The notes under the pieces are model-generated. The model made no database searches. It was not told the DNA's origin and saw nothing but the letters and a program-made list of their open reading frames with translations. From a virus, in the IMG/VR virus record IMGVR_UViG_3300022602_000133, positions 1 to 54,135 of that record: DNA of 54,135 bases; one strand, written 5' to 3'. A program made the translations under genes and the position numbers. Shown piece after piece: positions 1 to 54,135 of the stretch. How positions within the stretch are numbered: position 1 is the first letter of the stretch; every line of letters starts with the position of its first letter.

Positions 1-85
1 AAGGTACTGTACCTGGGGCGCCCGGAGTGTAGAAACTTTCATCTACTACTGTTACGCTTACGCCTGGTGAACTTAGTTGAGCCAT
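1..85 (-). CDS. Tail sheath protein (gp18-like), N-terminal fragment
   Basis: Only the first 28 codons lie in the window; the gene continues past the left edge. The translation begins MAQLSSPGVSVTVVDESFY and goes on with TPGAPGTVP. The 'SSPGV' start followed by an acidic-aromatic stretch and a 'PGAPGTVP' turn is typical of contractile tail sheath proteins of T4-like phages, which polymerise around the tail tube and contract during injection. The ATG is preceded by a GGAGA ribosome site at good spacing, and a late-promoter match lies about 33 bases upstream. Identification rests on the N-terminus alone, so other sheath-like proteins are possible. Confidence 0.72.
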   Translation of the reverse strand, partial: MAQLSSPGVSVTVVDESFYTPGAPGTVP

Positions 86-117
86 ATTAGAATCTCCATG
101 TGAACATGTTCTGTAAT

Positions 118-126
118 GTATTTATG
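118..126 (-). promoter_or_regulatory. T4-type late promoter for the sheath gene
   Basis: On the minus strand the sequence reads CATAAATAC, a match to the NATAAATA late promoter recognised by the gp55 sigma factor of T4-like phages. It lies about 33 bases upstream of the sheath ATG, leaving room for a leader of about 20 bases containing GGAGA. Its position upstream of a late structural gene supports it; the absence of a -35 element is normal for this class. Confidence 0.55.
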
Positions 127-199
127 GTATTTTGAAATTTTATAGCTCATATAAGCCACCAAAAAGGTCTCGAAAAGGCCAGCTTTGATTAAATATCAT

Positions 200-535
200 A
201 TGAGACCACTATGTGTTTGCGGTTTTCGCCCTACCGCTGTAAATTACAAGAAAAATGGAAGGACTTTTTACAGAAGTCTATGTAATGTCTGCTTGAAACA
301 TGGAGCAGATAGCGGTGTGCCTAAATGGTATCGCTCGGGCTACAGACTAAAGAATAGCTGTGATAAATGCGGATTCAAGAGTCCGCATAAGGAAGTTTTT
401 GCGCCATTTCACGTAGACGGCGACTTGAACAATTGCCGCCCAGCTAACTTAAAAACTGTATGTGCTAATTGCGCTCGAGTCCTGCATAAAGAGAACGTTC
501 GCTGGCGTCAAGGGGATCTTGTTCCGGATCTATAA
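200..535 (+). CDS. Small zinc-binding HNH-like protein, conserved in T4-like phages
   Basis: A 112-residue protein with two zinc-ribbon-like parts. The first has C-x-CGF near the N-terminus and CNVC about 25 residues later. The second has CDKCGF followed by CANC. Between the last two Cys pairs lies HVDGDLNNCRPANL, which resembles the H-x-DG-x-x-x-N and NL core of HNH nucleases, but the final catalytic His is not in the usual place. It may be a degenerate nuclease or a nucleic-acid-binding protein. I recall similar small proteins in T4-like cyanophages. An upstream TTG at 185 with a weak AAAAGG site is an alternative start; the ATG at 200 puts the protein start directly before the first zinc motif. 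Its 3' end overlaps the convergent kinase gene by 71 bases. Confidence 0.6.
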   Translation: MRPLCVCGFRPTAVNYKKNGRTFYRSLCNVCLKHGADSGVPKWYRSGYRLKNSCDKCGFKSPHKEVFAPFHVDGDLNNCRPANLKTVCANCARVLHKENVRWRQGDLVPDL

Positions 536-1154
536 TAGCTTGTACTTTGGCATACAAGTCATCAATACTGTCATCATTAGTTAACACATGGTCAAATTTG
601 GTGCCAACCCAAGCTGTTTCTGACGCATGAATCTGTAGTTTATCCATACGAGTTTTTGCCAGCATCCAGTTCATGTGGTGATCGCCAGCGTTCATATCTA
701 CAGCATCTTGATACCAACTGGGTTCTTCACCACGTTTTACACGGATAACAATGCCGCCTGCATCTTTGATTGATTTGATTTCGTTAGGAAATCTGCAATC
801 ACTAATAACTATATCATCTTTGCTATTGCGTAGTTTATTTTCCAGGGCTGCAATCCACATGTCATCGTGGAATCCATTTCGGCACACTTCTGTACCCCAA
901 TATTGTAAGATCCAGCGTGGAGTAAGATTGGGCATATTCAAGCGTTCTGCCCACCACGGATCTACCTGTTCACGCCATTCACGGGCTGACTTTGTACGGC
1001 CTTCCAACATGGTTCTGTCCCAACCAAATACTGCTGACACAGCATCTTTCAAACTGTTGGCAAAACTTTCTCGCCTAAAACCGTGAAAATTAGTAAGATA
1101 ATCGGCAATAGTATCTTTGCCCGAACCAATAAAACCGCACACACCTATGATCAT
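465..1154 (-). CDS. Deoxynucleoside monophosphate kinase (T4 gp1-like)
   Basis: A 229-residue P-loop kinase that would phosphorylate dNMPs to dNDPs for phage DNA synthesis in the cytoplasm. The P-loop GFIGSGKDT is at residues 7-15. Further family signatures are GTEVCRNGF with DDMW near residues 87-100, VISDCRFPNE near 116-125, a GGIVIRVKRG strand, and a C-terminal TNDDS-x-DDL segment matching the end of T4 gp1. The open frame could start at 1220, but I place the start at 1154: it has a GGGGG ribosome site, begins right before the first beta strand, and a sigma-70-like promoter occupies the upstream extension. About 20 residues after the family's usual C-terminus create the overlap with the convergent HNH-like gene. 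Confidence 0.85.
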   Translation of the reverse strand: MIIGVCGFIGSGKDTIADYLTNFHGFRRESFANSLKDAVSAVFGWDRTMLEGRTKSAREWREQVDPWWAERLNMPNLTPRWILQYWGTEVCRNGFHDDMWIAALENKLRNSKDDIVISDCRFPNEIKSIKDAGGIVIRVKRGEEPSWYQDAVDMNAGDHHMNWMLAKTRMDKLQIHASETAWVGTKFDHVLTNDDSIDDLYAKVQAIIDPEQDPLDASERSLYAGLERN

Positions 1155-1175
1155 AGAACCCCCGTAATTTGCTGT

Positions 1176-1204
1176 AGTATATAACAGTTTTGTTACAAGG
1201 TCAA
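1176..1204 (-). promoter_or_regulatory. Sigma-70-type early promoter for the dNMP kinase
   Basis: On the minus strand a TTGACC -35 hexamer (1199-1204) and a TATACT -10 hexamer (1176-1181) are separated by exactly 17 bases, each matching the bacterial consensus at five of six positions. Transcription would start about 15 bases before the GGGGG ribosome site and the ATG at 1154. A host-type promoter suits an early metabolic gene lying among late structural genes. Confidence 0.6.
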
Positions 1205-1228
1205 AAGATTTGATGCTCAAATTATAAG

Positions 1229-2182
1229 TTATTGTCCTTGCAATATTAATACATTGATGTTGTCTGGATTTCGAGAGCTGCCGCCCAGTGCTGTAAGTCC
1301 ACCACCGCCACCCAAGTTACCCAATTGAATTTGAGTAGCACTTGGTGCTGAAAGAGTAAATGTTGTTCCGCCAGTTTGACTAACAATGACTATAGCCGGG
1401 GATGAATTAAGATCGTATAAAACTAAAGCTGTGCCGCCATTTCCTCTATCGCGTAGCAATGCTAAGAAACTAACACCGGTGGCTATTGTTGTTGCTGTTC
1501 CAGTAATTCCTATATAATTAGGGCAGAATATTTGACCAGTACTTGTAATACTCAGATATGTAGAGCTTCCCGAGTACGCATCATTAACTGTTTGAAAATT
1601 ATAATTACCCGATGAATCGCCGCCGTGACGCCAAGTTTTTAAATTTGTAGCTGCTGTACTTACATAAGTTTGAAAGTAAGGTAATGTTCCGCCGTTGTTA
1701 ATTGCACTTATGCCAGTGGATGCGTATAATTTACTATTACCTAACGAACCAATTGGTAGCGAAACTCCAAGTAGTAAATTTCCAGCATTATCTAATATCA
1801 ATGCTTGGTTAAAAGTTATGTTAGTACCTGCTGTACCTGATGGTGCTACTTGCCAGTAATGTACGCCTTGGTACTGTGTATATCTACTGGCATAGTCTGT
1901 GGCAATATATTTTCTTGTTCCTGCTTGAGAATAAGAATTAGCTGCATATTCTGCAAATGATGGAAGTGAAGAACGACCTTCTACTGTAGCATATTGTACT
2001 TGCAAACCTGTTGCACCTGTCCAAGCACTGGGCGCAGGACCAAATCCAATGTTGCCATTAGTGTCAACAGTAATAGCAGTTGTGGCGCCAGCATTAGTTT
2101 GCAATACTAAGTTAGTCGAAGCTGCGCTACTCAACGTGTTAACCGTTGAAAACATTGTACCTGGTAGTTGTGTTAATGCCAT
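1229..2182 (-). CDS. Tail fibre-like protein
   Basis: A 317-residue Ser/Thr/Gly/Ala-rich protein with no signal peptide or membrane segment. Near the N-terminus it carries TNLVLQTNAGATTAITVDTN followed by GNIGFGPAPSAW, the 'LTLQTN..TTAITV..NGNVGIGT' element recurring in the fibre genes to its right and typical of trimeric phage fibre shafts. The C-terminus is Gly-rich (LGGGGGLTALGG). It is first in the physical order of a minus-strand fibre cluster. Its start is 9 bases after the stop of the preceding gene, with the stop codon fused to the ribosome site as TAAGGA. The exact receptor or position in the virion is not visible. Confidence 0.7.
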   Translation of the reverse strand: MALTQLPGTMFSTVNTLSSAASTNLVLQTNAGATTAITVDTNGNIGFGPAPSAWTGATGLQVQYATVEGRSSLPSFAEYAANSYSQAGTRKYIATDYASRYTQYQGVHYWQVAPSGTAGTNITFNQALILDNAGNLLLGVSLPIGSLGNSKLYASTGISAINNGGTLPYFQTYVSTAATNLKTWRHGGDSSGNYNFQTVNDAYSGSSTYLSITSTGQIFCPNYIGITGTATTIATGVSFLALLRDRGNGGTALVLYDLNSSPAIVIVSQTGGTTFTLSAPSATQIQLGNLGGGGGLTALGGSSRNPDNINVLILQGQ

Positions 2183-2191
2183 ATGTAATCC

Positions 2192-3553
2192 TTAGAATGT
2201 TGTTATATAACTTACACCTATGTTCCAAATATCTGAAGTAGTAACAGCAGTTCCAGAATTATTTGTAGCACTTAAAGTTGTACTGTTATATAATCTTGCC
2301 GACATTTGATAATCTTTGTATCCTGTTGATATTATATTCACAGATACGGAACAAGAAGCACCGCCAAAATTTGTGCCATTAACTGCAAATGGCATTCCTG
2401 TAATAGTCAACTGGGCTCCTGTTGCTAACGCGGCACCTGCATAGCTGTTATCAACACCAAGTATTACTAATCTTCCTATTTTTACATACCAACCTGCATT
2501 TGTTTGAGCAGAGCCGCTACCAATGGTAGGAGTCCATGTTCCTGTTTCGTAATCATTTAATGTACTATTGATCAATGCACCAGCTTGACCCGAATACTGG
2601 TCAAATACAACACCTGCGCCAGTTGTATTGAATTGTAAATTTCCGTAAGATAATATACCATTGCTCGGCGGTGCTGTGTATGTGTTGGCACCTTGACCAA
2701 TACTGACACCGTTTTGGAATCCAGTAGTGCTACCTATTCTGTTGGCAAAACTATAAAAGTTACTGCCAGGGTCTGCAGATACAAGCGAACCCATAGTAAG
2801 ATAGCTGCTGAAAGATCCAGTTGTTCCAGTAAAGTTGCCAGTAACGTTTGCCGCACCGTTGACATCAAGTAAACGTGCAGGGTTGGTAGTGCCTACACCC
2901 ACGTTGCCGTTGGCCAAGACTGTAACTGCGGTTGTACCGCCAGCGTTTGTTTGTAATGTTAAAGCAGTTGCACCAGCACTGGTAATTGTACTGGCTGTAG
3001 TCGTTCCACTTAATACAAGATTGCCAGCCAAGTAAGCACTACCAACTGCGCCTGCTGTAGCTGGGATAGCATTAAGTACGCTACTTACGTAGAAACTTAA
3101 TATTGCTACAAGATCACCAGATACCGCACCTTGTGCTAGTATTACAGTAGTACCGTTAGTTGCGGTGTAATCTGCATTACCTAATAATGAACCGTTACGA
3201 TAAACTTGTATAAATCCTACGGTATAACTTGGAGGAGTAAATGTTGTTTGATTACTGGTCGCTGTAAATTCTGTATATGTTCTGTAAGCTGTTGTAGTTA
3301 CACCGCTTGCTGGTATACCTAAATATCTGGCACTGATATTGCCAGTACCGCTTGGAGGTGCTTGTGTAAATGTTAAGGTACTACCGTTAACACTATATGT
3401 ACTTGGGTCTTGTACCAAACCATGTACTGTTACAATCACACTTGCTGTATTAGCAGGTGCTACACTAGTACCAAAAATTGTCTGGTTAGCAGTACCGTTA
3501 AAAGTATCTACTAAAAACGCTGATTGGGTGACTGGATTTCCTATAATTGGCAT
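2192..3553 (-). CDS. Tail fibre protein with beta-sandwich N-terminus
   Basis: A 453-residue fibre. Residues ~1-80 form the 'ANQTIFGTSV...VIVTVHGLVQDPSTYSV...LTFTQAPPSG' module common at the N-terminus of phage fibre or baseplate-attached proteins, followed by a second related module (TTFTPPSYTVGFIQVYRNG). The middle has the TALTLQTNAGGTTAVTV and GNVGVGTTNP shaft element. The C-terminal ~120 residues start with LNDYETGTWTPTIG, a common entry into a globular fibre tip. The same N- and C-terminal architecture occurs in the gene at 6066-7592, so these two are paralogues with different tips. Confidence 0.78.
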   Translation of the reverse strand: MPIIGNPVTQSAFLVDTFNGTANQTIFGTSVAPANTASVIVTVHGLVQDPSTYSVNGSTLTFTQAPPSGTGNISARYLGIPASGVTTTAYRTYTEFTATSNQTTFTPPSYTVGFIQVYRNGSLLGNADYTATNGTTVILAQGAVSGDLVAILSFYVSSVLNAIPATAGAVGSAYLAGNLVLSGTTTASTITSAGATALTLQTNAGGTTAVTVLANGNVGVGTTNPARLLDVNGAANVTGNFTGTTGSFSSYLTMGSLVSADPGSNFYSFANRIGSTTGFQNGVSIGQGANTYTAPPSNGILSYGNLQFNTTGAGVVFDQYSGQAGALINSTLNDYETGTWTPTIGSGSAQTNAGWYVKIGRLVILGVDNSYAGAALATGAQLTITGMPFAVNGTNFGGASCSVSVNIISTGYKDYQMSARLYNSTTLSATNNSGTAVTTSDIWNIGVSYITTF

Positions 3554-3744
3554 TTGTTATCCTTAACAGTTAGCGGCCAACTTGGATTAGTTGCTCCGCT
3601 ACCTATTCCTACATATCCGCTTGTAAGTACTGTAATAGCCGTAGTACCACCGTTGACCTGTAATGTCAAAGGCTGTCCAGCGGCTGACCCTATTGGTCCG
3701 CTTAACGGTGCAAGTCCTGTGTAGTCTACGGTACTTAAAGCCAT
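3541..3744 (-). pseudogene. Truncated tail-fibre remnant (67 codons)
   Basis: This short frame has its own start and ribosome site (AAGGATAAACA before ATG) and encodes the fibre shaft start: LTLQVNGGTTAITVLTSGYV and GIGSGATNP, as in the neighbouring fibres. It then stops shortly after. The last seven codons (KDNKCQL) are simply the ribosome site and first codons of the next gene read in another frame. At most neighbouring junctions the TAA of TAAGGA is the in-frame stop; here that TAA is out of frame. The pattern looks like a deletion within a fibre gene that joined its N-terminus to the next gene's leader in the wrong frame. It could still be expressed as a short peptide. Confidence 0.6.
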
Positions 3745-3753
3745 TGTTTATCC

Positions 3754-4017
3754 TTATTCAGGTTGTTGAGCGTTTTGTGCTGCCAAGGCGGCTTGATATG
3801 CAGCAACTACTTCTGTTGTCCATAGTGCTTGAGCTACCGCTACTACTCTTGGATCTTGACCTGTTAAGTCTGCACCTGGTGCTAATACCCAACGGTGATA
3901 GCTGGCACTTAATTCTTTACCGTCTTCTAAAATTGAAGTCTTTTCACGTACTTGAATTTGCTCGTCTGCTAGTACTTCAATTTTGTCTATTATCACTTCT
4001 TTACTCAATGTTGACAT
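3754..4017 (-). CDS. Small conserved phage protein of fibre clusters
   Basis: An 87-residue soluble protein: an N-terminal beta-strand-like part (KIEVLADEQIQVREKT), a central ELSASYHRWVLAPGADL segment, and an Ala-rich helical C-terminus (VVAVAQALWTTEVVAAYQAA). I recall small proteins with the same 'dkievl..kqiqVr..t.i..dG.els.s.hR..l.Pg.d' layout beside structural genes of many phages; their role is unknown. It has the best ribosome site in the window (AAAGGAG, five bases before ATG), suggesting high expression. The 62 bases upstream (4018-4079) hold only this leader and a weak hairpin. Confidence 0.62.
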   Translation of the reverse strand: MSTLSKEVIIDKIEVLADEQIQVREKTSILEDGKELSASYHRWVLAPGADLTGQDPRVVAVAQALWTTEVVAAYQAALAAQNAQQPE

Positions 4018-4079
4018 ATCATCTCCTTTGTTTTAATGTCCGCCCAACACATCCATGCTGGGTATTTAAAAATTATTCC

Positions 4080-6056
4080 TTAGTTAGCTGCAAAAATATT
4101 CCAATAACTTCCATCACAGAACAACAACGCCCACTTGCCCGCAGTGTTGGTAAGAATTGCATTTGTTACACCACCCGATGCCAATGCTGTTACATTATTT
4201 GATGCAGAGTTAACAAGTTGTGCTGATTGTGTTCTTACAAACAACATTCTTCCCGCATTAGATGCAGGGGTTGGAAGTGTTAGTGTACATGTGCCCGTCA
4301 AACTATACGCGGTCAGCCAAGTGTCAGTTGGTTGTACTGTATAGCTTGTAGTAAATCCCGCAGACCCAGTTATTGCCACAGCACCGTTAATTGACATGTT
4401 GCCGCCTAATAACATATTTCCGCTGGCACCAATACCACCGTTAACTACTAACGCACCTGTGTATAACGGTGTAAAATTATTATAAGGAACAGAACCGCTG
4501 ACTGTTAAAGTAAAATTATTTGTACTTGAATCTGTAATATAAGCCGAAGAACTTGCTACGTTTAATAATAATATTGTGCCAGTGATAGCAGTTAATGCCG
4601 CTGTTGGTGGAACAAAGTTAGCTGAGTATATCGCTGTACCAGATACAATTCTTAAATTAGTTATATAACCGTTTGCATAAGTGCTGTCTCTAGGATCGTA
4701 ACCAATGTAAGTAGTAGCACCAGTGCTACCAATAGTTCCTGTAATTGCTGTACTACCTGTAGTAGTTGCTTGAACACCGTCTACAAAAAGTTTTAATACT
4801 GAACCAGTACTTACAGCTGCCAAGTGGTGCCAGTTTCCATCGTTTACATATACATTAGAAATTACATCGTTAAGATTTCCCCATGTAAATGTAAAATAAT
4901 TTTGACCCGATGTTGAATTATTGGCTTTGAATGCCCAAGTTCCAGAACTTGGAGATCCTGATAAATTTTGACCAATGATTGTTGCGTAGTTAGGTTCAGT
5001 TCCATTAGATTTCCACCAGCATTCAACTGTCCACGCACCAGACCCTAAGTTGCCTGATGCTGTTGGAACTGACAAGTAGTTAGAACTTGTAAGTAGCAAA
5101 CTGCCACCTACGGCGGCTAGCGTAGTGCTTGTGGTTGGAATAGCAATACCGCCTGTTACAGTCAACTTGTTAGCATTGCTTAATACCATTGCTGGTGTAA
5201 ATGAAATTGCTCCAGAAGCAGATCCACTTGCGGCGGTATAAAAGTTATATTGACCACCAGATACTGTCATCTTATTGGCATAGCCAGTAATAGCATAGAT
5301 ATCATTGCTAGAGCCAGCATAACTATTCCAGTAGATGCTGCCATTGACACCAGTGTTAACAAATGATAGTGCAGAGTTTGTTGTTTGGCTTGAACTACCA
5401 ATTTGGAAACTTTTCCAACTTGCTGGCCAAGAATAAGGACTACCTGCGATAGCCATGTTGCCATTATTATCAAGTGTCAGTGCTTGATTATAACTTATGC
5501 TTGTACCTTGTGTACCTGTTGGAGCTACAAACCATTGGAATTGTCCGCTAGGTGTTTGTCTAAAAATTGTAGCATAACTGTTGGCAATATAAGTGCTGTT
5601 AGTAACACTATTATTGTAGTTGTTATAACTTAAATCTACACCGTTAATACTGGTACTAAATGCACCACCTTGAGATAATTGTAGTGCTGTAACGCTACCG
5701 CTTGAAGTGCTCCATGCGCTTGGCGTGACATTCAAACCCAAGTAACCATAAGGATCCAGCACCATGTTGGTTGTTGATCCATTTAAAAATTCTATGTTAC
5801 CTTCAGCTGGTATATTATAGTAACTACCAATAGCTGCTTTTTGATTGCCTGCTCCATTCTTAAAACTGATAGCGCCAGCAGCTTGTGATGCACCTGTGTT
5901 GTTTTGGAATATGATACTTTGGTTGCCAGTAAAACGCAAATTACCGTTGACAATTTCTACTTTTTCATTAGGACTAGCCGTGCCAATACCAATCAAACCT
6001 GTGCTTGATGCTGTTATGTAACTACTCAGTGCGGCTAAATTTGCGGCTTGTGTCAT
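4080..6056 (-). CDS. Tail fibre with LamG-like lectin domain
   Basis: A 658-residue fibre. The N-terminal half has two shaft elements (GLIGIGTASPNEKVEI near residue 20 and 'NQALTLDNNGNMAIAG' near 190). Residues ~320-505 form a concanavalin A-like/LamG sandwich, with the characteristic 'GAWTVECWWKSNG' opening strand, 'DGNWHHLAAVSTGSVLKLFVDG' turn and 'YIGYDPRD...GYITNLRIVSGTAIY' closing strands. Such domains bind sugars or proteins, so this is a likely receptor-binding protein. The last ~100 residues (TLPTPASNAGRMLFVRT...GGKW-like end) resemble fibre tips. The stop TAA of the upstream gene is fused to its ribosome site (TAAGGA). Confidence 0.8.
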   Translation of the reverse strand: MTQAANLAALSSYITASSTGLIGIGTASPNEKVEIVNGNLRFTGNQSIIFQNNTGASQAAGAISFKNGAGNQKAAIGSYYNIPAEGNIEFLNGSTTNMVLDPYGYLGLNVTPSAWSTSSGSVTALQLSQGGAFSTSINGVDLSYNNYNNSVTNSTYIANSYATIFRQTPSGQFQWFVAPTGTQGTSISYNQALTLDNNGNMAIAGSPYSWPASWKSFQIGSSSQTTNSALSFVNTGVNGSIYWNSYAGSSNDIYAITGYANKMTVSGGQYNFYTAASGSASGAISFTPAMVLSNANKLTVTGGIAIPTTSTTLAAVGGSLLLTSSNYLSVPTASGNLGSGAWTVECWWKSNGTEPNYATIIGQNLSGSPSSGTWAFKANNSTSGQNYFTFTWGNLNDVISNVYVNDGNWHHLAAVSTGSVLKLFVDGVQATTTGSTAITGTIGSTGATTYIGYDPRDSTYANGYITNLRIVSGTAIYSANFVPPTAALTAITGTILLLNVASSSAYITDSSTNNFTLTVSGSVPYNNFTPLYTGALVVNGGIGASGNMLLGGNMSINGAVAITGSAGFTTSYTVQPTDTWLTAYSLTGTCTLTLPTPASNAGRMLFVRTQSAQLVNSASNNVTALASGGVTNAILTNTAGKWALLFCDGSYWNIFAAN

Positions 6057-6065
6057 TTATTGTCC

Positions 6066-7592
6066 TTAAAAATTAGCTGGATATGTTATTGAAACAACAA
6101 ACGTATTAGCGGTGGTCAAGTTAGTGTTGACCATTGCCGTGTTAGCATTTGCACTGGCAGCAGTGTTGATACGAACGTTTGTGATACTGGTTGTATTAGG
6201 GCCTAAGTGTATATAAATTCCTGTAATCGCTGTGTTTATTAAATAAAATCCAATACTTCCTGCTGAATACACGTTGCTTGAATTAACTGATGTGAACGGC
6301 AAACCTGAAAAATAAATGTTACCACTTAACGTGTTAACAGCAAAACCAACTTGCCATGAGCATGTTACCATGGCTCCAACTTTAACATAGTATCCTGCTT
6401 GAAGTGTATATGTTGCAGCTCCACCGCCACTTGCAGTTATTGTAGGTGTAAAAGTTCCAGTTTCGTAATCGTTTAATATGCTGTTTGTTAGTGCTGAGTT
6501 ATTACTAAATTGTACACCTTGCCCCGATACTGGAAACTGTAATGTTCCTGTACTTAACAGACTCATTCCAAGTACAGGAGCAGTTAGAGTAGGTCTTGTG
6601 TAAAAGTTCAAATTACAAGCTGTATCACCCTGTGTTGAATTGGCTTTTACACCTTGTATGCCGCCAGTAAATGCAAAGTCTGTAGGAATTGATGTTGAAT
6701 AACGACCATAGAATCCAATTGCGCCTCCAACACCCGCTGTAGCCGCGGTAGTATCTGAAACTGCTAAACTTGGTTGTGAGAAGTTAGTAGCACCCGAACC
6801 AATTGCACCAAACGATTGTATTGGTGCATTACTGTAAGCCTGAATCTGAGAAGTACCAACAATAAATCTACCAGCGTAATCTAAGAATGCACCTACAGTA
6901 CCAGCACCGTTATCTGCTTTATATGATAGTCGCAAGCTAAGTCCATAGCCGCCTGTTCCGCCACTACCACCAGTTAATGCATCTATAGCGGCGGCATTAG
7001 TAGTAGTTCCGCCACTGGCGTTGGGTGCTATAAAATAAATTCTGCCAGCTGTTGTAGAAGTGTTTTGATTTGCATAAGCAATTGGATTAACAAGAACTAA
7101 TCTACCATCTGCACTTACAAGTGTACCGTCGCCTGATATTGTTAAATTTTTAGCGTTGGTATTTCCACTAATTGGATTAGTGCTTGATGTGCCAACACCT
7201 ATAAAATTATTTAAATCAACAGTTAATGCTGTTGTTCCGTTAGTCTGTAATGTTAAATTACTTGCTACACTATTAATATTACTAATGCTACCTAACTGTG
7301 CTGTATTAACTGTACCAGCACTTGGTGCAATAGTTTGTGTGATTGGGCTAGTGTATTCTACCCAAATATTATTTGATCCTGAAGGCGGAGCACTTGTGAA
7401 TGTTAAAGTAGTGCCGCTAACTGTAAATGCTGTGTTAGGATTTTGTGCAACGTTAGCCACATGCACTAGAATTTGTGCCGCACTGGCAACACTACTAGGC
7501 AAAGTAAATGCCGTAGTACTTCCATTACCGCTAAAGTATGCTACTTGCGCGGTATATTGTTGACTTGTACTTGTATTACCAATGAATGCCAT
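6066..7592 (-). CDS. Tail fibre protein, paralogue of the 2192-3553 fibre
   Basis: A 508-residue fibre. Residues ~15-85 are the 'FSGNGSTTAFTLP...ILVHVANVAQNPNTAFTVSG...FTSAPPSGSNNIWVEY' module. The SNLTLQTNGTTALTV and IGVGTSSTNP shaft element follows, and the C-terminus begins with ILNDYETGTFTPTITASGGG. Layout and order match the 453-residue fibre at 2192-3553, with a longer central shaft. It begins one base after the stop of the next gene up and has no clear Shine-Dalgarno site, so it probably depends on translational coupling. Confidence 0.77.
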   Translation of the reverse strand: MAFIGNTSTSQQYTAQVAYFSGNGSTTAFTLPSSVASAAQILVHVANVAQNPNTAFTVSGTTLTFTSAPPSGSNNIWVEYTSPITQTIAPSAGTVNTAQLGSISNINSVASNLTLQTNGTTALTVDLNNFIGVGTSSTNPISGNTNAKNLTISGDGTLVSADGRLVLVNPIAYANQNTSTTAGRIYFIAPNASGGTTTNAAAIDALTGGSGGTGGYGLSLRLSYKADNGAGTVGAFLDYAGRFIVGTSQIQAYSNAPIQSFGAIGSGATNFSQPSLAVSDTTAATAGVGGAIGFYGRYSTSIPTDFAFTGGIQGVKANSTQGDTACNLNFYTRPTLTAPVLGMSLLSTGTLQFPVSGQGVQFSNNSALTNSILNDYETGTFTPTITASGGGAATYTLQAGYYVKVGAMVTCSWQVGFAVNTLSGNIYFSGLPFTSVNSSNVYSAGSIGFYLINTAITGIYIHLGPNTTSITNVRINTAASANANTAMVNTNLTTANTFVVSITYPANF

Positions 7593-7593
7593 A

Positions 7594-7920
7594 TTAGATT
7601 GCCGTTAATGCTGATACCCAAACATCGCCACTTGTAGCCGCGCTGTTGATTACACTTAAACTATCACTTGCTATTAAAACTACTCTGCTACCTTGTATAA
7701 TTTCTAATGAACCGCCTACTGGAACAGTTGCTTGATATACCAAATAATAGTTCACCGAACTTCTTGTGATATAAACGCTGGTTGTGATTGGAGCTGCTGT
7801 AGTGTTAGTCACAATCAAACTGGCGATAGCCACTGTACCAGAAGCAATACTAGATATTACTGTAGCTGCACTTGTTCCTACGTTCTTATAAGCATAACTT
7901 GTATTTGCGTATGTTGTCAT
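7594..7920 (-). CDS. Small beta-rich virion accessory protein
   Basis: A 108-residue protein dominated by alternating hydrophobic and Thr/Ser residues (VAIASLIVTNTTAAPITTSV, then YLVYQATVPVGGSLEI). It looks like a single beta-sandwich of the type seen in small proteins between fibre genes of T4-like aquatic phages. The protein at 30460-30786 has the same length and plan ('VVNVSITNRNSTAIQIN...IEYQTTIVANG'), and 51154-51720 contains a related C-terminal half. The role is unknown; a tip or adaptor function is inferred from context. Confidence 0.6.
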   Translation of the reverse strand: MTTYANTSYAYKNVGTSAATVISSIASGTVAIASLIVTNTTAAPITTSVYITRSSVNYYLVYQATVPVGGSLEIIQGSRVVLIASDSLSVINSAATSGDVWVSALTAI

Positions 7921-7923
7921 TTG

Positions 7924-9687
7924 TTAACCCATCATAAAAGATAAAAAATATGCAGGGTCAGTTGCTATTGTGATGCTACCTGCACCATTTGTAACATACA
8001 TGCTTTGTCCCGCTGTAATTGTTGCAGCACTATACGTAGTACCGTTTCCAATTGGTATTTGTCCGTTTGCTGGTGTTGTACTTATGCCAAGCCCGCCATA
8101 GGTTACACCAATTATTGTTCCTTGCCATACACCAGTACCAATTGTGCCTACTGTAGTTAAACTACTTGTAAGAACTGTAGTACCTAGTGTGCTAGAGCTT
8201 AATACTGTACCGCCGTTAATTTGATATACACCACTACTACTTGCTACGTTTACTGTAGGATTATTAATAGTTACTGTACCAGTACTTGCGCCAACGTTTA
8301 TTGCTGTGGCTGCGCCGCCAAAGTTTAATGTTGTTGCTACAGTATTGTATAAATTTTGTGTTGTTTGACTACCAACTACGGTAGGATTGTTAATAGTTAC
8401 TGTGCCGGTGCTTGCACCTACTGTAATTGCTGTGCCTGCGCCAAATGCATTTACAGTAGTGCTAGTTGTATTGAATACGTTGGCTATAGCGGCACTAGAT
8501 ACTAGTGTTCCGCCAGTCATTGTCAAATTACCAGCTGTTGTAATTTGCAATAATTGTATTCTTGATACATCGGTACCATTGTAAAATGTTATATTGTCTG
8601 CTGTACCAACACTGATACGTCCATTACCGTTAGGAGTGCCTGACACATAATCAATCAATATACCGTCACTATAATATCCTGTATATGATCCGTTGACAGC
8701 AAGACCATTTGTAACTACTACGTTGGTATTAATTGTCTGTTGATTAACTGTAGTTGTTGTTCCATTTACTGTTAAATTACCAGTAACTATTAAATTATTG
8801 TTGACTGTAGTGGTACCTGTAACGGCACCCATATTAATAGTAGTAGCTGACCCAAACGCATTAACAGTTGTAGCTGTTGTATTGACTAATGCAAACGTAG
8901 TACTAGATGTATTCAAACTAGTAGTAATGCTAGGGTTAGTTACAGTTAATACATTAGTGCTGGCATTATATACTATACTAGTATTAATTCTAGCTGTAGT
9001 AAGACTTCCAGATGTAAGGCCAGTAAACACTGGATACAATGTACTACTAGAACTATCAGTAGTAATAGTTGCACCGGCTGCTGCCCAACTTAATGCTCCT
9101 GATCCATTACTTACTAGTGCATAACCTGGACTAGTAGCATCTGCACTAGGTAACGTATATGTGGTACTACCTGCATTTGCTGGTACAGTTAGTGTGACAC
9201 TTCCGCTACTACTACCTGCTATAGAAACGCTGCCTTTTACAGATAACACACTGGTGTTACCATTATATGTTAAATTAGTGTTGACTTTGGCCGCGGTAAA
9301 ATTACCAGTGGTCAATGTAGTCATAGTAGGATATAGTACTGTATCTGTTACATCAGTAGCAATTGCCGCGCCAGCCGCCGCCCAACTTAGCACTCCGGCA
9401 CCATTACTGACTAGTGCAAATCCTGCGGTTGTAGCATCCGCACCTGGTAACGTCCATGTAACATTACTGGCAATTGATGCCGGTGCTTGGAATCCAATAT
9501 AATTTCCGCCGCCTGTGGCTGCAAATTTTAATGATGTGGTTAACGAATATAAGTTACCAGCAAGATATGTATTAATATTACCTAATGTAGTAATATAGTT
9601 TGTAGGTCCTGCTGGATCAACAATCGGTACAAGTGTTGCACTGCTAACATTACTTTCTGTTGATAATTGTGAAAACTTTATTGACAT
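7924..9687 (-). CDS. Tail fibre with duplicated shaft repeats
   Basis: A 587-residue fibre. Residues ~1-50 carry a 'SIKFSQLSTESNVSSATLVPIVDPAG' start typical of virion-attached fibre N-termini. Two near-copies of a repeat follow: 'TWTLPGADATTAGFALVSNG' then LSWAAAGA, and TYTLPSADATSPGYALVSNG then LSWAAAGA. Later come 'TVTINNPTVV' beta repeats and the GTIGTGVWQGTIIGVTYGG motif common near fibre C-termini, ending in YFLSFMMG. It starts three bases after the gp13-like gene's stop, so it is probably read from the same minus-strand transcript. Confidence 0.75.
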   Translation of the reverse strand: MSIKFSQLSTESNVSSATLVPIVDPAGPTNYITTLGNINTYLAGNLYSLTTSLKFAATGGGNYIGFQAPASIASNVTWTLPGADATTAGFALVSNGAGVLSWAAAGAAIATDVTDTVLYPTMTTLTTGNFTAAKVNTNLTYNGNTSVLSVKGSVSIAGSSSGSVTLTVPANAGSTTYTLPSADATSPGYALVSNGSGALSWAAAGATITTDSSSSTLYPVFTGLTSGSLTTARINTSIVYNASTNVLTVTNPSITTSLNTSSTTFALVNTTATTVNAFGSATTINMGAVTGTTTVNNNLIVTGNLTVNGTTTTVNQQTINTNVVVTNGLAVNGSYTGYYSDGILIDYVSGTPNGNGRISVGTADNITFYNGTDVSRIQLLQITTAGNLTMTGGTLVSSAAIANVFNTTSTTVNAFGAGTAITVGASTGTVTINNPTVVGSQTTQNLYNTVATTLNFGGAATAINVGASTGTVTINNPTVNVASSSGVYQINGGTVLSSSTLGTTVLTSSLTTVGTIGTGVWQGTIIGVTYGGLGISTTPANGQIPIGNGTTYSAATITAGQSMYVTNGAGSITIATDPAYFLSFMMG

Positions 9688-9690
9688 TTA

Positions 9691-10476
9691 TTATCCAGTT
9701 ATAAAGTAATAGCCAGTACCACCAGCTGTTAAGTCCATTAATTCTTTGTCTAAGCGTTCGAATTCTTCTTTGGCACTTGATTTTAAATCCGTACCATTCA
9801 TAGTAATAGGACTACCTGGTCCTGCTATTGAAGCAAATTTAGAACGTGCTTCACCCAACATTTGTTTACATCCAGCTAGAGTGTAATCACGTAACCATTG
9901 TTTAGCATAAGGATCCTGAAGCAATACCCAGTCAGGACGGAAATTGTAACTTTGTACAAGAATCTGTTCGCCTTGTGCAAAGGGACGTTGTAAAATATTT
10001 AAAATGTGTGTAGTTGGCTTCCACAAGAATTCAATATAACTACCAAACATACGTCCAACTAACTTTTGATAACCAGCAAACGCATCATAAGTTGCTAGTC
10101 CACCCATCATACTACCTGACATCAAGTAAGTATTTGTGTAAGCTAGGTTAAACGGTTCAAATAAAGTACCACCTGCACCAATACCAGTTCTTGAGCCAAT
10201 AGCTCTACGAAACACTTGACGTACTGTGATAACTTCATCAGGTAATCTGTATTCATTTTGATCCTGTATTAGTTCTAAGAACAAGTAACTTTCTTCTACA
10301 GCGTTTGAGCTTTTTTGACGATAGCGGTTTAGAGCTTTGTCTAAGGCTGTTTCGTAGTGCAATGGATCCAACTCTACTTCAATCATACCGTCGCCAAGCA
10401 TGGTTTTTACATACTGAAAAACGGCATTTCGTTCAATTGTTGAGCTTGACTGTGTTGTTGACGGTTGATCGACCAT
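9691..10476 (-). CDS. Neck protein, T4 gp13 family
   Basis: A 261-residue protein matching the plan of T4 gp13, which joins the head portal to the tail. Near the N-terminus, YVKTMLGDGMIEVELDPLHY and the following ALDKALNRYRQ match the 'vilrrLGaPiinVELT..qiy.ci..aLe.Y' start of gp13. The centre has 'YRLPDEVITVRQVFRRAIGS'. The C-terminus (KQWLRDYTLAGCKQMLGEAR, later SPITMNGTDL and AKEEFERLDKELM) matches gp13's 'W.kdY..AlaKe.nG.....' and 'G...l.eea..E.e.L'. The ATG has an AGAGGAC ribosome site. It is divergent from the gp14/gp15 genes, unlike T4, where the neck genes share one direction. Confidence 0.72.
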   Translation of the reverse strand: MVDQPSTTQSSSTIERNAVFQYVKTMLGDGMIEVELDPLHYETALDKALNRYRQKSSNAVEESYLFLELIQDQNEYRLPDEVITVRQVFRRAIGSRTGIGAGGTLFEPFNLAYTNTYLMSGSMMGGLATYDAFAGYQKLVGRMFGSYIEFLWKPTTHILNILQRPFAQGEQILVQSYNFRPDWVLLQDPYAKQWLRDYTLAGCKQMLGEARSKFASIAGPGSPITMNGTDLKSSAKEEFERLDKELMDLTAGGTGYYFITG

Positions 10477-10492
10477 ATTTTTGTCCTCTTAC

Positions 10493-10502
10493 TATATTTA
10501 GC
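10493..10502 (-). promoter_or_regulatory. Possible late promoter for gp13-like gene
   Basis: On the minus strand GCTAAATATA contains the TAAATA core of T4-like late promoters, about 17 bases upstream of the gp13-like ATG. It differs from NATAAATA at one key base, so it is only a candidate. It sits back to back with the plus-strand element at 10506-10513. Confidence 0.35.
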
Positions 10503-10505
10503 TAT

Positions 10506-10513
10506 CGATAAAT
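10506..10513 (+). promoter_or_regulatory. Late promoter upstream of gp14-gp15 and the oxygenase operon
   Basis: GATAAATA matches the T4-like late promoter consensus NATAAATA. It is the only such element seen upstream of the plus-strand genes running to 18161. It is only 8 bases from the gp14-like ATG, so a start about ten bases downstream would give an almost leaderless message. No Shine-Dalgarno site precedes that ATG, which fits. Confidence 0.5.
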
Positions 10514-10521
10514 ATGTTACT

Positions 10522-11976
10522 ATGCCAAGACTCTCATTATATAAACCGGAAAAAGGGCTTGATTACAAGTTCATAGATCGTCAAGCCTCGGAAATGTTCC
10601 AAGCGGGCGGAACTGATGTGTATGTACACAAGTATTTGGGTGCTAATACAGACTCTACGAATGCCACAGCTGATCAGCCTAATTATGCCACAACTGCGGT
10701 TACAAACATACAAGATTTGTTATTTTTAGAAAATCGTGACAGAACTTACGATACAGAAATCTACAGAATTCGCGGGTTGTATAATGTACAAAATATCGAC
10801 TTTAACTTAAGTCAATTTGGTTTGTTCATCGATAACGATACCTTGTACATGACTGTACATATCAACGATTTTATCAAGTACATAGGACGTAAACCCATTA
10901 GCGGCGATGTACTAGAATTGCCACATTTACGTGATGATTTTGCCCTAAATGATTTTGATTTTGCACTGCCAAGATACTATGTTATCGAGGATGTAGGTCG
11001 TGCTAGTGAAGGATTTAGTGTAACTTGGTTCCCGCATTTATACAGATTAAAACTTAAACGTATTACTGATAATCAGCAATTTGCACAAATCTTTAATCAA
11101 CAGGCTACAGATGCTAACGGAGATCCTGTAGAAAATACTACTTTAAGAGACTTGTTAAGTACACACAATCAAGAATTACAAATTAGTGATGCTGTAGTAC
11201 AACAAGCAGAAATAGATGCCCCTAAGAGTGGTTACGAAACTAGACAATATTATACACTGGCTGTTGATCCTACTACAGGAAAACCTGTATTAGATACAGC
11301 AGACGAAACTAGTATACTAGCCAGTAATGCTAGTGCTGGTGTTAATGCTAGTTCAACTAATGCTGTTCCAAAACGAAGCGGCTATTCAGGTTATTTGCTA
11401 GGAGATGGATATCCTGCAAATGGTTACGAGTTTGGTTTTGGTATTCAGTTCCCTGCAAATCCCGCTGCCGATGATTTCTTCTTACGTGTAGATATGTTGC
11501 CTAATAGATTGTATAGATTTGACGGAAAACAAAATGCATGGATTGCTGTAGAAGATTCAGTGCGTATGAACATGACTAATACTGATACTCGTAGTACATT
11601 AAAAACTGGATTTATTAACAACGATAACTGGACTTATAACAACGCTGTTGTTAGTGATTTCTCTAACCTTGCTTTGAATGCTACTGTTGCTAGAACATTA
11701 ATTGATAGTAATGTCACCGGATTATATGTAGTATTGAAATTAGATACAGTTCAATTAGAATATGTAGTTGCAGACCACACTGGAATATTCACATCTTACA
11801 GCCACATGAATGCTCAAGGCATCACAAGTAACAAACTACAAATTAATTTACCTATAATTAATGAAGTACAACAAACAATACCATATGCAGGACAATGGAC
11901 TGTGACAATCTACAATTACAGAGAACCGCAGAAACAATCTATTAGCAAGGTACTTAAACCACAGGCGGATTTATAA
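10522..11976 (+). CDS. Neck protein, T4 gp14-like, enlarged
   Basis: A 484-residue virion protein. Residues ~65-175 follow the plan of T4 gp14: a 'TEIYRIRGLYNVQN' stretch, LSQFGLFIDNDTLYMTVHIN (gp14 has a comparable 'FGMQVQDEVTLSI' strand), and GRKPISGDVLELP (gp14 'EPKEGDLIYFP'), ending in YYVIEDVGRASEGF. gp14 completes the neck with gp13. The protein is nearly twice the length of T4 gp14, the extra being C-terminal beta-rich sequence. I chose ATG 10522 over the upstream in-frame start at 10465, whose first 19 codons overlap the divergent gp13 gene and promoter. It overlaps gp15 by one base (TAATG). Confidence 0.68.
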   Translation: MPRLSLYKPEKGLDYKFIDRQASEMFQAGGTDVYVHKYLGANTDSTNATADQPNYATTAVTNIQDLLFLENRDRTYDTEIYRIRGLYNVQNIDFNLSQFGLFIDNDTLYMTVHINDFIKYIGRKPISGDVLELPHLRDDFALNDFDFALPRYYVIEDVGRASEGFSVTWFPHLYRLKLKRITDNQQFAQIFNQQATDANGDPVENTTLRDLLSTHNQELQISDAVVQQAEIDAPKSGYETRQYYTLAVDPTTGKPVLDTADETSILASNASAGVNASSTNAVPKRSGYSGYLLGDGYPANGYEFGFGIQFPANPAADDFFLRVDMLPNRLYRFDGKQNAWIAVEDSVRMNMTNTDTRSTLKTGFINNDNWTYNNAVVSDFSNLALNATVARTLIDSNVTGLYVVLKLDTVQLEYVVADHTGIFTSYSHMNAQGITSNKLQINLPIINEVQQTIPYAGQWTVTIYNYREPQKQSISKVLKPQADL

Positions 11977-13454
11977 TGCAACATTTTTATGATGGGCAAA
12001 TAAGAAGATACATTACGCAGACTATTCGTGCGTTAAGTAACTTTGTGGTCAAATACGGCGACGGTACACTGGTACGTATACCAGTTATGTATGGTGATGC
12101 AGACCGTCAAGTGGCTAGTATTATTCGTAATAATAGTGAAAACAAAGTTAATAGCGTTCCACGAATAAGCGTCTATGTAAGTTCTTTGGCATTAGATAGA
12201 GATCGATTAAGTGATCAAACTTACGTAGGTACTGTTAATATCCGTGAACGTGATATTGATCCTAATACAAATGCTTATACAACTGGGCAAGGACGCAACT
12301 ATAGCATTGAACGATTGATGCCTACTCCGTTTAAACTAACTATGAAGTGCGATATTTGGAGTGCTAACACTGATCAAAAATTACAAATACTTGAACAAAT
12401 TTTAGTTTTGTTTAATCCTAGTTTAGAACTACAAACCACAGACAACTATATTGACTGGACCAGTTTAACTGTATTAAATCTAAACGATATCAACTGGGAT
12501 AGTAGAACTGTCCCAGTGGGTAATGACACACCAATTGATATTGCTACACTAACATTAGATACTCCTATATGGATTAATCCTCCAGTTAAAGTCAAGCACT
12601 TGGGCGTTATTACTAAAATTGTTACAAGCATGTACAATTCAAGTAGTACTAGCGATACTTATATTGACGGATTAGGTCAAGATCCAATGGCGGCTACAAC
12701 TACATTTACTGATATTTTAAGTTTGGCTATTAATACTCCGCAAGATTATCGTCTAGAAGTTTACAATGGACAAGCTATTTTAATTGGTGCAAATGAAAGC
12801 GTGGTTAGTGTTGGCGGCGGCACTTTAGATATTCCAGTTCGACAAGGAACTCCTATTAATTGGAATATATTATTCAGCCAAACTCCTAACAAATATGTAG
12901 CTGGGTCTAGTCAACTGTATCTAACACAACCTAACGGTAGTATGATTGTAGGAACGTTTGCTATTAACAGTTTAGATGAAACTATACTACAAGTTAATTG
13001 GAATCCAGACACTCTAACAGCTAACACAGGCATAGACAGTCAAGGCAATATAGAACCTGCTGCAGGTTACAATACAAATTCAACACAATATAGACCCAAC
13101 AGCCCAGGCACATTTGATGCTATCATAAATCCACAAACTTATGATCCAAGCGATCCTAACAAACACGGTACTATTTCATCTATTGCTGTTGGTACTAGAT
13201 TCCTTATAATTGAGGATATTGGCGCTGTAAATAATACTACAGTAGCTTGGGGTGCATTAGTAGCAAAAGCTAACGATATTATAGAATACGATGGTTCTGC
13301 ATGGCATGTAATTTTTAATGCTAGCCAGGAATCAAGCATCATGGTGTGGCAGACTAATATATATACTGGAATACAATACTTATGGAACGGTGTTTCCTGG
13401 GTTAAGTCATTCGAGGGTGTATACGAGGCTGCTAATTGGAAAATAGTACTGTAA
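11976..13454 (+). CDS. Tail sheath stabiliser/completion protein, T4 gp15-like
   Basis: A 492-residue protein. It begins with HFYDGQIRRYITQTIRALSN, parallel to T4 gp15 'FYNSSFRRYATLMGDLFSN', and continues with VRIPVMYGDADRQ, PRISVYV, 'MPTPFKLTMKCDIWSANTDQKLQILEQI' in parts, LVLFNPSL and a conserved PIWINPPVKVK. gp15 caps the tail and binds the neck. T4 gp15 is about 270 residues; the extra ~200 here form a C-terminal extension ending in W-rich repeats (DIIEYDGSAWHVIF, YLWNGVSWVKSF). This is the most secure structural call in the window. Confidence 0.85.
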   Translation: MQHFYDGQIRRYITQTIRALSNFVVKYGDGTLVRIPVMYGDADRQVASIIRNNSENKVNSVPRISVYVSSLALDRDRLSDQTYVGTVNIRERDIDPNTNAYTTGQGRNYSIERLMPTPFKLTMKCDIWSANTDQKLQILEQILVLFNPSLELQTTDNYIDWTSLTVLNLNDINWDSRTVPVGNDTPIDIATLTLDTPIWINPPVKVKHLGVITKIVTSMYNSSSTSDTYIDGLGQDPMAATTTFTDILSLAINTPQDYRLEVYNGQAILIGANESVVSVGGGTLDIPVRQGTPINWNILFSQTPNKYVAGSSQLYLTQPNGSMIVGTFAINSLDETILQVNWNPDTLTANTGIDSQGNIEPAAGYNTNSTQYRPNSPGTFDAIINPQTYDPSDPNKHGTISSIAVGTRFLIIEDIGAVNNTTVAWGALVAKANDIIEYDGSAWHVIFNASQESSIMVWQTNIYTGIQYLWNGVSWVKSFEGVYEAANWKIVL

Positions 13455-13885
13455 AAGAACCGATAATTTGTAGTGGTGCGTTATTTTACGCTAAATCTAC
13501 ACGACGTTTTTTACTATTACAAAAAGCACACGGCAAGCACGAAGGGTCTTGGGGCTTAGTCGGCGGTACTAATATCACTGGCGAAACTCCATGGCAAGGT
13601 CTTCAAAGAGAAATCAACGAAGAAATTGGCCCGTGTCCAGAAATAATCAAAACAATTCCACTTGAAACATTTGTCAGCAATGATAAAGTGTTTAATTTTC
13701 ACACCTACTTGTGTGTTATTGAAGAAGAATTTGTACCATATCTAAGCGATGAACATCAAGGGTGGGCATGGGCTACTGTAGATCGCGCTCCAAAACCCTT
13801 ACATCAAGGATTACGCAATAGTTTTAGTTCAAAAACTATTCGCACAAAATTACAAACAGTATTTGATCTAGTGGATTTAATATGA
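13436..13885 (+). CDS. Nudix hydrolase
   Basis: A 149-residue protein with a complete Nudix box at residues 44-66 (GTNITGETPWQGLQREINEE then IGP), giving the metal-binding REINEE and the upstream Gly and Glu at the required spacing. Nudix enzymes hydrolyse nucleoside diphosphates linked to another group; the substrate here is not predictable. The start is TTG at 13436, supported by a GAGG site seven bases upstream and the lack of any in-frame ATG before the first strand (IICSGALFYA). It overlaps gp15 by 19 bases and the next gene by four (ATGA), so it is translationally coupled to both. Confidence 0.85.
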   Translation: MENSTVKEPIICSGALFYAKSTRRFLLLQKAHGKHEGSWGLVGGTNITGETPWQGLQREINEEIGPCPEIIKTIPLETFVSNDKVFNFHTYLCVIEEEFVPYLSDEHQGWAWATVDRAPKPLHQGLRNSFSSKTIRTKLQTVFDLVDLI

Positions 13886-14463
13886 AAGAACATTCAGTTA
13901 ATTCATTAGATAATTTTATTGCAGGTTGGTATCTTGAAGATACAAGTATATGCGACGAAGTTATTGATTTTTTTAAAAATAGCCCAAATCAAGTTCCAGG
14001 AACATTTGGACAAAATTATGCCAAAGTCGATTTAAACGGTAAAGACAGTACTGATGTGTATGTTGAATGGAAGTCCACTATTGGTCAACGTTATTTTAAA
14101 CATCTTAATCAAGTTGCACAACAATATATTGCCAAATACCCTTATTGTAATGAATATGCCAAATGGGGAGTGATCCAACCATTTAACATTCAATACTACA
14201 AACCCGGTGGCGGCTTTTATGGCTGGCACACTGAACGCAGTAGTACCATAATGCCGCTAGTCACAAGACATTTGGCATTTATGACGTATTTAAATGATGT
14301 TAGTGACCAAGGAGAAACAGAGTTTTTCCACCAAAAGATTAGGATAAAACCAGAGAAAGGCCTTACACTAATATGGCCTGTAGACTGGACACTAACACAT
14401 CGAGGAATTCCTTCCCCCAGTCAAGAAAAATATATAACAACGGGGTGGTTTAACTACGTATGA
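13882..14463 (+). CDS. 2-oxoglutarate/Fe(II) oxygenase (prolyl-hydroxylase-like)
   Basis: A 193-residue double-stranded beta-helix oxygenase. Probable Fe(II) ligands are H115 or H116 with E118 in GGFYGWHTERS, and distal H173 in TLTHRGIPS; K183 in KYITTGWF is placed to bind 2-oxoglutarate. RHLAFMTYLNDV-SDQGETEFF is the typical strand-turn-strand of phage P4H-like enzymes, and IKPEKGLTLIWP the next strand. The first motif is HxE rather than the usual HxD. The substrate is unknown; related enzymes hydroxylate Pro in proteins or small molecules. It overlaps both neighbours by the four-base ATGA, marking one operon. Confidence 0.85.
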   Translation: MKEHSVNSLDNFIAGWYLEDTSICDEVIDFFKNSPNQVPGTFGQNYAKVDLNGKDSTDVYVEWKSTIGQRYFKHLNQVAQQYIAKYPYCNEYAKWGVIQPFNIQYYKPGGGFYGWHTERSSTIMPLVTRHLAFMTYLNDVSDQGETEFFHQKIRIKPEKGLTLIWPVDWTLTHRGIPSPSQEKYITTGWFNYV

Positions 14464-15206
14464 TTAGTTTCTTTTTTAAACGTCGTCAAAGAACTGTAGA
14501 CTGTTTTACCGACGATCCTAGTGCTTACAAATATCATGCTATCACTCCGGCTGCAGATTACTATCCAGAGTGGTGGTTAAAAATGCCCAACTATCAAACT
14601 GTTCCTGATAAAAATGGGTTGGCTGTTGATACTCCTACTATAAAACGATGTGTCGGGTTGATGAATTTATATCAACGAGGAGTAGTATTACCTTTATGGT
14701 CAAGTATTGCTATCGAAACTACACAAGAAGGTTATAGATATTCATTTGCCAAACAACATTATAACAAAGAATTACCATTATCGGATTATCATCCAGATTG
14801 GCAAACAGGCCCAGCATTTAATGATGTATTACATTTAAAAATGATTAGCCCTTGGTTCCTTGTTCAATCGGAATATTACAAATATGTATTTCAACCGATG
14901 ACTTGGAATACTGTAAATCAGTGGAATCAGTATACAATTCTGCCAGGCGTTATGGATTTTAAATATCAAAATTCCACTAATGTCAATATGTTCCTTGCTA
15001 AAAACAGTCGAATTGACATTGAAGCCGGTACTCCTATGTACCAAATTATACCAATAACTGATGATGAAATTATCTTTAAAAATCATTTAGTCGAAACAGA
15101 ACATGTAAAAAAAATTTACAATAGTAGATTCGGAACTTATTCCAATTCTTATAAAAATATTAAGAAATTTTATGAAAATAAAAAACGTTGCCCTTTAGGA
15201 TTTTAA
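14460..15206 (+). CDS. Unassigned protein of the oxygenase operon
   Basis: A 248-residue soluble protein I cannot assign with certainty. Recognisable segments are YYPEWWLKMPNYQTVP near residue 34, TIKRCVGLMNLYQRGVVLPLW with SSIAIE at ~59-85, a central 'NDVLHLKMISPWFL' strand, and AGTPMYQIIPI near 195. The 'PEWW...', 'C.gl.dl...G...P.W.di' and late 'GTP..q..P' layout resembles an uncharacterised family (possibly DUF6065) I associate with oxygenase clusters in aquatic phages; that comparison is from memory. The C-terminus is Lys-rich. Placement between two oxygenases in an overlapping operon suggests a shared pathway. Confidence 0.55.
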   Translation: MISFFFKRRQRTVDCFTDDPSAYKYHAITPAADYYPEWWLKMPNYQTVPDKNGLAVDTPTIKRCVGLMNLYQRGVVLPLWSSIAIETTQEGYRYSFAKQHYNKELPLSDYHPDWQTGPAFNDVLHLKMISPWFLVQSEYYKYVFQPMTWNTVNQWNQYTILPGVMDFKYQNSTNVNMFLAKNSRIDIEAGTPMYQIIPITDDEIIFKNHLVETEHVKKIYNSRFGTYSNSYKNIKKFYENKKRCPLGF

Positions 15207-15788
15207 ATGATTAAAGATATTATAGTATTAGATGATTTTATTTGTAAACAATATCAAGATGATATTGAAACAACATTATTAGGAGATTCAAACACTCCTT
15301 GGTATATGTTAGACGATGTTACACTAGGATTTAAAGATCTTCCTAGTAAAAACTTTGGACTAAGTCATGTGTTAAAAAACGACCACGGCATCATTAGTAA
15401 TCTTTATCGATTTATGATGCCCATGGTGTTTACAGCTATAGATAAAATTGGTTACACAGTTACCGATGTATATTTGGCAAGAAGTTTTACACAGTTGCCA
15501 TCACTTAATAACGAACCCAATTGGCCGCATGTGGACATGAATATTCCACACCTAGTATGTTTGTATTATGTAAATGATTCACAAGGCGATACTGTTATCT
15601 ATAACGAAATGGTCGATGATGTGCTTGTTACTGAAGTTAATACATATCAATACACCGAGCTTCAACGTATAACTCCTAAAAAAGGAAGAGTTGCTATTTT
15701 CAGTGGTACTAGATTTCATTCTAGTGGAAAACCTGTTAGTGGCAAAAGATGTATTCTTAATTTTGATTTAAATGTTAAACCACAATAA
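15207..15788 (+). CDS. 2-oxoglutarate/Fe(II) oxygenase
   Basis: A 193-residue oxygenase. Fe(II) ligands are H108 and D110 (NWPHVDMNIPH, a canonical HxD) with H171 (GTRFHSSGKPVSGKR), and R181 is the likely 2-oxoglutarate contact. LVCLYYVNDSQGDTVIYNE is the expected strand pair, with KKGRVAIFSG before the distal His. The sequence differs clearly from the first oxygenase of the operon, so they probably act on different substrates. It starts directly after the TAA of the upstream gene (TAAATG) and overlaps the next gene by 17 bases. Confidence 0.85.
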   Translation: MIKDIIVLDDFICKQYQDDIETTLLGDSNTPWYMLDDVTLGFKDLPSKNFGLSHVLKNDHGIISNLYRFMMPMVFTAIDKIGYTVTDVYLARSFTQLPSLNNEPNWPHVDMNIPHLVCLYYVNDSQGDTVIYNEMVDDVLVTEVNTYQYTELQRITPKKGRVAIFSGTRFHSSGKPVSGKRCILNFDLNVKPQ

Positions 15789-16407
15789 TTATTTTCCTGT
15801 CGAACCCTGGTTTCCTGTTCCATTATATATTAATTGGGTAAGCCAAAAAAATTTTAATGGTATACAACAAGACTTTCAGCGGGTCGTTGATATATTAAAA
15901 GCAAATGGCACTTTTACATATCGCGAAGACTGGAACAGTCATAAAACTAGTGACGTTACTTTTACAAAAAACTTGTTTGAAGAACATAATTTAACTTTAT
16001 TTCAACAAGAACTAGACGAGCATATTTTCAATTATTTAAATTTAATTAATAGTCCAGTTGCTAAAAAAGAAGAAAATTTTAAATATAAGATATTTGGCAG
16101 CTGGATGACACTAAGTACTAAAAAAGACTACGCACACATTCATACACACGGAAGTAGTGACCTTTCTGGAGTTTATTACTTCCAAACTAACGGCAATGAT
16201 GGTAGTATTTTCTTTGAAAATCCTAGTAAGTATTTGGAAAATTCCTATTGCTTTTCGCATATAGATAGTAGAGCATCTTGGAAACCTGAAGTGGGTAAGT
16301 TACTATTATTCCCAGGATGGTTACCTCATGGCGTAACTACTAACACAACTGACCACGAACGTATTAGCGTGAGTTTTAATATTATATTTGAGAGGAATTA
16401 TGGTTGA
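15772..16407 (+). CDS. 2-oxoglutarate/Fe(II) oxygenase, tandem copy A
   Basis: A 211-residue member of the family whose core reads 'HxH..g..LSGVYY'. Here AHIHTHGSSDLSGVYYF at residues 121-137 supplies H122/H124/H126 and D130 as candidate ligands; LPHGV (H186) is the distal His and R197 in ERISVSF the co-substrate Arg. It shares with the next gene the N-terminal WFPVPLY, DWNSHKTSD, GSWMTL and C-terminal VSFNI-x-FER, so the two are tandem paralogues. TIGR02466-type enzymes share this core; substrates are unknown. Overlaps of 17 and 8 bases with neighbours indicate coupling. Confidence 0.8.
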   Translation: MLNHNNYFPVEPWFPVPLYINWVSQKNFNGIQQDFQRVVDILKANGTFTYREDWNSHKTSDVTFTKNLFEEHNLTLFQQELDEHIFNYLNLINSPVAKKEENFKYKIFGSWMTLSTKKDYAHIHTHGSSDLSGVYYFQTNGNDGSIFFENPSKYLENSYCFSHIDSRASWKPEVGKLLLFPGWLPHGVTTNTTDHERISVSFNIIFERNYG

Positions 16408-16987
16408 ACTTTGGTTTCCAACACCTATATATTATGGAGATATAACAGGTGACACATTTACTACTGTACAAGAAGAGTTCGACTCTGTCTTTAAAACACT
16501 AATCAATGATAGGACATTTCAATATATGCCGGATTGGAATAGCCATTTATTAAGTGATATTAAGTTTGAAAAAAACTTAATAGAAGATTATCATCTCGAT
16601 GCTTTCAGAGACGAATTAGATCGTCACATACAAGAATATTTAAAAGAAATAGAATTTCCAGGTAAAAAGAAATATAAAATTGCCGCATCCTGGATGAGTT
16701 TTTATCAAAAAGGTGACTTTGCACATACTCACTGTCACGGAGATGCTGATTTATCAGGTGTATACTATTTTAAATCGGTTAACGAGAATGGTAAAATCTT
16801 TTTCGATACTCCTGTGAAGACTTTGACTAATTCTTATTGTTTTAAGCATTTGGTTAGCAGAGTTTATTACCCTCCTAAAGAAGGAAGACTAATGCTTTTT
16901 CCTAGTTGGGCAGAACATGGTGTGCAAACTATGACAGAGGAAGGTCATAGAGTTGCTGTTAGTTTTAATATAGAATTTGAGAGATAA
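16400..16987 (+). CDS. 2-oxoglutarate/Fe(II) oxygenase, tandem copy B
   Basis: A 195-residue paralogue of the preceding gene. It has WFPTPIYYG at the start, DWNSHLLSD near 45, ASWMSFYQKGDFAHTHCHGD at 96-115 followed by ADLSGVYYF, distal H173 in AEHGV and R184 in GHRVAVSFNIEFER. Candidate metal ligands are H109/H111/H113 and D115. The start is ATG 16400, directly after an AGAGGA site, not the in-frame TTG at 16388. The two copies differ most in the N-terminal 90 residues and in the loop after VYYF, which suggests different substrates after duplication. Confidence 0.8.
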   Translation: MVELWFPTPIYYGDITGDTFTTVQEEFDSVFKTLINDRTFQYMPDWNSHLLSDIKFEKNLIEDYHLDAFRDELDRHIQEYLKEIEFPGKKKYKIAASWMSFYQKGDFAHTHCHGDADLSGVYYFKSVNENGKIFFDTPVKTLTNSYCFKHLVSRVYYPPKEGRLMLFPSWAEHGVQTMTEEGHRVAVSFNIEFER

Positions 16988-16988
16988 T

Positions 16989-18161
16989 ATGAAAATTGCT
17001 GTATTAGGTGCCGGTACCGCTAGTTGTATTTTTAGTATGATTGCTTGCAGGTTTATTTCTAAGCCTGTTGAAATTACTTGTATTCATGATCCTAGTATAT
17101 CTACTATACAAGTGGGCGAAACCGCTAGTCCAGCAATATTATCTGCACTACAAGATTGTTTAGATTTTGAAGTATCTGAAGATTTAGAAAAATTAGATGG
17201 TACATTACGTACCGGAGTTAAACATTTCTGGAGTCAAGCTAGCAATGATTTTTCTATACTATATGATAGACAATTTGGTATACACCTAAACAGTACAAAA
17301 CTTAGCGAATTTGTCATGGGTCGCTTAAAAGAAAAATATCCTTTCTTTAAAGAACAACATGATACAATAATCAAAACAAACAAAACCACAGGCGAAGTAA
17401 CAACAGAATCTGGCTCCGAAGTATTTGATTTAGTAGTGGACTGTACAGGATTTGCTAACCCTGAATTATTTAAAACAGGTGTGTTAGTTAAACCTTCGTT
17501 TGCAGCTGTTAACTCTGTTATTATCTGGCCTGAATGGAAACAATACAACGAATATTATACTACAGCTCAAATACACGATAATGGTTGGATGTTTGGAGTT
17601 CCCCTTACATCAAGAAAAGCATGGGGATATTTGTACAATAACGAAATTACTACATATGAAGAAGCCAGAGAAGATTTTAAACGGTTAAAAAATCTCGATG
17701 ACGACACGTTAGATAAATGTCGTAGTTTTTCATGGAATCAATATCTAAGAGTTAAAGCTATTGACGAGCGTGTGTTATTTCTTGGTAATAATTTATTTTT
17801 CTTTGAGCCAGCAGGTGCAATACCTTTGCACTATTATTTGAATATTAGTAGAATTATTTCTGAAGATTTTGGAAATGTTGAATTTAATTGGCGTTATCAT
17901 AAAATGATTAACACATATCATCAACAAATGATGAATCAACATCAAGATGTAACTGCTATTGCTTACGCAGGTGCTAATCGACTAGAAACTGACTTTTGGA
18001 ATAAAACAAAAACGTCTGCAATCGCTAAATTACAGACGTCCGATGATTGGCACAAGTGGCTTAGAAATCAATTAGAAACTGATCATTATTTTACTCACCC
18101 AAAAGAATTAATGATTCAATACATTAATAAATTTGGGTTAGATCTTGATCAGTTTTTGTAA
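16989..18161 (+). CDS. Divergent flavin-dependent halogenase-like protein
   Basis: A 390-residue flavoprotein of the tryptophan-halogenase group. The FAD-binding motif GAGTAS is at 7-12, VGETASPAI at 42-50 matches the 'VGE.T.P' element, and K78 in RTGVKHFW occupies the position of the catalytic Lys (K79 in PrnA). DCTGF is at 151-155 and LGNNLFFFEPAGA near 275. The halogenase WxWxIP motif is altered to NGWMFGVPL (second Trp replaced by Phe, Ile by Val), and the protein is ~130 residues shorter than its neighbour. It may be a halogenase with a changed substrate, or a flavin monooxygenase. ATG 16989 follows GAGAGA; its 3' end overlaps the convergent halogenase by 13 bases. Confidence 0.75.
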   Translation: MKIAVLGAGTASCIFSMIACRFISKPVEITCIHDPSISTIQVGETASPAILSALQDCLDFEVSEDLEKLDGTLRTGVKHFWSQASNDFSILYDRQFGIHLNSTKLSEFVMGRLKEKYPFFKEQHDTIIKTNKTTGEVTTESGSEVFDLVVDCTGFANPELFKTGVLVKPSFAAVNSVIIWPEWKQYNEYYTTAQIHDNGWMFGVPLTSRKAWGYLYNNEITTYEEAREDFKRLKNLDDDTLDKCRSFSWNQYLRVKAIDERVLFLGNNLFFFEPAGAIPLHYYLNISRIISEDFGNVEFNWRYHKMINTYHQQMMNQHQDVTAIAYAGANRLETDFWNKTKTSAIAKLQTSDDWHKWLRNQLETDHYFTHPKELMIQYINKFGLDLDQFL

Positions 18162-19711
18162 ATATTTTCTTTCAAGTATTCTATTATACTAGGATAGTCT
18201 TTAACAGCTTCATTCCATGTTGCTGTATGTTTACCTACAGCCTCTACTTGCTTGCTAAAATACTGTTTGGCATCTATCAAATCATATAAGAAATTATAAG
18301 CTGATAGCGTTGACATATCGCAAGGGTTATAATTCATACCTGCAGCAATACAATGAAAACCGCCTTCTGGATTAAATTGGAATCGTTGATATCTTTCCAT
18401 AGAATATGTTTTAACTCCTGGGATTGCTACAGCCTTTGGTTCGCTGAGTGTAGGATCGTAAACACGTTCCAGGTTATCTCTCCAATAATCTGTATCATCT
18501 CTTACGCTTAGTGCATAATGCATGGCTACAAATTCAGCAAATTGTCTAAATTCAGCTTTACATGCTAGGTTAAATCCATCACGTTCGAACCTACTAGATT
18601 GTCCTCTGCTAAGAGCTCTTACAAGATGCATTAAAAATTTGTGTACTGTGTACAACCCATTAGACTCTAATGGTTCAATAAATCCAGCACTTAATCCAAT
18701 AGCACACACATTCTTTTCCCAGACTCTTTCATGAATGCCTGTACGCATTGTAATATTTTTAAATTCTAATCCTTCAGTTTCGTATCCTTTGGATTTTAAT
18801 TTTTCAATAAATTCTGTTTTAGCAGCTTCATCTGAAATGTACTTGTCACTATAAACATATCCTGATCCCATACGGCTCCATAAAGGAATTTCCCACATCC
18901 AACCGTTAGATAATGCGGTACAGTTAGTATACACTACAAGTTGTTTTTCTTTATCTGTGTATTCTATTTTTGTTGCCCAGGCTTTATTATTAGGCAACAT
19001 ATCTGCGTAACTTTCAAACGGAACATTAAGTGCTTTATCTAATAACAAGCTCTTAAATCCTGTGCAATCGATAAACAAATCAGCAGTAACTTTAGTACCA
19101 TCAGCTAGTATTAGATGTTCGACTCCAGTTTCTCCAGTTTGTACATCTTGTACTTCTGCTTGTATATGTGTTAGACGGCCTTTACAATATACATCACGCA
19201 ACCAAATGCCAAACTTAGTTGCATCAAATTGAAATGCTGTTGTTCTTAAATATTGGTATCCTGGTAATACGCCGTTTAAATTTTTATCAAACTTATTAGC
19301 GTTAACTAATGCCATGGTTGAAAAATAACTATCAGCATAACTGCTATTTGGAGTTTCTGGGTACAGAGCTTTCTTAATATGCCAGTCGTTTATACCAGTA
19401 ACCGATTCTTCTAAAACAGGAAAACCGAACGGATAATGAAATCCTGTATCACCTACTTGATAAAAGTCTTCAAATCTAATACTAAGTTTATAAGTAGCAT
19501 CACATGCGGCCATAAAATCAGTATCTTTAATGCCTAGCATGTTTAACCAAACATTTATACCTTGAATAGTGCTTTCGCCTACACCAACTGTTGGCACATC
19601 TGGGCTTTCGATTAAGACAATTTCTTTATTTGGAAATTGATTTACTAGTGTAGCTGCTGTCATCCATCCAGCACTACCACCTCCAACAATTACAATTTTA
19701 TTTGTACGCAT
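18149..19711 (-). CDS. Flavin-dependent (tryptophan-type) halogenase
   Basis: A 520-residue enzyme with all family signatures: GGGSAGWMTAA at 10-20 for FAD, VGVGESTIQG at 42-51, the catalytic Lys K75 in ATYKLSIRF, DCTGF at 215-219, the halogenase-specific WMWEIP at 271-276, and GLSAGFIEPLESNGLY at 339-354, whose Glu corresponds to the active-site acid. The reaction would use FADH2, oxygen and a halide to form hypohalous acid, transferred through the Lys to an electron-rich substrate. No flavin reductase gene is in the window, so FADH2 must come from elsewhere. A viral halogenase (VirX1) is known from a cyanophage, and this is a plausible relative. Ribosome site AGAGGA precedes ATG. Confidence 0.9.
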   Translation of the reverse strand: MRTNKIVIVGGGSAGWMTAATLVNQFPNKEIVLIESPDVPTVGVGESTIQGINVWLNMLGIKDTDFMAACDATYKLSIRFEDFYQVGDTGFHYPFGFPVLEESVTGINDWHIKKALYPETPNSSYADSYFSTMALVNANKFDKNLNGVLPGYQYLRTTAFQFDATKFGIWLRDVYCKGRLTHIQAEVQDVQTGETGVEHLILADGTKVTADLFIDCTGFKSLLLDKALNVPFESYADMLPNNKAWATKIEYTDKEKQLVVYTNCTALSNGWMWEIPLWSRMGSGYVYSDKYISDEAAKTEFIEKLKSKGYETEGLEFKNITMRTGIHERVWEKNVCAIGLSAGFIEPLESNGLYTVHKFLMHLVRALSRGQSSRFERDGFNLACKAEFRQFAEFVAMHYALSVRDDTDYWRDNLERVYDPTLSEPKAVAIPGVKTYSMERYQRFQFNPEGGFHCIAAGMNYNPCDMSTLSAYNFLYDLIDAKQYFSKQVEAVGKHTATWNEAVKDYPSIIEYLKENIYKN

Positions 19712-19730
19712 ATTATTCCTCTAAGTCTAA

Positions 19731-19739
19731 TATATAGCA
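19731..19739 (-). promoter_or_regulatory. Possible extended -10 promoter for the halogenase
   Basis: On the minus strand TGCTATATA resembles an extended -10 element (TGn before a TATAAT-like hexamer) in a very AT-rich 59-base leader, about 20 bases upstream of the halogenase ATG. There is no convincing -35 hexamer at standard spacing and no late-promoter octamer. Weak evidence. Confidence 0.25.
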
Positions 19740-19770
19740 ATTATATATTAACTAGATTGCAAATGCGATA

Positions 19771-19794
19771 AAAAAGGAGCCGAAGCTCCTTTTT
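19771..19794 (-). terminator. Intrinsic terminator with UUCG tetraloop
   Basis: AAAAAGGAGC and GCTCCTTTTT form a perfect ten-pair stem. Read on the minus strand the loop is TTCG closed by C-G, the extra-stable UUCG tetraloop, followed by a T run. It lies 16 bases past the stop of the minus-strand gene at 19810-20181, so it ends the late transcript from the adhesin block and insulates the halogenase gene downstream. It is the only strong intrinsic terminator I found. Confidence 0.85.
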
Positions 19795-19809
19795 ATGAAT
19801 GTAAATAAA

Positions 19810-20181
19810 TTACATTTTTCCGTGGTCGGCTACTTCACTAGCTGGAACAGCAATAGGCTGAGGAGGAGCGTTTTCCAGTCCAGTTGGATGATATGTTTCT
19901 GTAACTTCCAAAGGAGGTAAATTTTCTGGAGGAATATGATCAGCCATAACTTGCTGAGCAACTCCTTCGTGTGCTGCTTTATGTTGGGCATCTAATTCTG
20001 CTGCCGCAGCAGCGTCGGCTTCAACTTGTGCCATTACTTCGGCCCATGTTGGAGGTTCTAAACCTTGAGGATCTTCCCATTGAGTAAAATTAGTACCTTC
20101 TAATTGATAGACGGCACCTGGACGAAGTTTCCACATAGCGACATCGACGCCAAATGTATAAGTTGGTAAAAATTCTGACAT
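19810..20181 (-). CDS. Small fibre-cluster protein with Ala-rich helix
   Basis: A 123-residue acidic protein. The N-terminal part (MWKLRPGAVYQLEGTNFTQW, then EDPQGLEPPTWAEVMAQVEA) has the 'lRPGa.y.l....yt...W......P.W.Ev.a.v..' pattern seen in small proteins beside phage fibre genes. An Ala-rich probable helix follows at ~50-80, then a Pro-rich tail ending in HGKM. No catalytic motif is seen. It is the last gene before the UUCG terminator and has its own consensus late promoter (20207-20214) and AAGGAAA ribosome site. A fibre-assembly or structural role is inferred from context. Confidence 0.6.
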   Translation of the reverse strand: MSEFLPTYTFGVDVAMWKLRPGAVYQLEGTNFTQWEDPQGLEPPTWAEVMAQVEADAAAAAELDAQHKAAHEGVAQQVMADHIPPENLPPLEVTETYHPTGLENAPPQPIAVPASEVADHGKM

Positions 20182-20206
20182 AGTTTTTCCTTTATTTCAA
20201 AGACAA

Positions 20207-20214
20207 TATTTATA
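20207..20214 (-). promoter_or_regulatory. Consensus T4-type late promoter
   Basis: Minus-strand TATAAATA, an exact match to the T4 late promoter consensus, 26 bases upstream of the ATG at 20181 and just past the stop of the glycine-rich protein gene. It leaves a short leader containing AAGGAAA. Confidence 0.7.
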
Positions 20215-20222
20215 TTGACTTA

Positions 20223-23200
20223 TTAATCCCATTTAATAATTACGATACCGTCGGCACCGTGTCCGCCAGCATTATTTGTATTGTAGTGGCTTCCACCACC
20301 ACCACCACCGCCGGTATTTTGTCCAGCATTAGCACCTTGTAGGTTAGCTTGTAGGCCGTTTGCTCCGATGTTTCCACGATCACCCCAATGTAAACTCCAA
20401 CCGCCACCGTATTGACCAGCAATAGCTGAGTTACCGTTACTAACAGCACCTCCACCTCCGCCACCAAGACCGCCAGAGCCGCCATTACTAGAATATCCAG
20501 ATCCAGCGCCGCCGCCAGCAAAATATAGCATGGTTCCCAAATGATTGAATGGCAATCCTGTGCCGCCGTTTGCCGGGCTGGTAGATCCAGCAGTTCCTGC
20601 TCCACCACCACCACCTGGATACCAAGCGTAAATTCCAAATGATCCAGAATTTCCTTGTCCTGCTGTTCCTGATGCTGCTGCACCACCGCCGTAGCCGCCG
20701 GAGCCAGCAGAACCACCGCTTGGTGCTTGTGCTCCTCCCGATGCTCCACCACCTGATCCTCCAGAACTTGCTGGATATCCAGATTGATCATGGAAACTTG
20801 CGCCACCGCCACCGCCGATAGCAGTTAATGTACCAAATACACTATTGCCGCCATTTTGTCCACGTTCAGTAGCACGATCGCGAGCTTGGGCGCCACGGCC
20901 TCCTATGCCAACTGTTACAGAATATGATTGACCTGGTTGCACTTGGTAGCCATCTTTATACAATAATCCACCGGCTCCGCCACCGCCAGCCATATCGCAT
21001 CCGCCGCCTCCGCCGCCGGCAACCACTAGTACTCTAACACTGTTGACACCTGGAGGGCAAGACCATGTGCCCGATTGTAAAAACATACTGCATTTAGTTG
21101 GCATCTGATAGCGAACAATAACAATACCATGTCCGCCTGCGGCACCAATTGCTCCTGCACCACCGCCGCCTCCACCGCCGCCGGTGTAGTTGATACCTTG
21201 GCTACTACCAGCAATTGAGCTGCTCTGTCCCCAGCCTTGTCCGCCACGTCCGCCACTTTGTCCGCCCATGCCAAATGCACTGTTCTGTAAATATGCACCG
21301 ACTGCTGCTCCGCCACCCAATCCATAGTTATTTCTGCCAGCTGGATATCCACCTGCTCCACCGCCGCCACCATATGGCATTGCTCGTCCGGAAATATCAT
21401 ATAATACTCCAACGCCGCCGTTGCCTCCTGAGTCTCCTAATCCATCACAGTATCCTGGGCCACCGGCTCCGCCGCCGCCACCTGCTCCTGCATTACTGAG
21501 CGTAACATTTCCTCCGCCGGCATTTCCAGCTCCTGGTTGATAACCAGTAGAATATGAGCTGTATGCTACACCGCCACCTGATCCACCGGCCCCGTTAGTG
21601 CCAGTGCTACCGCTATTGTATGGTTGGCCGGCTCCGCCGCCTAATGCAAATATATTTCCAAATTGGCTGTAACCTCCTTGATTTCCAACAACGTTATTTC
21701 CGTTTACTAACTGTCCGCCTGCACCTACTACTACAGGAATACTTGTTCTTGCAGTAACAGCATACTGAGCATTATAAATTACTCCGCCTGCTCCGCCTCC
21801 ACCTCGCGGTCCGTTACCATTGTTGTTACCGTCATATGTACTAGCACCGCTACCACCTCCGCCTACTACAAGAACTTCTACGTTGCCTGTAAAGTTAGGA
21901 GTAAAATACTGAGCGCCGCCAATATTACGATAAAAATGTGTTCTATATCCATTTGCTTCGATATCAGTAGCTGTATAAACTTCTGGCTTCCAAATATATA
22001 CGCCTGATACACCGTCACCTGTATACGTTACGTTTGTAGTGCCAGTACTTGAATTTGACAACGCCCACACATAGTCCGACGATGTATTTGCCTGATACCA
22101 ATAAGTAGATTTTAAACGCATCCAACCATTACCTGCATCAAATACTTCACCAATTGCACCAGTACTTTGGGTCACTGTTCTGTTAATTAAGTCAAAGTAA
22201 TTATATGCGTAACCGCCAGATCCGCCGTGACGCATTAAGAAATATTGACGACTACGATATTTTACATAAACACTCATGACACTCATGAATCCATATCCGC
22301 TACCATTACTTGGCAACTGATAAATTCTATGGTCAATATTAGCTGATGTGTTTTCAGTCATTATAAACGCAGTGCTACTACCATCAGGTGCTATTTGACC
22401 TGTAGTTATTGTAACGTTATTCTGCGTCCAAATAGCGTTTGTTAAATCATTACTATAAGTTAACATGTTTGAACTAGCATAGTTCACTTTAGGTTGACTA
22501 GATTTCCAACCATAAACATCGCTAGTTTCTAAAACTTGGCCGTCGGTATTATAACGTAATTGTCCAATATCTGCATCATTATTATATCGAATAATAATAA
22601 CACCGCTACCGCCTGAACCAGTAGACCCTCCAGCTCCGCCACCGCCACCGCCTCCGGTGTTAGGTACTCCATTAGGGCTTGCTCCGCCGTTGCTATTTCT
22701 ATTATCTCCATCGCCACCGCCGCCAAGGCCACCACGAATCATATAATTAGTACCGCCGGCACTTCCTCCTCCGCCATACCACTGACTTGTTCCAGTAATA
22801 TTAAATGGTAAACCGTTACCGCCAGCAGCTCCATAACCCAAGTTTTCACCTCCTGGTCCGCCTGCACCGCCACCCCCGCCACCTCCGTAAGAGCCGTTTT
22901 GCAAACTTACTCCAGCGCTGCCACCGCCTGGATATCCTTGTCCGTAGATTGCGCGGCCACCGCCTCGAGTTGCAGGTGTATATAATTGTCCTAGTGCGTT
23001 TGGCCCAGTTGAGTTTCCACCACCTCCGCTTGCACCATCATATCCTTGACATTGGTAATAGTAGCCACCACCGCCACCACCATATGCAATGATAGTTCCA
23101 AACACGCTATTGCCTCCAGCTTGACTTGGTTGTCCTGGAGATCCGCCACCACCGACAGTATAACTAACTGATCCACCTGGAGTTACAGCATAGTTTGATT

Positions 23201-23432
23201 GATAAACAACTCCTCCTGCGCCCCCTCCAGCTGCAACGTCAGCTCCTGATCCGCCTCCGCCGCCTACTACTAGTACTTGTACGTTACTAACACCTGCCGG
23301 AACGTTCCAAGTTCCCGACCCTACACTGGTTAATTGAACTACTGTAGCCGATGCTTGACTTGAACGCTGTCCCGATGTTCCTGCAGGAACACTTGCTGAT
23401 CCTGTAACTGTGGTATTTTTTAATGTTGCCAT
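20223..23432 (-). CDS. Glycine-rich adhesin with three polyglycine modules
   Basis: A 1069-residue predicted receptor-binding protein. It has a short N-terminus (LKNTTVTGSASVPAGTSGQR), glycine-rich modules at ~31-287, ~515-785 and ~790-1069, and a beta jelly-roll at ~320-500 (NMLTYSNDLTNAIWTQNN start, 'MSVYVKYRSRQYF', 'NGWMRLKSTYW', 'VYIWKPEVY'). Each module opens with a 'V.VLVVGGGG' strand, has runs of three to seven Gly, a GGNSVFG-T-x-A-x-GGGG centre and closes with 'G.VI(I/V)RY'. Polyglycine-II sandwiches in T4-like adhesins (S16 gp38) give a precedent for Gly runs as host-range tips. The late promoter at 23456-23463 lies just upstream. Confidence 0.78.
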   Translation of the reverse strand: MATLKNTTVTGSASVPAGTSGQRSSQASATVVQLTSVGSGTWNVPAGVSNVQVLVVGGGGGSGADVAAGGGAGGVVYQSNYAVTPGGSVSYTVGGGGSPGQPSQAGGNSVFGTIIAYGGGGGGYYYQCQGYDGASGGGGNSTGPNALGQLYTPATRGGGRAIYGQGYPGGGSAGVSLQNGSYGGGGGGGAGGPGGENLGYGAAGGNGLPFNITGTSQWYGGGGSAGGTNYMIRGGLGGGGDGDNRNSNGGASPNGVPNTGGGGGGGAGGSTGSGGSGVIIIRYNNDADIGQLRYNTDGQVLETSDVYGWKSSQPKVNYASSNMLTYSNDLTNAIWTQNNVTITTGQIAPDGSSTAFIMTENTSANIDHRIYQLPSNGSGYGFMSVMSVYVKYRSRQYFLMRHGGSGGYAYNYFDLINRTVTQSTGAIGEVFDAGNGWMRLKSTYWYQANTSSDYVWALSNSSTGTTNVTYTGDGVSGVYIWKPEVYTATDIEANGYRTHFYRNIGGAQYFTPNFTGNVEVLVVGGGGSGASTYDGNNNGNGPRGGGGAGGVIYNAQYAVTARTSIPVVVGAGGQLVNGNNVVGNQGGYSQFGNIFALGGGAGQPYNSGSTGTNGAGGSGGGVAYSSYSTGYQPGAGNAGGGNVTLSNAGAGGGGGAGGPGYCDGLGDSGGNGGVGVLYDISGRAMPYGGGGGAGGYPAGRNNYGLGGGAAVGAYLQNSAFGMGGQSGGRGGQGWGQSSSIAGSSQGINYTGGGGGGGGAGAIGAAGGHGIVIVRYQMPTKCSMFLQSGTWSCPPGVNSVRVLVVAGGGGGGCDMAGGGGAGGLLYKDGYQVQPGQSYSVTVGIGGRGAQARDRATERGQNGGNSVFGTLTAIGGGGGASFHDQSGYPASSGGSGGGASGGAQAPSGGSAGSGGYGGGAAASGTAGQGNSGSFGIYAWYPGGGGGAGTAGSTSPANGGTGLPFNHLGTMLYFAGGGAGSGYSSNGGSGGLGGGGGGAVSNGNSAIAGQYGGGWSLHWGDRGNIGANGLQANLQGANAGQNTGGGGGGGSHYNTNNAGGHGADGIVIIKWD

Positions 23433-23455
23433 TTATATTAAATCCAATTTTGAAA

Positions 23456-23463
23456 TATTTATT
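23456..23463 (-). promoter_or_regulatory. Late promoter for the 1069-residue adhesin
   Basis: Minus-strand AATAAATA matches NATAAATA. It overlaps the stop codon of the upstream adhesin gene (23462-26209) and lies 24 bases before the ATG at 23432, so the three adhesins need not be expressed at the same level. Confidence 0.5.
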
Positions 23464-26209
23464 AAGGTCCGCCTGGTGTCCAACGAATTACGACACATCC
23501 GCAACCGCCTTTACCACCATTGATGAATCCAGTGCTATATGCTCCGCCTGCTCCGCCGCCACCACCGGTTCCTGGAACTCCGTGTGTAGCATTGTAATAG
23601 CCGATGCTTGATCCACTTTGACTTCCTCCTCCAGATCCTCCACCACCAATGCCGCCTTGGCCGCGTTTAGCAGCAGCACTTTCGCCACCACCGCCACCAC
23701 CGCCACCGTAGCCTTTTAAGAATCCTTCAATAGCATAGTATACTCCATCACCGCCATTACCACTGAATCCACGGCTAGTATCGTTAGGATTTACAAAACT
23801 TGTTTGTCCTGCTGTGCTTGCACCACCGCCACCACCGCCCATATAGAAACCATTGTATGCTTGTGGGCCAAGAGCATTTCCGCCAGAGTTGCCCATTCCA
23901 GTAATACCAGATCCACCGCTGATAGTGCCGTTAGTTCCGCCACCAGCACCGCCTCCAGATCCGCCAGATCCGCCTGCTTGGTTATTCCATGCGCCACCAT
24001 AGCCTCCACCGTTGGCTACCACAGCATCAAATTGACTGTTGCCTCCAACTGATCCAACGGTCGAATTAGTTCCACCATTAACAGCTTGACTTCCGCCGCC
24101 TCCGGCTCCGCCATCTCCTACTACAACTGTATATGTATTACCTGCTGTGATAGCATATTCCGGCATGTAGATAACTCCTCCGGCTCCACCGCCTCCGGCT
24201 CCACCGTTACCAGAGCCACCGCCGCCACCGCCGCCAACTACTAGTAATTCTACTTTAGTTACGCCTGTTGGTGCTGTCCAACTTGTGGTTATTGGTCTGT
24301 CCCATTTTAATGCTACAGTTCCTGGATCCATTGACAGATATCTTACACAGACAAATCCGCTGCCGCCAAAACCTCCTGGATTTCCATAGTTATAGTGACT
24401 TCCGCCTCCGCCTCCACCACCAGTATTTTGCCCGCCGTTACCACCAGCTTGGTTAGATTGAGCGCTAGATTGGCCGCCGCCGCCTCGTTGTCCACGGTTT
24501 AATCCGCCTAAGCCACCTTGTGTATATCCAATGGCTCCTCCACCACCGCCTCCACGGCCTCCGTCTCCACCATTAACATCTGAGTAAGTGCTGCCACCTC
24601 CACCACCTCCATACCACTGCATTTGTCCAGTGATATCAAAAGCCAGTCCGGGACCACCGTGTGGTTGAGAGTTGGCATTCACGCCTGGACCGCCAGCGCC
24701 TCCGCCGCCGCCTGGATAATAAGAACTGTAGCCGTATCCACCATTATGCCCTTGGCCTGGTGTTCCCAATCCGCCTGCACCATAAGTTTGACTGCCTGGA
24801 GTTGTATTAGGAGTTACACCGTTATTATATCCAGAGCCGCCGCCACCAGAACCGCCGTTATTTCCATAACTGTATGTGTTAACTGTCCAGTAACTACTTC
24901 CTCCAGCTCCGCCGCCATAGGCAATTAAACTGTCAAATACACTATTACCGCCGTTGGTTCCTTTATTTTGTTGGTGTCCAGTAGCAGTTAAATAACCTGC
25001 GCCAGTTCCGCCAATACCAACACCAACCATAATTGGCACGTTGGCTGCAACAAAGTATGCTGGATCGTATAGTACTCCTCCACCGCCACCGCCACCACCC
25101 ATATCTGAACCACCACCACCACCGCCACCTACTACTAGGACTTCTACAAATCCTGAGTAAGCTGGGGTAAACGCACTAGTGCCAGAAGTAAATGAGTGTA
25201 TTTTATAACCTTTGTGGTATCCTATAACATGACCGCCAGCGCCACTTACGCTAGCACTATTTTGTGTAACACTGGCAGATGCTACTGGCGCCCAATATGC
25301 TCCGTTAAAAGTTTCTGTAATTTGTAATTCAATATTGAAACGAACAGTTCCAATAGCAGCACTAGTTGTATAACGAAGAATTACACAACCTGAATTTCCA
25401 GGGCTTCCGCTATTAGCTGTATTTCCTGCCCACGTGCCACCAGTAGTTCCGCCGGCGCCGTTACCGCCAAACCCATAAACACCGATAAAATTGTTAGAAG
25501 AATCATAACCAGCACCGTAAATAATACTGCCGTCATTTGAGCCGTAGCCGCCGCCAGCATAAGCTGCACGAGTACCAGTGATCGAATAATAGACTGGAAT
25601 ACCGCCGCGTGCCTGATACGCATTAGAATTTTGACCTAGCCCAGAAAATCCCGGGCCACCTGCGCCGCCGCCAGATCCACCACTCCAAGTACCGGCACTT
25701 GAAGCTCCACCTGGATTACCTTGTCCAGGATAAGAACTTGCACCGCCAGCACCGCCAGCTGCACCACCTTGATAGTCGCCACCACCACCACCGCTGGCTC
25801 CAGCTGATCCTGGGCCATTTCCTGAATAACTGCCGCCTCCGCCACCGCCATAAGCAATTAATTGGTCAAATTGACTTTGACTTCCGTTGCCGCCTTTTTG
25901 TGGGTTAGCTGTTGGTGCTGATCCGCCACCGCCTACTACTACTGTATAACTATTTCCTGCCGTAACTGGATAACGGCTATTGTATACAACTCCGCCTGCA
26001 CCGCCACCACCTCCTACGTCCCACCCACCTGCTCCACCACCGCCTATGACTAGTACTTCTACGGCACTAACACCTGTTGGTGCGGTCCAAGATGTTGAAC
26101 CAACTGTGGTAAATTGTGTCACTGTTGTATAAGGACGTTGGGCACTTGTACCCTTTGGTAGTGAAATGTAACTTGAGTCTGATATGCTTAAATTTGTTAA
26201 TGTTGACAT
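23462..26209 (-). CDS. Glycine-rich adhesin with three polyglycine modules
   Basis: A 915-residue paralogue of the preceding protein. The N-terminus (LTNLSISDSSYISLPKGTSA then QRPY) is followed by modules beginning near residues 32 (TSWTAPTGVSAVEVLVIGG), 356 (FVEVLVVGGGGGGG) and 650 (SWTAPTGVTKVELLVVGG). Between modules 1 and 2 is 'IGTVRFNIELQITETFNGAYW', the second half of a common fibre motif. There is no jelly-roll or lectin domain. It ends in CVVIRWTPGGP. It starts two bases from the stop of the next gene up, with a weak GGAA site, so coupling is likely. Confidence 0.77.
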   Translation of the reverse strand: MSTLTNLSISDSSYISLPKGTSAQRPYTTVTQFTTVGSTSWTAPTGVSAVEVLVIGGGGAGGWDVGGGGGAGGVVYNSRYPVTAGNSYTVVVGGGGSAPTANPQKGGNGSQSQFDQLIAYGGGGGGSYSGNGPGSAGASGGGGGDYQGGAAGGAGGASSYPGQGNPGGASSAGTWSGGSGGGAGGPGFSGLGQNSNAYQARGGIPVYYSITGTRAAYAGGGYGSNDGSIIYGAGYDSSNNFIGVYGFGGNGAGGTTGGTWAGNTANSGSPGNSGCVILRYTTSAAIGTVRFNIELQITETFNGAYWAPVASASVTQNSASVSGAGGHVIGYHKGYKIHSFTSGTSAFTPAYSGFVEVLVVGGGGGGGSDMGGGGGGGGVLYDPAYFVAANVPIMVGVGIGGTGAGYLTATGHQQNKGTNGGNSVFDSLIAYGGGAGGSSYWTVNTYSYGNNGGSGGGGSGYNNGVTPNTTPGSQTYGAGGLGTPGQGHNGGYGYSSYYPGGGGGAGGPGVNANSQPHGGPGLAFDITGQMQWYGGGGGGSTYSDVNGGDGGRGGGGGGAIGYTQGGLGGLNRGQRGGGGQSSAQSNQAGGNGGQNTGGGGGGGSHYNYGNPGGFGGSGFVCVRYLSMDPGTVALKWDRPITTSWTAPTGVTKVELLVVGGGGGGGSGNGGAGGGGAGGVIYMPEYAITAGNTYTVVVGDGGAGGGGSQAVNGGTNSTVGSVGGNSQFDAVVANGGGYGGAWNNQAGGSGGSGGGAGGGTNGTISGGSGITGMGNSGGNALGPQAYNGFYMGGGGGGASTAGQTSFVNPNDTSRGFSGNGGDGVYYAIEGFLKGYGGGGGGGGESAAAKRGQGGIGGGGSGGGSQSGSSIGYYNATHGVPGTGGGGGAGGAYSTGFINGGKGGCGCVVIRWTPGGP

Positions 26210-26211
26210 TA

Positions 26212-29200
26212 TTATATTCCGTGTCTACCGCGTTCTGCGTTAAAATTCTGAGCTACTTCTTGAGCTGTTAATGGTCTATTGTAAATTCTACAAATTGATA
26301 GTTTTCCGTTCAAATATCCACCATAAGTTCCAGTAGTTACATAACCTGTAATATAAAATGGACTGTTTGTATAGTTTGTTTGACTTGATTCAAGAACACC
26401 GTTTATGTACAAATAAGTATTGTTAGTGTCAAACACACCAATAGCATGATACCAACGACCTGGCACATGTACAGTTGTTGAATTAAGATCGTTATATGAA
26501 CTACTAGTAGTTCCAATAACTTCCCAACGCATAGTTGCATTTGAATTCATATAGAAATTCAAATAACTGGGAGTAGGACTTATGCTTAAAAATCCTTGTC
26601 CGCTGCTGATGCTGTTGAGGAAATACCAACATTCAAATGATCCGCCACTGTGGAAATCAAAATTGTATGTGATTGGAGTAGTCGTATAACTGTTACTTCC
26701 GTTGTAAACTAAAGCCTTATACTGATTGTCATAGGTAATATTGTTGTTTACCATGACCATGTGATAGAAACCTTTAATGTCATACCACTGATAAGGATCC
26801 ACTGGATCATCATTTAACAACGCACTGAGGCTGGGTTCAGTACCATCTAAAGGATCAACACGAGGTCTGTAAAACTGTTGACGAGCACTTGTATCACTTG
26901 TATAATACAAATATGTACGTTGATTAATACTGCTGCTACTCATCACAAAATCAGTCTGTCCACCGTACATCTTGTAGTCGGGGCCGCCTTCAACAGTATA
27001 CAGTCCGCTTTGAGGATGTAAGTTAGTTGCACCACTCTGACGACTGTTTGGATGACAATGTGCTACCCACAAAAACCATTGGTTTATCTGTACTGGCCAC
27101 CCAAGTGCATAAAAATAAGGATTGCCGTTGGCTGAAAGATCGCTGGTGTTATTAACGTTGTTGGTGCCAAAATATGTGGTGCCAGTGCCAATAACTGTTC
27201 TACGAATCCATTCTGTAAAACGATGAGGTTTGGCCGGATCCACTGTGAAGGTATTACTGTTCCATCCGCCTTCACCGTTGTTAGTTGCTTGGGCACGAGC
27301 TTCCCAAAGAATGTTATAACGACCCCAAGGATCGCTGCCAATCAAACGCTGATTAGCACTGGTAGTACCGTTTAAGTTAAATGTACCAATACTATTATTA
27401 CCTGTATCCCATACATTATCATCTAATAATTTTTGTGGATAAAATACTTTACTTCTAGGATGGCCTGCATCCCAGTGTGCTATCAAACCTTTACCAACAA
27501 TTTCATGACTGGCTGATTGTGTGATCCAGCCTTTATCACCATTATACAATTCAAAATTGCTGGTTGTTGTGTTGTATCTAATCAATCCGCGATTGGTACT
27601 GCCCTGTCCTGGTAGACTGTTGTATCTTATAATAACAACACCGCTGCCTCCGCTGGCTGAGGTAATTGCTGCTGCATTGGCACTACTCACATTATTTGAA
27701 TTTCCACCTGCGCCGCCGCCTGTTCCAGGAGATCCGTTATATCCGCCTGCAGAATTACCGGTTGAACTAATTGCTTGTGCTCCACCACCGCCGCCTCCAA
27801 CACCGCCAGCGCCTGGTTTTCTGCCACTGAGCGTAGGAGGATCTGTCCAATCGGCTGCACCACCACCTCCACCGCCAGCATAATAAGTTGCGTAACCTGT
27901 AATTGAAAATAGCAATCCTGGACCGCCTTGTCCTGCTTGAGTGTCGGTTGAGTTGTTTCCAACTCCGCCTGCGCCTCCACCGCCACCCCCAGTGCGAACT
28001 ACACCTCCACCAGTGCCGCCTGCAAATCCCTGGCCGCTTGTGCCTGCGGCTCCTGAGTTTACTTGATAAGACCCGCCGCCTCCAGATCCGCCTACAGCTG
28101 CAGATACTCCATTATAACTTCCGCCTCTTCCACCGCCAATTGCTGTTAATGAATCAAATATACTATTACCGCCATTGTTTCCTGGAGTATTTTGACCGGT
28201 TACACCTGCGCCTCCAGCGCCAACTGTTACTGTATAGCTATTTCCTGGTATAACTGTATAAGCTGAATTATATATAACTCCGCCTGCACCGCCACCGCCA
28301 CCGCCAGTGGCGTAATCACCATTACTTGCGCCACCGCCACCAGCAACTACCAATACTTCAACACTGGCCACGTTTGTGGGTGCTGTCCAAGTTGTTGATC
28401 CTGGTTTGCTAAAAATTTCCACAGTTTCGGTTGAATAATTAATGATAACGACCCCAGAACCGCCAGCACCACCGGCGTAACCTTGAGTCCCGCCGCCACC
28501 ACCGCCACCTGTACCAGCAGTACCAGGTTGTCCTATAGTATTGTTATATCCATAAGGACTACTTGTGCCGCCACCGTAACCGCCGCCACCAGCTCCACCT
28601 ACACCAGGCCAACCATGGACTTGTGCGCCAGCGCCTCCGCCGCCGCCTCCAGCATACCAAGTTGGTACTCCTGAAATAGCATATAGTAATCCTTGTCCGC
28701 CTGTTCCTGCGATTTCTTTTACGTTACTGTTACTACCTGCACTGCCTGCGCCACCACCACCACCGCCGGTATAATATGTTCTATTACCTTGCCCACCACT
28801 ATTTCCTTGGTTAGCTGTTCCGCTGGCGTTTAAATTTGAATCAATGGAGCCGCCACCACCAGATCCGCCATTAGCACCGTTATCTGGATTACCAGAGTCT
28901 GAGCCACCACCACCACCACCAATAGCTGTTAATGTATCAAAAACACTATTGCCACCGCTAACACCTGAACCTATATTACTGCCGCCGTTTTGGCCGCCAG
29001 AGCCTGCTACACCACTAGCACCACCAGCACCGCCAGATCCTACCGTGACAGTATAACTATTTCCTGGCGTTACGGTATATGCTGGGTTATAAATTAAACC
29101 GCCAGCACCTCCACCGCCCCCAAACGAAAAACCACCTCCGCCTCCACCGGCAACTACTAGAACTTTTATTTTAGTCACGCCCGCTGGTGCCACCCAGGAT

Positions 29201-29307
29201 GTTGTTCCAGTAGAAGTAAAACTAACGATAGTTCGTTGTGCTGTAGATCCAGCTGGAATTGTTAAACTACTGGTATCGCTAACTGTGGTGTTTTTAAGAA
29301 TTGCCAT
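26212..29307 (-). CDS. Glycine-rich adhesin with C-terminal LamG-like lectin domain
   Basis: A 1031-residue protein with two polyglycine modules (~30-295 and ~316-570), then 'GLIRYNTTTSNFELYNGDKGW' and a ~430-residue C-terminal region. Within it, residues ~845-1025 are a concanavalin-like/LamG sandwich: SGGSFECWYFLNS, 'PGRWYHAIGVFDTNNTYLYING', 'NGKLSICRIYNRPLTAQEVAQNF'. The region at ~600-840 (IAHWDAGHPRSKVFY start; W- and Y-rich) is unassigned but could be a further lectin-like domain. It probably binds glycan on the host surface. No strong ribosome site is present: GTAAATAAACAAT precedes ATG. Confidence 0.8.
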   Translation of the reverse strand: MAILKNTTVSDTSSLTIPAGSTAQRTIVSFTSTGTTSWVAPAGVTKIKVLVVAGGGGGGFSFGGGGGAGGLIYNPAYTVTPGNSYTVTVGSGGAGGASGVAGSGGQNGGSNIGSGVSGGNSVFDTLTAIGGGGGGSDSGNPDNGANGGSGGGGSIDSNLNASGTANQGNSGGQGNRTYYTGGGGGGAGSAGSNSNVKEIAGTGGQGLLYAISGVPTWYAGGGGGGAGAQVHGWPGVGGAGGGGYGGGTSSPYGYNNTIGQPGTAGTGGGGGGGTQGYAGGAGGSGVVIINYSTETVEIFSKPGSTTWTAPTNVASVEVLVVAGGGGASNGDYATGGGGGGAGGVIYNSAYTVIPGNSYTVTVGAGGAGVTGQNTPGNNGGNSIFDSLTAIGGGRGGSYNGVSAAVGGSGGGGSYQVNSGAAGTSGQGFAGGTGGGVVRTGGGGGGAGGVGNNSTDTQAGQGGPGLLFSITGYATYYAGGGGGGAADWTDPPTLSGRKPGAGGVGGGGGGAQAISSTGNSAGGYNGSPGTGGGAGGNSNNVSSANAAAITSASGGSGVVIIRYNSLPGQGSTNRGLIRYNTTTSNFELYNGDKGWITQSASHEIVGKGLIAHWDAGHPRSKVFYPQKLLDDNVWDTGNNSIGTFNLNGTTSANQRLIGSDPWGRYNILWEARAQATNNGEGGWNSNTFTVDPAKPHRFTEWIRRTVIGTGTTYFGTNNVNNTSDLSANGNPYFYALGWPVQINQWFLWVAHCHPNSRQSGATNLHPQSGLYTVEGGPDYKMYGGQTDFVMSSSSINQRTYLYYTSDTSARQQFYRPRVDPLDGTEPSLSALLNDDPVDPYQWYDIKGFYHMVMVNNNITYDNQYKALVYNGSNSYTTTPITYNFDFHSGGSFECWYFLNSISSGQGFLSISPTPSYLNFYMNSNATMRWEVIGTTSSSYNDLNSTTVHVPGRWYHAIGVFDTNNTYLYINGVLESSQTNYTNSPFYITGYVTTGTYGGYLNGKLSICRIYNRPLTAQEVAQNFNAERGRHGI

Positions 29308-29312
29308 ATTGT

Positions 29313-30437
29313 TTATTTACTATTTGTCAAACTATCAATTTTTTCGTTTAGTGCTTTAATACTCTCAATTAGATACGCTGTTAGTTTAGTGTATTGAATT
29401 CCGTATGGTTTACCGTTTTTATCTAAACTTACTAGATCTGGAATAATTTTATAAACTTCTTCAGCAATCAAACCTGCTTCGTGTTGATGTGTATCTTTAC
29501 GATCATATGTTACACCAACAAGTTGCAATATTGCATTTAATCCGTCTGTAATCGGATTTACATTTTCTTTAAAAGCAATACTAGATGTTTCTACTAGAGT
29601 AGCTGTTGTAATTTGTCCTGTTACACCAATACCACCTGTTACTTGTAATGTACCTGTAGTAGTTGTTGTACTAGCTACGCCGCCGGTTAATGTTGTTATA
29701 CTGCTAGCTGTTAACGTTGTAAATGCGCCTGAACTTCTGGTACTTGCACCAATAGTCATATTATTAATAGCGCCAGTTGTAGTTGGGTTAATTGCTAACG
29801 AGCCGGCACCTGTAGGACTAATTGTAACGGCTCCAGATGAATTACCACCAATTGTAACTGTTCCAGATCCTGTTGGGCTAAAGTTAAGAACTTGGTTGGC
29901 TGTAGTAGCTGTCATGTTACCTTGATGTACTTCAGCTTGCCCTGCTGTTCCCAATGTTAACGATGATGCTGCTGGACTAATAGTGACAGATCCCGAAGCA
30001 CCTGATGGACTAATAGTAACGGATTGTCCTACGGGACTTAAAGTTACAATACTGTTTGCAACTAAAGAGCCGTTTGCTGTTAGTGTACCGCCAAATGTTC
30101 CAGTAGACCCAACTAAAGGTCCGCCTTCGTTACTCATTAAAATATAATCAGTACCGTCAGATGCAATCATAAAAAATGCTTGATTAGGAAAAGTCTGACT
30201 GGTAGCTGCTGTTAATCCAGTTCCTTTAATATTTCCACTTGGAGAACTTAGTGTAATTGTACCACCAGAATTGTTCCAAAAACTTTGAACAATTCCAGGA
30301 TAGTTTACCGGATTTGGTAATGTTACAGTACCAGCCGCTGTGGTAAAAGTTGTAACTAGACCAGATGACGGAGTAACGATTACTGTACCGTTACCTGAAG
30401 TCTGCGATGTTGTTGATACTGTATTATAACGTGCCAT
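29313..30437 (-). CDS. Tail fibre with C-terminal S74 intramolecular chaperone
   Basis: A 374-residue fibre. The shaft consists of short beta repeats (SVTISPSGASGSVTISPAAS, then SGAVTISPTGAGSLAINP). The last ~95 residues are a peptidase S74/intramolecular chaperone domain: ETSSIAFKENVNPI holds the Ser and Lys of the self-cleavage dyad at the usual spacing, followed by LNAILQLVGVTYDRKD, HEAGLIAEEVYKIIPDLV, GIQYTKLTAYLIESIKALN and a short coiled coil. The domain helps the trimer fold and then cleaves itself off. The canonical S-D-x-R-x-K is altered to S-S-I-A-F-K, so cleavage may be slower or lost. An AGAGAG site precedes ATG. Confidence 0.87.
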   Translation of the reverse strand: MARYNTVSTTSQTSGNGTVIVTPSSGLVTTFTTAAGTVTLPNPVNYPGIVQSFWNNSGGTITLSSPSGNIKGTGLTAATSQTFPNQAFFMIASDGTDYILMSNEGGPLVGSTGTFGGTLTANGSLVANSIVTLSPVGQSVTISPSGASGSVTISPAASSLTLGTAGQAEVHQGNMTATTANQVLNFSPTGSGTVTIGGNSSGAVTISPTGAGSLAINPTTTGAINNMTIGASTRSSGAFTTLTASSITTLTGGVASTTTTTGTLQVTGGIGVTGQITTATLVETSSIAFKENVNPITDGLNAILQLVGVTYDRKDTHQHEAGLIAEEVYKIIPDLVSLDKNGKPYGIQYTKLTAYLIESIKALNEKIDSLTNSK

Positions 30438-30459
30438 ATTTTGATCTCTCTAATTCTTA

Positions 30460-30786
30460 TTAACTTGTTGATGTTTCAATACCGTAAACTGTACAGTTTA
30501 CGTTTGCAGTATTTGAATACACTACAATTTGTAGTCCTGAATTCAGTACTAATCCAGTACGTTCAAATACACCGTTAGCTACAATAGTAGTTTGATATTC
30601 AATGTATTCTTGAATGTTAGGTGTTGCACTAGATGCCATTGCAAGATTTATTTGAATAGCTGTTGAATTTCTATTTGTGATAGAAACGTTAACTACTGAA
30701 TAAATGTTACTTGGTACAGTATAAACTGTAGTAAGTGTTGTTGCTGGAATTAGTGATACGCCTAATCTTCCTGTGTTTGTTGCCAT
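30460..30786 (-). CDS. Small beta-rich virion accessory protein
   Basis: A 108-residue protein, the same length and plan as that at 7594-7920: an N-terminal 'LIPATTLTTVYTVPSNIYSV' strand pair, then VVNVSITNRNSTAIQINLAM, YIEYQTTIVANGVFERTGLV and a final VNCTVYGIE strand. No enzymatic motif. It sits directly downstream of the 4051-residue giant gene in transcription order, with a GGAG site in an AT-rich leader. It is probably a minor tail or fibre-associated protein. Confidence 0.62.
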   Translation of the reverse strand: MATNTGRLGVSLIPATTLTTVYTVPSNIYSVVNVSITNRNSTAIQINLAMASSATPNIQEYIEYQTTIVANGVFERTGLVLNSGLQIVVYSNTANVNCTVYGIETSTS

Positions 30787-30803
30787 AATTTATTTCTCCG
30801 TTT

Positions 30804-33800
30804 TTATTTTTGCATGAAGTACATTACTGCTACTGGAGCACCATCGATGCCGCCTGTAAAGTTCATCTTTGCAGTTACATTTATCTGTACACCAGTTGTA
30901 GTAGATATTGTATTGTTAGCAATATATATCACCCCAGACGTTAGTGTATTTACGTTTAGTGAGCTTGCGCCTCCACCAATTTGTGCTGTAATATAACTCT
31001 TAATAGCCTTTTGAGTTGGTACAACACTATCGCTATTAGCTGTGAAGTATGGGTCTGTACTAAATTGTGTAATAGTTGCAGATCCTACGCCTAAACTAAC
31101 TGCACCAAGAGTCAAACTGTTCAAACCACTTAGGTTAAACGCACTAGCGTTCAATGTAGCTGTACCAGTTGCCTGTTGAACTCCGAACAAGTTACCTACG
31201 TTAAAGTTACCGTCTTGGTCTGTACTTGTAAAGAATACACGACCGCCACCTGAACTATTTGTTTGGTTAGCTTGAATAGCATTATTTGGATTAACGTAAG
31301 GGTAATTTGTTGATGCAAAATTGCCAGTACCAATATACAAGAAGTCATGTCCAGTTAAACGAACTTGACTGTATTTCAATCTTGTAGTGATTAAATCGCC
31401 GTTTGCTGGAGCATTATATACTGATAAACTTGGATTAATTTGGAAAGTAGCTGTTTGATTTCCTGCTGTTCCTAACAAGTTTGTAACTGCAACCAGTTTA
31501 TACCACACACCTGAAATGCTATTGAATTGTACGTTAGCTCCTGGTGTAGGTGCAGCAAATAATCCAGATACATTAATAAAGTTGCTCGGTTGATAGATAT
31601 CACAGAATCCGTCACCGTTAGTTGATGTAGAAGCTGTAGTATTCAATGTACCTCTATTACTAAAACTTGGATTTGCTAATATACCAATACTTGTTCTTAC
31701 TCTAGTAGCTGCTGTCTTAACTTTGTTAGGATCAGTTTGAGTAGCAATTGGTCCGCAAGAGAATGTGCCACCAGTTACTGTGCCAGCTGTTAATGTTAAT
31801 GCTGCACCGCCGCTGGTTGTACTAATACTAAAACTGTTAGAGCCTGGAGTTACTACATAGTATGTAACATTATTAGTTAAACCAATTGCGCTACAATTTT
31901 GGAACTCAATAGGTTGATTAGCCAACATTGTTGCTCCACTAGCGGTAGCTACTGTAATAGTTGTACCGCTTGCAGATGTCACTGATCCTTTAGCAAAACC
32001 AGATCCTGGTTCAATCATACGAATTTCAGTTACTACACCTGATGCAACTTTCATACGTCCTGCTGGTGTTGCACCAAAGCGTACATCGTAGGCTGCATTG
32101 CTTGCCGCTGCACTTCCCATAATTGCCCATACTGGTGTTGAATTTGGATTACCAAATGAATGTCCAATAACACCTGCGCTAGCTCCTGAGTTCAAAGACT
32201 GTTGAGTCCATGTAACGCCATCTGGGCTTGTTGCTGCAGGTACACCGTTAGTGATTGCTAGGAATACACCTTGTCCGTAACGTATTCTTGTCCATGTGTA
32301 ACTAGAACTTAATACACTATTTGCTGTGCCAGTACTAGTTGGACATTGAATCCATGTAACTCCAAGATTTAAACTGTAAGCTATGCTTCCGCTTTGTGAC
32401 ATTGCCACAAAACGTCCGTTACCATAAGCTACACTAATCCAGTTGCCAGTTGCTGGTAAATTACCACCTGCTGTCCACGAGCTACCTGCTGAAGTAGAAT
32501 AAGCTGTTGATGAACTGTTAGTTGTACATACAGCTACAAATGTTCCATTACCGTATGCAACTGATGAATATACACCTGTTGGAGTTGGCATTGTCACACC
32601 ACTCCATGTTATACCAGCATTTGAAGTTCTAGCGCAACTATTTGTTCCGCTTCCGCCTACTGCTACAATATAACCAGAACCATAAGCTAATGATGTGTAT
32701 CCAGAGCCGCCAATAGCTGGTAATGTTCCGCCATTGCTCCAAGCAGATGATACAGAAGAACTTGCTAACAGATAAGTTGATGTTGTTCCTGATGATATTG
32801 CAACAAAGCCTGCTGCAGGATCTGTAATAGTTAATGTCGGTGTTGCTGTATAACCAGCACCACTGTTGCTAACGCTGATAGTACTTACACCGCCATTAGT
32901 CAATGATGCTGCACCAATTGCGGTAGTACCTGCATAAGACAAGTTAACACCATAAGATCCTGAGCTACCAGTTCCTGAAGTAAATGTAGGACTATTTGAA
33001 TTAAATGTACCACTACTTGTAGCCAAGTACCAATTTTTTACGTTAGGAATTGGAACTGTGTTAATATAATAATAATAGTTTCCTGAGGTTGCTGTTCCGC
33101 TAGCTGTCCATGCTGTTCCAGTAAATGGATCACCAAATGTAATTGACGGAACTGTTGAATAATTTTTACCCCATGTAGTCATTGCAACACCAGTAACGCG
33201 ATCAGTAGCCGCGGTAACTGTTGGCGCTGCACTATAACCTGAACCCGGTGTAGTAATAGTAACTGATGCAATCGCACCGTTTAGAACGGTACAAGTAGCA
33301 ACAGCACCAGATCCAGTTCCAGTGAATACAATAACTGGAGGAGTAGTATAACCATAACCACCACTTACCACTGTAACACTTGCAACTTGGTCTGCTAAAG
33401 CTGCACCAGTTGTATTATAAACACCTAATGTAGCTGTTAGTACAGCACCATAACCACCAAGGCCGCCTACTGTAACTACTGCAACTGTACTGTCTCCACC
33501 ACCGTAGATAACATCATTGTAAGTAGTGTTAGTTGCTAGTGTACCAGCTGTTGTCCATGTTATGGCGTCATTGCTATAAGCAGTATTTGTACCGTTAGTA
33601 GTAATTGCTACAAAACGTCCGTAACCATAAGCTGAATAGCCCCATGTTGTACTTGATGGCAATGTTCTTGCCGCACTTGCAAAACCTGGACCACTATAAC
33701 TAATTAACGGTTCAATGATATAAGTTGTAGTTAAATCTAGTGTATTTGTAATAGCACTGCCTGGAATAACATGATCCCAACCAGCTGCATACAAACTTAC

Positions 33801-36800
33801 CGACTGTCCTGTTGTAGTACTAATTGCTGTTGAAAGAGCTGTTCCGCCACTTGTTGTTGATACTGTAAATGTTGTAGAATTAATTTGATTCTGAACATAG
33901 TACATTGTAGGAGAAGCAGATAATCCACCAACTGCTGTGCCAAGATAAATTGGCATAGTATTATATAGTGTTGCTGTACTAGATACTGTTAAAACTCCAT
34001 ATACTGTAGCTGTATTAGTTGAACCAGTTCCTACCGCAAATGTTGCGCCACCTGGAGTCTGACTAATAGTTATAGTACTAGTAGTAGCTGTTAACACATA
34101 GTAAGTTGCTGTTGTTAAAATATTTCCAGTTGCTGATGCAAATGTTACAGGTTGTCCAACACTTGGTGCTGTTGTAACGCCACTTAAGGTTATATTATTA
34201 CCCGAAGTAGATGTTACAGACATTGTTTGTCCAAATGTTGTAGCAGTAACAGTCAATGTTGCAAAACTATTTTTAATAATTGCTGCTGATTTACTACCGT
34301 TACTATAAGAAAGAATATTTCCATATTGACCAACACCGGTACCTGCTGTAAGTTGCATACGCATACCTGGATAGCCAGTTGATAGTGTTACGTCAGTAGC
34401 AGCTACAGTAATATTACCTGTTGTACCACCTTGGCTAGCATTGGCAAACGTAACATAATTAGTTCCGCCATAACCGTTACCGTCATTTAAATCAATAAGA
34501 CGAGTTTCAAATACACCGCCATCTCTGAATTCATCAGCGGTTGCCGCGGCATTAATACCTGAACCATTGATACTAAATTGAGTATTAGTATAGTTTTGGC
34601 CTGCATTAGAGTATTCTAATCTTAAAATTTGATTAGTACCGTCAGTAATAGTTTGTGATATTAACGCCTGGTTATATCTGTTATTCAAGTTAGCATACAA
34701 TGGTGTTTCATAACTGTCAACACCTTCTGCAATAACACCATATGTACCATATGAGCTGTTACCGTTAGTAGCACGAATACGTCCGCCTAACTCTGCTAAG
34801 TATCCGCTATAACCATAGTAGTTAAACACAGAAACAAGTTCTGTTAAGGCGTTTGAACCAGTACACCATACACCGATACCATCACTGATAACAGTTGTAT
34901 AATCGTTAGCAACAATACTTCTATTTCCGCCGGCATGTATTGCACCATCAATCTTCATACCAGTACATGCTGTACCAAACATAGTACAGTTTTGTGCGTA
35001 GCATGAGCGGCCAATAATCCACTTGTCGCTGTCGTTTGGACCAAAACCTGGATCTAAACTTGAGTATGCACCAGCTGTTGGACGTTTAGTACCGTAAATA
35101 TTTGCATTAGTCAATACTCCACTTAGACCATTCATGGTCATGTTTCTTAAACCAGTGGAGTCTCTTACCAAAAACATGTTACTTAACTGACTACCGTTAA
35201 CTGAGTTCAATAATACTTGAGCATTTCTTAAACTTTGATAGTTTCCAGTAAATTGTAAATCATAAACAATAGCATTTAAGAAATATGTAGTATCGCTGAT
35301 TGCTTGGGTTGTATTATAATAATAAGATACAGTCAATCCTGGGTTAGACACATAGGTAAATGTTAATCCACCAAATCCTGTGCCAGCTACGATTGTTAAT
35401 GCACTTGTGCCTGCAATAGCGTTTGCATAAGATGTATATAACGATCCACCAGTAGCTGTAATAGTTCCACCAATATAATATACTGTGCCAGATGTTGGTA
35501 CAGAACCACCAATAGTGCCGTTACCCGTTGATGTTCCACTAATAGTAACAGTTGTTCCAGCTGGCAATGCTGTTCCTGTTGTTGACCATGTTGCGGCTGT
35601 ACTTGAACCAGTAAATGAACTCAATGTACCGGTTGATAACGATGTTAAAGAAACAGCAGTATATGTTGCACCAGTGTTGGTATTCAAATAACCTTCACCA
35701 GTTCCGATAGTAAATGTAGTTGGACTTGGAACACTTAGAACATAATATGTAGTAGCAAGTGCAATTCCGCCGGCTGTTGTTCCTGTAAATTGAATAGGAT
35801 CATTTACTGATAAATTATGATTTGCCGCTGTAGTAATTGTACCATTGTTAATATTTGTTACAGACCCGGTATATGTTGCATTATAATATGCTACAACTTC
35901 AGCTGCTAAGAATGGTATGTTAGCACGTAATTGTTCTGCACCTTTAATAATTCCAAGTGTGTTATTATAAGTTACAGTTCCATTAATTTCTGGAACAGTT
36001 TGACTTGATCCAATATCTAACATGTTAATTATCAAATAAGCAGATGTTTGTGCTTTAGATAGTACTGTTGAATAAGTTGTACTTGCTAGGGTTGTATTGA
36101 TTAATGTTACCAAATATTTTAAAGTGGCAACAGTTGCAATTTTTTCATAGCCTAAAACTTGATAATCTTGTGTTCTATTATAAGCACGGCCTGCTTGTAC
36201 AGCTGCATAATTAGAACCCAACATCATATCAAGCATACTAGCTAGTGTAACTACCGCTGTATCTCTTTGAGCGTATGTTGTATTATAAGTTAAAGCTGCA
36301 TAGTTTGTACTCAAATATGTTACAATCAATGATTGGTAGGTTGCTACTGATGCAGATACAGTTGTATATGCGTTTAATGCTGTAGTACTTACCCAACCTA
36401 AATATGGCATATTAATTGTTTGTACAGCAATTGACAATCCAGTACCGTTTGTAAACGAACTAATAGCTGTTCCATTATAACTTGCAGATAATTGGAATTG
36501 TGTTGTAGTTAATCCTGAACTTAATACATAGTAGAAAGGACTTGATCCAACAATATTAGAGGTTAATCCATTACTTGTAGTTTGAGGAATAACAATGTCA
36601 CCTGCACTTAAACCATGCGTAGCACTACCAACAGTAACTGCACCGTTACTAATTGCTGTTGAACCGCCAGTGAATGTTATTGCAACACCCAAATATGCAT
36701 TTGTTAAACTGGTTGCTAAAGTTACTGTGGTTGATCCTGAAATTGTTGCGGCAACATAATATGTTGTATTTGCTGCCAATCCGCTTGTTGTTGTTACTGA

Positions 36801-39800
36801 TGCACCAGTTGTAATTGGTGTACCTTGTACATAACTTGCACTTGTAATTGTTACCGCTGTTCCGTTAGTGTTAGTAATTGTATTTGAACCTGCACCAACT
36901 GTGAATGTTGTTCCAGAAGCAATAGTTGTGATAGTAGTAATTGGAGCACCGTTAGTTAAACCGTTTCCTACAAAACCAAGTACCCATGTTAGTAGAGTAT
37001 TGATACGTCCAGCATCTCTTGACGAACCAACTGAACTTGCAGCTGTAGGCAACACTTGTGCCACTGTCGCTTGTAATGGGCTTGCTACAGTTGTTCCAAC
37101 GACTACTTGTTGAGCTAATGTGCTAACATAGTTTATAGCATTTAAAAATGCTGTGGTAAAACCTGTTGTAATCTGAGTTCCGTATAACGCTGAGTAGTAT
37201 GCCATACCAGCGTTTTGGCTTGCCCAGTTGCCGCCATAAGTCATATCATAATGCACAGCATCTAGAATATAACTCATGTCACGTTGTGTCTTGGAAGCCG
37301 AATAATTAGGATTTGTAGTGATCGAACTGTAGTTAGCATTGATATAAGCAATAACTTCAGCTAGCAAGAATGGTCTGTTAGCTTCTAATAATCCAACAGT
37401 AGCTGGAGCATCTGAATATGTAACAGCAACTACACCACCGGTACTCACTTGAGTAACGTTAATAACAAAGTCGTTAGTAGTAGTTGTTCCACCAACACTA
37501 GTACCTAAAATTCTTATTTTGCTACTTGTGGTGTAACCTGTACCTGGTGTGGTAACAGTGAATCCATATGTATACCATCCATTACCGTTAGTTGTTCTAG
37601 TAACAGTAAATGCTGCTGTACCGTCACCGCCGCCTGTTACTGAAGAACCAGTAACGTTAGTGTAAGTAGCTGCTGGTAAACCTTGTTGTGGCCATGTAAT
37701 TACTCTTGGTGCTACAGTTGGAGATCCGCCTGCTGTATATGCAATAATATCGTTGATATTTTCTTGAATTTGTACTACAGCACCGCTAGTAGCAATTTGT
37801 TTAACTTTATAGTATAAGAAATTAATTGCGCCTAATGTTGGGGCTAATTCAGCTCCTGAACGAAGAGTTATATCACTAGTATTGGCACGGTTAAATGCAC
37901 GACCTGCTTGAATAGCATTAAAGTTACTACCAAACACCATATCGTAGGCAAGTCCATTAGTGATTAATGTTGCGTCACGTGTAGTTAATAATGTACTTAA
38001 CGGAACAGATTGATAATATTTTTGCACCCATACAGTAGCATCAGATGCAATGTTACTAGTCAATCCTGTAACAGCTGAGTAAGCTGTTTGTAAATCACTG
38101 CTTGCCCAACCGGTATAAGGATTTACTGTAGCATCTGCTCCAGAATTGTTAATCCAGTTAATAACGTTTTGAATACGATCTTGTGCAAAACCGCCAGCTG
38201 CTGCACTACCTGCGGTACCTGTTTGCACTTGTGCAATATTATTTCCTGACAAATAACTAACAGCTTGCTTTTGTACTACTTGAGTAATAATGGTTTTTAA
38301 TCTGTTTAATGCTAATACAAATGGTGCTTTTTCACTTGCTAAAATTTGTAAAGCATATAATGAATAATAACTACTACCAGCTGTAAGACTTTGTGTATTA
38401 CCACCGTAAATTAAATCATAACAAACAGAATCTAAAATATATGCAATATCTCTGTAGCCTTTTGTTGGACCAGCTGTGCCATCTGCTAACCAAACAGAGT
38501 TATAGTTGTTAATCAAATACTGTAATGTATCTGCAACAAGGAATGCATAGTTATTTTGAATCTGTGTAACAGCATAGCCGTAACCAGTTGTATCTCCGGT
38601 TGAGTTACTACCTGTTGTAGTAGCATACGCTACGTTTGTTAATGAAGATGTATTAAATCCAGTTGGCTGTGGCATAACTGGAGGAGGTGCACTTCCTAAA
38701 CCGTTAGCAACTAAATTATATAGAATATCGTAACTTGATTTTAAGTTTGATACCGCTGTAGAACTACCTGTGCTTCCAGTAGGTAAATTAGTGTTCTGAC
38801 CGCTTACGATAGGAGTACCAGAACTAGATGCTGTAGTTGCATTAGTGTAACTTACCGAACTTGCTGTTGATGCGGTTACACGATAACTTCCGTTATAACC
38901 CGATGCTGAACTAGTAAATCCGTTGACAGTAATATATTGACCTACTGTGAATGGGGTTGTTGTTTGGGTAACAAACGATAATGTAACTGTTCCGGATGAT
39001 GTTGTTACACCAGTTACAGACAAGTATTGACTGTTGCCAGTAGTTGGTGTAATTACTGTATTTGAAACTATGTTAGGAATTAATCCTGAAATTCTTGTAA
39101 GAGCAGCTTGTGCTTTTGGAATAACAGTTGCTAATGCCTTGTTTGCTACTTTTGGTTGTACAACTGTAGAACGTAACTCATCACCAACAATAGCTGTATA
39201 AGAAGGAACAGATATTGGAAGAATTTCATTATAAGTTCCAGTTTTTACATTTATAGTTGTACTTGGAGTAATAGATACTGGAACGCCATTTGCTGTGCCT
39301 GCGGTTAACGCAGTAGTAAGGATAGCTACTAAATTTTGAACATACGTTGGTGCTGTTGATTCAGCTGTTAACGTTGTATCTATAATTTGTACAGCAGTTG
39401 GACTTGCACTATTCAAAGATTGATAGTTGTTAGTTGGTGCTGTATTGGCTAACACATTACCAACTAATGTTACAAGATAATTCAAACTTGCATTGAATGG
39501 TATTACATCATATGCATTTACACCTGTTGCAAAAGTTGCACCACCAGTTACAAAATATGCTTTTGTAGCTGCAGTAGTTTTAACAGTTCCGCCATGTGTT
39601 AAATCGTACACAATAGCATCATATACTATGCCAGCATCGCGCTCTGTTTTAGAACCACTGTACACATAACTTCCAGAGTTAGTAGTACCAACTCCATTTA
39701 ACGCAAAAATTGATCCTGCAACACCATTAGATATTGTTGCACTGATTGTAAAGTGTGTGCTATCTACGACAGTTTTAACATAATATGTTGTGCCAACTGT

Positions 39801-42800
39801 TACACCACCTGCGGTAGTAGTAAAACTGATAGGCATATTTGCATATATGCCAGATGTGCTAACTGCTGTAAATTGGTTTGTTCCACTACTGTTAGCTGTA
39901 ATACTAACTTGATATGTATATGCTACATAATTATTAGTTTCTTTTAAAACAAACTGTTTGTTCTTTTGTAATAAATCTCTTGAATTAGGATTTAAATATC
40001 CTTTTTCAACTTGTTGTGCTGCGTATCGAATACTTGCAAATGGTTTATCGATGCTAATACCATAAGAAGGGGCTGGGCTATCAACACCATTTGGACCAAC
40101 ATAAACTAAATTATTAATGTTACCCCAATATGACCATGTTGGATATCCGGTGCTACCGACACGTAATAGCTGTCCGTTAGTACCAGCAGCTAGTCTTGTT
40201 GGACCGTTAAGTCCATAATAGAACATATCGCCCGGCGATGTCATTACAGCTTGTTCAGCACCAGCTGTTAGCAAGTTCCAGTAAGTTGCTGTAGTGTCAG
40301 CGTCGGGTCTGTTGCCTGATGCTGATACGTGACCTAACACACAAACATAACTGTTTGCACCAAATAGTGCCACATCGCCTAAAACATAAGTTGTTCCAGT
40401 TTTCCAAGTAACAGCATAACCAGTAACTGTTACACCTGTAATTCTTCCAGAACTAACGCTAGTTACTGTAATAGCAATATCGTTAGCAGGAGTCAATCCA
40501 TTAACACTAGTTCCTGCAATTTTTAAGGTATCATTTACAGAATATCCTGATCCACCAGTGTGATTCAATGTTGAAGTTGCTGTAACTGTAGCATTGAATA
40601 ATGGAGTGCTAGGTGATGATGATGCAACAAATTGTGTACCATTAGTGATAGAACTAATAGTTGTTCCGCCGCTAAATGCGCCAGTTCCTGCTGTAACAGC
40701 TAATGTTAACCCAGCTACTAATCCAGTAGTACTTGGTACAGTGATAGTTGTACCTGAACTTGTAGCACCAGCTGAAATAGCTGCATCAAATAATGCTACG
40801 CTAGGTGCTAGTGATACTACAAATTGTGTACTGTTAGTTACCGATACAACTGTTGTGCTAGCTTGTAGTGTGCCTGTTCCGCTTGTTATAGCTAGACCAA
40901 GACCTGGTACTAATCCAGTAGTGCTAGCACAAGTAACAGTAGTACCTGAACTGGTAGCACCAGCTGTAAATGTTGCTGTTGCAAGCGCAACACTTGGTGC
41001 TTGTGACACTACAAATGTTGTGCTATTAGTAATTGATTGTACGGTTGTTCCAGCTGCAAATGTTCCAGTGCCTCCAGTTACGGTAAGACCTAAACCTACT
41101 ACTAGTCCTGCTGTGTTTCCAACAGTAACAGTAGTACCTACGCTTGATGCACCAGTAAATGTTTGTAAAGGAATTGTAACAGGACTTAATGTAAATTGTG
41201 CTGTAATAGTTGTTGCAGATAACGGTGTTGTTGGAGCAACGGCAACTGTAAATTGAGTCGAGTTTAAAATAGAAACAATAGTAGAGTTAGATGCAAACGC
41301 TCCAACTCCAGATGCTACTGTTACAGTCATTCCTACAGCCAAACTACTTGTGCTTGTAACTGTAACGATAGTTGCTGAACTGCTTCCATAAACAGTTACT
41401 GAATAAACGCTGTTTGATCTAACTACGTTAAATGCTGCACCAGTTCCTAAACTTGAAACTGCGGTAGCACTAACTGATGTGTATGTATCAGTCTGTGGCA
41501 ACCATTTTAAACCTGAATTTAACTGTGTCCAATATGTAGTATACGGTGGATTTGGCACCGTTGTAATGGTCATTGTTGAACCAGATCCTGCTGTTAAAGC
41601 AAATACAGTTCCGCCAGCAACAGTACTAATTGTAAAGTGAGTTGAATCTTGAATTGCTTTTACATAGTAAGTAGTATTATTTTGAATTCCACCTAATGGT
41701 GTTCCTGTAATTTTTACAGGAAGATTCAATGCTAAATTTGCTGTACTTGAAACTACAATAGCATTAGGAAATGATGGATCTGTACTTGCAACAGTAGTGC
41801 CTGATGAAAGAACTTGAACACTATTATCTGCTAATGCAAGATATGTATATGATCCTTGTCTTACAACATCGCCAACTTTGTATGAATTAGAGCTTGCATA
41901 ATCACCTCGGAAATTAAATCCAGTTGTGTACACAGACCAGTAAGTTGATCCAGATGCTGTTGGAACTTGAGTGGTTGAGTGGTTTTGAATACAAATGTAA
42001 GAATAACCACCGTAAGTTATAATGTCACCAATACTATATGTGGTTCCACCTACCCATGAACTTTCAAATCTCAATCCGTTGATGAATATAGCAAAACTTG
42101 TACCATCGAATGTGCTAGTTGAAATATGTGCTGTTTGGCATATCCATAGATCTCCGCCGTATTTAACAACGTCATTCACTGCATAGTGAGTAGAAGATCC
42201 GTTCCAGCTTCCTTGATATTTCAAACCAGCGTTAAAAGAAGTCCACTTTGATTGGTCATCTTCCAAATATACTTGAGATGTATGTGTAGTGTTACATACA
42301 TAGGTCTGGCCACCATATGATACTACATCATTGATAGTATATTTTGTTGTGCCAGTCCATGAACTACGCCAATTGAATGACGCTGAAAATAAATCCCATT
42401 TGGCTAAATCTTGTTCAAGACTACCAATTGTTGTAATTGTTCCGCCTGATATATAACTAAAAATTGTAGAGTTAGTATAGCTAACACTACTTGTAGTGCT
42501 AGAAGTTACAACCTGTACGCCGTTATACCCGCCTGGGTTAACACTTGCTACTGTAATAGTTTGACCAGCTGTAAAAGGTGACGATCCTTGAGTTGGAGAG
42601 AAAGTTAAGGTAGCAGTAGAACCAGTACCAGATGCTCCAGTTACAGTTAAATTATATACTGTGTTAGACGCAGATCTGTGAGCTGTATTACAAACATAAA
42701 CTAATCCACCATACTTAACTTGTGAGCCAGCTTCATAGTAGGTATTTGGTGCCCATGTTCCTTTCCAAGATATACCGTCTGCAACTAAATTCCATTTGGT

Positions 42801-42959
42801 CGAACTGTCTAATACAAACGCAGATGATGCAACGTGGTTTGATACACAAATATAACTTTTTCCACCATCACTAACAACGTCGTCGACGAGATATGAGTTA
42901 CCTGCTGTCCAGGCACCTTGCCAAACAAATTTAATTCTTCCTAACTTAAATTCAGCCAT
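30804..42959 (-). CDS. Giant modular virion protein (4051 residues)
   Basis: The largest gene here (12.2 kb). Residues ~1-370 hold about six 45-60 residue W/Y-rich modules ('W.gaWt.g..Y..gDvV.ygG..YvC...H') resembling type 5/12 carbohydrate-binding modules; another is near 870. At ~640-790 are short Thr/Val beta repeats. From ~925, VYVGPNGVDSPAPSYGISID starts a beta-helix-like region, with six helical 'RD..yilDa..YDl.yGGN' repeats at ~1100-2570. The conserved core at ~2596-2760 (LRNMTMNGLSGVL, KRPTAGAYSSLDPGFGP, GGNRSIVANDYTTVISDG, RIRATNGNSSYG) is shared with the 2575-residue protein. Six Asp-box blades occur at ~3100-3590. The C-terminus (STDQDGNFNVGNLFGVQQAT, VVPTQKAIKSYI) is also shared. 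It is probably a long tail or side-fibre protein. Confidence 0.78.
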   Translation of the reverse strand: MAEFKLGRIKFVWQGAWTAGNSYLVDDVVSDGGKSYICVSNHVASSAFVLDSSTKWNLVADGISWKGTWAPNTYYEAGSQVKYGGLVYVCNTAHRSASNTVYNLTVTGASGTGSTATLTFSPTQGSSPFTAGQTITVASVNPGGYNGVQVVTSSTTSSVSYTNSTIFSYISGGTITTIGSLEQDLAKWDLFSASFNWRSSWTGTTKYTINDVVSYGGQTYVCNTTHTSQVYLEDDQSKWTSFNAGLKYQGSWNGSSTHYAVNDVVKYGGDLWICQTAHISTSTFDGTSFAIFINGLRFESSWVGGTTYSIGDIITYGGYSYICIQNHSTTQVPTASGSTYWSVYTTGFNFRGDYASSNSYKVGDVVRQGSYTYLALADNSVQVLSSGTTVASTDPSFPNAIVVSSTANLALNLPVKITGTPLGGIQNNTTYYVKAIQDSTHFTISTVAGGTVFALTAGSGSTMTITTVPNPPYTTYWTQLNSGLKWLPQTDTYTSVSATAVSSLGTGAAFNVVRSNSVYSVTVYGSSSATIVTVTSTSSLAVGMTVTVASGVGAFASNSTIVSILNSTQFTVAVAPTTPLSATTITAQFTLSPVTIPLQTFTGASSVGTTVTVGNTAGLVVGLGLTVTGGTGTFAAGTTVQSITNSTTFVVSQAPSVALATATFTAGATSSGTTVTCASTTGLVPGLGLAITSGTGTLQASTTVVSVTNSTQFVVSLAPSVALFDAAISAGATSSGTTITVPSTTGLVAGLTLAVTAGTGAFSGGTTISSITNGTQFVASSSPSTPLFNATVTATSTLNHTGGSGYSVNDTLKIAGTSVNGLTPANDIAITVTSVSSGRITGVTVTGYAVTWKTGTTYVLGDVALFGANSYVCVLGHVSASGNRPDADTTATYWNLLTAGAEQAVMTSPGDMFYYGLNGPTRLAAGTNGQLLRVGSTGYPTWSYWGNINNLVYVGPNGVDSPAPSYGISIDKPFASIRYAAQQVEKGYLNPNSRDLLQKNKQFVLKETNNYVAYTYQVSITANSSGTNQFTAVSTSGIYANMPISFTTTAGGVTVGTTYYVKTVVDSTHFTISATISNGVAGSIFALNGVGTTNSGSYVYSGSKTERDAGIVYDAIVYDLTHGGTVKTTAATKAYFVTGGATFATGVNAYDVIPFNASLNYLVTLVGNVLANTAPTNNYQSLNSASPTAVQIIDTTLTAESTAPTYVQNLVAILTTALTAGTANGVPVSITPSTTINVKTGTYNEILPISVPSYTAIVGDELRSTVVQPKVANKALATVIPKAQAALTRISGLIPNIVSNTVITPTTGNSQYLSVTGVTTSSGTVTLSFVTQTTTPFTVGQYITVNGFTSSASGYNGSYRVTASTASSVSYTNATTASSSGTPIVSGQNTNLPTGSTGSSTAVSNLKSSYDILYNLVANGLGSAPPPVMPQPTGFNTSSLTNVAYATTTGSNSTGDTTGYGYAVTQIQNNYAFLVADTLQYLINNYNSVWLADGTAGPTKGYRDIAYILDSVCYDLIYGGNTQSLTAGSSYYSLYALQILASEKAPFVLALNRLKTIITQVVQKQAVSYLSGNNIAQVQTGTAGSAAAGGFAQDRIQNVINWINNSGADATVNPYTGWASSDLQTAYSAVTGLTSNIASDATVWVQKYYQSVPLSTLLTTRDATLITNGLAYDMVFGSNFNAIQAGRAFNRANTSDITLRSGAELAPTLGAINFLYYKVKQIATSGAVVQIQENINDIIAYTAGGSPTVAPRVITWPQQGLPAATYTNVTGSSVTGGGDGTAAFTVTRTTNGNGWYTYGFTVTTPGTGYTTSSKIRILGTSVGGTTTTNDFVINVTQVSTGGVVAVTYSDAPATVGLLEANRPFLLAEVIAYINANYSSITTNPNYSASKTQRDMSYILDAVHYDMTYGGNWASQNAGMAYYSALYGTQITTGFTTAFLNAINYVSTLAQQVVVGTTVASPLQATVAQVLPTAASSVGSSRDAGRINTLLTWVLGFVGNGLTNGAPITTITTIASGTTFTVGAGSNTITNTNGTAVTITSASYVQGTPITTGASVTTTSGLAANTTYYVAATISGSTTVTLATSLTNAYLGVAITFTGGSTAISNGAVTVGSATHGLSAGDIVIPQTTSNGLTSNIVGSSPFYYVLSSGLTTTQFQLSASYNGTAISSFTNGTGLSIAVQTINMPYLGWVSTTALNAYTTVSASVATYQSLIVTYLSTNYAALTYNTTYAQRDTAVVTLASMLDMMLGSNYAAVQAGRAYNRTQDYQVLGYEKIATVATLKYLVTLINTTLASTTYSTVLSKAQTSAYLIINMLDIGSSQTVPEINGTVTYNNTLGIIKGAEQLRANIPFLAAEVVAYYNATYTGSVTNINNGTITTAANHNLSVNDPIQFTGTTAGGIALATTYYVLSVPSPTTFTIGTGEGYLNTNTGATYTAVSLTSLSTGTLSSFTGSSTAATWSTTGTALPAGTTVTISGTSTGNGTIGGSVPTSGTVYYIGGTITATGGSLYTSYANAIAGTSALTIVAGTGFGGLTFTYVSNPGLTVSYYYNTTQAISDTTYFLNAIVYDLQFTGNYQSLRNAQVLLNSVNGSQLSNMFLVRDSTGLRNMTMNGLSGVLTNANIYGTKRPTAGAYSSLDPGFGPNDSDKWIIGRSCYAQNCTMFGTACTGMKIDGAIHAGGNRSIVANDYTTVISDGIGVWCTGSNALTELVSVFNYYGYSGYLAELGGRIRATNGNSSYGTYGVIAEGVDSYETPLYANLNNRYNQALISQTITDGTNQILRLEYSNAGQNYTNTQFSINGSGINAAATADEFRDGGVFETRLIDLNDGNGYGGTNYVTFANASQGGTTGNITVAATDVTLSTGYPGMRMQLTAGTGVGQYGNILSYSNGSKSAAIIKNSFATLTVTATTFGQTMSVTSTSGNNITLSGVTTAPSVGQPVTFASATGNILTTATYYVLTATTSTITISQTPGGATFAVGTGSTNTATVYGVLTVSSTATLYNTMPIYLGTAVGGLSASPTMYYVQNQINSTTFTVSTTSGGTALSTAISTTTGQSVSLYAAGWDHVIPGSAITNTLDLTTTYIIEPLISYSGPGFASAARTLPSSTTWGYSAYGYGRFVAITTNGTNTAYSNDAITWTTAGTLATNTTYNDVIYGGGDSTVAVVTVGGLGGYGAVLTATLGVYNTTGAALADQVASVTVVSGGYGYTTPPVIVFTGTGSGAVATCTVLNGAIASVTITTPGSGYSAAPTVTAATDRVTGVAMTTWGKNYSTVPSITFGDPFTGTAWTASGTATSGNYYYYINTVPIPNVKNWYLATSSGTFNSNSPTFTSGTGSSGSYGVNLSYAGTTAIGAASLTNGGVSTISVSNSGAGYTATPTLTITDPAAGFVAISSGTTSTYLLASSSVSSAWSNGGTLPAIGGSGYTSLAYGSGYIVAVGGSGTNSCARTSNAGITWSGVTMPTPTGVYSSVAYGNGTFVAVCTTNSSSTAYSTSAGSSWTAGGNLPATGNWISVAYGNGRFVAMSQSGSIAYSLNLGVTWIQCPTSTGTANSVLSSSYTWTRIRYGQGVFLAITNGVPAATSPDGVTWTQQSLNSGASAGVIGHSFGNPNSTPVWAIMGSAAASNAAYDVRFGATPAGRMKVASGVVTEIRMIEPGSGFAKGSVTSASGTTITVATASGATMLANQPIEFQNCSAIGLTNNVTYYVVTPGSNSFSISTTSGGAALTLTAGTVTGGTFSCGPIATQTDPNKVKTAATRVRTSIGILANPSFSNRGTLNTTASTSTNGDGFCDIYQPSNFINVSGLFAAPTPGANVQFNSISGVWYKLVAVTNLLGTAGNQTATFQINPSLSVYNAPANGDLITTRLKYSQVRLTGHDFLYIGTGNFASTNYPYVNPNNAIQANQTNSSGGGRVFFTSTDQDGNFNVGNLFGVQQATGTATLNASAFNLSGLNSLTLGAVSLGVGSATITQFSTDPYFTANSDSVVPTQKAIKSYITAQIGGGASSLNVNTLTSGVIYIANNTISTTTGVQINVTAKMNFTGGIDGAPVAVMYFMQK
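35240..39660 (-). repeat. Six 'RD-YDL-GGN' helical repeats inside the 4051-residue protein
   Basis: Recurring segments are ERDAGIVYDAIVYDLTHGG (near 39620), YRDIAYILDSVCYDLIYGGN (38430), TRDATLITNGLAYDMVFGSN (37960), QRDMSYILDAVHYDMTYGGN (37260), QRDTAVVTLASMLDMMLGSN (36240) and ISDTTYFLNAIVYDLQFTGN (35290). Each is followed by a helical stretch with A and Y (e.g. QAGRAYNR). The 2575-residue paralogue has one copy (LRDTRYLIDAIIYDITRGGN near 48870). Similar segments occur in large cyanophage virion proteins, to my knowledge without a known role. Confidence 0.7.
40580..41400 (-). repeat. Short tandem beta repeats in the giant protein
   Basis: Four tandem copies of a 50-70 residue unit: 'TVTVGNTAGLVVGLGLTVTG' plus GTGTFAAGTTVQSITNSTTF and VVSQAPSVAL, with three similar copies (VTCASTTGLVPGLGLAITSG, ITVPSTTGLVAGLTLAVTAG, VTSTSSLAVGMTVTVASGVG). 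They look like small beta domains in series, forming a spacer between the N-terminal modules and the beta-helix part. Confidence 0.7.
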
Positions 42960-42979
42960 TTGTTTTTCCTTTTACATTT

Positions 42980-42987
42980 TATTTATC
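42980..42987 (-). promoter_or_regulatory. Late promoter for the 4051-residue gene
   Basis: Minus-strand GATAAATA matches NATAAATA. It lies in the 52-base gap between the two giant genes, 21 bases upstream of the ATG at 42959, followed by an AAGGAAA ribosome site. Confidence 0.6.
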
Positions 42988-43011
42988 TTAATCTGAATAT
43001 CCACTTTTTTC

Positions 43012-46000
43012 TTAACGATGCACACCGTTTTTTATGAAGAATTCCATGGCTATCATATTTCCGTCAATTCCGCCGTATTGTCCATTGATATTAACTTTAT
43101 TCAGCATCTGGACTGACGACCCAGCTACGCCCTGCGGGATAGTATTACTAATAAACGCTGGGCCGCCTGCGACAACTAGACCAGCTGTTAGTACAGAAGT
43201 AAATGTATTACTACCACCTTGACTTAGCTTGCTAGTTAAGAAAGTTTTAATTGCTTTCTGTGTTGGAACTACTGTATCCGAATTAGCTAAGAAAGTAGCG
43301 TCTGTACTGAATTGTTGAATAACAACGCTCGATCCACCAACCGCAATACCGCCCAACGTCAATTGATTTAATCCTGTTAAACCAAATTGGCTAGCACTTA
43401 AAGTGATAATACCAGTTGCTTGTTGAACACCAAATAAATTACCAACTTTAAAGTTACCGTCCTGGTCAGTTGATGTATAAAATACTCGACCATTGTTTGA
43501 TTCTACCGCTTGGTTTTGCGAAGCAAGCGTGTATCCGTTGATAGGTACTCCAGGATAGTTACTATTTGTTTGATTACCGTAACCTATGTTTAAGAAATCA
43601 TGGTTGGTCAAACGAACTTGACTATATTTGGTTCTAATTGTAATACTTGTATTGTTTGCTGGGCTTAGTGCTGTTATCATAGCTGGGCTAATTTGTACAT
43701 TTGCCTCGATACTAGGAGATACAGTACCAAACATTGCGGTACTACTAGTTACTTTATAAATCAAACTATTACCACTAATTGATAAGTTATCACCTGGACT
43801 AGGTAATCTCGTAAGATTATTAAGAATTAATGTATATCCTGTTTGATATGCATCTGCATAACCGTCTCCGCTAATAATAATACTTGTAGAATTTGTATTA
43901 TATCCCGAGCCTCTATTAATAAAAGTAGGACCGCTTAATGTTCCACTTGCAACACGAGGTGTAACTTGAGCTACTGTTGTTATGTTTGGATCTGTAAATA
44001 TTATAGTCGGTGTTGATGTATAGTTAGAACCAGTTTCCCACATACTAATGCTTGTAATTGTGCCACTAGTGATCACAGCACGGCCTCGAGCTGTACATCC
44101 TGCTTGAATCATTGATCCTGTACCGACTCCAGATACTGTAACGAATTTTCCAATATGATTTGTATCAAATCCAAAAGTCATAGCACCGTATGAATCTGAT
44201 GTTACAGATCGTTGTGTCCATAACAATCCATCTTCGCTAGTATAACCCGTTATACTACCTGAATTTACAGCAACAAATACTCCCTGTCCGTAACTTATCG
44301 AAGTCGCTGCAATAGAATATGGAGACTGATACCATGTAATTCCATCAAAACTATATGCTGGTTGAGCTGATGTACTAGAAACTGCAACGAATCTATTATT
44401 ACCAAATGCTATACTTGTCCAAGCTGCAGATGATGGCAATGTTACTGTGGTCCATGTTGTTCCAGTACTGTATGCGGCTAAAGTTCCTCCACTAGCTAGT
44501 ACAACAAATTTACCTGCTCCGTATGCCAATCCTGTCCATGCAGAACTAGAACCTAACGCTGGAAGATTTACAGCGTTCCATGTTAAACCAAAATTAGTTG
44601 AATATGCTCCAGATGCGTATGGTCCAGATGCTGTAGAACTTATAGCAACAAAATATCCATTACCGTAAGCTACAGCTGACCAAGTGCTAACAGATGGAAG
44701 AGTAGTTATTCTCCAGCTAACAGCGTTTGAATGAGAAACAAGTGCTGTTGAATTTCCTGTGCCGCCAGAAGAAATAATTACCCAGTAACTATTGCCGTAA
44801 GCAATTCCAGACCAAGTGGCAGATGTTGGTAATGATAAATTAGTCCAATTAATTCCGTCTGTTGATTGAGTTGCTACGGATGTGGCATTTGGGATACTTA
44901 TAAACAATCCATTACCATACGCTACACCCACATACAAATTACCAAGAGTTAAAGTTGATAACTGAGTTGCTGTTTGTGTAAATGTTGGAGAACTATAAGT
45001 TGTTCTAGGTTCTATGTAATACAAACTAGTTGAATCTAATGAATTTACAATAGGAGTACCAGGATTAATATGATCCCACCCAACCATGGCTAAATTCATT
45101 GATCCTGAATCTGTTGTATTTGCAAAATCAATAGAGCCGCCAGAAGATGCAGTGACAGTAAATGTGTTACTTCCAGAATTGATTGTTCTTATATAGTATG
45201 TTTGCGCTTGTGTTACACTACCAAATACACTAGTTGAATATGTACCGTTCATGTTTCCAGAACCGTATGTTAATGTTTTCTTTGGTCCAGTACTTGTAGC
45301 TATCATGCTACTACCGGTAGCATCTGATACTGCAAAGTCTGCATCAGCAGTTCTGCAAAGCATATCACCTGCACCTGTTTGTAGTGTAACAATATTTGGA
45401 GATCCTACAGGTGTTGAACTAATTGTAAATGTTCCGTTAACTCCTACAGTATTAATAGCAAGTACATAATACACAGTTTCAGTAGTCAATCCGCCAAAAG
45501 TTGTTCCTGAGAACGTAATAGGATTACCAACAATAAAACCTGTCGTAGTACTTGCTGTAATCAAGTTTGTTGTACCATCTGTTGCTGTTACTCTTACTTC
45601 AATAACATTGCTAGTAATTTTAAAATGATTACTATCAACAACGTTACTAATATAGTAAGTAGTTCCAGAAACCATTCCACCAAAAATTGTTCCACTAAAT
45701 TTAATAGGATTTAATGAAATTAAATTAGCTGTAGATGTTACTGTTAGTTGTTTTGAAGAAGCTACAGTTGTCGTAGGGCTTACTGTTACTAGTGTAGTAG
45801 ACAATGAAAAACTTGTAGCATTTATAACTCTGTTAACATAATATGTAGTACCAACTGAAACTCCTCCAATAGATGTTCCAGTAAACTGAATTGGCATATT
45901 AGGCAACATATTAGTTGTTGACCCAGTTAAGAAACTAGTATTAGATGGGAAGTTCACATACATAGAACCGCTACCTAAAGTAGATGTACCGGCTGTTAGG

Positions 46001-49000
46001 CCCCAAGCTGTTCCGCCCAATGATGCACTAATGGTAAATGTTGTAGAACTAGGAATAGATTTAATATAGAAATAATAACCTGCTGTTATATTTCCGTATA
46101 AATTTGATCCAGTGAATATTACAGACATGCCAACGGCCAATCTTGCTGTACTTGATACAGTAATCGTGTTATTAGTATTACCAGAAGTTGCTGTTACTTC
46201 AAGAATATCATTCCCAGTTGCTGTTACGCTTGTACTGTAGTAAGTTGGAATAAATTGCACTGGTTGATTAGTATACAATGTAGAAGTATTTTGATTACCA
46301 ATAATTGTAAATGTATTTGCAGGGCTAGTACTTGCAACTATATTCAACGGTGTAAAAGATTCTTTTAAAACATAAGCGTACTTGTTAACTGTAGTATAAG
46401 CAGAAATATAACCGTATTGGCCTGCTCCAGTACCACTGTTAATAAACACCCTTGTTCCTACATAATTGCTAGCGGTATTATTATCAGATTGAGCAAGAAT
46501 AACATAAGACGATGTTCCGCCTTGTGCATTATTGCTAGCTGTAATGTAGTTTGCACCGCCAGTAACACCGTTGCTATCAGTAGTAACTCTAGTTTCAAAT
46601 ATTGCATTAGATCTTGTTTCATCTCCTACTACTGAAGCTCCTGATCCAGAACCATTAATGAAATAATTTGCGTAAGCTGAGAATTGACTTGTTGCACTTG
46701 TTTGTAAGTAGAATGTAAGAGCTGAACTGACTTGCACTTGAGCACCAAACACATAAGTGTATGCACTAGTTCCAAATTGAGTTCTAGGATACAGTCTAAG
46801 TTGAACATTATTATTTTGAGCTGTAATGTCATAAGTTGTAAACCACAATCTATACCAACCATTAGTTAACACAACTTTTCCATAACTTGTAGGAACAGCA
46901 CCGCCGCTTGCGCTTGATGCGGTAACTATTCCTGTGTTAAAATTAAAATTTACTAAACTGTCTACAATGCTTGATCCGCTGTATCTAGCAAGTACATCAA
47001 TTGAAGGAGAAGTTCCTTGTTTTACATATACACTAAATGTATATGGAAGATTGCTTCCAGTAGGCACTACTCCAGAAACAGTTACAGATCCAACTCCAGT
47101 TCCACTAGCTAACGATGTTACAGTTATTGTAAGATCATTAACGCCGCTTACGCCGCCAAGCTGATTACCATAAATTAAAATTTGATTATTAATACTATAA
47201 CCACTACCAGCTGATCCAGGTGTGGTTATTACTGAATAACTTGAGCTACCAACAGTAACATTAAATGTTGCTCCAGATGCTCCAACACCACCTACAATAG
47301 TAGTTCCAGAAACACTTGCATAATATCCAGCTGCTGGTTGTATTGCAATATTTTGATAAACATAACTTCCGTCAGTTCCACTACTAGTTCCAGTCAATGT
47401 CCAACCGTCTGAATTGCCAAATGGCCCTAATAAGTTTTGTTGTAAAATTAAATTACCATCGTTTGTCCAACCTGAACCACTAAACAAGTTACTGTTTAAT
47501 AACATGTTTGTAGTATTAGTATAATAGGCGCCACCACCATTGCCATATTGCATCTTTAAAAGATTTGCACTAACACCAAATGAGCTTTGTACAGATGCTT
47601 GAACTTGTGAAGATTGGTTGAATACATTTCCCGAGATTGGAGTTTCTGTAAGGTCATACCCTTCAGATAATACTCCAAATGTACCGTACGAGCTGTTACC
47701 GTTAGTAGCACGAATGCGTCCGCCATTTTCGGCCAAATATCCTGAATAATTATAATAGGTAAACACACTAACACATTCTGTAAGAGCCGATATGCCAGTA
47801 CACCATACACCGACACCATCGCTTAATACTTGTGTGAAATCATTAGCAACGATTGATTTATTTCCGCCATTGTGTAATGTTCCGTCAATTTTTAATCCTA
47901 CACAACCAGAACCAAAGGTTGTTACGTTCTGTATATACGGGCTTCTTCGGAATATCCAAGCACTAGTGTCGTTTGGACCAGTACCTGGATCTAAACTTAC
48001 ATAGGCGCCACCTGTTGGACGTTGGGTAAGATATGCGTTAAAATCTGTTAAAAATCCTAGCAAACCAGTAGTTGACATATTTCTAATACCACTACCGTTT
48101 CTAACTAAGAACATATTTTTTAAACAATCGCCTGCATACACAGTCATACTTCCAGCGCCATCGGTAATCGAAGATAGCGTAGGTGTAAGACTACTTGTGC
48201 CAGATAATGTAATGTTTAATCCATTTATTCCAGCTACATAATAAGTTGTACCTCTTGTTAGGCCGCCAAGCATTGAAGCACTATAAAATTGAATTGGCAT
48301 TCCTACTACTAGGCCTGTCACGCTAGACAAAGTCATTGTTTGTGTTGCGGCCACACTTGCGGTAGCTGTAGTAATAATTCTAGTTGCAGGTTGAACTACT
48401 ACACCTCTTAATTCATCTCCGACTAGTGCTGTATTCTCTGGTACAGAGATTGGCAATATTTCAGAATAAGTTCCGGTCTTTATAAAAATATTTGCTGTTG
48501 TTCCTGAATTTGATGTAGGTATATTTGAAGTCGATTGATCAGTTAATGCTTGAATTACAATACCAATCAAGGTATCTACAGAAGACTGAGATCCAGTTTC
48601 TGCTGATCCTGAAATTGCACTAGTAACTTGAGATATAGGACTAGCAACTCCATTTACAACTTGATAAGAAGGAGATAATGGAGTTTTATTGATTACCGCA
48701 TCAAGTAATACTTTTAATCTTACAACAGCTGCTAAGAAATATGCTATTTCTGCGGTAACAGTAGATGTAACCAGTTGATTTGTAGATCCTGGAGCAAAGT
48801 ATGACAATGCCGCAGCTACTGTTTGGCTGTTGCCACCTCTTGTAATATCATAGATAATTGCATCTATTAAGTATCTTGTATCTCTTAATGTTTTTGTCTG
48901 GTCAAACACAGAACTAGAACTAAAAGGAAGAACGTTATTAGTAGATTGGTACACCATCCACTGATACACTTCTTGCGCCATAAATTCTTTATTAGCAAGT

Positions 49001-50739
49001 AAAATACTTCCTGCAATAGGATTATTTGTACCATTAGCTACTTGAGAACATGCATACGCAATGGTTTTCCAAGGTCTATCATATGTAACACCATAGTCTG
49101 ATCTATCTATACCAGTAGTAGCAACATAGTATACTTTAGGAGTAATGTTAAATTGCGACCAAGTTGGATACAATACTCCATTAGAATCTGGTTGCATTCT
49201 TAACAAATAATCAACTAATGGAACATTAGTAGTAGTAGACCCAACTGTTACCGGAGTAGTTATAGGTAATGCGGTTGGAACACCGGCACGGTACGTTACC
49301 ATATCGCCCTGACTGTTCATAGCATTTCTTATTGCATGTGGTAAGTATACTGTCCAAATACTATTTGTAGTATCCTGGTTTGGAGGAGTTGAACTATTAC
49401 TGCTTACGATAGCTTTGTATGTTTTATTTTGATATACAACAATATCTCCTGGAACATACGAAGTAAGTTGTTGCCATATTCCTTTAAAACTTAAACCAAA
49501 ACTTACTAAATTCCAATAAGTGTAATTAATACCTATTGCACTTAATGTACCGCCTGGTGGTGCTAGTGGAGTTCCGTCTGGAGGATTGTTTATTAATAAT
49601 GTAGTTGCGTCTACGACCTGTGTTACTGTTTGACCTAATGTAAAACCAGTTCCAGATAATACCATACCAACTGTTACATTAGCTGTTGAAACAACTTTAA
49701 CTGTAGTTCCTGAACTGCCAGTTGGATTATATGACAAGCTAATTGTTCCGGCACTTGGATCTTGATTAGTATTATCTTGTAGTGCTATAAACAATAAACC
49801 ACCACGTCTAACTACATCTCCAATTTTATAATTAAGTTTGCTAAGGCCATTAAAATCAATACCCCATTGTCCTAATGCTTCATATCCAGAAGTCATAACG
49901 GACCAGTTGCCGCCTGTATCAGTAGATGGGTTAACATTTGTATTATTAGGAACGTTGTTTATATAAGAATAACCACCGTAGTCAACAACATCGCCTGGTT
50001 GATAAGTATTGCCTGCTCCCCATGTATTGGCAAATTCAAAACCTGGCATGTACATTGCCCATTGCAATGTACTAAATGCTGTGCTAGAAACGTGTCCGGC
50101 AATACACACCCATTGATCTGCGCCATTTTTAACAATATCATTTAGACGATAACGATAGTTAGCCGAACTCCAATTTCCTTTGATGTCATAACCATTATAT
50201 ACTATGTCCCACTTTGACTGATCTGCTTCTAAACCAGTTGATGAAAAAGCTACAGTTGGAGTTACTCCTGAATAACTAGCATACGAATAATATTGATTTG
50301 ATATATGTGTAGTATTACATCTATAAACTATGCCGCCGTATTTAACTACATCGCCAACTCCATAACCATATGATGTTGTCCAGTTTGAGTTCCAGTTATC
50401 AAATAGTGAATAAGTTGTCCAATTAGGACTATCAATTTGTGTCAATCCGCTAGTATGTGATACTATACAGATATACATTTCTCCACCGTATCGAACAATA
50501 TTTCCTACAAAATATTGTGTACCTGGAGTCCACGCATTTTTCCACTGTGTTCCATTGATAGCTAAACTCCAGATAGAAGATGCAAGGTCTGCAACAAATG
50601 TCGTAGAAGTGTGTGCGGTTAAACAAACATAAGTTTGACCACCAAAAGATACTACAGCATCTTTCTGATAAGTGGTACTAGCAGTCCAAGGACCTGCCCA
50701 AGTATAACGCAATCTTCCAATTTTAAATTCTGCCGCCAT
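43012..50739 (-). CDS. Giant modular virion protein (2575 residues)
   Basis: Paralogue of the 4051-residue protein. The N-terminal ~420 residues carry about seven 'W.g.Wt....Y..GDvV.ygG..Y.c...H' modules. Near ~530, KVYYVATTGIDRSDYGVTYD opens a beta-helix part. The conserved core is at ~876-1045 (IRNMSTTGLLGFL, QRPTGGAYVSLDPGTGP, NKSIVANDFTQVLSDG, RIRATNGNSSYG). A jelly-roll follows at ~1075-1360 (MLLNSNLFSGSGWTNDG, FSVYVKQGTS, NGWYRLWFTTYD), then several 'FtGt..GG...gTtYYv....st.F.is' beta repeats, six Asp-box blades at ~1930-2180, and the shared C-terminus (STDQDGNFKVGNLFGVQQAT, VVPTQKAIKTFL). I infer a tail-fibre adhesin. AAGGAAA precedes ATG. Confidence 0.78.
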   Translation of the reverse strand: MAAEFKIGRLRYTWAGPWTASTTYQKDAVVSFGGQTYVCLTAHTSTTFVADLASSIWSLAINGTQWKNAWTPGTQYFVGNIVRYGGEMYICIVSHTSGLTQIDSPNWTTYSLFDNWNSNWTTSYGYGVGDVVKYGGIVYRCNTTHISNQYYSYASYSGVTPTVAFSSTGLEADQSKWDIVYNGYDIKGNWSSANYRYRLNDIVKNGADQWVCIAGHVSSTAFSTLQWAMYMPGFEFANTWGAGNTYQPGDVVDYGGYSYINNVPNNTNVNPSTDTGGNWSVMTSGYEALGQWGIDFNGLSKLNYKIGDVVRRGGLLFIALQDNTNQDPSAGTISLSYNPTGSSGTTVKVVSTANVTVGMVLSGTGFTLGQTVTQVVDATTLLINNPPDGTPLAPPGGTLSAIGINYTYWNLVSFGLSFKGIWQQLTSYVPGDIVVYQNKTYKAIVSSNSSTPPNQDTTNSIWTVYLPHAIRNAMNSQGDMVTYRAGVPTALPITTPVTVGSTTTNVPLVDYLLRMQPDSNGVLYPTWSQFNITPKVYYVATTGIDRSDYGVTYDRPWKTIAYACSQVANGTNNPIAGSILLANKEFMAQEVYQWMVYQSTNNVLPFSSSSVFDQTKTLRDTRYLIDAIIYDITRGGNSQTVAAALSYFAPGSTNQLVTSTVTAEIAYFLAAVVRLKVLLDAVINKTPLSPSYQVVNGVASPISQVTSAISGSAETGSQSSVDTLIGIVIQALTDQSTSNIPTSNSGTTANIFIKTGTYSEILPISVPENTALVGDELRGVVVQPATRIITTATASVAATQTMTLSSVTGLVVGMPIQFYSASMLGGLTRGTTYYVAGINGLNITLSGTSSLTPTLSSITDGAGSMTVYAGDCLKNMFLVRNGSGIRNMSTTGLLGFLTDFNAYLTQRPTGGAYVSLDPGTGPNDTSAWIFRRSPYIQNVTTFGSGCVGLKIDGTLHNGGNKSIVANDFTQVLSDGVGVWCTGISALTECVSVFTYYNYSGYLAENGGRIRATNGNSSYGTFGVLSEGYDLTETPISGNVFNQSSQVQASVQSSFGVSANLLKMQYGNGGGAYYTNTTNMLLNSNLFSGSGWTNDGNLILQQNLLGPFGNSDGWTLTGTSSGTDGSYVYQNIAIQPAAGYYASVSGTTIVGGVGASGATFNVTVGSSSYSVITTPGSAGSGYSINNQILIYGNQLGGVSGVNDLTITVTSLASGTGVGSVTVSGVVPTGSNLPYTFSVYVKQGTSPSIDVLARYSGSSIVDSLVNFNFNTGIVTASSASGGAVPTSYGKVVLTNGWYRLWFTTYDITAQNNNVQLRLYPRTQFGTSAYTYVFGAQVQVSSALTFYLQTSATSQFSAYANYFINGSGSGASVVGDETRSNAIFETRVTTDSNGVTGGANYITASNNAQGGTSSYVILAQSDNNTASNYVGTRVFINSGTGAGQYGYISAYTTVNKYAYVLKESFTPLNIVASTSPANTFTIIGNQNTSTLYTNQPVQFIPTYYSTSVTATGNDILEVTATSGNTNNTITVSSTARLAVGMSVIFTGSNLYGNITAGYYFYIKSIPSSTTFTISASLGGTAWGLTAGTSTLGSGSMYVNFPSNTSFLTGSTTNMLPNMPIQFTGTSIGGVSVGTTYYVNRVINATSFSLSTTLVTVSPTTTVASSKQLTVTSTANLISLNPIKFSGTIFGGMVSGTTYYISNVVDSNHFKITSNVIEVRVTATDGTTNLITASTTTGFIVGNPITFSGTTFGGLTTETVYYVLAINTVGVNGTFTISSTPVGSPNIVTLQTGAGDMLCRTADADFAVSDATGSSMIATSTGPKKTLTYGSGNMNGTYSTSVFGSVTQAQTYYIRTINSGSNTFTVTASSGGSIDFANTTDSGSMNLAMVGWDHINPGTPIVNSLDSTSLYYIEPRTTYSSPTFTQTATQLSTLTLGNLYVGVAYGNGLFISIPNATSVATQSTDGINWTNLSLPTSATWSGIAYGNSYWVIISSGGTGNSTALVSHSNAVSWRITTLPSVSTWSAVAYGNGYFVAISSTASGPYASGAYSTNFGLTWNAVNLPALGSSSAWTGLAYGAGKFVVLASGGTLAAYSTGTTWTTVTLPSSAAWTSIAFGNNRFVAVSSTSAQPAYSFDGITWYQSPYSIAATSISYGQGVFVAVNSGSITGYTSEDGLLWTQRSVTSDSYGAMTFGFDTNHIGKFVTVSGVGTGSMIQAGCTARGRAVITSGTITSISMWETGSNYTSTPTIIFTDPNITTVAQVTPRVASGTLSGPTFINRGSGYNTNSTSIIISGDGYADAYQTGYTLILNNLTRLPSPGDNLSISGNSLIYKVTSSTAMFGTVSPSIEANVQISPAMITALSPANNTSITIRTKYSQVRLTNHDFLNIGYGNQTNSNYPGVPINGYTLASQNQAVESNNGRVFYTSTDQDGNFKVGNLFGVQQATGIITLSASQFGLTGLNQLTLGGIAVGGSSVVIQQFSTDATFLANSDTVVPTQKAIKTFLTSKLSQGGSNTFTSVLTAGLVVAGGPAFISNTIPQGVAGSSVQMLNKVNINGQYGGIDGNMIAMEFFIKNGVHR

Positions 50740-50763
50740 TTTTAATTTCCTTATTCTTTAATA

Positions 50764-51144
50764 TTAGGTACTGTAAATCTGTGTAGGATCGTAAGTATAC
50801 GATTGATTAATTCTTACTGTAAGAGAACCATCAGTGGTGTTTAAGTAATAATACGCATTTTTATTATCCCAACGATATTGATCAAAATACAAGTTTGGAT
50901 AAGGACGGCTATGATCTGTTGCTAGTCGTCCGTCAAAGAAATCTACGCCATATTCAAAATTTTCAAAGTTGTTTCCGTTGGATCCTGCATTGTTAACCGT
51001 GACAGTTGTAGAATCTACTAGTTGATCAATTCTAGTAAAATAAAGCGTACCGTCGTCTGTTCTACGCAATCCGTAAAAATATCTAGGATTGCCATCTCCT
51101 AATAAATCATTTAAACTATTTTCATTACCAACATAGTATGTCAT
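50764..51144 (-). CDS. Small conserved virion-cluster protein
   Basis: A 126-residue protein starting MTYYVGNENSLNDLLGDGNP then RYFYGLRRTDDGTLYFTRID. The middle is VTVNNAG...NFENFEYGVDFFDGRL, and the end YDQ-x-RWDNKNAYYYLNTTDG with VRINQSYTYDP. From memory, T4-like cyanophages carry a closely similar protein beside their large fibre genes; its function is unknown. It is rich in Tyr, Asp and Asn, with no signal peptide or membrane segment. The stop of the upstream gene is fused to its ribosome site (TAAGGA). Confidence 0.68.
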   Translation of the reverse strand: MTYYVGNENSLNDLLGDGNPRYFYGLRRTDDGTLYFTRIDQLVDSTTVTVNNAGSNGNNFENFEYGVDFFDGRLATDHSRPYPNLYFDQYRWDNKNAYYYLNTTDGSLTVRINQSYTYDPTQIYST

Positions 51145-51153
51145 ATTCTATCC

Positions 51154-51720
51154 TTAACTAATTTCTACCCAGCTCATAACACAATCTATGCTACTAGCTG
51201 TATTTGAAGTTACTATCACATTTGTGCTGGGCGTTAATATTAATTTTTCACCACCTGTAACAGCACGTAAACTTGTATTTGGAGCTATCGTTACATTATT
51301 TACATAGTATGCAATAGTGCCAGCTATTGTATTTTGTAATCGTATGCTTGCTTGAATAATACTAGATGTAGTATTTGTCAAACTAAATCCAATAACTGTT
51401 GTATTGGCGCTTGCATTACTTTGTAAAGGACTGGCATTTACTGTACCATAAATGCCGGATGTAGCAGCAGGTGCTGTAGTTGTAGCATTTGAATACGTAA
51501 CTGTTGATGTTGTGCATGCCGTCACTGTAAAATATCCGTTATATCCTGCAACACTAACTCCTGAAACAACAATACCTAAACCAACAACAAATGGTGCTGT
51601 TGACTGAGTTGCAAATGTTAATGTTACCGACCCACTAGCAGGAGTACTAGGAGATACGGTAGTAATATTTAAACTTGTTCCTATTCCTGTGTAAAAAGCA
51701 TTTTTAAAAGCTGTTGTCAT
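51154..51720 (-). CDS. Beta-rich virion accessory protein, two-part
   Basis: A 188-residue protein. Residues ~20-90 are a small beta unit (GSVTLTFATQSTAPFVVGLG, VSGVSVAGYNGYFTVTACTT, VTYSNATT) matching units inside the 4051-residue protein, such as LTFSPTQGSSPFTAGQTITV and GGYNGVQVVTSSTTSSVSYT. Residues ~100-188 resemble the single-domain 108-residue proteins at 7594 and 30460 (TTVIGFSLTNTTSSIIQASI, YVNNVTIAPNTSLR, IDCVMSWVEIS). It therefore looks like a fusion of a shaft repeat and an accessory beta-sandwich. Confidence 0.6.
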   Translation of the reverse strand: MTTAFKNAFYTGIGTSLNITTVSPSTPASGSVTLTFATQSTAPFVVGLGIVVSGVSVAGYNGYFTVTACTTSTVTYSNATTTAPAATSGIYGTVNASPLQSNASANTTVIGFSLTNTTSSIIQASIRLQNTIAGTIAYYVNNVTIAPNTSLRAVTGGEKLILTPSTNVIVTSNTASSIDCVMSWVEIS

Positions 51721-51724
51721 ATTC

Positions 51725-54135
51725 TTATCCTAATGATAGCACTATACCTAATGCTATATCTGTTGCTTGGCTTGTTGAGACACCAGTCGCTGCACCAGCA
51801 ACTGATACCCATGTACTACCATTATATATTTCTGTGTACTGTTGGTCAGTATTAAAACGCATCATACCAGTAGTGACATAAATTGATGCAGGATAGTTAC
51901 TATTATTACCAACAGGAATCGCAATTCCGTTAGTTCCAGTAATTTGTACATAACCTGTACCTGTTTCTGCAATCGTTGTAACAGCATTATTAATTGTGTT
52001 AGTAATTGTATTATTTGTGAATAATAAATTACCTAATTGCACACCACCAGTTCCGCTAGTAGTAAAGTTAATATTAGTGTTTGAATTTGTAGCACTTACT
52101 GTAGTTCCGCTAATGGTTAATCCGCTAGTTTGAAACTGTGTAGTATATAGTCCTGTACTGTTAATATAGGCTGTATTTGTGTTATTTGCGTAAAATCTAA
52201 TTACATTATCACCTGCACCAGGGCTAGATTCTGGGGTAATATATGTATTTCCATCTACACTTTGTACACCGCCTAAATTTTGCCAGTAACTTCCACTATA
52301 GCCCTCGTATCTATTTAGATTTGAGTTATAACGGATCATTCCATTACTTGGAACACTAGGTCGTTGTAGAGTAGTTCCAACTGGAACTACTAGTCCACCC
52401 GTGTTATTGATTATAACATCGCCATTTGCTTGTGGAGTTAAGTAAATGTTAGGGTTTGATCCAGTACTTGTAATTGTATTTCCGTTAAATGATAACGCTT
52501 CTACTATAACATTACCTGTACCATTTGCTTGTAAATTTAAATCAAGATTACTAACGGTGGTAGTAATAGTACTTCCGCTAATAGCAATATTTGGAATAAC
52601 AAATGTACCAGTAAGTACAAGGTTACCACCAATTGTTAAATTGCCGCTAGTTGTAAAATTACCAGTTTGATTATAGTTACCAGTTTGTGTAACAACTCCG
52701 GTAATGCCAACAGCCGCTAGTGTACTTGCACCGGTAACACCTAGTGTACCGCCAACCGTAGCATTGCCGTCTAACTGTGCGTTGCTGGTAATTTCAACTT
52801 TTTGTCCGCTGTATGGTGTTAATACTAAATTGGTTGATGTAGTAGTACCAGTAATAGTGCTACCAGAAATAGTTAGATCAGGTAGTGTTAAACTACCACT
52901 TGAAGTAATTGCACCAGAATTAATAGTGCCACTAGTTGTAAAGTTACCACTATTTTGTGTAAAATTACCAGTTTGAGTTAATGTACCAGTAATACCAACA
53001 GCCGCTAATGTACTTGCACCAGTAACACCTAGCGTTCCTGTAACACTTAAATTATTATCAACCTGGGCACCGCTAGTAATCTCAACTATTTTGCCAGTAT
53101 AAGGAGTTAATACTAAGTTTGTGTTAGTAGTAGTACCAGTAATAGTACTGCCACTGAATGATAAATCTGGTAATGCTAATGTGCCGCTACTGGTAATCGA
53201 TCCAGAACTTATAGTTCCACTCGTTGTAAAACTACCACTTGATTGTGTAAAGTTGCCAGTTTGAGTTAGTGTTCCAGTAATGCCAGTAGCGGCTAATGTT
53301 GTAGTTCCAGTTACACCTAATGTACCTGTAATGTTTACATTATTATCAAACTGAGCATTACTGGTTATTTCAACTTGCTGACCAGTATTTGCAGTTAAGG
53401 TTAAATTAGTATTTGAAGTAGTACCAGTAATAGTACTACCGCTAAATGTCATGTCAGGTAGTGTTAATGTTCCGCTACTGGTAATCGATCCCGAACTTAC
53501 AGTTCCGCTAGTTGTAAAATTGCCGCCTGTTTGTCCAATTGCTCCGGCTACCGTTAGTGTTCCGGTAATGCCTGTTGCGGCTAATGTTGTAGCGCCTGTA
53601 ACTCCTAATGTACCAGTTACACTTAAATTTTGATCTACACTGGCGCCACTGGTAATTTCAACAATTTTGCCAGTGTAAGGTGTTAATACTAAGTTTGCAT
53701 TGGCATTTATACCAACAATAGCACTTGCAGGAGTTGAACTATCAGTTCCGCTTAAGATTAAATCAGGTAGTGTTAATGGTCCTGAACTAGTAATTGCGCC
53801 TGAACTAATTGTACCACTTGTTGTAAAGTTTCCAGTTTGATTAAAGTTACCAGTTTGTGTTAATGTTCCGGTAATGCCTGTTGCGGCTAATGTTGTGGCA
53901 CCGGTAACACCTAATGTTCCGGTTACACCTAAATTTTGATCTACACTAGCACTACTGGTTATTTCAACAATTTTGCCAGTGTATGGTGTTAGTGTTAAAT
54001 TTGTGTTAGTAGTAGTACCAGTAATTGTACTACCACTTAGAGTCATATCAGGTAGCGTTAAGCTACCACTTGATGTAATAGCACCTGAATTGATAGTGCC
54101 ACTAGTTGTAAAGTTTCCGCCAGACTGACTAATAG
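51725..54135 (-). CDS. Tandem-repeat tail fibre, start beyond the right edge
   Basis: The frame stays open to the end of the window: codons upstream of the ATG at 54046 read NFTTSGTINSGAITSSGSLT then LPD, the end of another repeat, so that ATG is internal and the true start lies further right. At least 800 residues are visible. Five ~95-residue repeats are followed by a non-repeat C-terminal part with VPVGTTLQRPSVPSNGMIRY, NRYEGYSGSYWQNLGG and a second such motif (IPVGNNSNYP, MMRFNTDQQYTEIYNGSTWV). The 'GTT.QRP...G.IRYN....E.Y.G..W' motif is typical of phage fibres. It ends in ALGIVLSLG. Confidence 0.75.
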   Translation of the reverse strand, partial: ISQSGGNFTTSGTINSGAITSSGSLTLPDMTLSGSTITGTTTNTNLTLTPYTGKIVEITSSASVDQNLGVTGTLGVTGATTLAATGITGTLTQTGNFNQTGNFTTSGTISSGAITSSGPLTLPDLILSGTDSSTPASAIVGINANANLVLTPYTGKIVEITSGASVDQNLSVTGTLGVTGATTLAATGITGTLTVAGAIGQTGGNFTTSGTVSSGSITSSGTLTLPDMTFSGSTITGTTSNTNLTLTANTGQQVEITSNAQFDNNVNITGTLGVTGTTTLAATGITGTLTQTGNFTQSSGSFTTSGTISSGSITSSGTLALPDLSFSGSTITGTTTNTNLVLTPYTGKIVEITSGAQVDNNLSVTGTLGVTGASTLAAVGITGTLTQTGNFTQNSGNFTTSGTINSGAITSSGSLTLPDLTISGSTITGTTTSTNLVLTPYSGQKVEITSNAQLDGNATVGGTLGVTGASTLAAVGITGVVTQTGNYNQTGNFTTSGNLTIGGNLVLTGTFVIPNIAISGSTITTTVSNLDLNLQANGTGNVIVEALSFNGNTITSTGSNPNIYLTPQANGDVIINNTGGLVVPVGTTLQRPSVPSNGMIRYNSNLNRYEGYSGSYWQNLGGVQSVDGNTYITPESSPGAGDNVIRFYANNTNTAYINSTGLYTTQFQTSGLTISGTTVSATNSNTNINFTTSGTGGVQLGNLLFTNNTITNTINNAVTTIAETGTGYVQITGTNGIAIPVGNNSNYPASIYVTTGMMRFNTDQQYTEIYNGSTWVSVAGAATGVSTSQATDIALGIVLSLG
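52580..54135 (-). repeat. Tandem ~95-residue fibre repeats (five full copies plus a partial)
   Basis: Repeat units run approximately 53753-54037, 53444-53752, 53156-53443, 52868-53155 and 52580-52867 (95, 103, 96, 96 and 96 codons), with part of another at the right edge. Each carries SGSTITGTT, NTNL-x-LTPYTGK, VEITS, VTGTLGVTG, TLAA-x-GITGTLTQTGNF and FTTSGTISSG. Copy 2 is longer and begins SGTDSSTPAS. High nucleotide identity in VTGTLGVTG and GITGTL segments makes expansion and contraction likely. Confidence 0.85.

Follow-up and report, generated by a model that had tools for sequence, protein, structure and literature searches.

What does a run of oxygenase and halogenase-family genes do in the gap between the neck and the fibre genes of a T4-like phage? 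The question is raised by IMG/VR record IMGVR_UViG_3300022602_000133, of which we analysed a stretch of 54,135 nucleotides (the window). A reading made from the sequence alone had seen there a tailoring pathway acting late in infection, either on virion proteins or on a host metabolite. Our analysis partly supports this interpretation: we think it fairly probable that the island is a cassette, expressed late, whose enzymes tailor receptor-binding fibre proteins carrying the Gly_rich_2 domain (PF21722). Linkage to this one fibre domain family is strong and favours fibres over a host metabolite as what the enzymes would modify.

All island genes were found where the sequence-only reading had placed them in the 54,135-nt window. 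Open reading frames together with Pfam and PHROG matches confirm the gene set and its overlapping or abutting plus-strand arrangement, with G facing H. The order is Nudix hydrolase A, 2-oxoglutarate/Fe(II) (2OG) oxygenase B, C, the 2OG oxygenases D, E and F, G, and then the facing H; gp15 flanks the island on one side and three glycine-rich fibre genes on the other. We named gp14, the first gene of the plus-strand unit, from its place between gp13 and gp15. With ORF-finder starts, neighbouring genes between gp15 and G overlap by up to 20 bases or just abut, and two of the junctions are 4-base overlaps (13882 and 14460). To judge from the sequence, F more likely starts at ATG 16400 and G at ATG 16989. 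G and H are convergent and overlap by 13 bases.

Table 1. Genes and promoter-like motifs of the island and its surroundings (window positions).
Feature	Position	Strand	Basis
late-promoter-like GATAAATA	10507..10514	+	15 bases before gp14
gp14-like neck protein	10522..11976	+	phrog_11591 'virion structural protein' 6e-84; ATG 10522
gp15, tail sheath stabiliser	11976..13454	+	PF16724 4.1e-24; phrog_11196
A, Nudix hydrolase	13436..13885	+	PF00293 (NUDIX) 1.6e-15; overlaps gp15
B, 2OG/Fe(II) oxygenase, prolyl-4-hydroxylase (P4H)-like	13882..14463	+	PF13640 (2OG-FeII_Oxy_3) 2.8e-11; P4H structure 7.3e-5
C, predicted dUTPase-fold protein, divergent phage family	14460..15206	+	predicted-model comparison
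D, 2OG/Fe(II) oxygenase	15207..15788	+	phrog_274 9.5e-31; ligand residues
E, TIGR02466-type 2OG/Fe(II) oxygenase, first of tandem pair	15772..16407	+	PF13759 (2OG-FeII_Oxy_5) 5.8e-20; TIGR02466 above cut-off
F, TIGR02466-type 2OG/Fe(II) oxygenase, second of tandem pair	16388..16987	+	PF13759 1.8e-17; TIGR02466 above cut-off
G, short flavin-dependent-halogenase-like protein	16977..18161	+	PF04820 (Trp_halogenase) 4.5e-29
H, predicted VirX1-type flavin-dependent halogenase	18149..19711	-	PF04820 3.3e-109; VirX1 6qgm 3.8e-100
I, small protein upstream of H	19810..20181	-	sits where other cassettes have a conserved small gene
exact T4-type late motif TATAAATA	20207..20214	-	before I, with H behind I
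fibre, three Gly_rich_2 stretches, proposed substrate	20223..23432	-	PF21722 7.8e-50
fibre, three Gly_rich_2 stretches, proposed substrate	23462..26209	-	PF21722 2e-54
fibre, two Gly_rich_2 stretches and LamG-like domain, proposed substrate	26212..29307	-	PF21722 2.5e-51; PF13385 5.6e-19

By its conserved residues, H is a flavin-dependent halogenase of the VirX1 type. PF04820 matches it over its full length (366 bits, residues 5-467), and it retains K75, E346 and WMWEIP, which correspond to the catalytic Lys, the catalytic Glu and the WxWxIP motif of these enzymes. The same catalytic residues occur in its homologue VirX1, which we take to come from cyanophage Syn10 and which is reportedly known as a stand-alone enzyme whose natural substrate is not known. 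A close syn9 halogenase (L005:12001-13590) belongs to a block of this type. H also weakly matches QhpG (3.6e-8) and LodB (1.8e-7). LodB, GoxB and QhpG are flavin-enzyme maturases that act on protein tryptophan; unlike them, H scores far below their family cut-offs and keeps the halogenase residues.

G is only halogenase-like, because it has Arg at the position of the catalytic Lys of the family. Among 145 aligned rows this column holds 137 Lys, five Arg and three gaps, the Arg rows being G and its copies in four contigs (L001-L004). WMFGVP takes the place of WxWxIP; short relatives (L018, L047, L049, L057, L100, L103-L105) have the Phe in common with G and keep the Lys. Both features argue against G as a working halogenase, and in this phage it is probably one no longer. 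A linked flavin reductase, suggested earlier as a check, did not turn up: PF01613 has no match in the 23 records scanned, of which 12 are fragments. Reduced flavin may come from a host reductase.

The assignment of four 2OG oxygenases by motif holds in full for two of them. B (H116, E118, H173, K183) and D (H108, D110, H171, R181) have the complete iron triad and the 2OG-binding basic residue. E and F keep the HxH...H and Arg of their family (97-98% and 88% of 153 rows), with the carboxylate position not placed. D lies below the Pfam cut-off (0.0032), and the PHROG that it matches is labelled 'DNA endonuclease V', yet the members of this PHROG carry 2OG ligands. These residues are kept in most homologues, so that the widespread ligand loss named earlier as evidence against a single pathway is not seen. 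Other cassettes also contain a JmjC_2-type 2OG member, and it and the P4H-like members come from families in which the enzymes studied hydroxylate proteins. A homologue of A follows gp15 in L004, L031, L047, L049, L065 and L087.

For C, previously unassigned, the predicted model (pLDDT 84.1) indicates a dUTPase fold. Among the matches listed by Foldseek against the PDB, 49 of 50 are dUTPases and one is a dCTP deaminase, at E-values of 1.8e-3 to 0.02 and none below 0.001; structural comparison gave a VIA Z of up to 10.6 (rmsd 3.1, 127 aligned). In the viral structure library the top ranks are unnamed phage proteins. The relatives of C include syn9 gp43, SCREM1_70 and a halovirus member that touches Pfam DUF6065. 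By tblastn, relatives in isolates came from two haloviruses only; the wider family was reached only with profile searches. Single-protein scans with C and with G each returned only L004, a near-identical contig of 7.2 kb that is identical over both proteins. The dUTPase motif set is incomplete in C: PF00692 gives 15.5 bits, below its cut-off of 22, and regular expressions of our own for the motifs find motifs 2 and 5 in none of 33 family members. The same expressions find a motif-3-like pattern in 6/33 and a motif-4-like pattern in 15/33, the window copy having both.

With Nudix and dUTPase-fold neighbours, and with the two patterns that C keeps, the enzymes could be thought to modify nucleotides or phage DNA, A and C serving as helpers. 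We give this hardly any credence: all 33 C members miss motifs 2 and 5, the 2OG members match P4H-like, TIGR02466 and JmjC families, and the island combines late-type motifs with linkage to fibres.

The late promoter reported upstream of gp14 was recovered as the late-promoter-like GATAAATA, from which gp14, gp15 and A to G would be transcribed. Four of the five sites in the window with NATAAATA, which we take to be a T4/cyanophage late motif, sit 15-33 bases before a gene start, and the fibre gene nearest to H has a late motif 31 bases before its start. Sigma-70-like sites are at chance level (48 against 47.4 expected). These late-type motifs are in keeping with action late in infection. We did not retain the late promoter as stand-alone evidence, since the exact TATAAATA occurs once in the window against 8.4 expected, rarer than chance, though most NATAAATA sites precede genes.

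The arrangement of the island is more than chance, because similar blocks recur on other viral contigs. They adjoin Gly_rich_2 fibre genes in numerous viruses, cyanophage isolates as well as uncultured ones, and one contig (L049) nearly reproduces the gene order of the window. With a Gly_rich_2 subfamily as anchor, 72 of 76 viral loci have a halogenase no further than 10 kb away, a result that speaks for this subfamily only, since the search was seeded from halogenase-linked loci. The count is 52/56 without near-copies, 57/61 without 15 loci that overlap earlier ones, and 42/46 without either; two of the four loci lacking a halogenase end at the fibre gene. The median gap from fibre to halogenase is 534 bp, and the two share a strand in 58 of the 72. 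The conserved small gene is present in 74/76 loci, at least two 2OG genes in 57/76 and C in 57/76; gene I of the window has no detectable homology to that small gene. The order Gly_rich_2 fibre, halogenase(s), C, 2OG, uninterrupted by any annotated gene, appears in 40 loci and not in the remaining 36.

Neutral anchors gave a different picture. A halogenase was found in 0/80 loci around UvsX; as this control is biased (83-94% identical to the UvsX of one phage), we added gp13, which gave 3/80. Two of the three gp13 loci that bear Gly_rich_2 have a halogenase (Fisher p 0.0028). Anchoring on the halogenase, PF21722 exceeds its cut-off in 21/42 contigs against 0/42 UvsX contigs, the other 21 being fragments without a match above cut-off. 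The halogenase, C, the 2OG genes and the Gly_rich_2 fibre are thus linked across diverse viruses, and the counts from both anchors bear out the view of the island as one linked set.

Among isolates, 14 genomes have both a halogenase and Gly_rich_2, and in 10 of them the two lie no more than 8 kb apart (circular-shift null: mean 2.0, maximum 8 in 10,000 shifts). Across 15 isolate genomes, 50 of 196 Pfam-detected 2OG genes are within 8 kb of a full-length halogenase, against 19.7 +/- 6.2 expected (reached in 0/5000 shifts), and 146 lie away. The excess of 2OG genes near Gly_rich_2 is modest (44/211 against 22.5 expected; 12/5000 shifts reach it). The density of 2OG genes per 10 kb is 2.50 around viral halogenases, 0.39 around UvsX and 0.04 around bacterial halogenases; the first of these values is favoured by the profiles, whose source was the isolate and halogenase loci. 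Around bacterial relatives of the halogenase the cassette set is absent.

Might the gap between fibre and neck simply be an insertion hotspot, gathering auxiliary genes with unrelated jobs? 2OG genes do occur all over these genomes, including clusters without a detected Gly_rich_2 fibre (L191, L204, L207), and halogenases sit elsewhere too: for those of S-B64 and P-SSM2, and for the second copies of S-RIM44 and Sf-FP1, the distance to a Gly_rich_2 match exceeds 50 kb, and S-MbCM6 has a halogenase and no such match in its genome. Single copies at unrelated loci, once named as grounds against one pathway, are therefore real, but order is often conserved. Gene number varies, with up to five halogenases in some loci and eight oxygenases in others. 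Eleven of 80 halogenase loci have no 2OG gene; of these, eight contigs were searched for PF21722 and four were positive. In two loci that lack a 2OG gene (L048, L034) the halogenases lie 66 and 205 bp from the Gly_rich_2 match, and three fragments (G021, 76.6 kb; G033, 39 kb; G035, 47 kb) combine 2-5 halogenases and a Gly_rich_2 fibre with no gp15 found. Since order and composition also recur across diverse viruses, a hotspot seems to us quite improbable.

The proposed substrates are clear members of their family: the window fibres score 170-185 bits against PF21722 and five isolate proteins 32-41 (cut-off 24.3). We infer that they are receptor-binding fibres. Domains of the window type are rich in Tyr and Asn with few His, those of the marine type rich in His, and no target residue is common to the two, which counts against the proposed tailoring. 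The domain model was too poor (pLDDT 61) for a structure search; no PDB sequence matches the domain at E 0.1. In the S-SZBM1 paper, the virion mass-spectrometry table lists _51 and _52, neighbours of the Gly_rich proteins, and the main text has no occurrence of Gly_rich _48 and _49 or halogenase _46. This absence fits rarity, few tryptic peptides, or modification.

In the published passages concerned, these are independent metabolic genes or, in the case of one jumbo-phage cluster, genes for making secondary metabolites, and no link to fibres is drawn. Cyanophage 2OG-Fe(II) oxygenases and prnA figure in such passages as auxiliary metabolic genes, with roles given gene by gene in host metabolism, nitrogen sensing, DNA repair or as antibiotic (PMC3037559, PMC9602691, PMC9964418, PMC9146016, PMC10436341). 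The gene families are those of the island and the phages partly the same, but there they do not form one block with fibres; the S-SZBM1 authors describe 2OG genes scattered in their phage. The S-SSM6a-type cluster resembles the island in setting a halogenase beside several enzymes of the 2OG and cupin-like kinds within a single cyanophage block. It differs in its carbamoyltransferases, HemK-like methylase and HAD phosphatases; the relevant passage interprets it as metabolite or capsule decoration, without a fibre link (PMC7824862). The earlier description of the island as undescribed as a system needs qualifying, because this halogenase/2OG cluster of jumbo cyanophages is already in print under another reading.

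Following Iyer et al. 2021, who so read the S-SSM6a cluster in that passage (PMC7824862), the enzymes could make a small halogenated or hydroxylated metabolite late in infection (an antibiotic, signal or toxin), the fibre neighbourhood being incidental; the Nudix and dUTPase-fold proteins hint at small or nucleotide-like ligands. We regard this as unlikely, and retain the antibiotic and nitrogen-sensing roles of the literature only within it. The linkage is to one fibre domain family, and S-SSM7, with the same halogenase match as S-SSM6a, has three Gly_rich_2 genes just before its cluster. Moreover, PHROGs place none of the 28 window proteins scanned (the two largest and the small ORFs left out, in a fragmentary record) in carbamoyltransferase, methylase (HemK-like included), HAD phosphatase, assembly-line or export families.

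The S-SSM7 block also holds sugar-type kinase, nucleotidyltransferase, isomerase and epimerase genes, as if the set decorated a glycan, on the host surface or borne by the fibre, with halogen or hydroxyl placed on the sugar or a linked group. This strikes us as very unlikely. The same 28 proteins have no sugar-gene match, none is labelled as such in syn9, S-CREM1 and Sf-FP1, whose blocks contain many genes without names, and flavin halogenases act on electron-rich aromatics.

For the fibre-tailoring cassette we propose the following scheme. Supplied with reduced flavin by the host, H would add halogen to aromatic side chains in the fibre domain. Hydroxylation of other side chains would fall to B, D, E and F, elsewhere joined by a JmjC-type 2OG enzyme, and every enzyme would have a site of its own. 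C and the small gene beside the fibre might act as adaptor or chaperone, which are our best guesses. Such changes could affect host binding, folding or stability. Clusters for RiPP tailoring likewise pair an encoded polypeptide with linked modifying enzymes, and some phages glycosylate their own virion proteins; here, unlike in either, the enzymes would act on a large fibre protein, by halogenation plus hydroxylation.

The link to fibres suggests where viral halogenases and the many cyanophage 2OG oxygenases may find their substrates in nature. The cassette may write halogens and hydroxyls on the phage's own fibres late in infection, a post-translational code that could tune which hosts are bound; on this we are evenly divided between belief and doubt. 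If true, supposed metabolic genes would become a system for maturing virions, which would bear on host range and on what enzymes can do to proteins.

The island of the window, a virus contig of 54,135 bases, was found as the sequence-only reading had described it: six plus-strand genes and a facing pair. Its claim of a Nudix hydrolase (protein A) and four 2-oxoglutarate/Fe(II) (2OG) oxygenases (B, D, E and F) is borne out by Pfam, PHROGs and NCBIfam, D being assigned through its PHROG and ligand residues. The same three databases place the flavoprotein G and the oppositely oriented halogenase H in the Trp_halogenase family, and give no assignment for protein C. Annotations commonly give phage 2OG oxygenases the name 'ferrochelatase' or 'DNA endonuclease V', and a related PHROG reads 'minor coat protein' (phrog_274, phrog_3531 and phrog_1644 are concerned). 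D is an example, and such labels conceal the cassette in annotation.

The GATAAATA motif precedes gp14, gp15 and the enzyme genes. An exact TATAAATA precedes H and the small gene I upstream of it, in the direction opposite to the enzyme genes, and one of the fibre genes (Table) has a separate motif of its own. A gene start follows four of the five NATAAATA sites of the window at a distance of 15-33 bases; we take this motif to be the late promoter, as in T4-like phages.

Coordinates of the features discussed
Feature	Record	Coordinates
Oxygenase D	window	15207-15788
Oxygenases E and F	window	15772-16987
Fibre gene with its own motif	window	20223-23432
Conserved small gene beside Gly fibre	L005	9977-10471
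Conserved small gene beside Gly fibre	L006	11473-11961
Block with sugar-type genes	S-SSM7 (L009)	754-16332
Lone phage-type halogenase	L266 (JABDFK010000005.1)	7986-9587

In H, K75, E346 and WMWEIP are as in working halogenases, and VirX1 is its best match among solved structures. In G, an Arg stands in the Lys column and the motif reads WMFGVP. Over 145 aligned halogenase-family ORFs this column holds Lys in 137, Arg in five and a gap in three, the Arg rows being G of the window and its own copies or the near-identical contig L004. Short relatives have the Phe in common with G, yet keep the Lys, so that on the alignment its loss in G looks recent. The iron ligands are intact in B and D, as are the HxH...H and Arg conserved in the family of E and F; B is similar to prolyl 4-hydroxylases (7.3e-5). 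Across 153 aligned rows of PF13759-type phage oxygenases, it is HxH, not HxD, that is conserved at the presumed iron site.

A profile of C gathers 33 ORFs from the window, its copy L004 and other loci, 26 loci in all. Members syn9 gp43 and S-CREM1 SCREM1_70 lie directly behind a halogenase, and a halovirus member brushes Pfam DUF6065. The structure model, built with 20 sequences, has a pLDDT of 84.1. Its 50 listed Foldseek PDB matches are 49 dUTPases and one dCTP deaminase, none below an E-value of 0.001; VIA-align gives a Z of 10.6 over 127 residues. By what we take to be the dUTPase motif definitions, motifs 2 and 5 are missing in all 33 members; a motif-3-like segment occurs in 6 and a motif-4-like one in 15, the window copy having both. 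From these matches and missing motifs, the modelled C is a dUTPase fold whose set of defining motifs is incomplete.

Among isolates, blocks of one or two halogenases with several 2OG genes adjoin genes for fibres or other structural proteins in syn9, S-CREM1, S-WAM1, Sf-CH11, Sf-FR1, S-RIM44, Sf-FP1, P-TIM40, P-RSM6 and S-SZBM1; their 'hypothetical' genes were identified by profiles built in the present analysis. The genes gp13-gp15 come after the block in Sf-CH11, Sf-FR1, S-RIM44 and Sf-FP1, variant blocks occur in S-SSM7 and HTVC008M, and the halogenase is located elsewhere in S-B64, P-SSM2 and S-MbCM6. Genome-wide maps of PF13640 and PF13759 (2OG) and PF04820 (halogenase) over 17 records show a full halogenase no more than 8 kb away for 50 of 196 2OG genes (15 genomes), against 19.7 (sd 6.2) under circular shifts; none of 5000 shifts attains 50, a statistic that, the genomes being kin, is not a clean probability.

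The fibre domain Gly_rich_2 (PF21722) is present in the tested block-adjoining gene of syn9, S-CREM1, S-WAM1, Sf-FR1 and Sf-CH11, and in all three fibres adjoining the window island. Fifteen genomes of the 17 records have a halogenase and 14 of them also Gly_rich_2; the two lie within 8 kb in 10 of the 14 (circular shifts: mean 2.0, maximum 8), S-SSM7 (8.1 kb) and HTVC008M (9.4 kb) falling narrowly outside. Near Gly_rich_2 we count 44 of 211 2OG genes in the 17 records versus 22.5 expected, a number attained by 12 of 5000 shifts. The S-SSM7 block also holds a sugar-type kinase, a nucleotidyltransferase, an isomerase and an epimerase together with Gly_rich_2, halogenase and 2OG genes, a hint that the same fibre may be glycosylated.

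In uncultured viruses, 80 halogenase-anchored loci have a 2OG gene in 69 (at least two in 53; within 300 bp of a halogenase in 58), C in 17 and at least two halogenases in 19; 80 loci around the neutral anchor UvsX have a 2OG gene in 25 (at least two in 6), C in one and a halogenase in none, a comparison favouring the halogenase set since the 2OG profiles derive from isolate and halogenase loci. With 42 of the 80 loci of each anchor searched, PF21722 exceeded its threshold in 21 of the 42 contigs with a halogenase (at least 10 kb) versus 0 of 42 UvsX contigs (at least 8 kb). The gap from halogenase to domain is 66 to 4,895 bp in the 13 domain-bearing contigs searched for both; the halogenase search covered 16 contigs, selected in part for bearing the domain. 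Around gp13, the other neutral anchor, 3 of 80 loci have a halogenase, 3 a Gly_rich_2 (Gly) fibre and 2 both. Up to five halogenase paralogues occur on one viral contig (five in L056 and L086, four in L041 and L087).

Anchoring on the fibre itself, we found a halogenase in 72 of 76 loci (52 of 56 without near-copies), and in 57 of 61 (42 of 46) once 15 loci overlapping earlier ones were removed; the search was seeded from halogenase-linked domains, and the result covers that Gly_rich_2 subfamily. Two of the four loci lacking a halogenase end 2 and 25 bases past the fibre gene. Conservation of gene order in related contigs, raised by the sequence-only reading, held in part: 40 of the 76 loci run Gly fibre, halogenase(s), C and 2OG with no intervening annotated gene, 37 of them continuing via 2OG genes to a JmjC-type gene, and the remaining 36 have other layouts, one of them that of the window, where enzyme and fibre genes point towards each other. 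Locus L049 has the window arrangement, except for extra 2OG and C copies, the absence of small gene I and the other strand for the long halogenase. A different small conserved gene, of about 150-165 codons, accompanies the Gly fibre genes in 74 of the 76 loci and lies between fibre and halogenase in four isolates; two members tested had no Pfam match.

None of the best 80 bacterial genome loci for the halogenase shows the cassette known from viruses. Seventy-nine of their halogenases are at most 37% identical, with five 2OG genes in the 1,218 kb around them and neither C nor Gly fibre. The other, a single gene in a Deltaproteobacteria MAG (L266), is 50% identical and has no 2OG, C or Gly fibre gene at its locus; a phage-bacterium transfer is possible.

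Against a modification of the fibre protein by the island enzymes count the 146 of 196 isolate 2OG genes that lie away from halogenases and the lack of a shared target residue between window-type and marine-type Gly domains. So do the S-SZBM1 virion data, whose main text names the neighbours _51 and _52 and not the Gly_rich pair. Published accounts, in the passages concerned, handle halogenase and 2OG genes individually, as auxiliary genes (PMC9964418, PMC2984593, PMC10452541, PMC3037559, PMC9602691, PMC9146016, PMC10436341) or, in one case, take a related cluster of jumbo phages to synthesise a secondary metabolite or decorate the capsule (PMC7824862). In the passages covered, with subscription journals and preprints outside the scope, we found no published link of these genes to fibres.

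Modification of the fibre is favoured by the close linkage of the genes to a single fibre domain, by motifs of late type and by the protein-substrate families. P4H-like and JmjC_2 families are known for protein substrates, and JmjC_2 is present in syn9 and S-CREM1. Together these observations point to the fibre as the target; the reaction itself we infer. Halogens on aromatics, with hydroxyls, would alter the binding chemistry of the fibre or lock its glycine-rich fold.

Follow-up and report, generated by a model that had tools for sequence, protein, structure and literature searches.

A 54,135-base IMG/VR virus record, analyzed over its whole length (the window) and originating from a T4-like phage, a virus of bacteria, contains two genes of the tryptophan halogenase family that converge near the neck genes (Table 1). 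We ask whether their products are cooperating flavin-dependent halogenases (FDHs), and whether the shorter product (SHORT; its neighbor is LONG) is a halogenase at all. A preliminary description of the sequence had suggested that the two might form a heteromeric or sequential pair, with altered chemistry in SHORT.

Locus and gene layout

Downstream of the gp15-like gene the plus strand carries a NUDIX hydrolase gene, the four 2OG-Fe(II) oxygenase-like genes with the phrog_7084 gene, and then SHORT; LONG runs in the opposite direction. ORF coordinates agree with the 13-base tail-to-tail overlap described before, and the reported length difference of 130 residues is exact (390 versus 520 aa). 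The terminator hairpin upstream of LONG suggests that LONG is its own transcription unit.

Table 1. Features of the locus, in window coordinates
Feature	Position	Strand	Remarks
T4 gp15-like tail sheath stabilizer	11976..13454	+	Pfam/profile match; identifies the locus as a T4-like neck region
NUDIX hydrolase	13436..13885	+	Profile match; in sister phages directly faces SHORT
Cassette 5′ of SHORT	13882..16987	+	Four 2OG-Fe(II) oxygenase-like genes and the phrog_7084 gene
2OG-Fe(II) oxygenase-like genes (n = 4)	Starts 13882, 15207, 15772, 16388	+
phrog_7084 gene	14460..15206	+	Within the cassette upstream of SHORT
SHORT, 390 aa, putative flavoprotein of FDH fold lacking the halogenation residues	16989..18161	+	ATG at 16989, stop ends at 18161
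SHORT codons G71-K78 (GTLRTGVK)	17199..17222	+	R74, 17208-17210; K78, 17220-17222
WMFGVP, SHORT residues 200-205	17586..17603	+	Replaces WxWxIP (alignment)
FFEPAGAIP, SHORT residues 271-279	17799..17825	+	Replaces FIEPLESNG (alignment)
SHORT/LONG tail-to-tail overlap, 13 bp	18149..18161
LONG, 520-aa VirX1-type FDH	18149..19711	-	Signature motifs all intact
UUCG intrinsic-terminator hairpin	19773..19792	-	Between the tail-fiber block and LONG; fold z-score -5.3

The phrog_7084 protein recurs by phage halogenases (in the window and at L043:5577-6365), and in cyanophage Syn10 its gene overlaps that of VirX1. A scan for relatives of the window's copy found only the near-identical contig L003.

Family membership and active sites

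By motifs, fold and clade, LONG is an orthodox, complete Trp-type FDH. It matches Pfam Trp_halogenase (PF04820) at E = 3e-109, and every signature previously listed for it is present: GGGSAG, K75 (within A-T-Y-K), WMWEIP (residues 271-276) and FIEPLES (344-350; FIEPLESNG when extended). Its best solved match is VirX1 (PDB 6QGM), the iodinating FDH of cyanophage Syn10, both in sequence (E = 4e-100) and in fold (TM 0.87-0.88 for the predicted model, which is unsure at residues 419-465). LONG falls in a VirX1-type phage clade of 15 (LONG and 14 others; support 100/100), with L016_long as its nearest relative, and is 38% identical over its length to the Syn10 gene. Matches to NCBIfam families of the QhpG/LodB/GoxB type were weak and below cut-off. 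Judged by its motifs LONG presumably halogenates: FAD reduced by a separate reductase would react with O2 to give a C4a-hydroperoxide, halide would turn this into HOX, and K75 and E349 would direct the HOX onto an aromatic substrate. The Syn10 locus also resembles the window, since it contains 2OG oxygenases, a phrog_7084 gene and another halogenase besides VirX1. Its two halogenase genes, however, lie in tandem and are each of full length, and SHORT is not of that type.

SHORT belongs to the same family, as had been proposed, with Trp_halogenase as its sole Pfam match (E = 4e-29). NCBIfam gave no match at E 0.01, the QhpG/LodB/GoxB protein-Trp-modifying flavoproteins included, and no Pfam or NCBIfam profile of geranylgeranyl reductases or other non-halogenase flavoproteins matched. 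Its AlphaFold model (mean pLDDT 90.9) has the Trp-halogenase fold, and 50 of the 50 PDB matches listed are Trp-halogenase-type FDHs (TMq about 0.83/~0.8). A geranylgeranyl reductase or other flavoprotein origin, raised earlier as the outcome that would undo the idea of a pair, is ruled out by Pfam, NCBIfam and fold matches alike. The Rossmann FAD motif noted before is indeed there as GAGTAS, though its third Gly is Ser. Most of the clade to which SHORT belongs likewise has Ser or Ala in place of this Gly of GxGxxG, and G7, G9, G43, E44, C152 and G154 are invariant there; SHORT probably still binds FAD.

As modeled, SHORT is a Trp-halogenase-fold protein by fold and not by active site. It shares the fold and the FAD frame with PrnA, RebH, PyrH and Thal (PF04820) but lacks their catalytic Lys, Glu and Ser, the halide-site Gly and the second Trp. 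It is also shorter by the box insert (~65 aa) and by ~55 residues at the C-terminus (57 relative to LONG). From the Lys position to the DCTG motif there are 74 residues in SHORT, against 137 in LONG and 134-145 in the FDH comparison.

The claim that SHORT keeps the catalytic Lys as K78 had to be dropped. An [AG]-[ST]-x-K motif holds K79 of RebH (A-S-Y-K; numbered 99 in the aligned chain, which is a tagged construct) and K75 of LONG, and the aligned residue of SHORT is R74 (GTLR); K78 comes four positions later and corresponds to LONG R79. Three independent registers rule K78 out: the multiple alignment, a global profile-profile alignment (100% probability) and the AlphaFold model strands (E72-74/E76-80 in SHORT versus E73-75/E77-81 in LONG). 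At the Lys, Trp, Glu, Ser and Gly positions the alignment thus gives R74, F202, G276, A277 and P279. The last three break Fx.Px.Sx.G in FFEPAGAIP, and these losses were overlooked in the preliminary description. Three FDH features are missing from SHORT: the catalytic Lys (PrnA Lys79), the catalytic Glu (PrnA Glu346) with Fx.Px.Sx.G, and WxWxIP.

WMFGVP does replace WxWxIP, as first read, but this change is neither decisive nor a sufficient explanation. Two phage proteins on the FDH side of the tree (L007_long and L016_b) read WMF[RK]IP (WMFRIP/WMFKIP) with Lys and Glu both in place, and two Trp are present in the flavin channel of QhpG, which is a monooxygenase (PMC7876137).

Published chemistry bears on the other losses. 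In Thal, all 19 replacements of Lys79, Arg included, abolish Trp bromination, whereas the K79T variant examined still forms C4a-OOH-FAD and HOX release by Lys79 variants stays at similar levels (PMC7948982). Glu346 of PrnA holds HOCl and accepts a proton from the intermediate (PMC9764358). In AbeH, Cl- is bound via the backbone amides of Thr357 and Gly358 (PMC11840605); by alignment P279 of SHORT takes the place of the AbeH halide-site Gly, and Pro offers no amide hydrogen. Fx.Px.Sx.G, or variants with a charged residue for Gly, is reported in all active FDHs (PMC8407142). A literature search on Thr348/Gly349 and K79R found nothing. Taken together, the losses aligned at Lys, Glu and Gly argue against FDH chemistry in SHORT, and the altered chemistry proposed earlier is probable.

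The short clade

A phylogeny placed SHORT within the Trp-halogenase family on a short-clade branch opposite the VirX1-type clade of LONG. A branch with support 99/98 (100 once three long-branch rows are removed) separates thirty short proteins from the rest of the tree, and the window's SHORT sits in a clade of 18 (100/100). SHORT and LONG are about 26% identical in their aligned part; this and their opposite sides of the tree rule out a recent duplication of LONG.

The replacements are shared across the core of the clade. Among 19 distinct viral proteins of the core, the second Trp is Phe in 19/19 and Glu is found at the Glu346 position in 0/19; the Lys79 position is Arg in 15/19, with Lys retained in 4/19, and the Gly349 position is Pro in 18/19. 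Twelve more distant short proteins all have the Phe (12/12) and the Lys (12/12), and seven of them the Glu, while rows on the FDH side have Lys in 28/28 and Glu in 25/28. Three sequences from bacterial MAGs on the short side (L068, L069 and L070) read WMFGVP and keep Lys, with Glu replaced by Val or Ile. With some members keeping both Lys and Glu, the wider short clade may include real halogenases. Between pairs of core SHORTs dN/dS is about 0.1-0.26 (dS is near saturation in wider pairs), and because of these low values we take SHORT to be a maintained clade and not one in decay.

No core member was found in cultured phages among the records examined. Among the closest known counterparts are the short members of the cyanophage cluster T4-GC 212 ‘PrnA’ (S-SSM5, S-SSM7 and S-ShM2), which are short-clade proteins 24-31% identical to SHORT with W-x-F for W-x-W, but which keep Lys and mostly keep Glu. 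That cluster joins genes of 1104-1167 nt, the short ones, and 1437-1593 nt under one name (PMC3037559), and the short ones carry the plain annotation tryptophan halogenase. In the part of the literature covered, no paper treats the short forms as distinct, remarks on their missing residues or reports the biochemistry of any SHORT protein; the SHORT family is so far annotated simply as ‘tryptophan halogenase’.

Several other records carry unusual halogenase-like genes. The 152.8-kb record L016 has four Trp_halogenase genes, three of them within about 8.5 kb (1017-9554), along with 2OG oxygenases and phrog_7084. Contig L063 has tandem SHORT-type genes (6815-7999 and 8001-9221) and, about 2 kb upstream of them, a gene of the LONG type. 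A phage contig from human faecal samples (L045, MT835646.1) encodes a 510-aa FDH with all motifs. Campylobacter phage vB_CcoM-IBB_35 (L035) encodes a 399-aa halogenase-like protein with WCWTIP, Lys and Gln at the Glu position; its branch is long and its placement unsure.

Function of SHORT and the question of pairing

The co-occurrence data do not bear out a conserved pair. In 40 virus records, many of them fragments, 7/30 of those bearing SHORT were also found to have a LONG-type gene, and 0/10 of those bearing LONG to have SHORT. In four sister phages (L048, L053, L060 and L061) SHORT lies by the same neck genes and directly faces NUDIX; the 2OG cassette is missing there, and so is an adjoining LONG. 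That LONG and SHORT are a convergently encoded heteromeric or sequential pair would fit their adjacency and 13-bp overlap, seen in the window and in near-identical L003, and the few other contigs with both genes; it is nevertheless very unlikely given the counts and the sister phages, a terminator that sets LONG apart from the tail-fiber block, and convergent transcription, which gives no co-regulation. The convergence is best read as a place where two opposed blocks of genes meet and accessory genes gather, because sister phages have SHORT facing NUDIX without LONG and because the UUCG terminator parts LONG from the tail-fiber block. In this it would resemble the variable g15-g18 region of cyanomyoviruses (PMC2984593). 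SHORT and LONG would each have been acquired separately into a variable cassette of oxidative enzymes by the neck genes, and would not be an obligate pair. A looser functional link between them may exist, given the tandem pairs of full-length halogenases in Syn10/syn9, P-TIM40 and S-RIM44 and the close neighbors of SHORT and LONG type in L049 (in tandem) and L063.

SHORT itself is very probably not a canonical Trp-type halogenase, and from its aligned residues we infer that it has lost halogenation. We give about an even chance to the reading that it is an FDH-derived flavoprotein that no longer halogenates and is most likely a monooxygenase or oxidase. It would stem from a separate, older branch of the FDH fold, in which the FAD-binding frame was kept and halogenation given up. 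With neither catalytic Lys nor Glu, with Pro in place of the halide-binding backbone NH and with no substrate box, it would most likely still use flavin, and its opened pocket might admit a bulky, perhaps macromolecular, substrate; its new reaction and substrate are conjecture. The precedent is QhpG, which has an FDH-like fold and hydroxylates peptidyl Trp rather than halogenating, with an open pocket for its protein substrate (PMC7876137). QhpG is closer to CmlS and SHORT has no NCBIfam match to it; the precedent is one of function and implies no kinship.

Some observations weigh against this monooxygenase or oxidase reading: the FAD binding it presumes meets a Ser or Ala at the third GxGxxG Gly in most of the clade, and Lys, or Lys and Glu, persist in some members. 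The same residues would also suit a pseudoenzyme partner or a bare source of HOX. As a dead pseudoenzyme, SHORT would serve LONG, or another cassette protein, as a partner with a regulatory, structural or flavin-delivering role. The loss of all classical catalytic residues in a fold kept under purifying selection agrees with this, as do LONG-type genes close by in the window, L049 and L063. We consider it rather unlikely, since SHORT is found in long contigs (153.7, 101.9, 71, 70 and 62 kb) without any LONG-type gene, short forms occur in the cultured phages S-SSM5, S-RIM4, S-ShM2, Sf-CH8 and S-SCSM1 with no LONG-type gene among the matches listed, and the FAD-site residues stay invariant. Distinctly less probable is that SHORT still halogenates through other residues (e.g. 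R74 or K78), or frees HOX onto bulky targets after loss of the box. HOX release by the Thal variants and the Lys, sometimes with Glu, retained in many short-clade relatives speak for it, but in the Trp halogenases known, Arg is no substitute for Lys79 (PMC7948982), nearly all core members have Pro at the position of the halide-site Gly, and Fx.Px.Sx.G is broken. A decaying halogenase pseudogene, to which the shorter length and the missing motifs might point, is hardly credible: ORFs are intact across divergent viruses, the low dN/dS and the clade-wide replacements contradict it, and the predicted fold is well defined.

Returning to the preferred reading of a non-halogenating flavoprotein, a bolder form of it is possible though doubtful, namely that SHORT is the first recognized member of a class of phage flavin monooxygenases that descend from FDHs, modify some macromolecule of the phage or its host, and have been concealed by the label ‘tryptophan halogenase’. 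If this is true, the short clade would record a conversion in steps, in which Phe replaced Trp first, Glu was lost next and Arg replaced Lys last. Members of the clade grade naturally from halogenase-like to non-halogenase active sites, and comparisons among them offer a way to test what Lys79, Glu346 and WxWxIP do, a matter under debate. Viral ‘tryptophan halogenase’ genes have been counted as auxiliary metabolic genes, in 20/153 cyanophage genomes (PMC10452541). Because a clade under that label lacks the halogenation residues, such counts may overstate viral halogenation.
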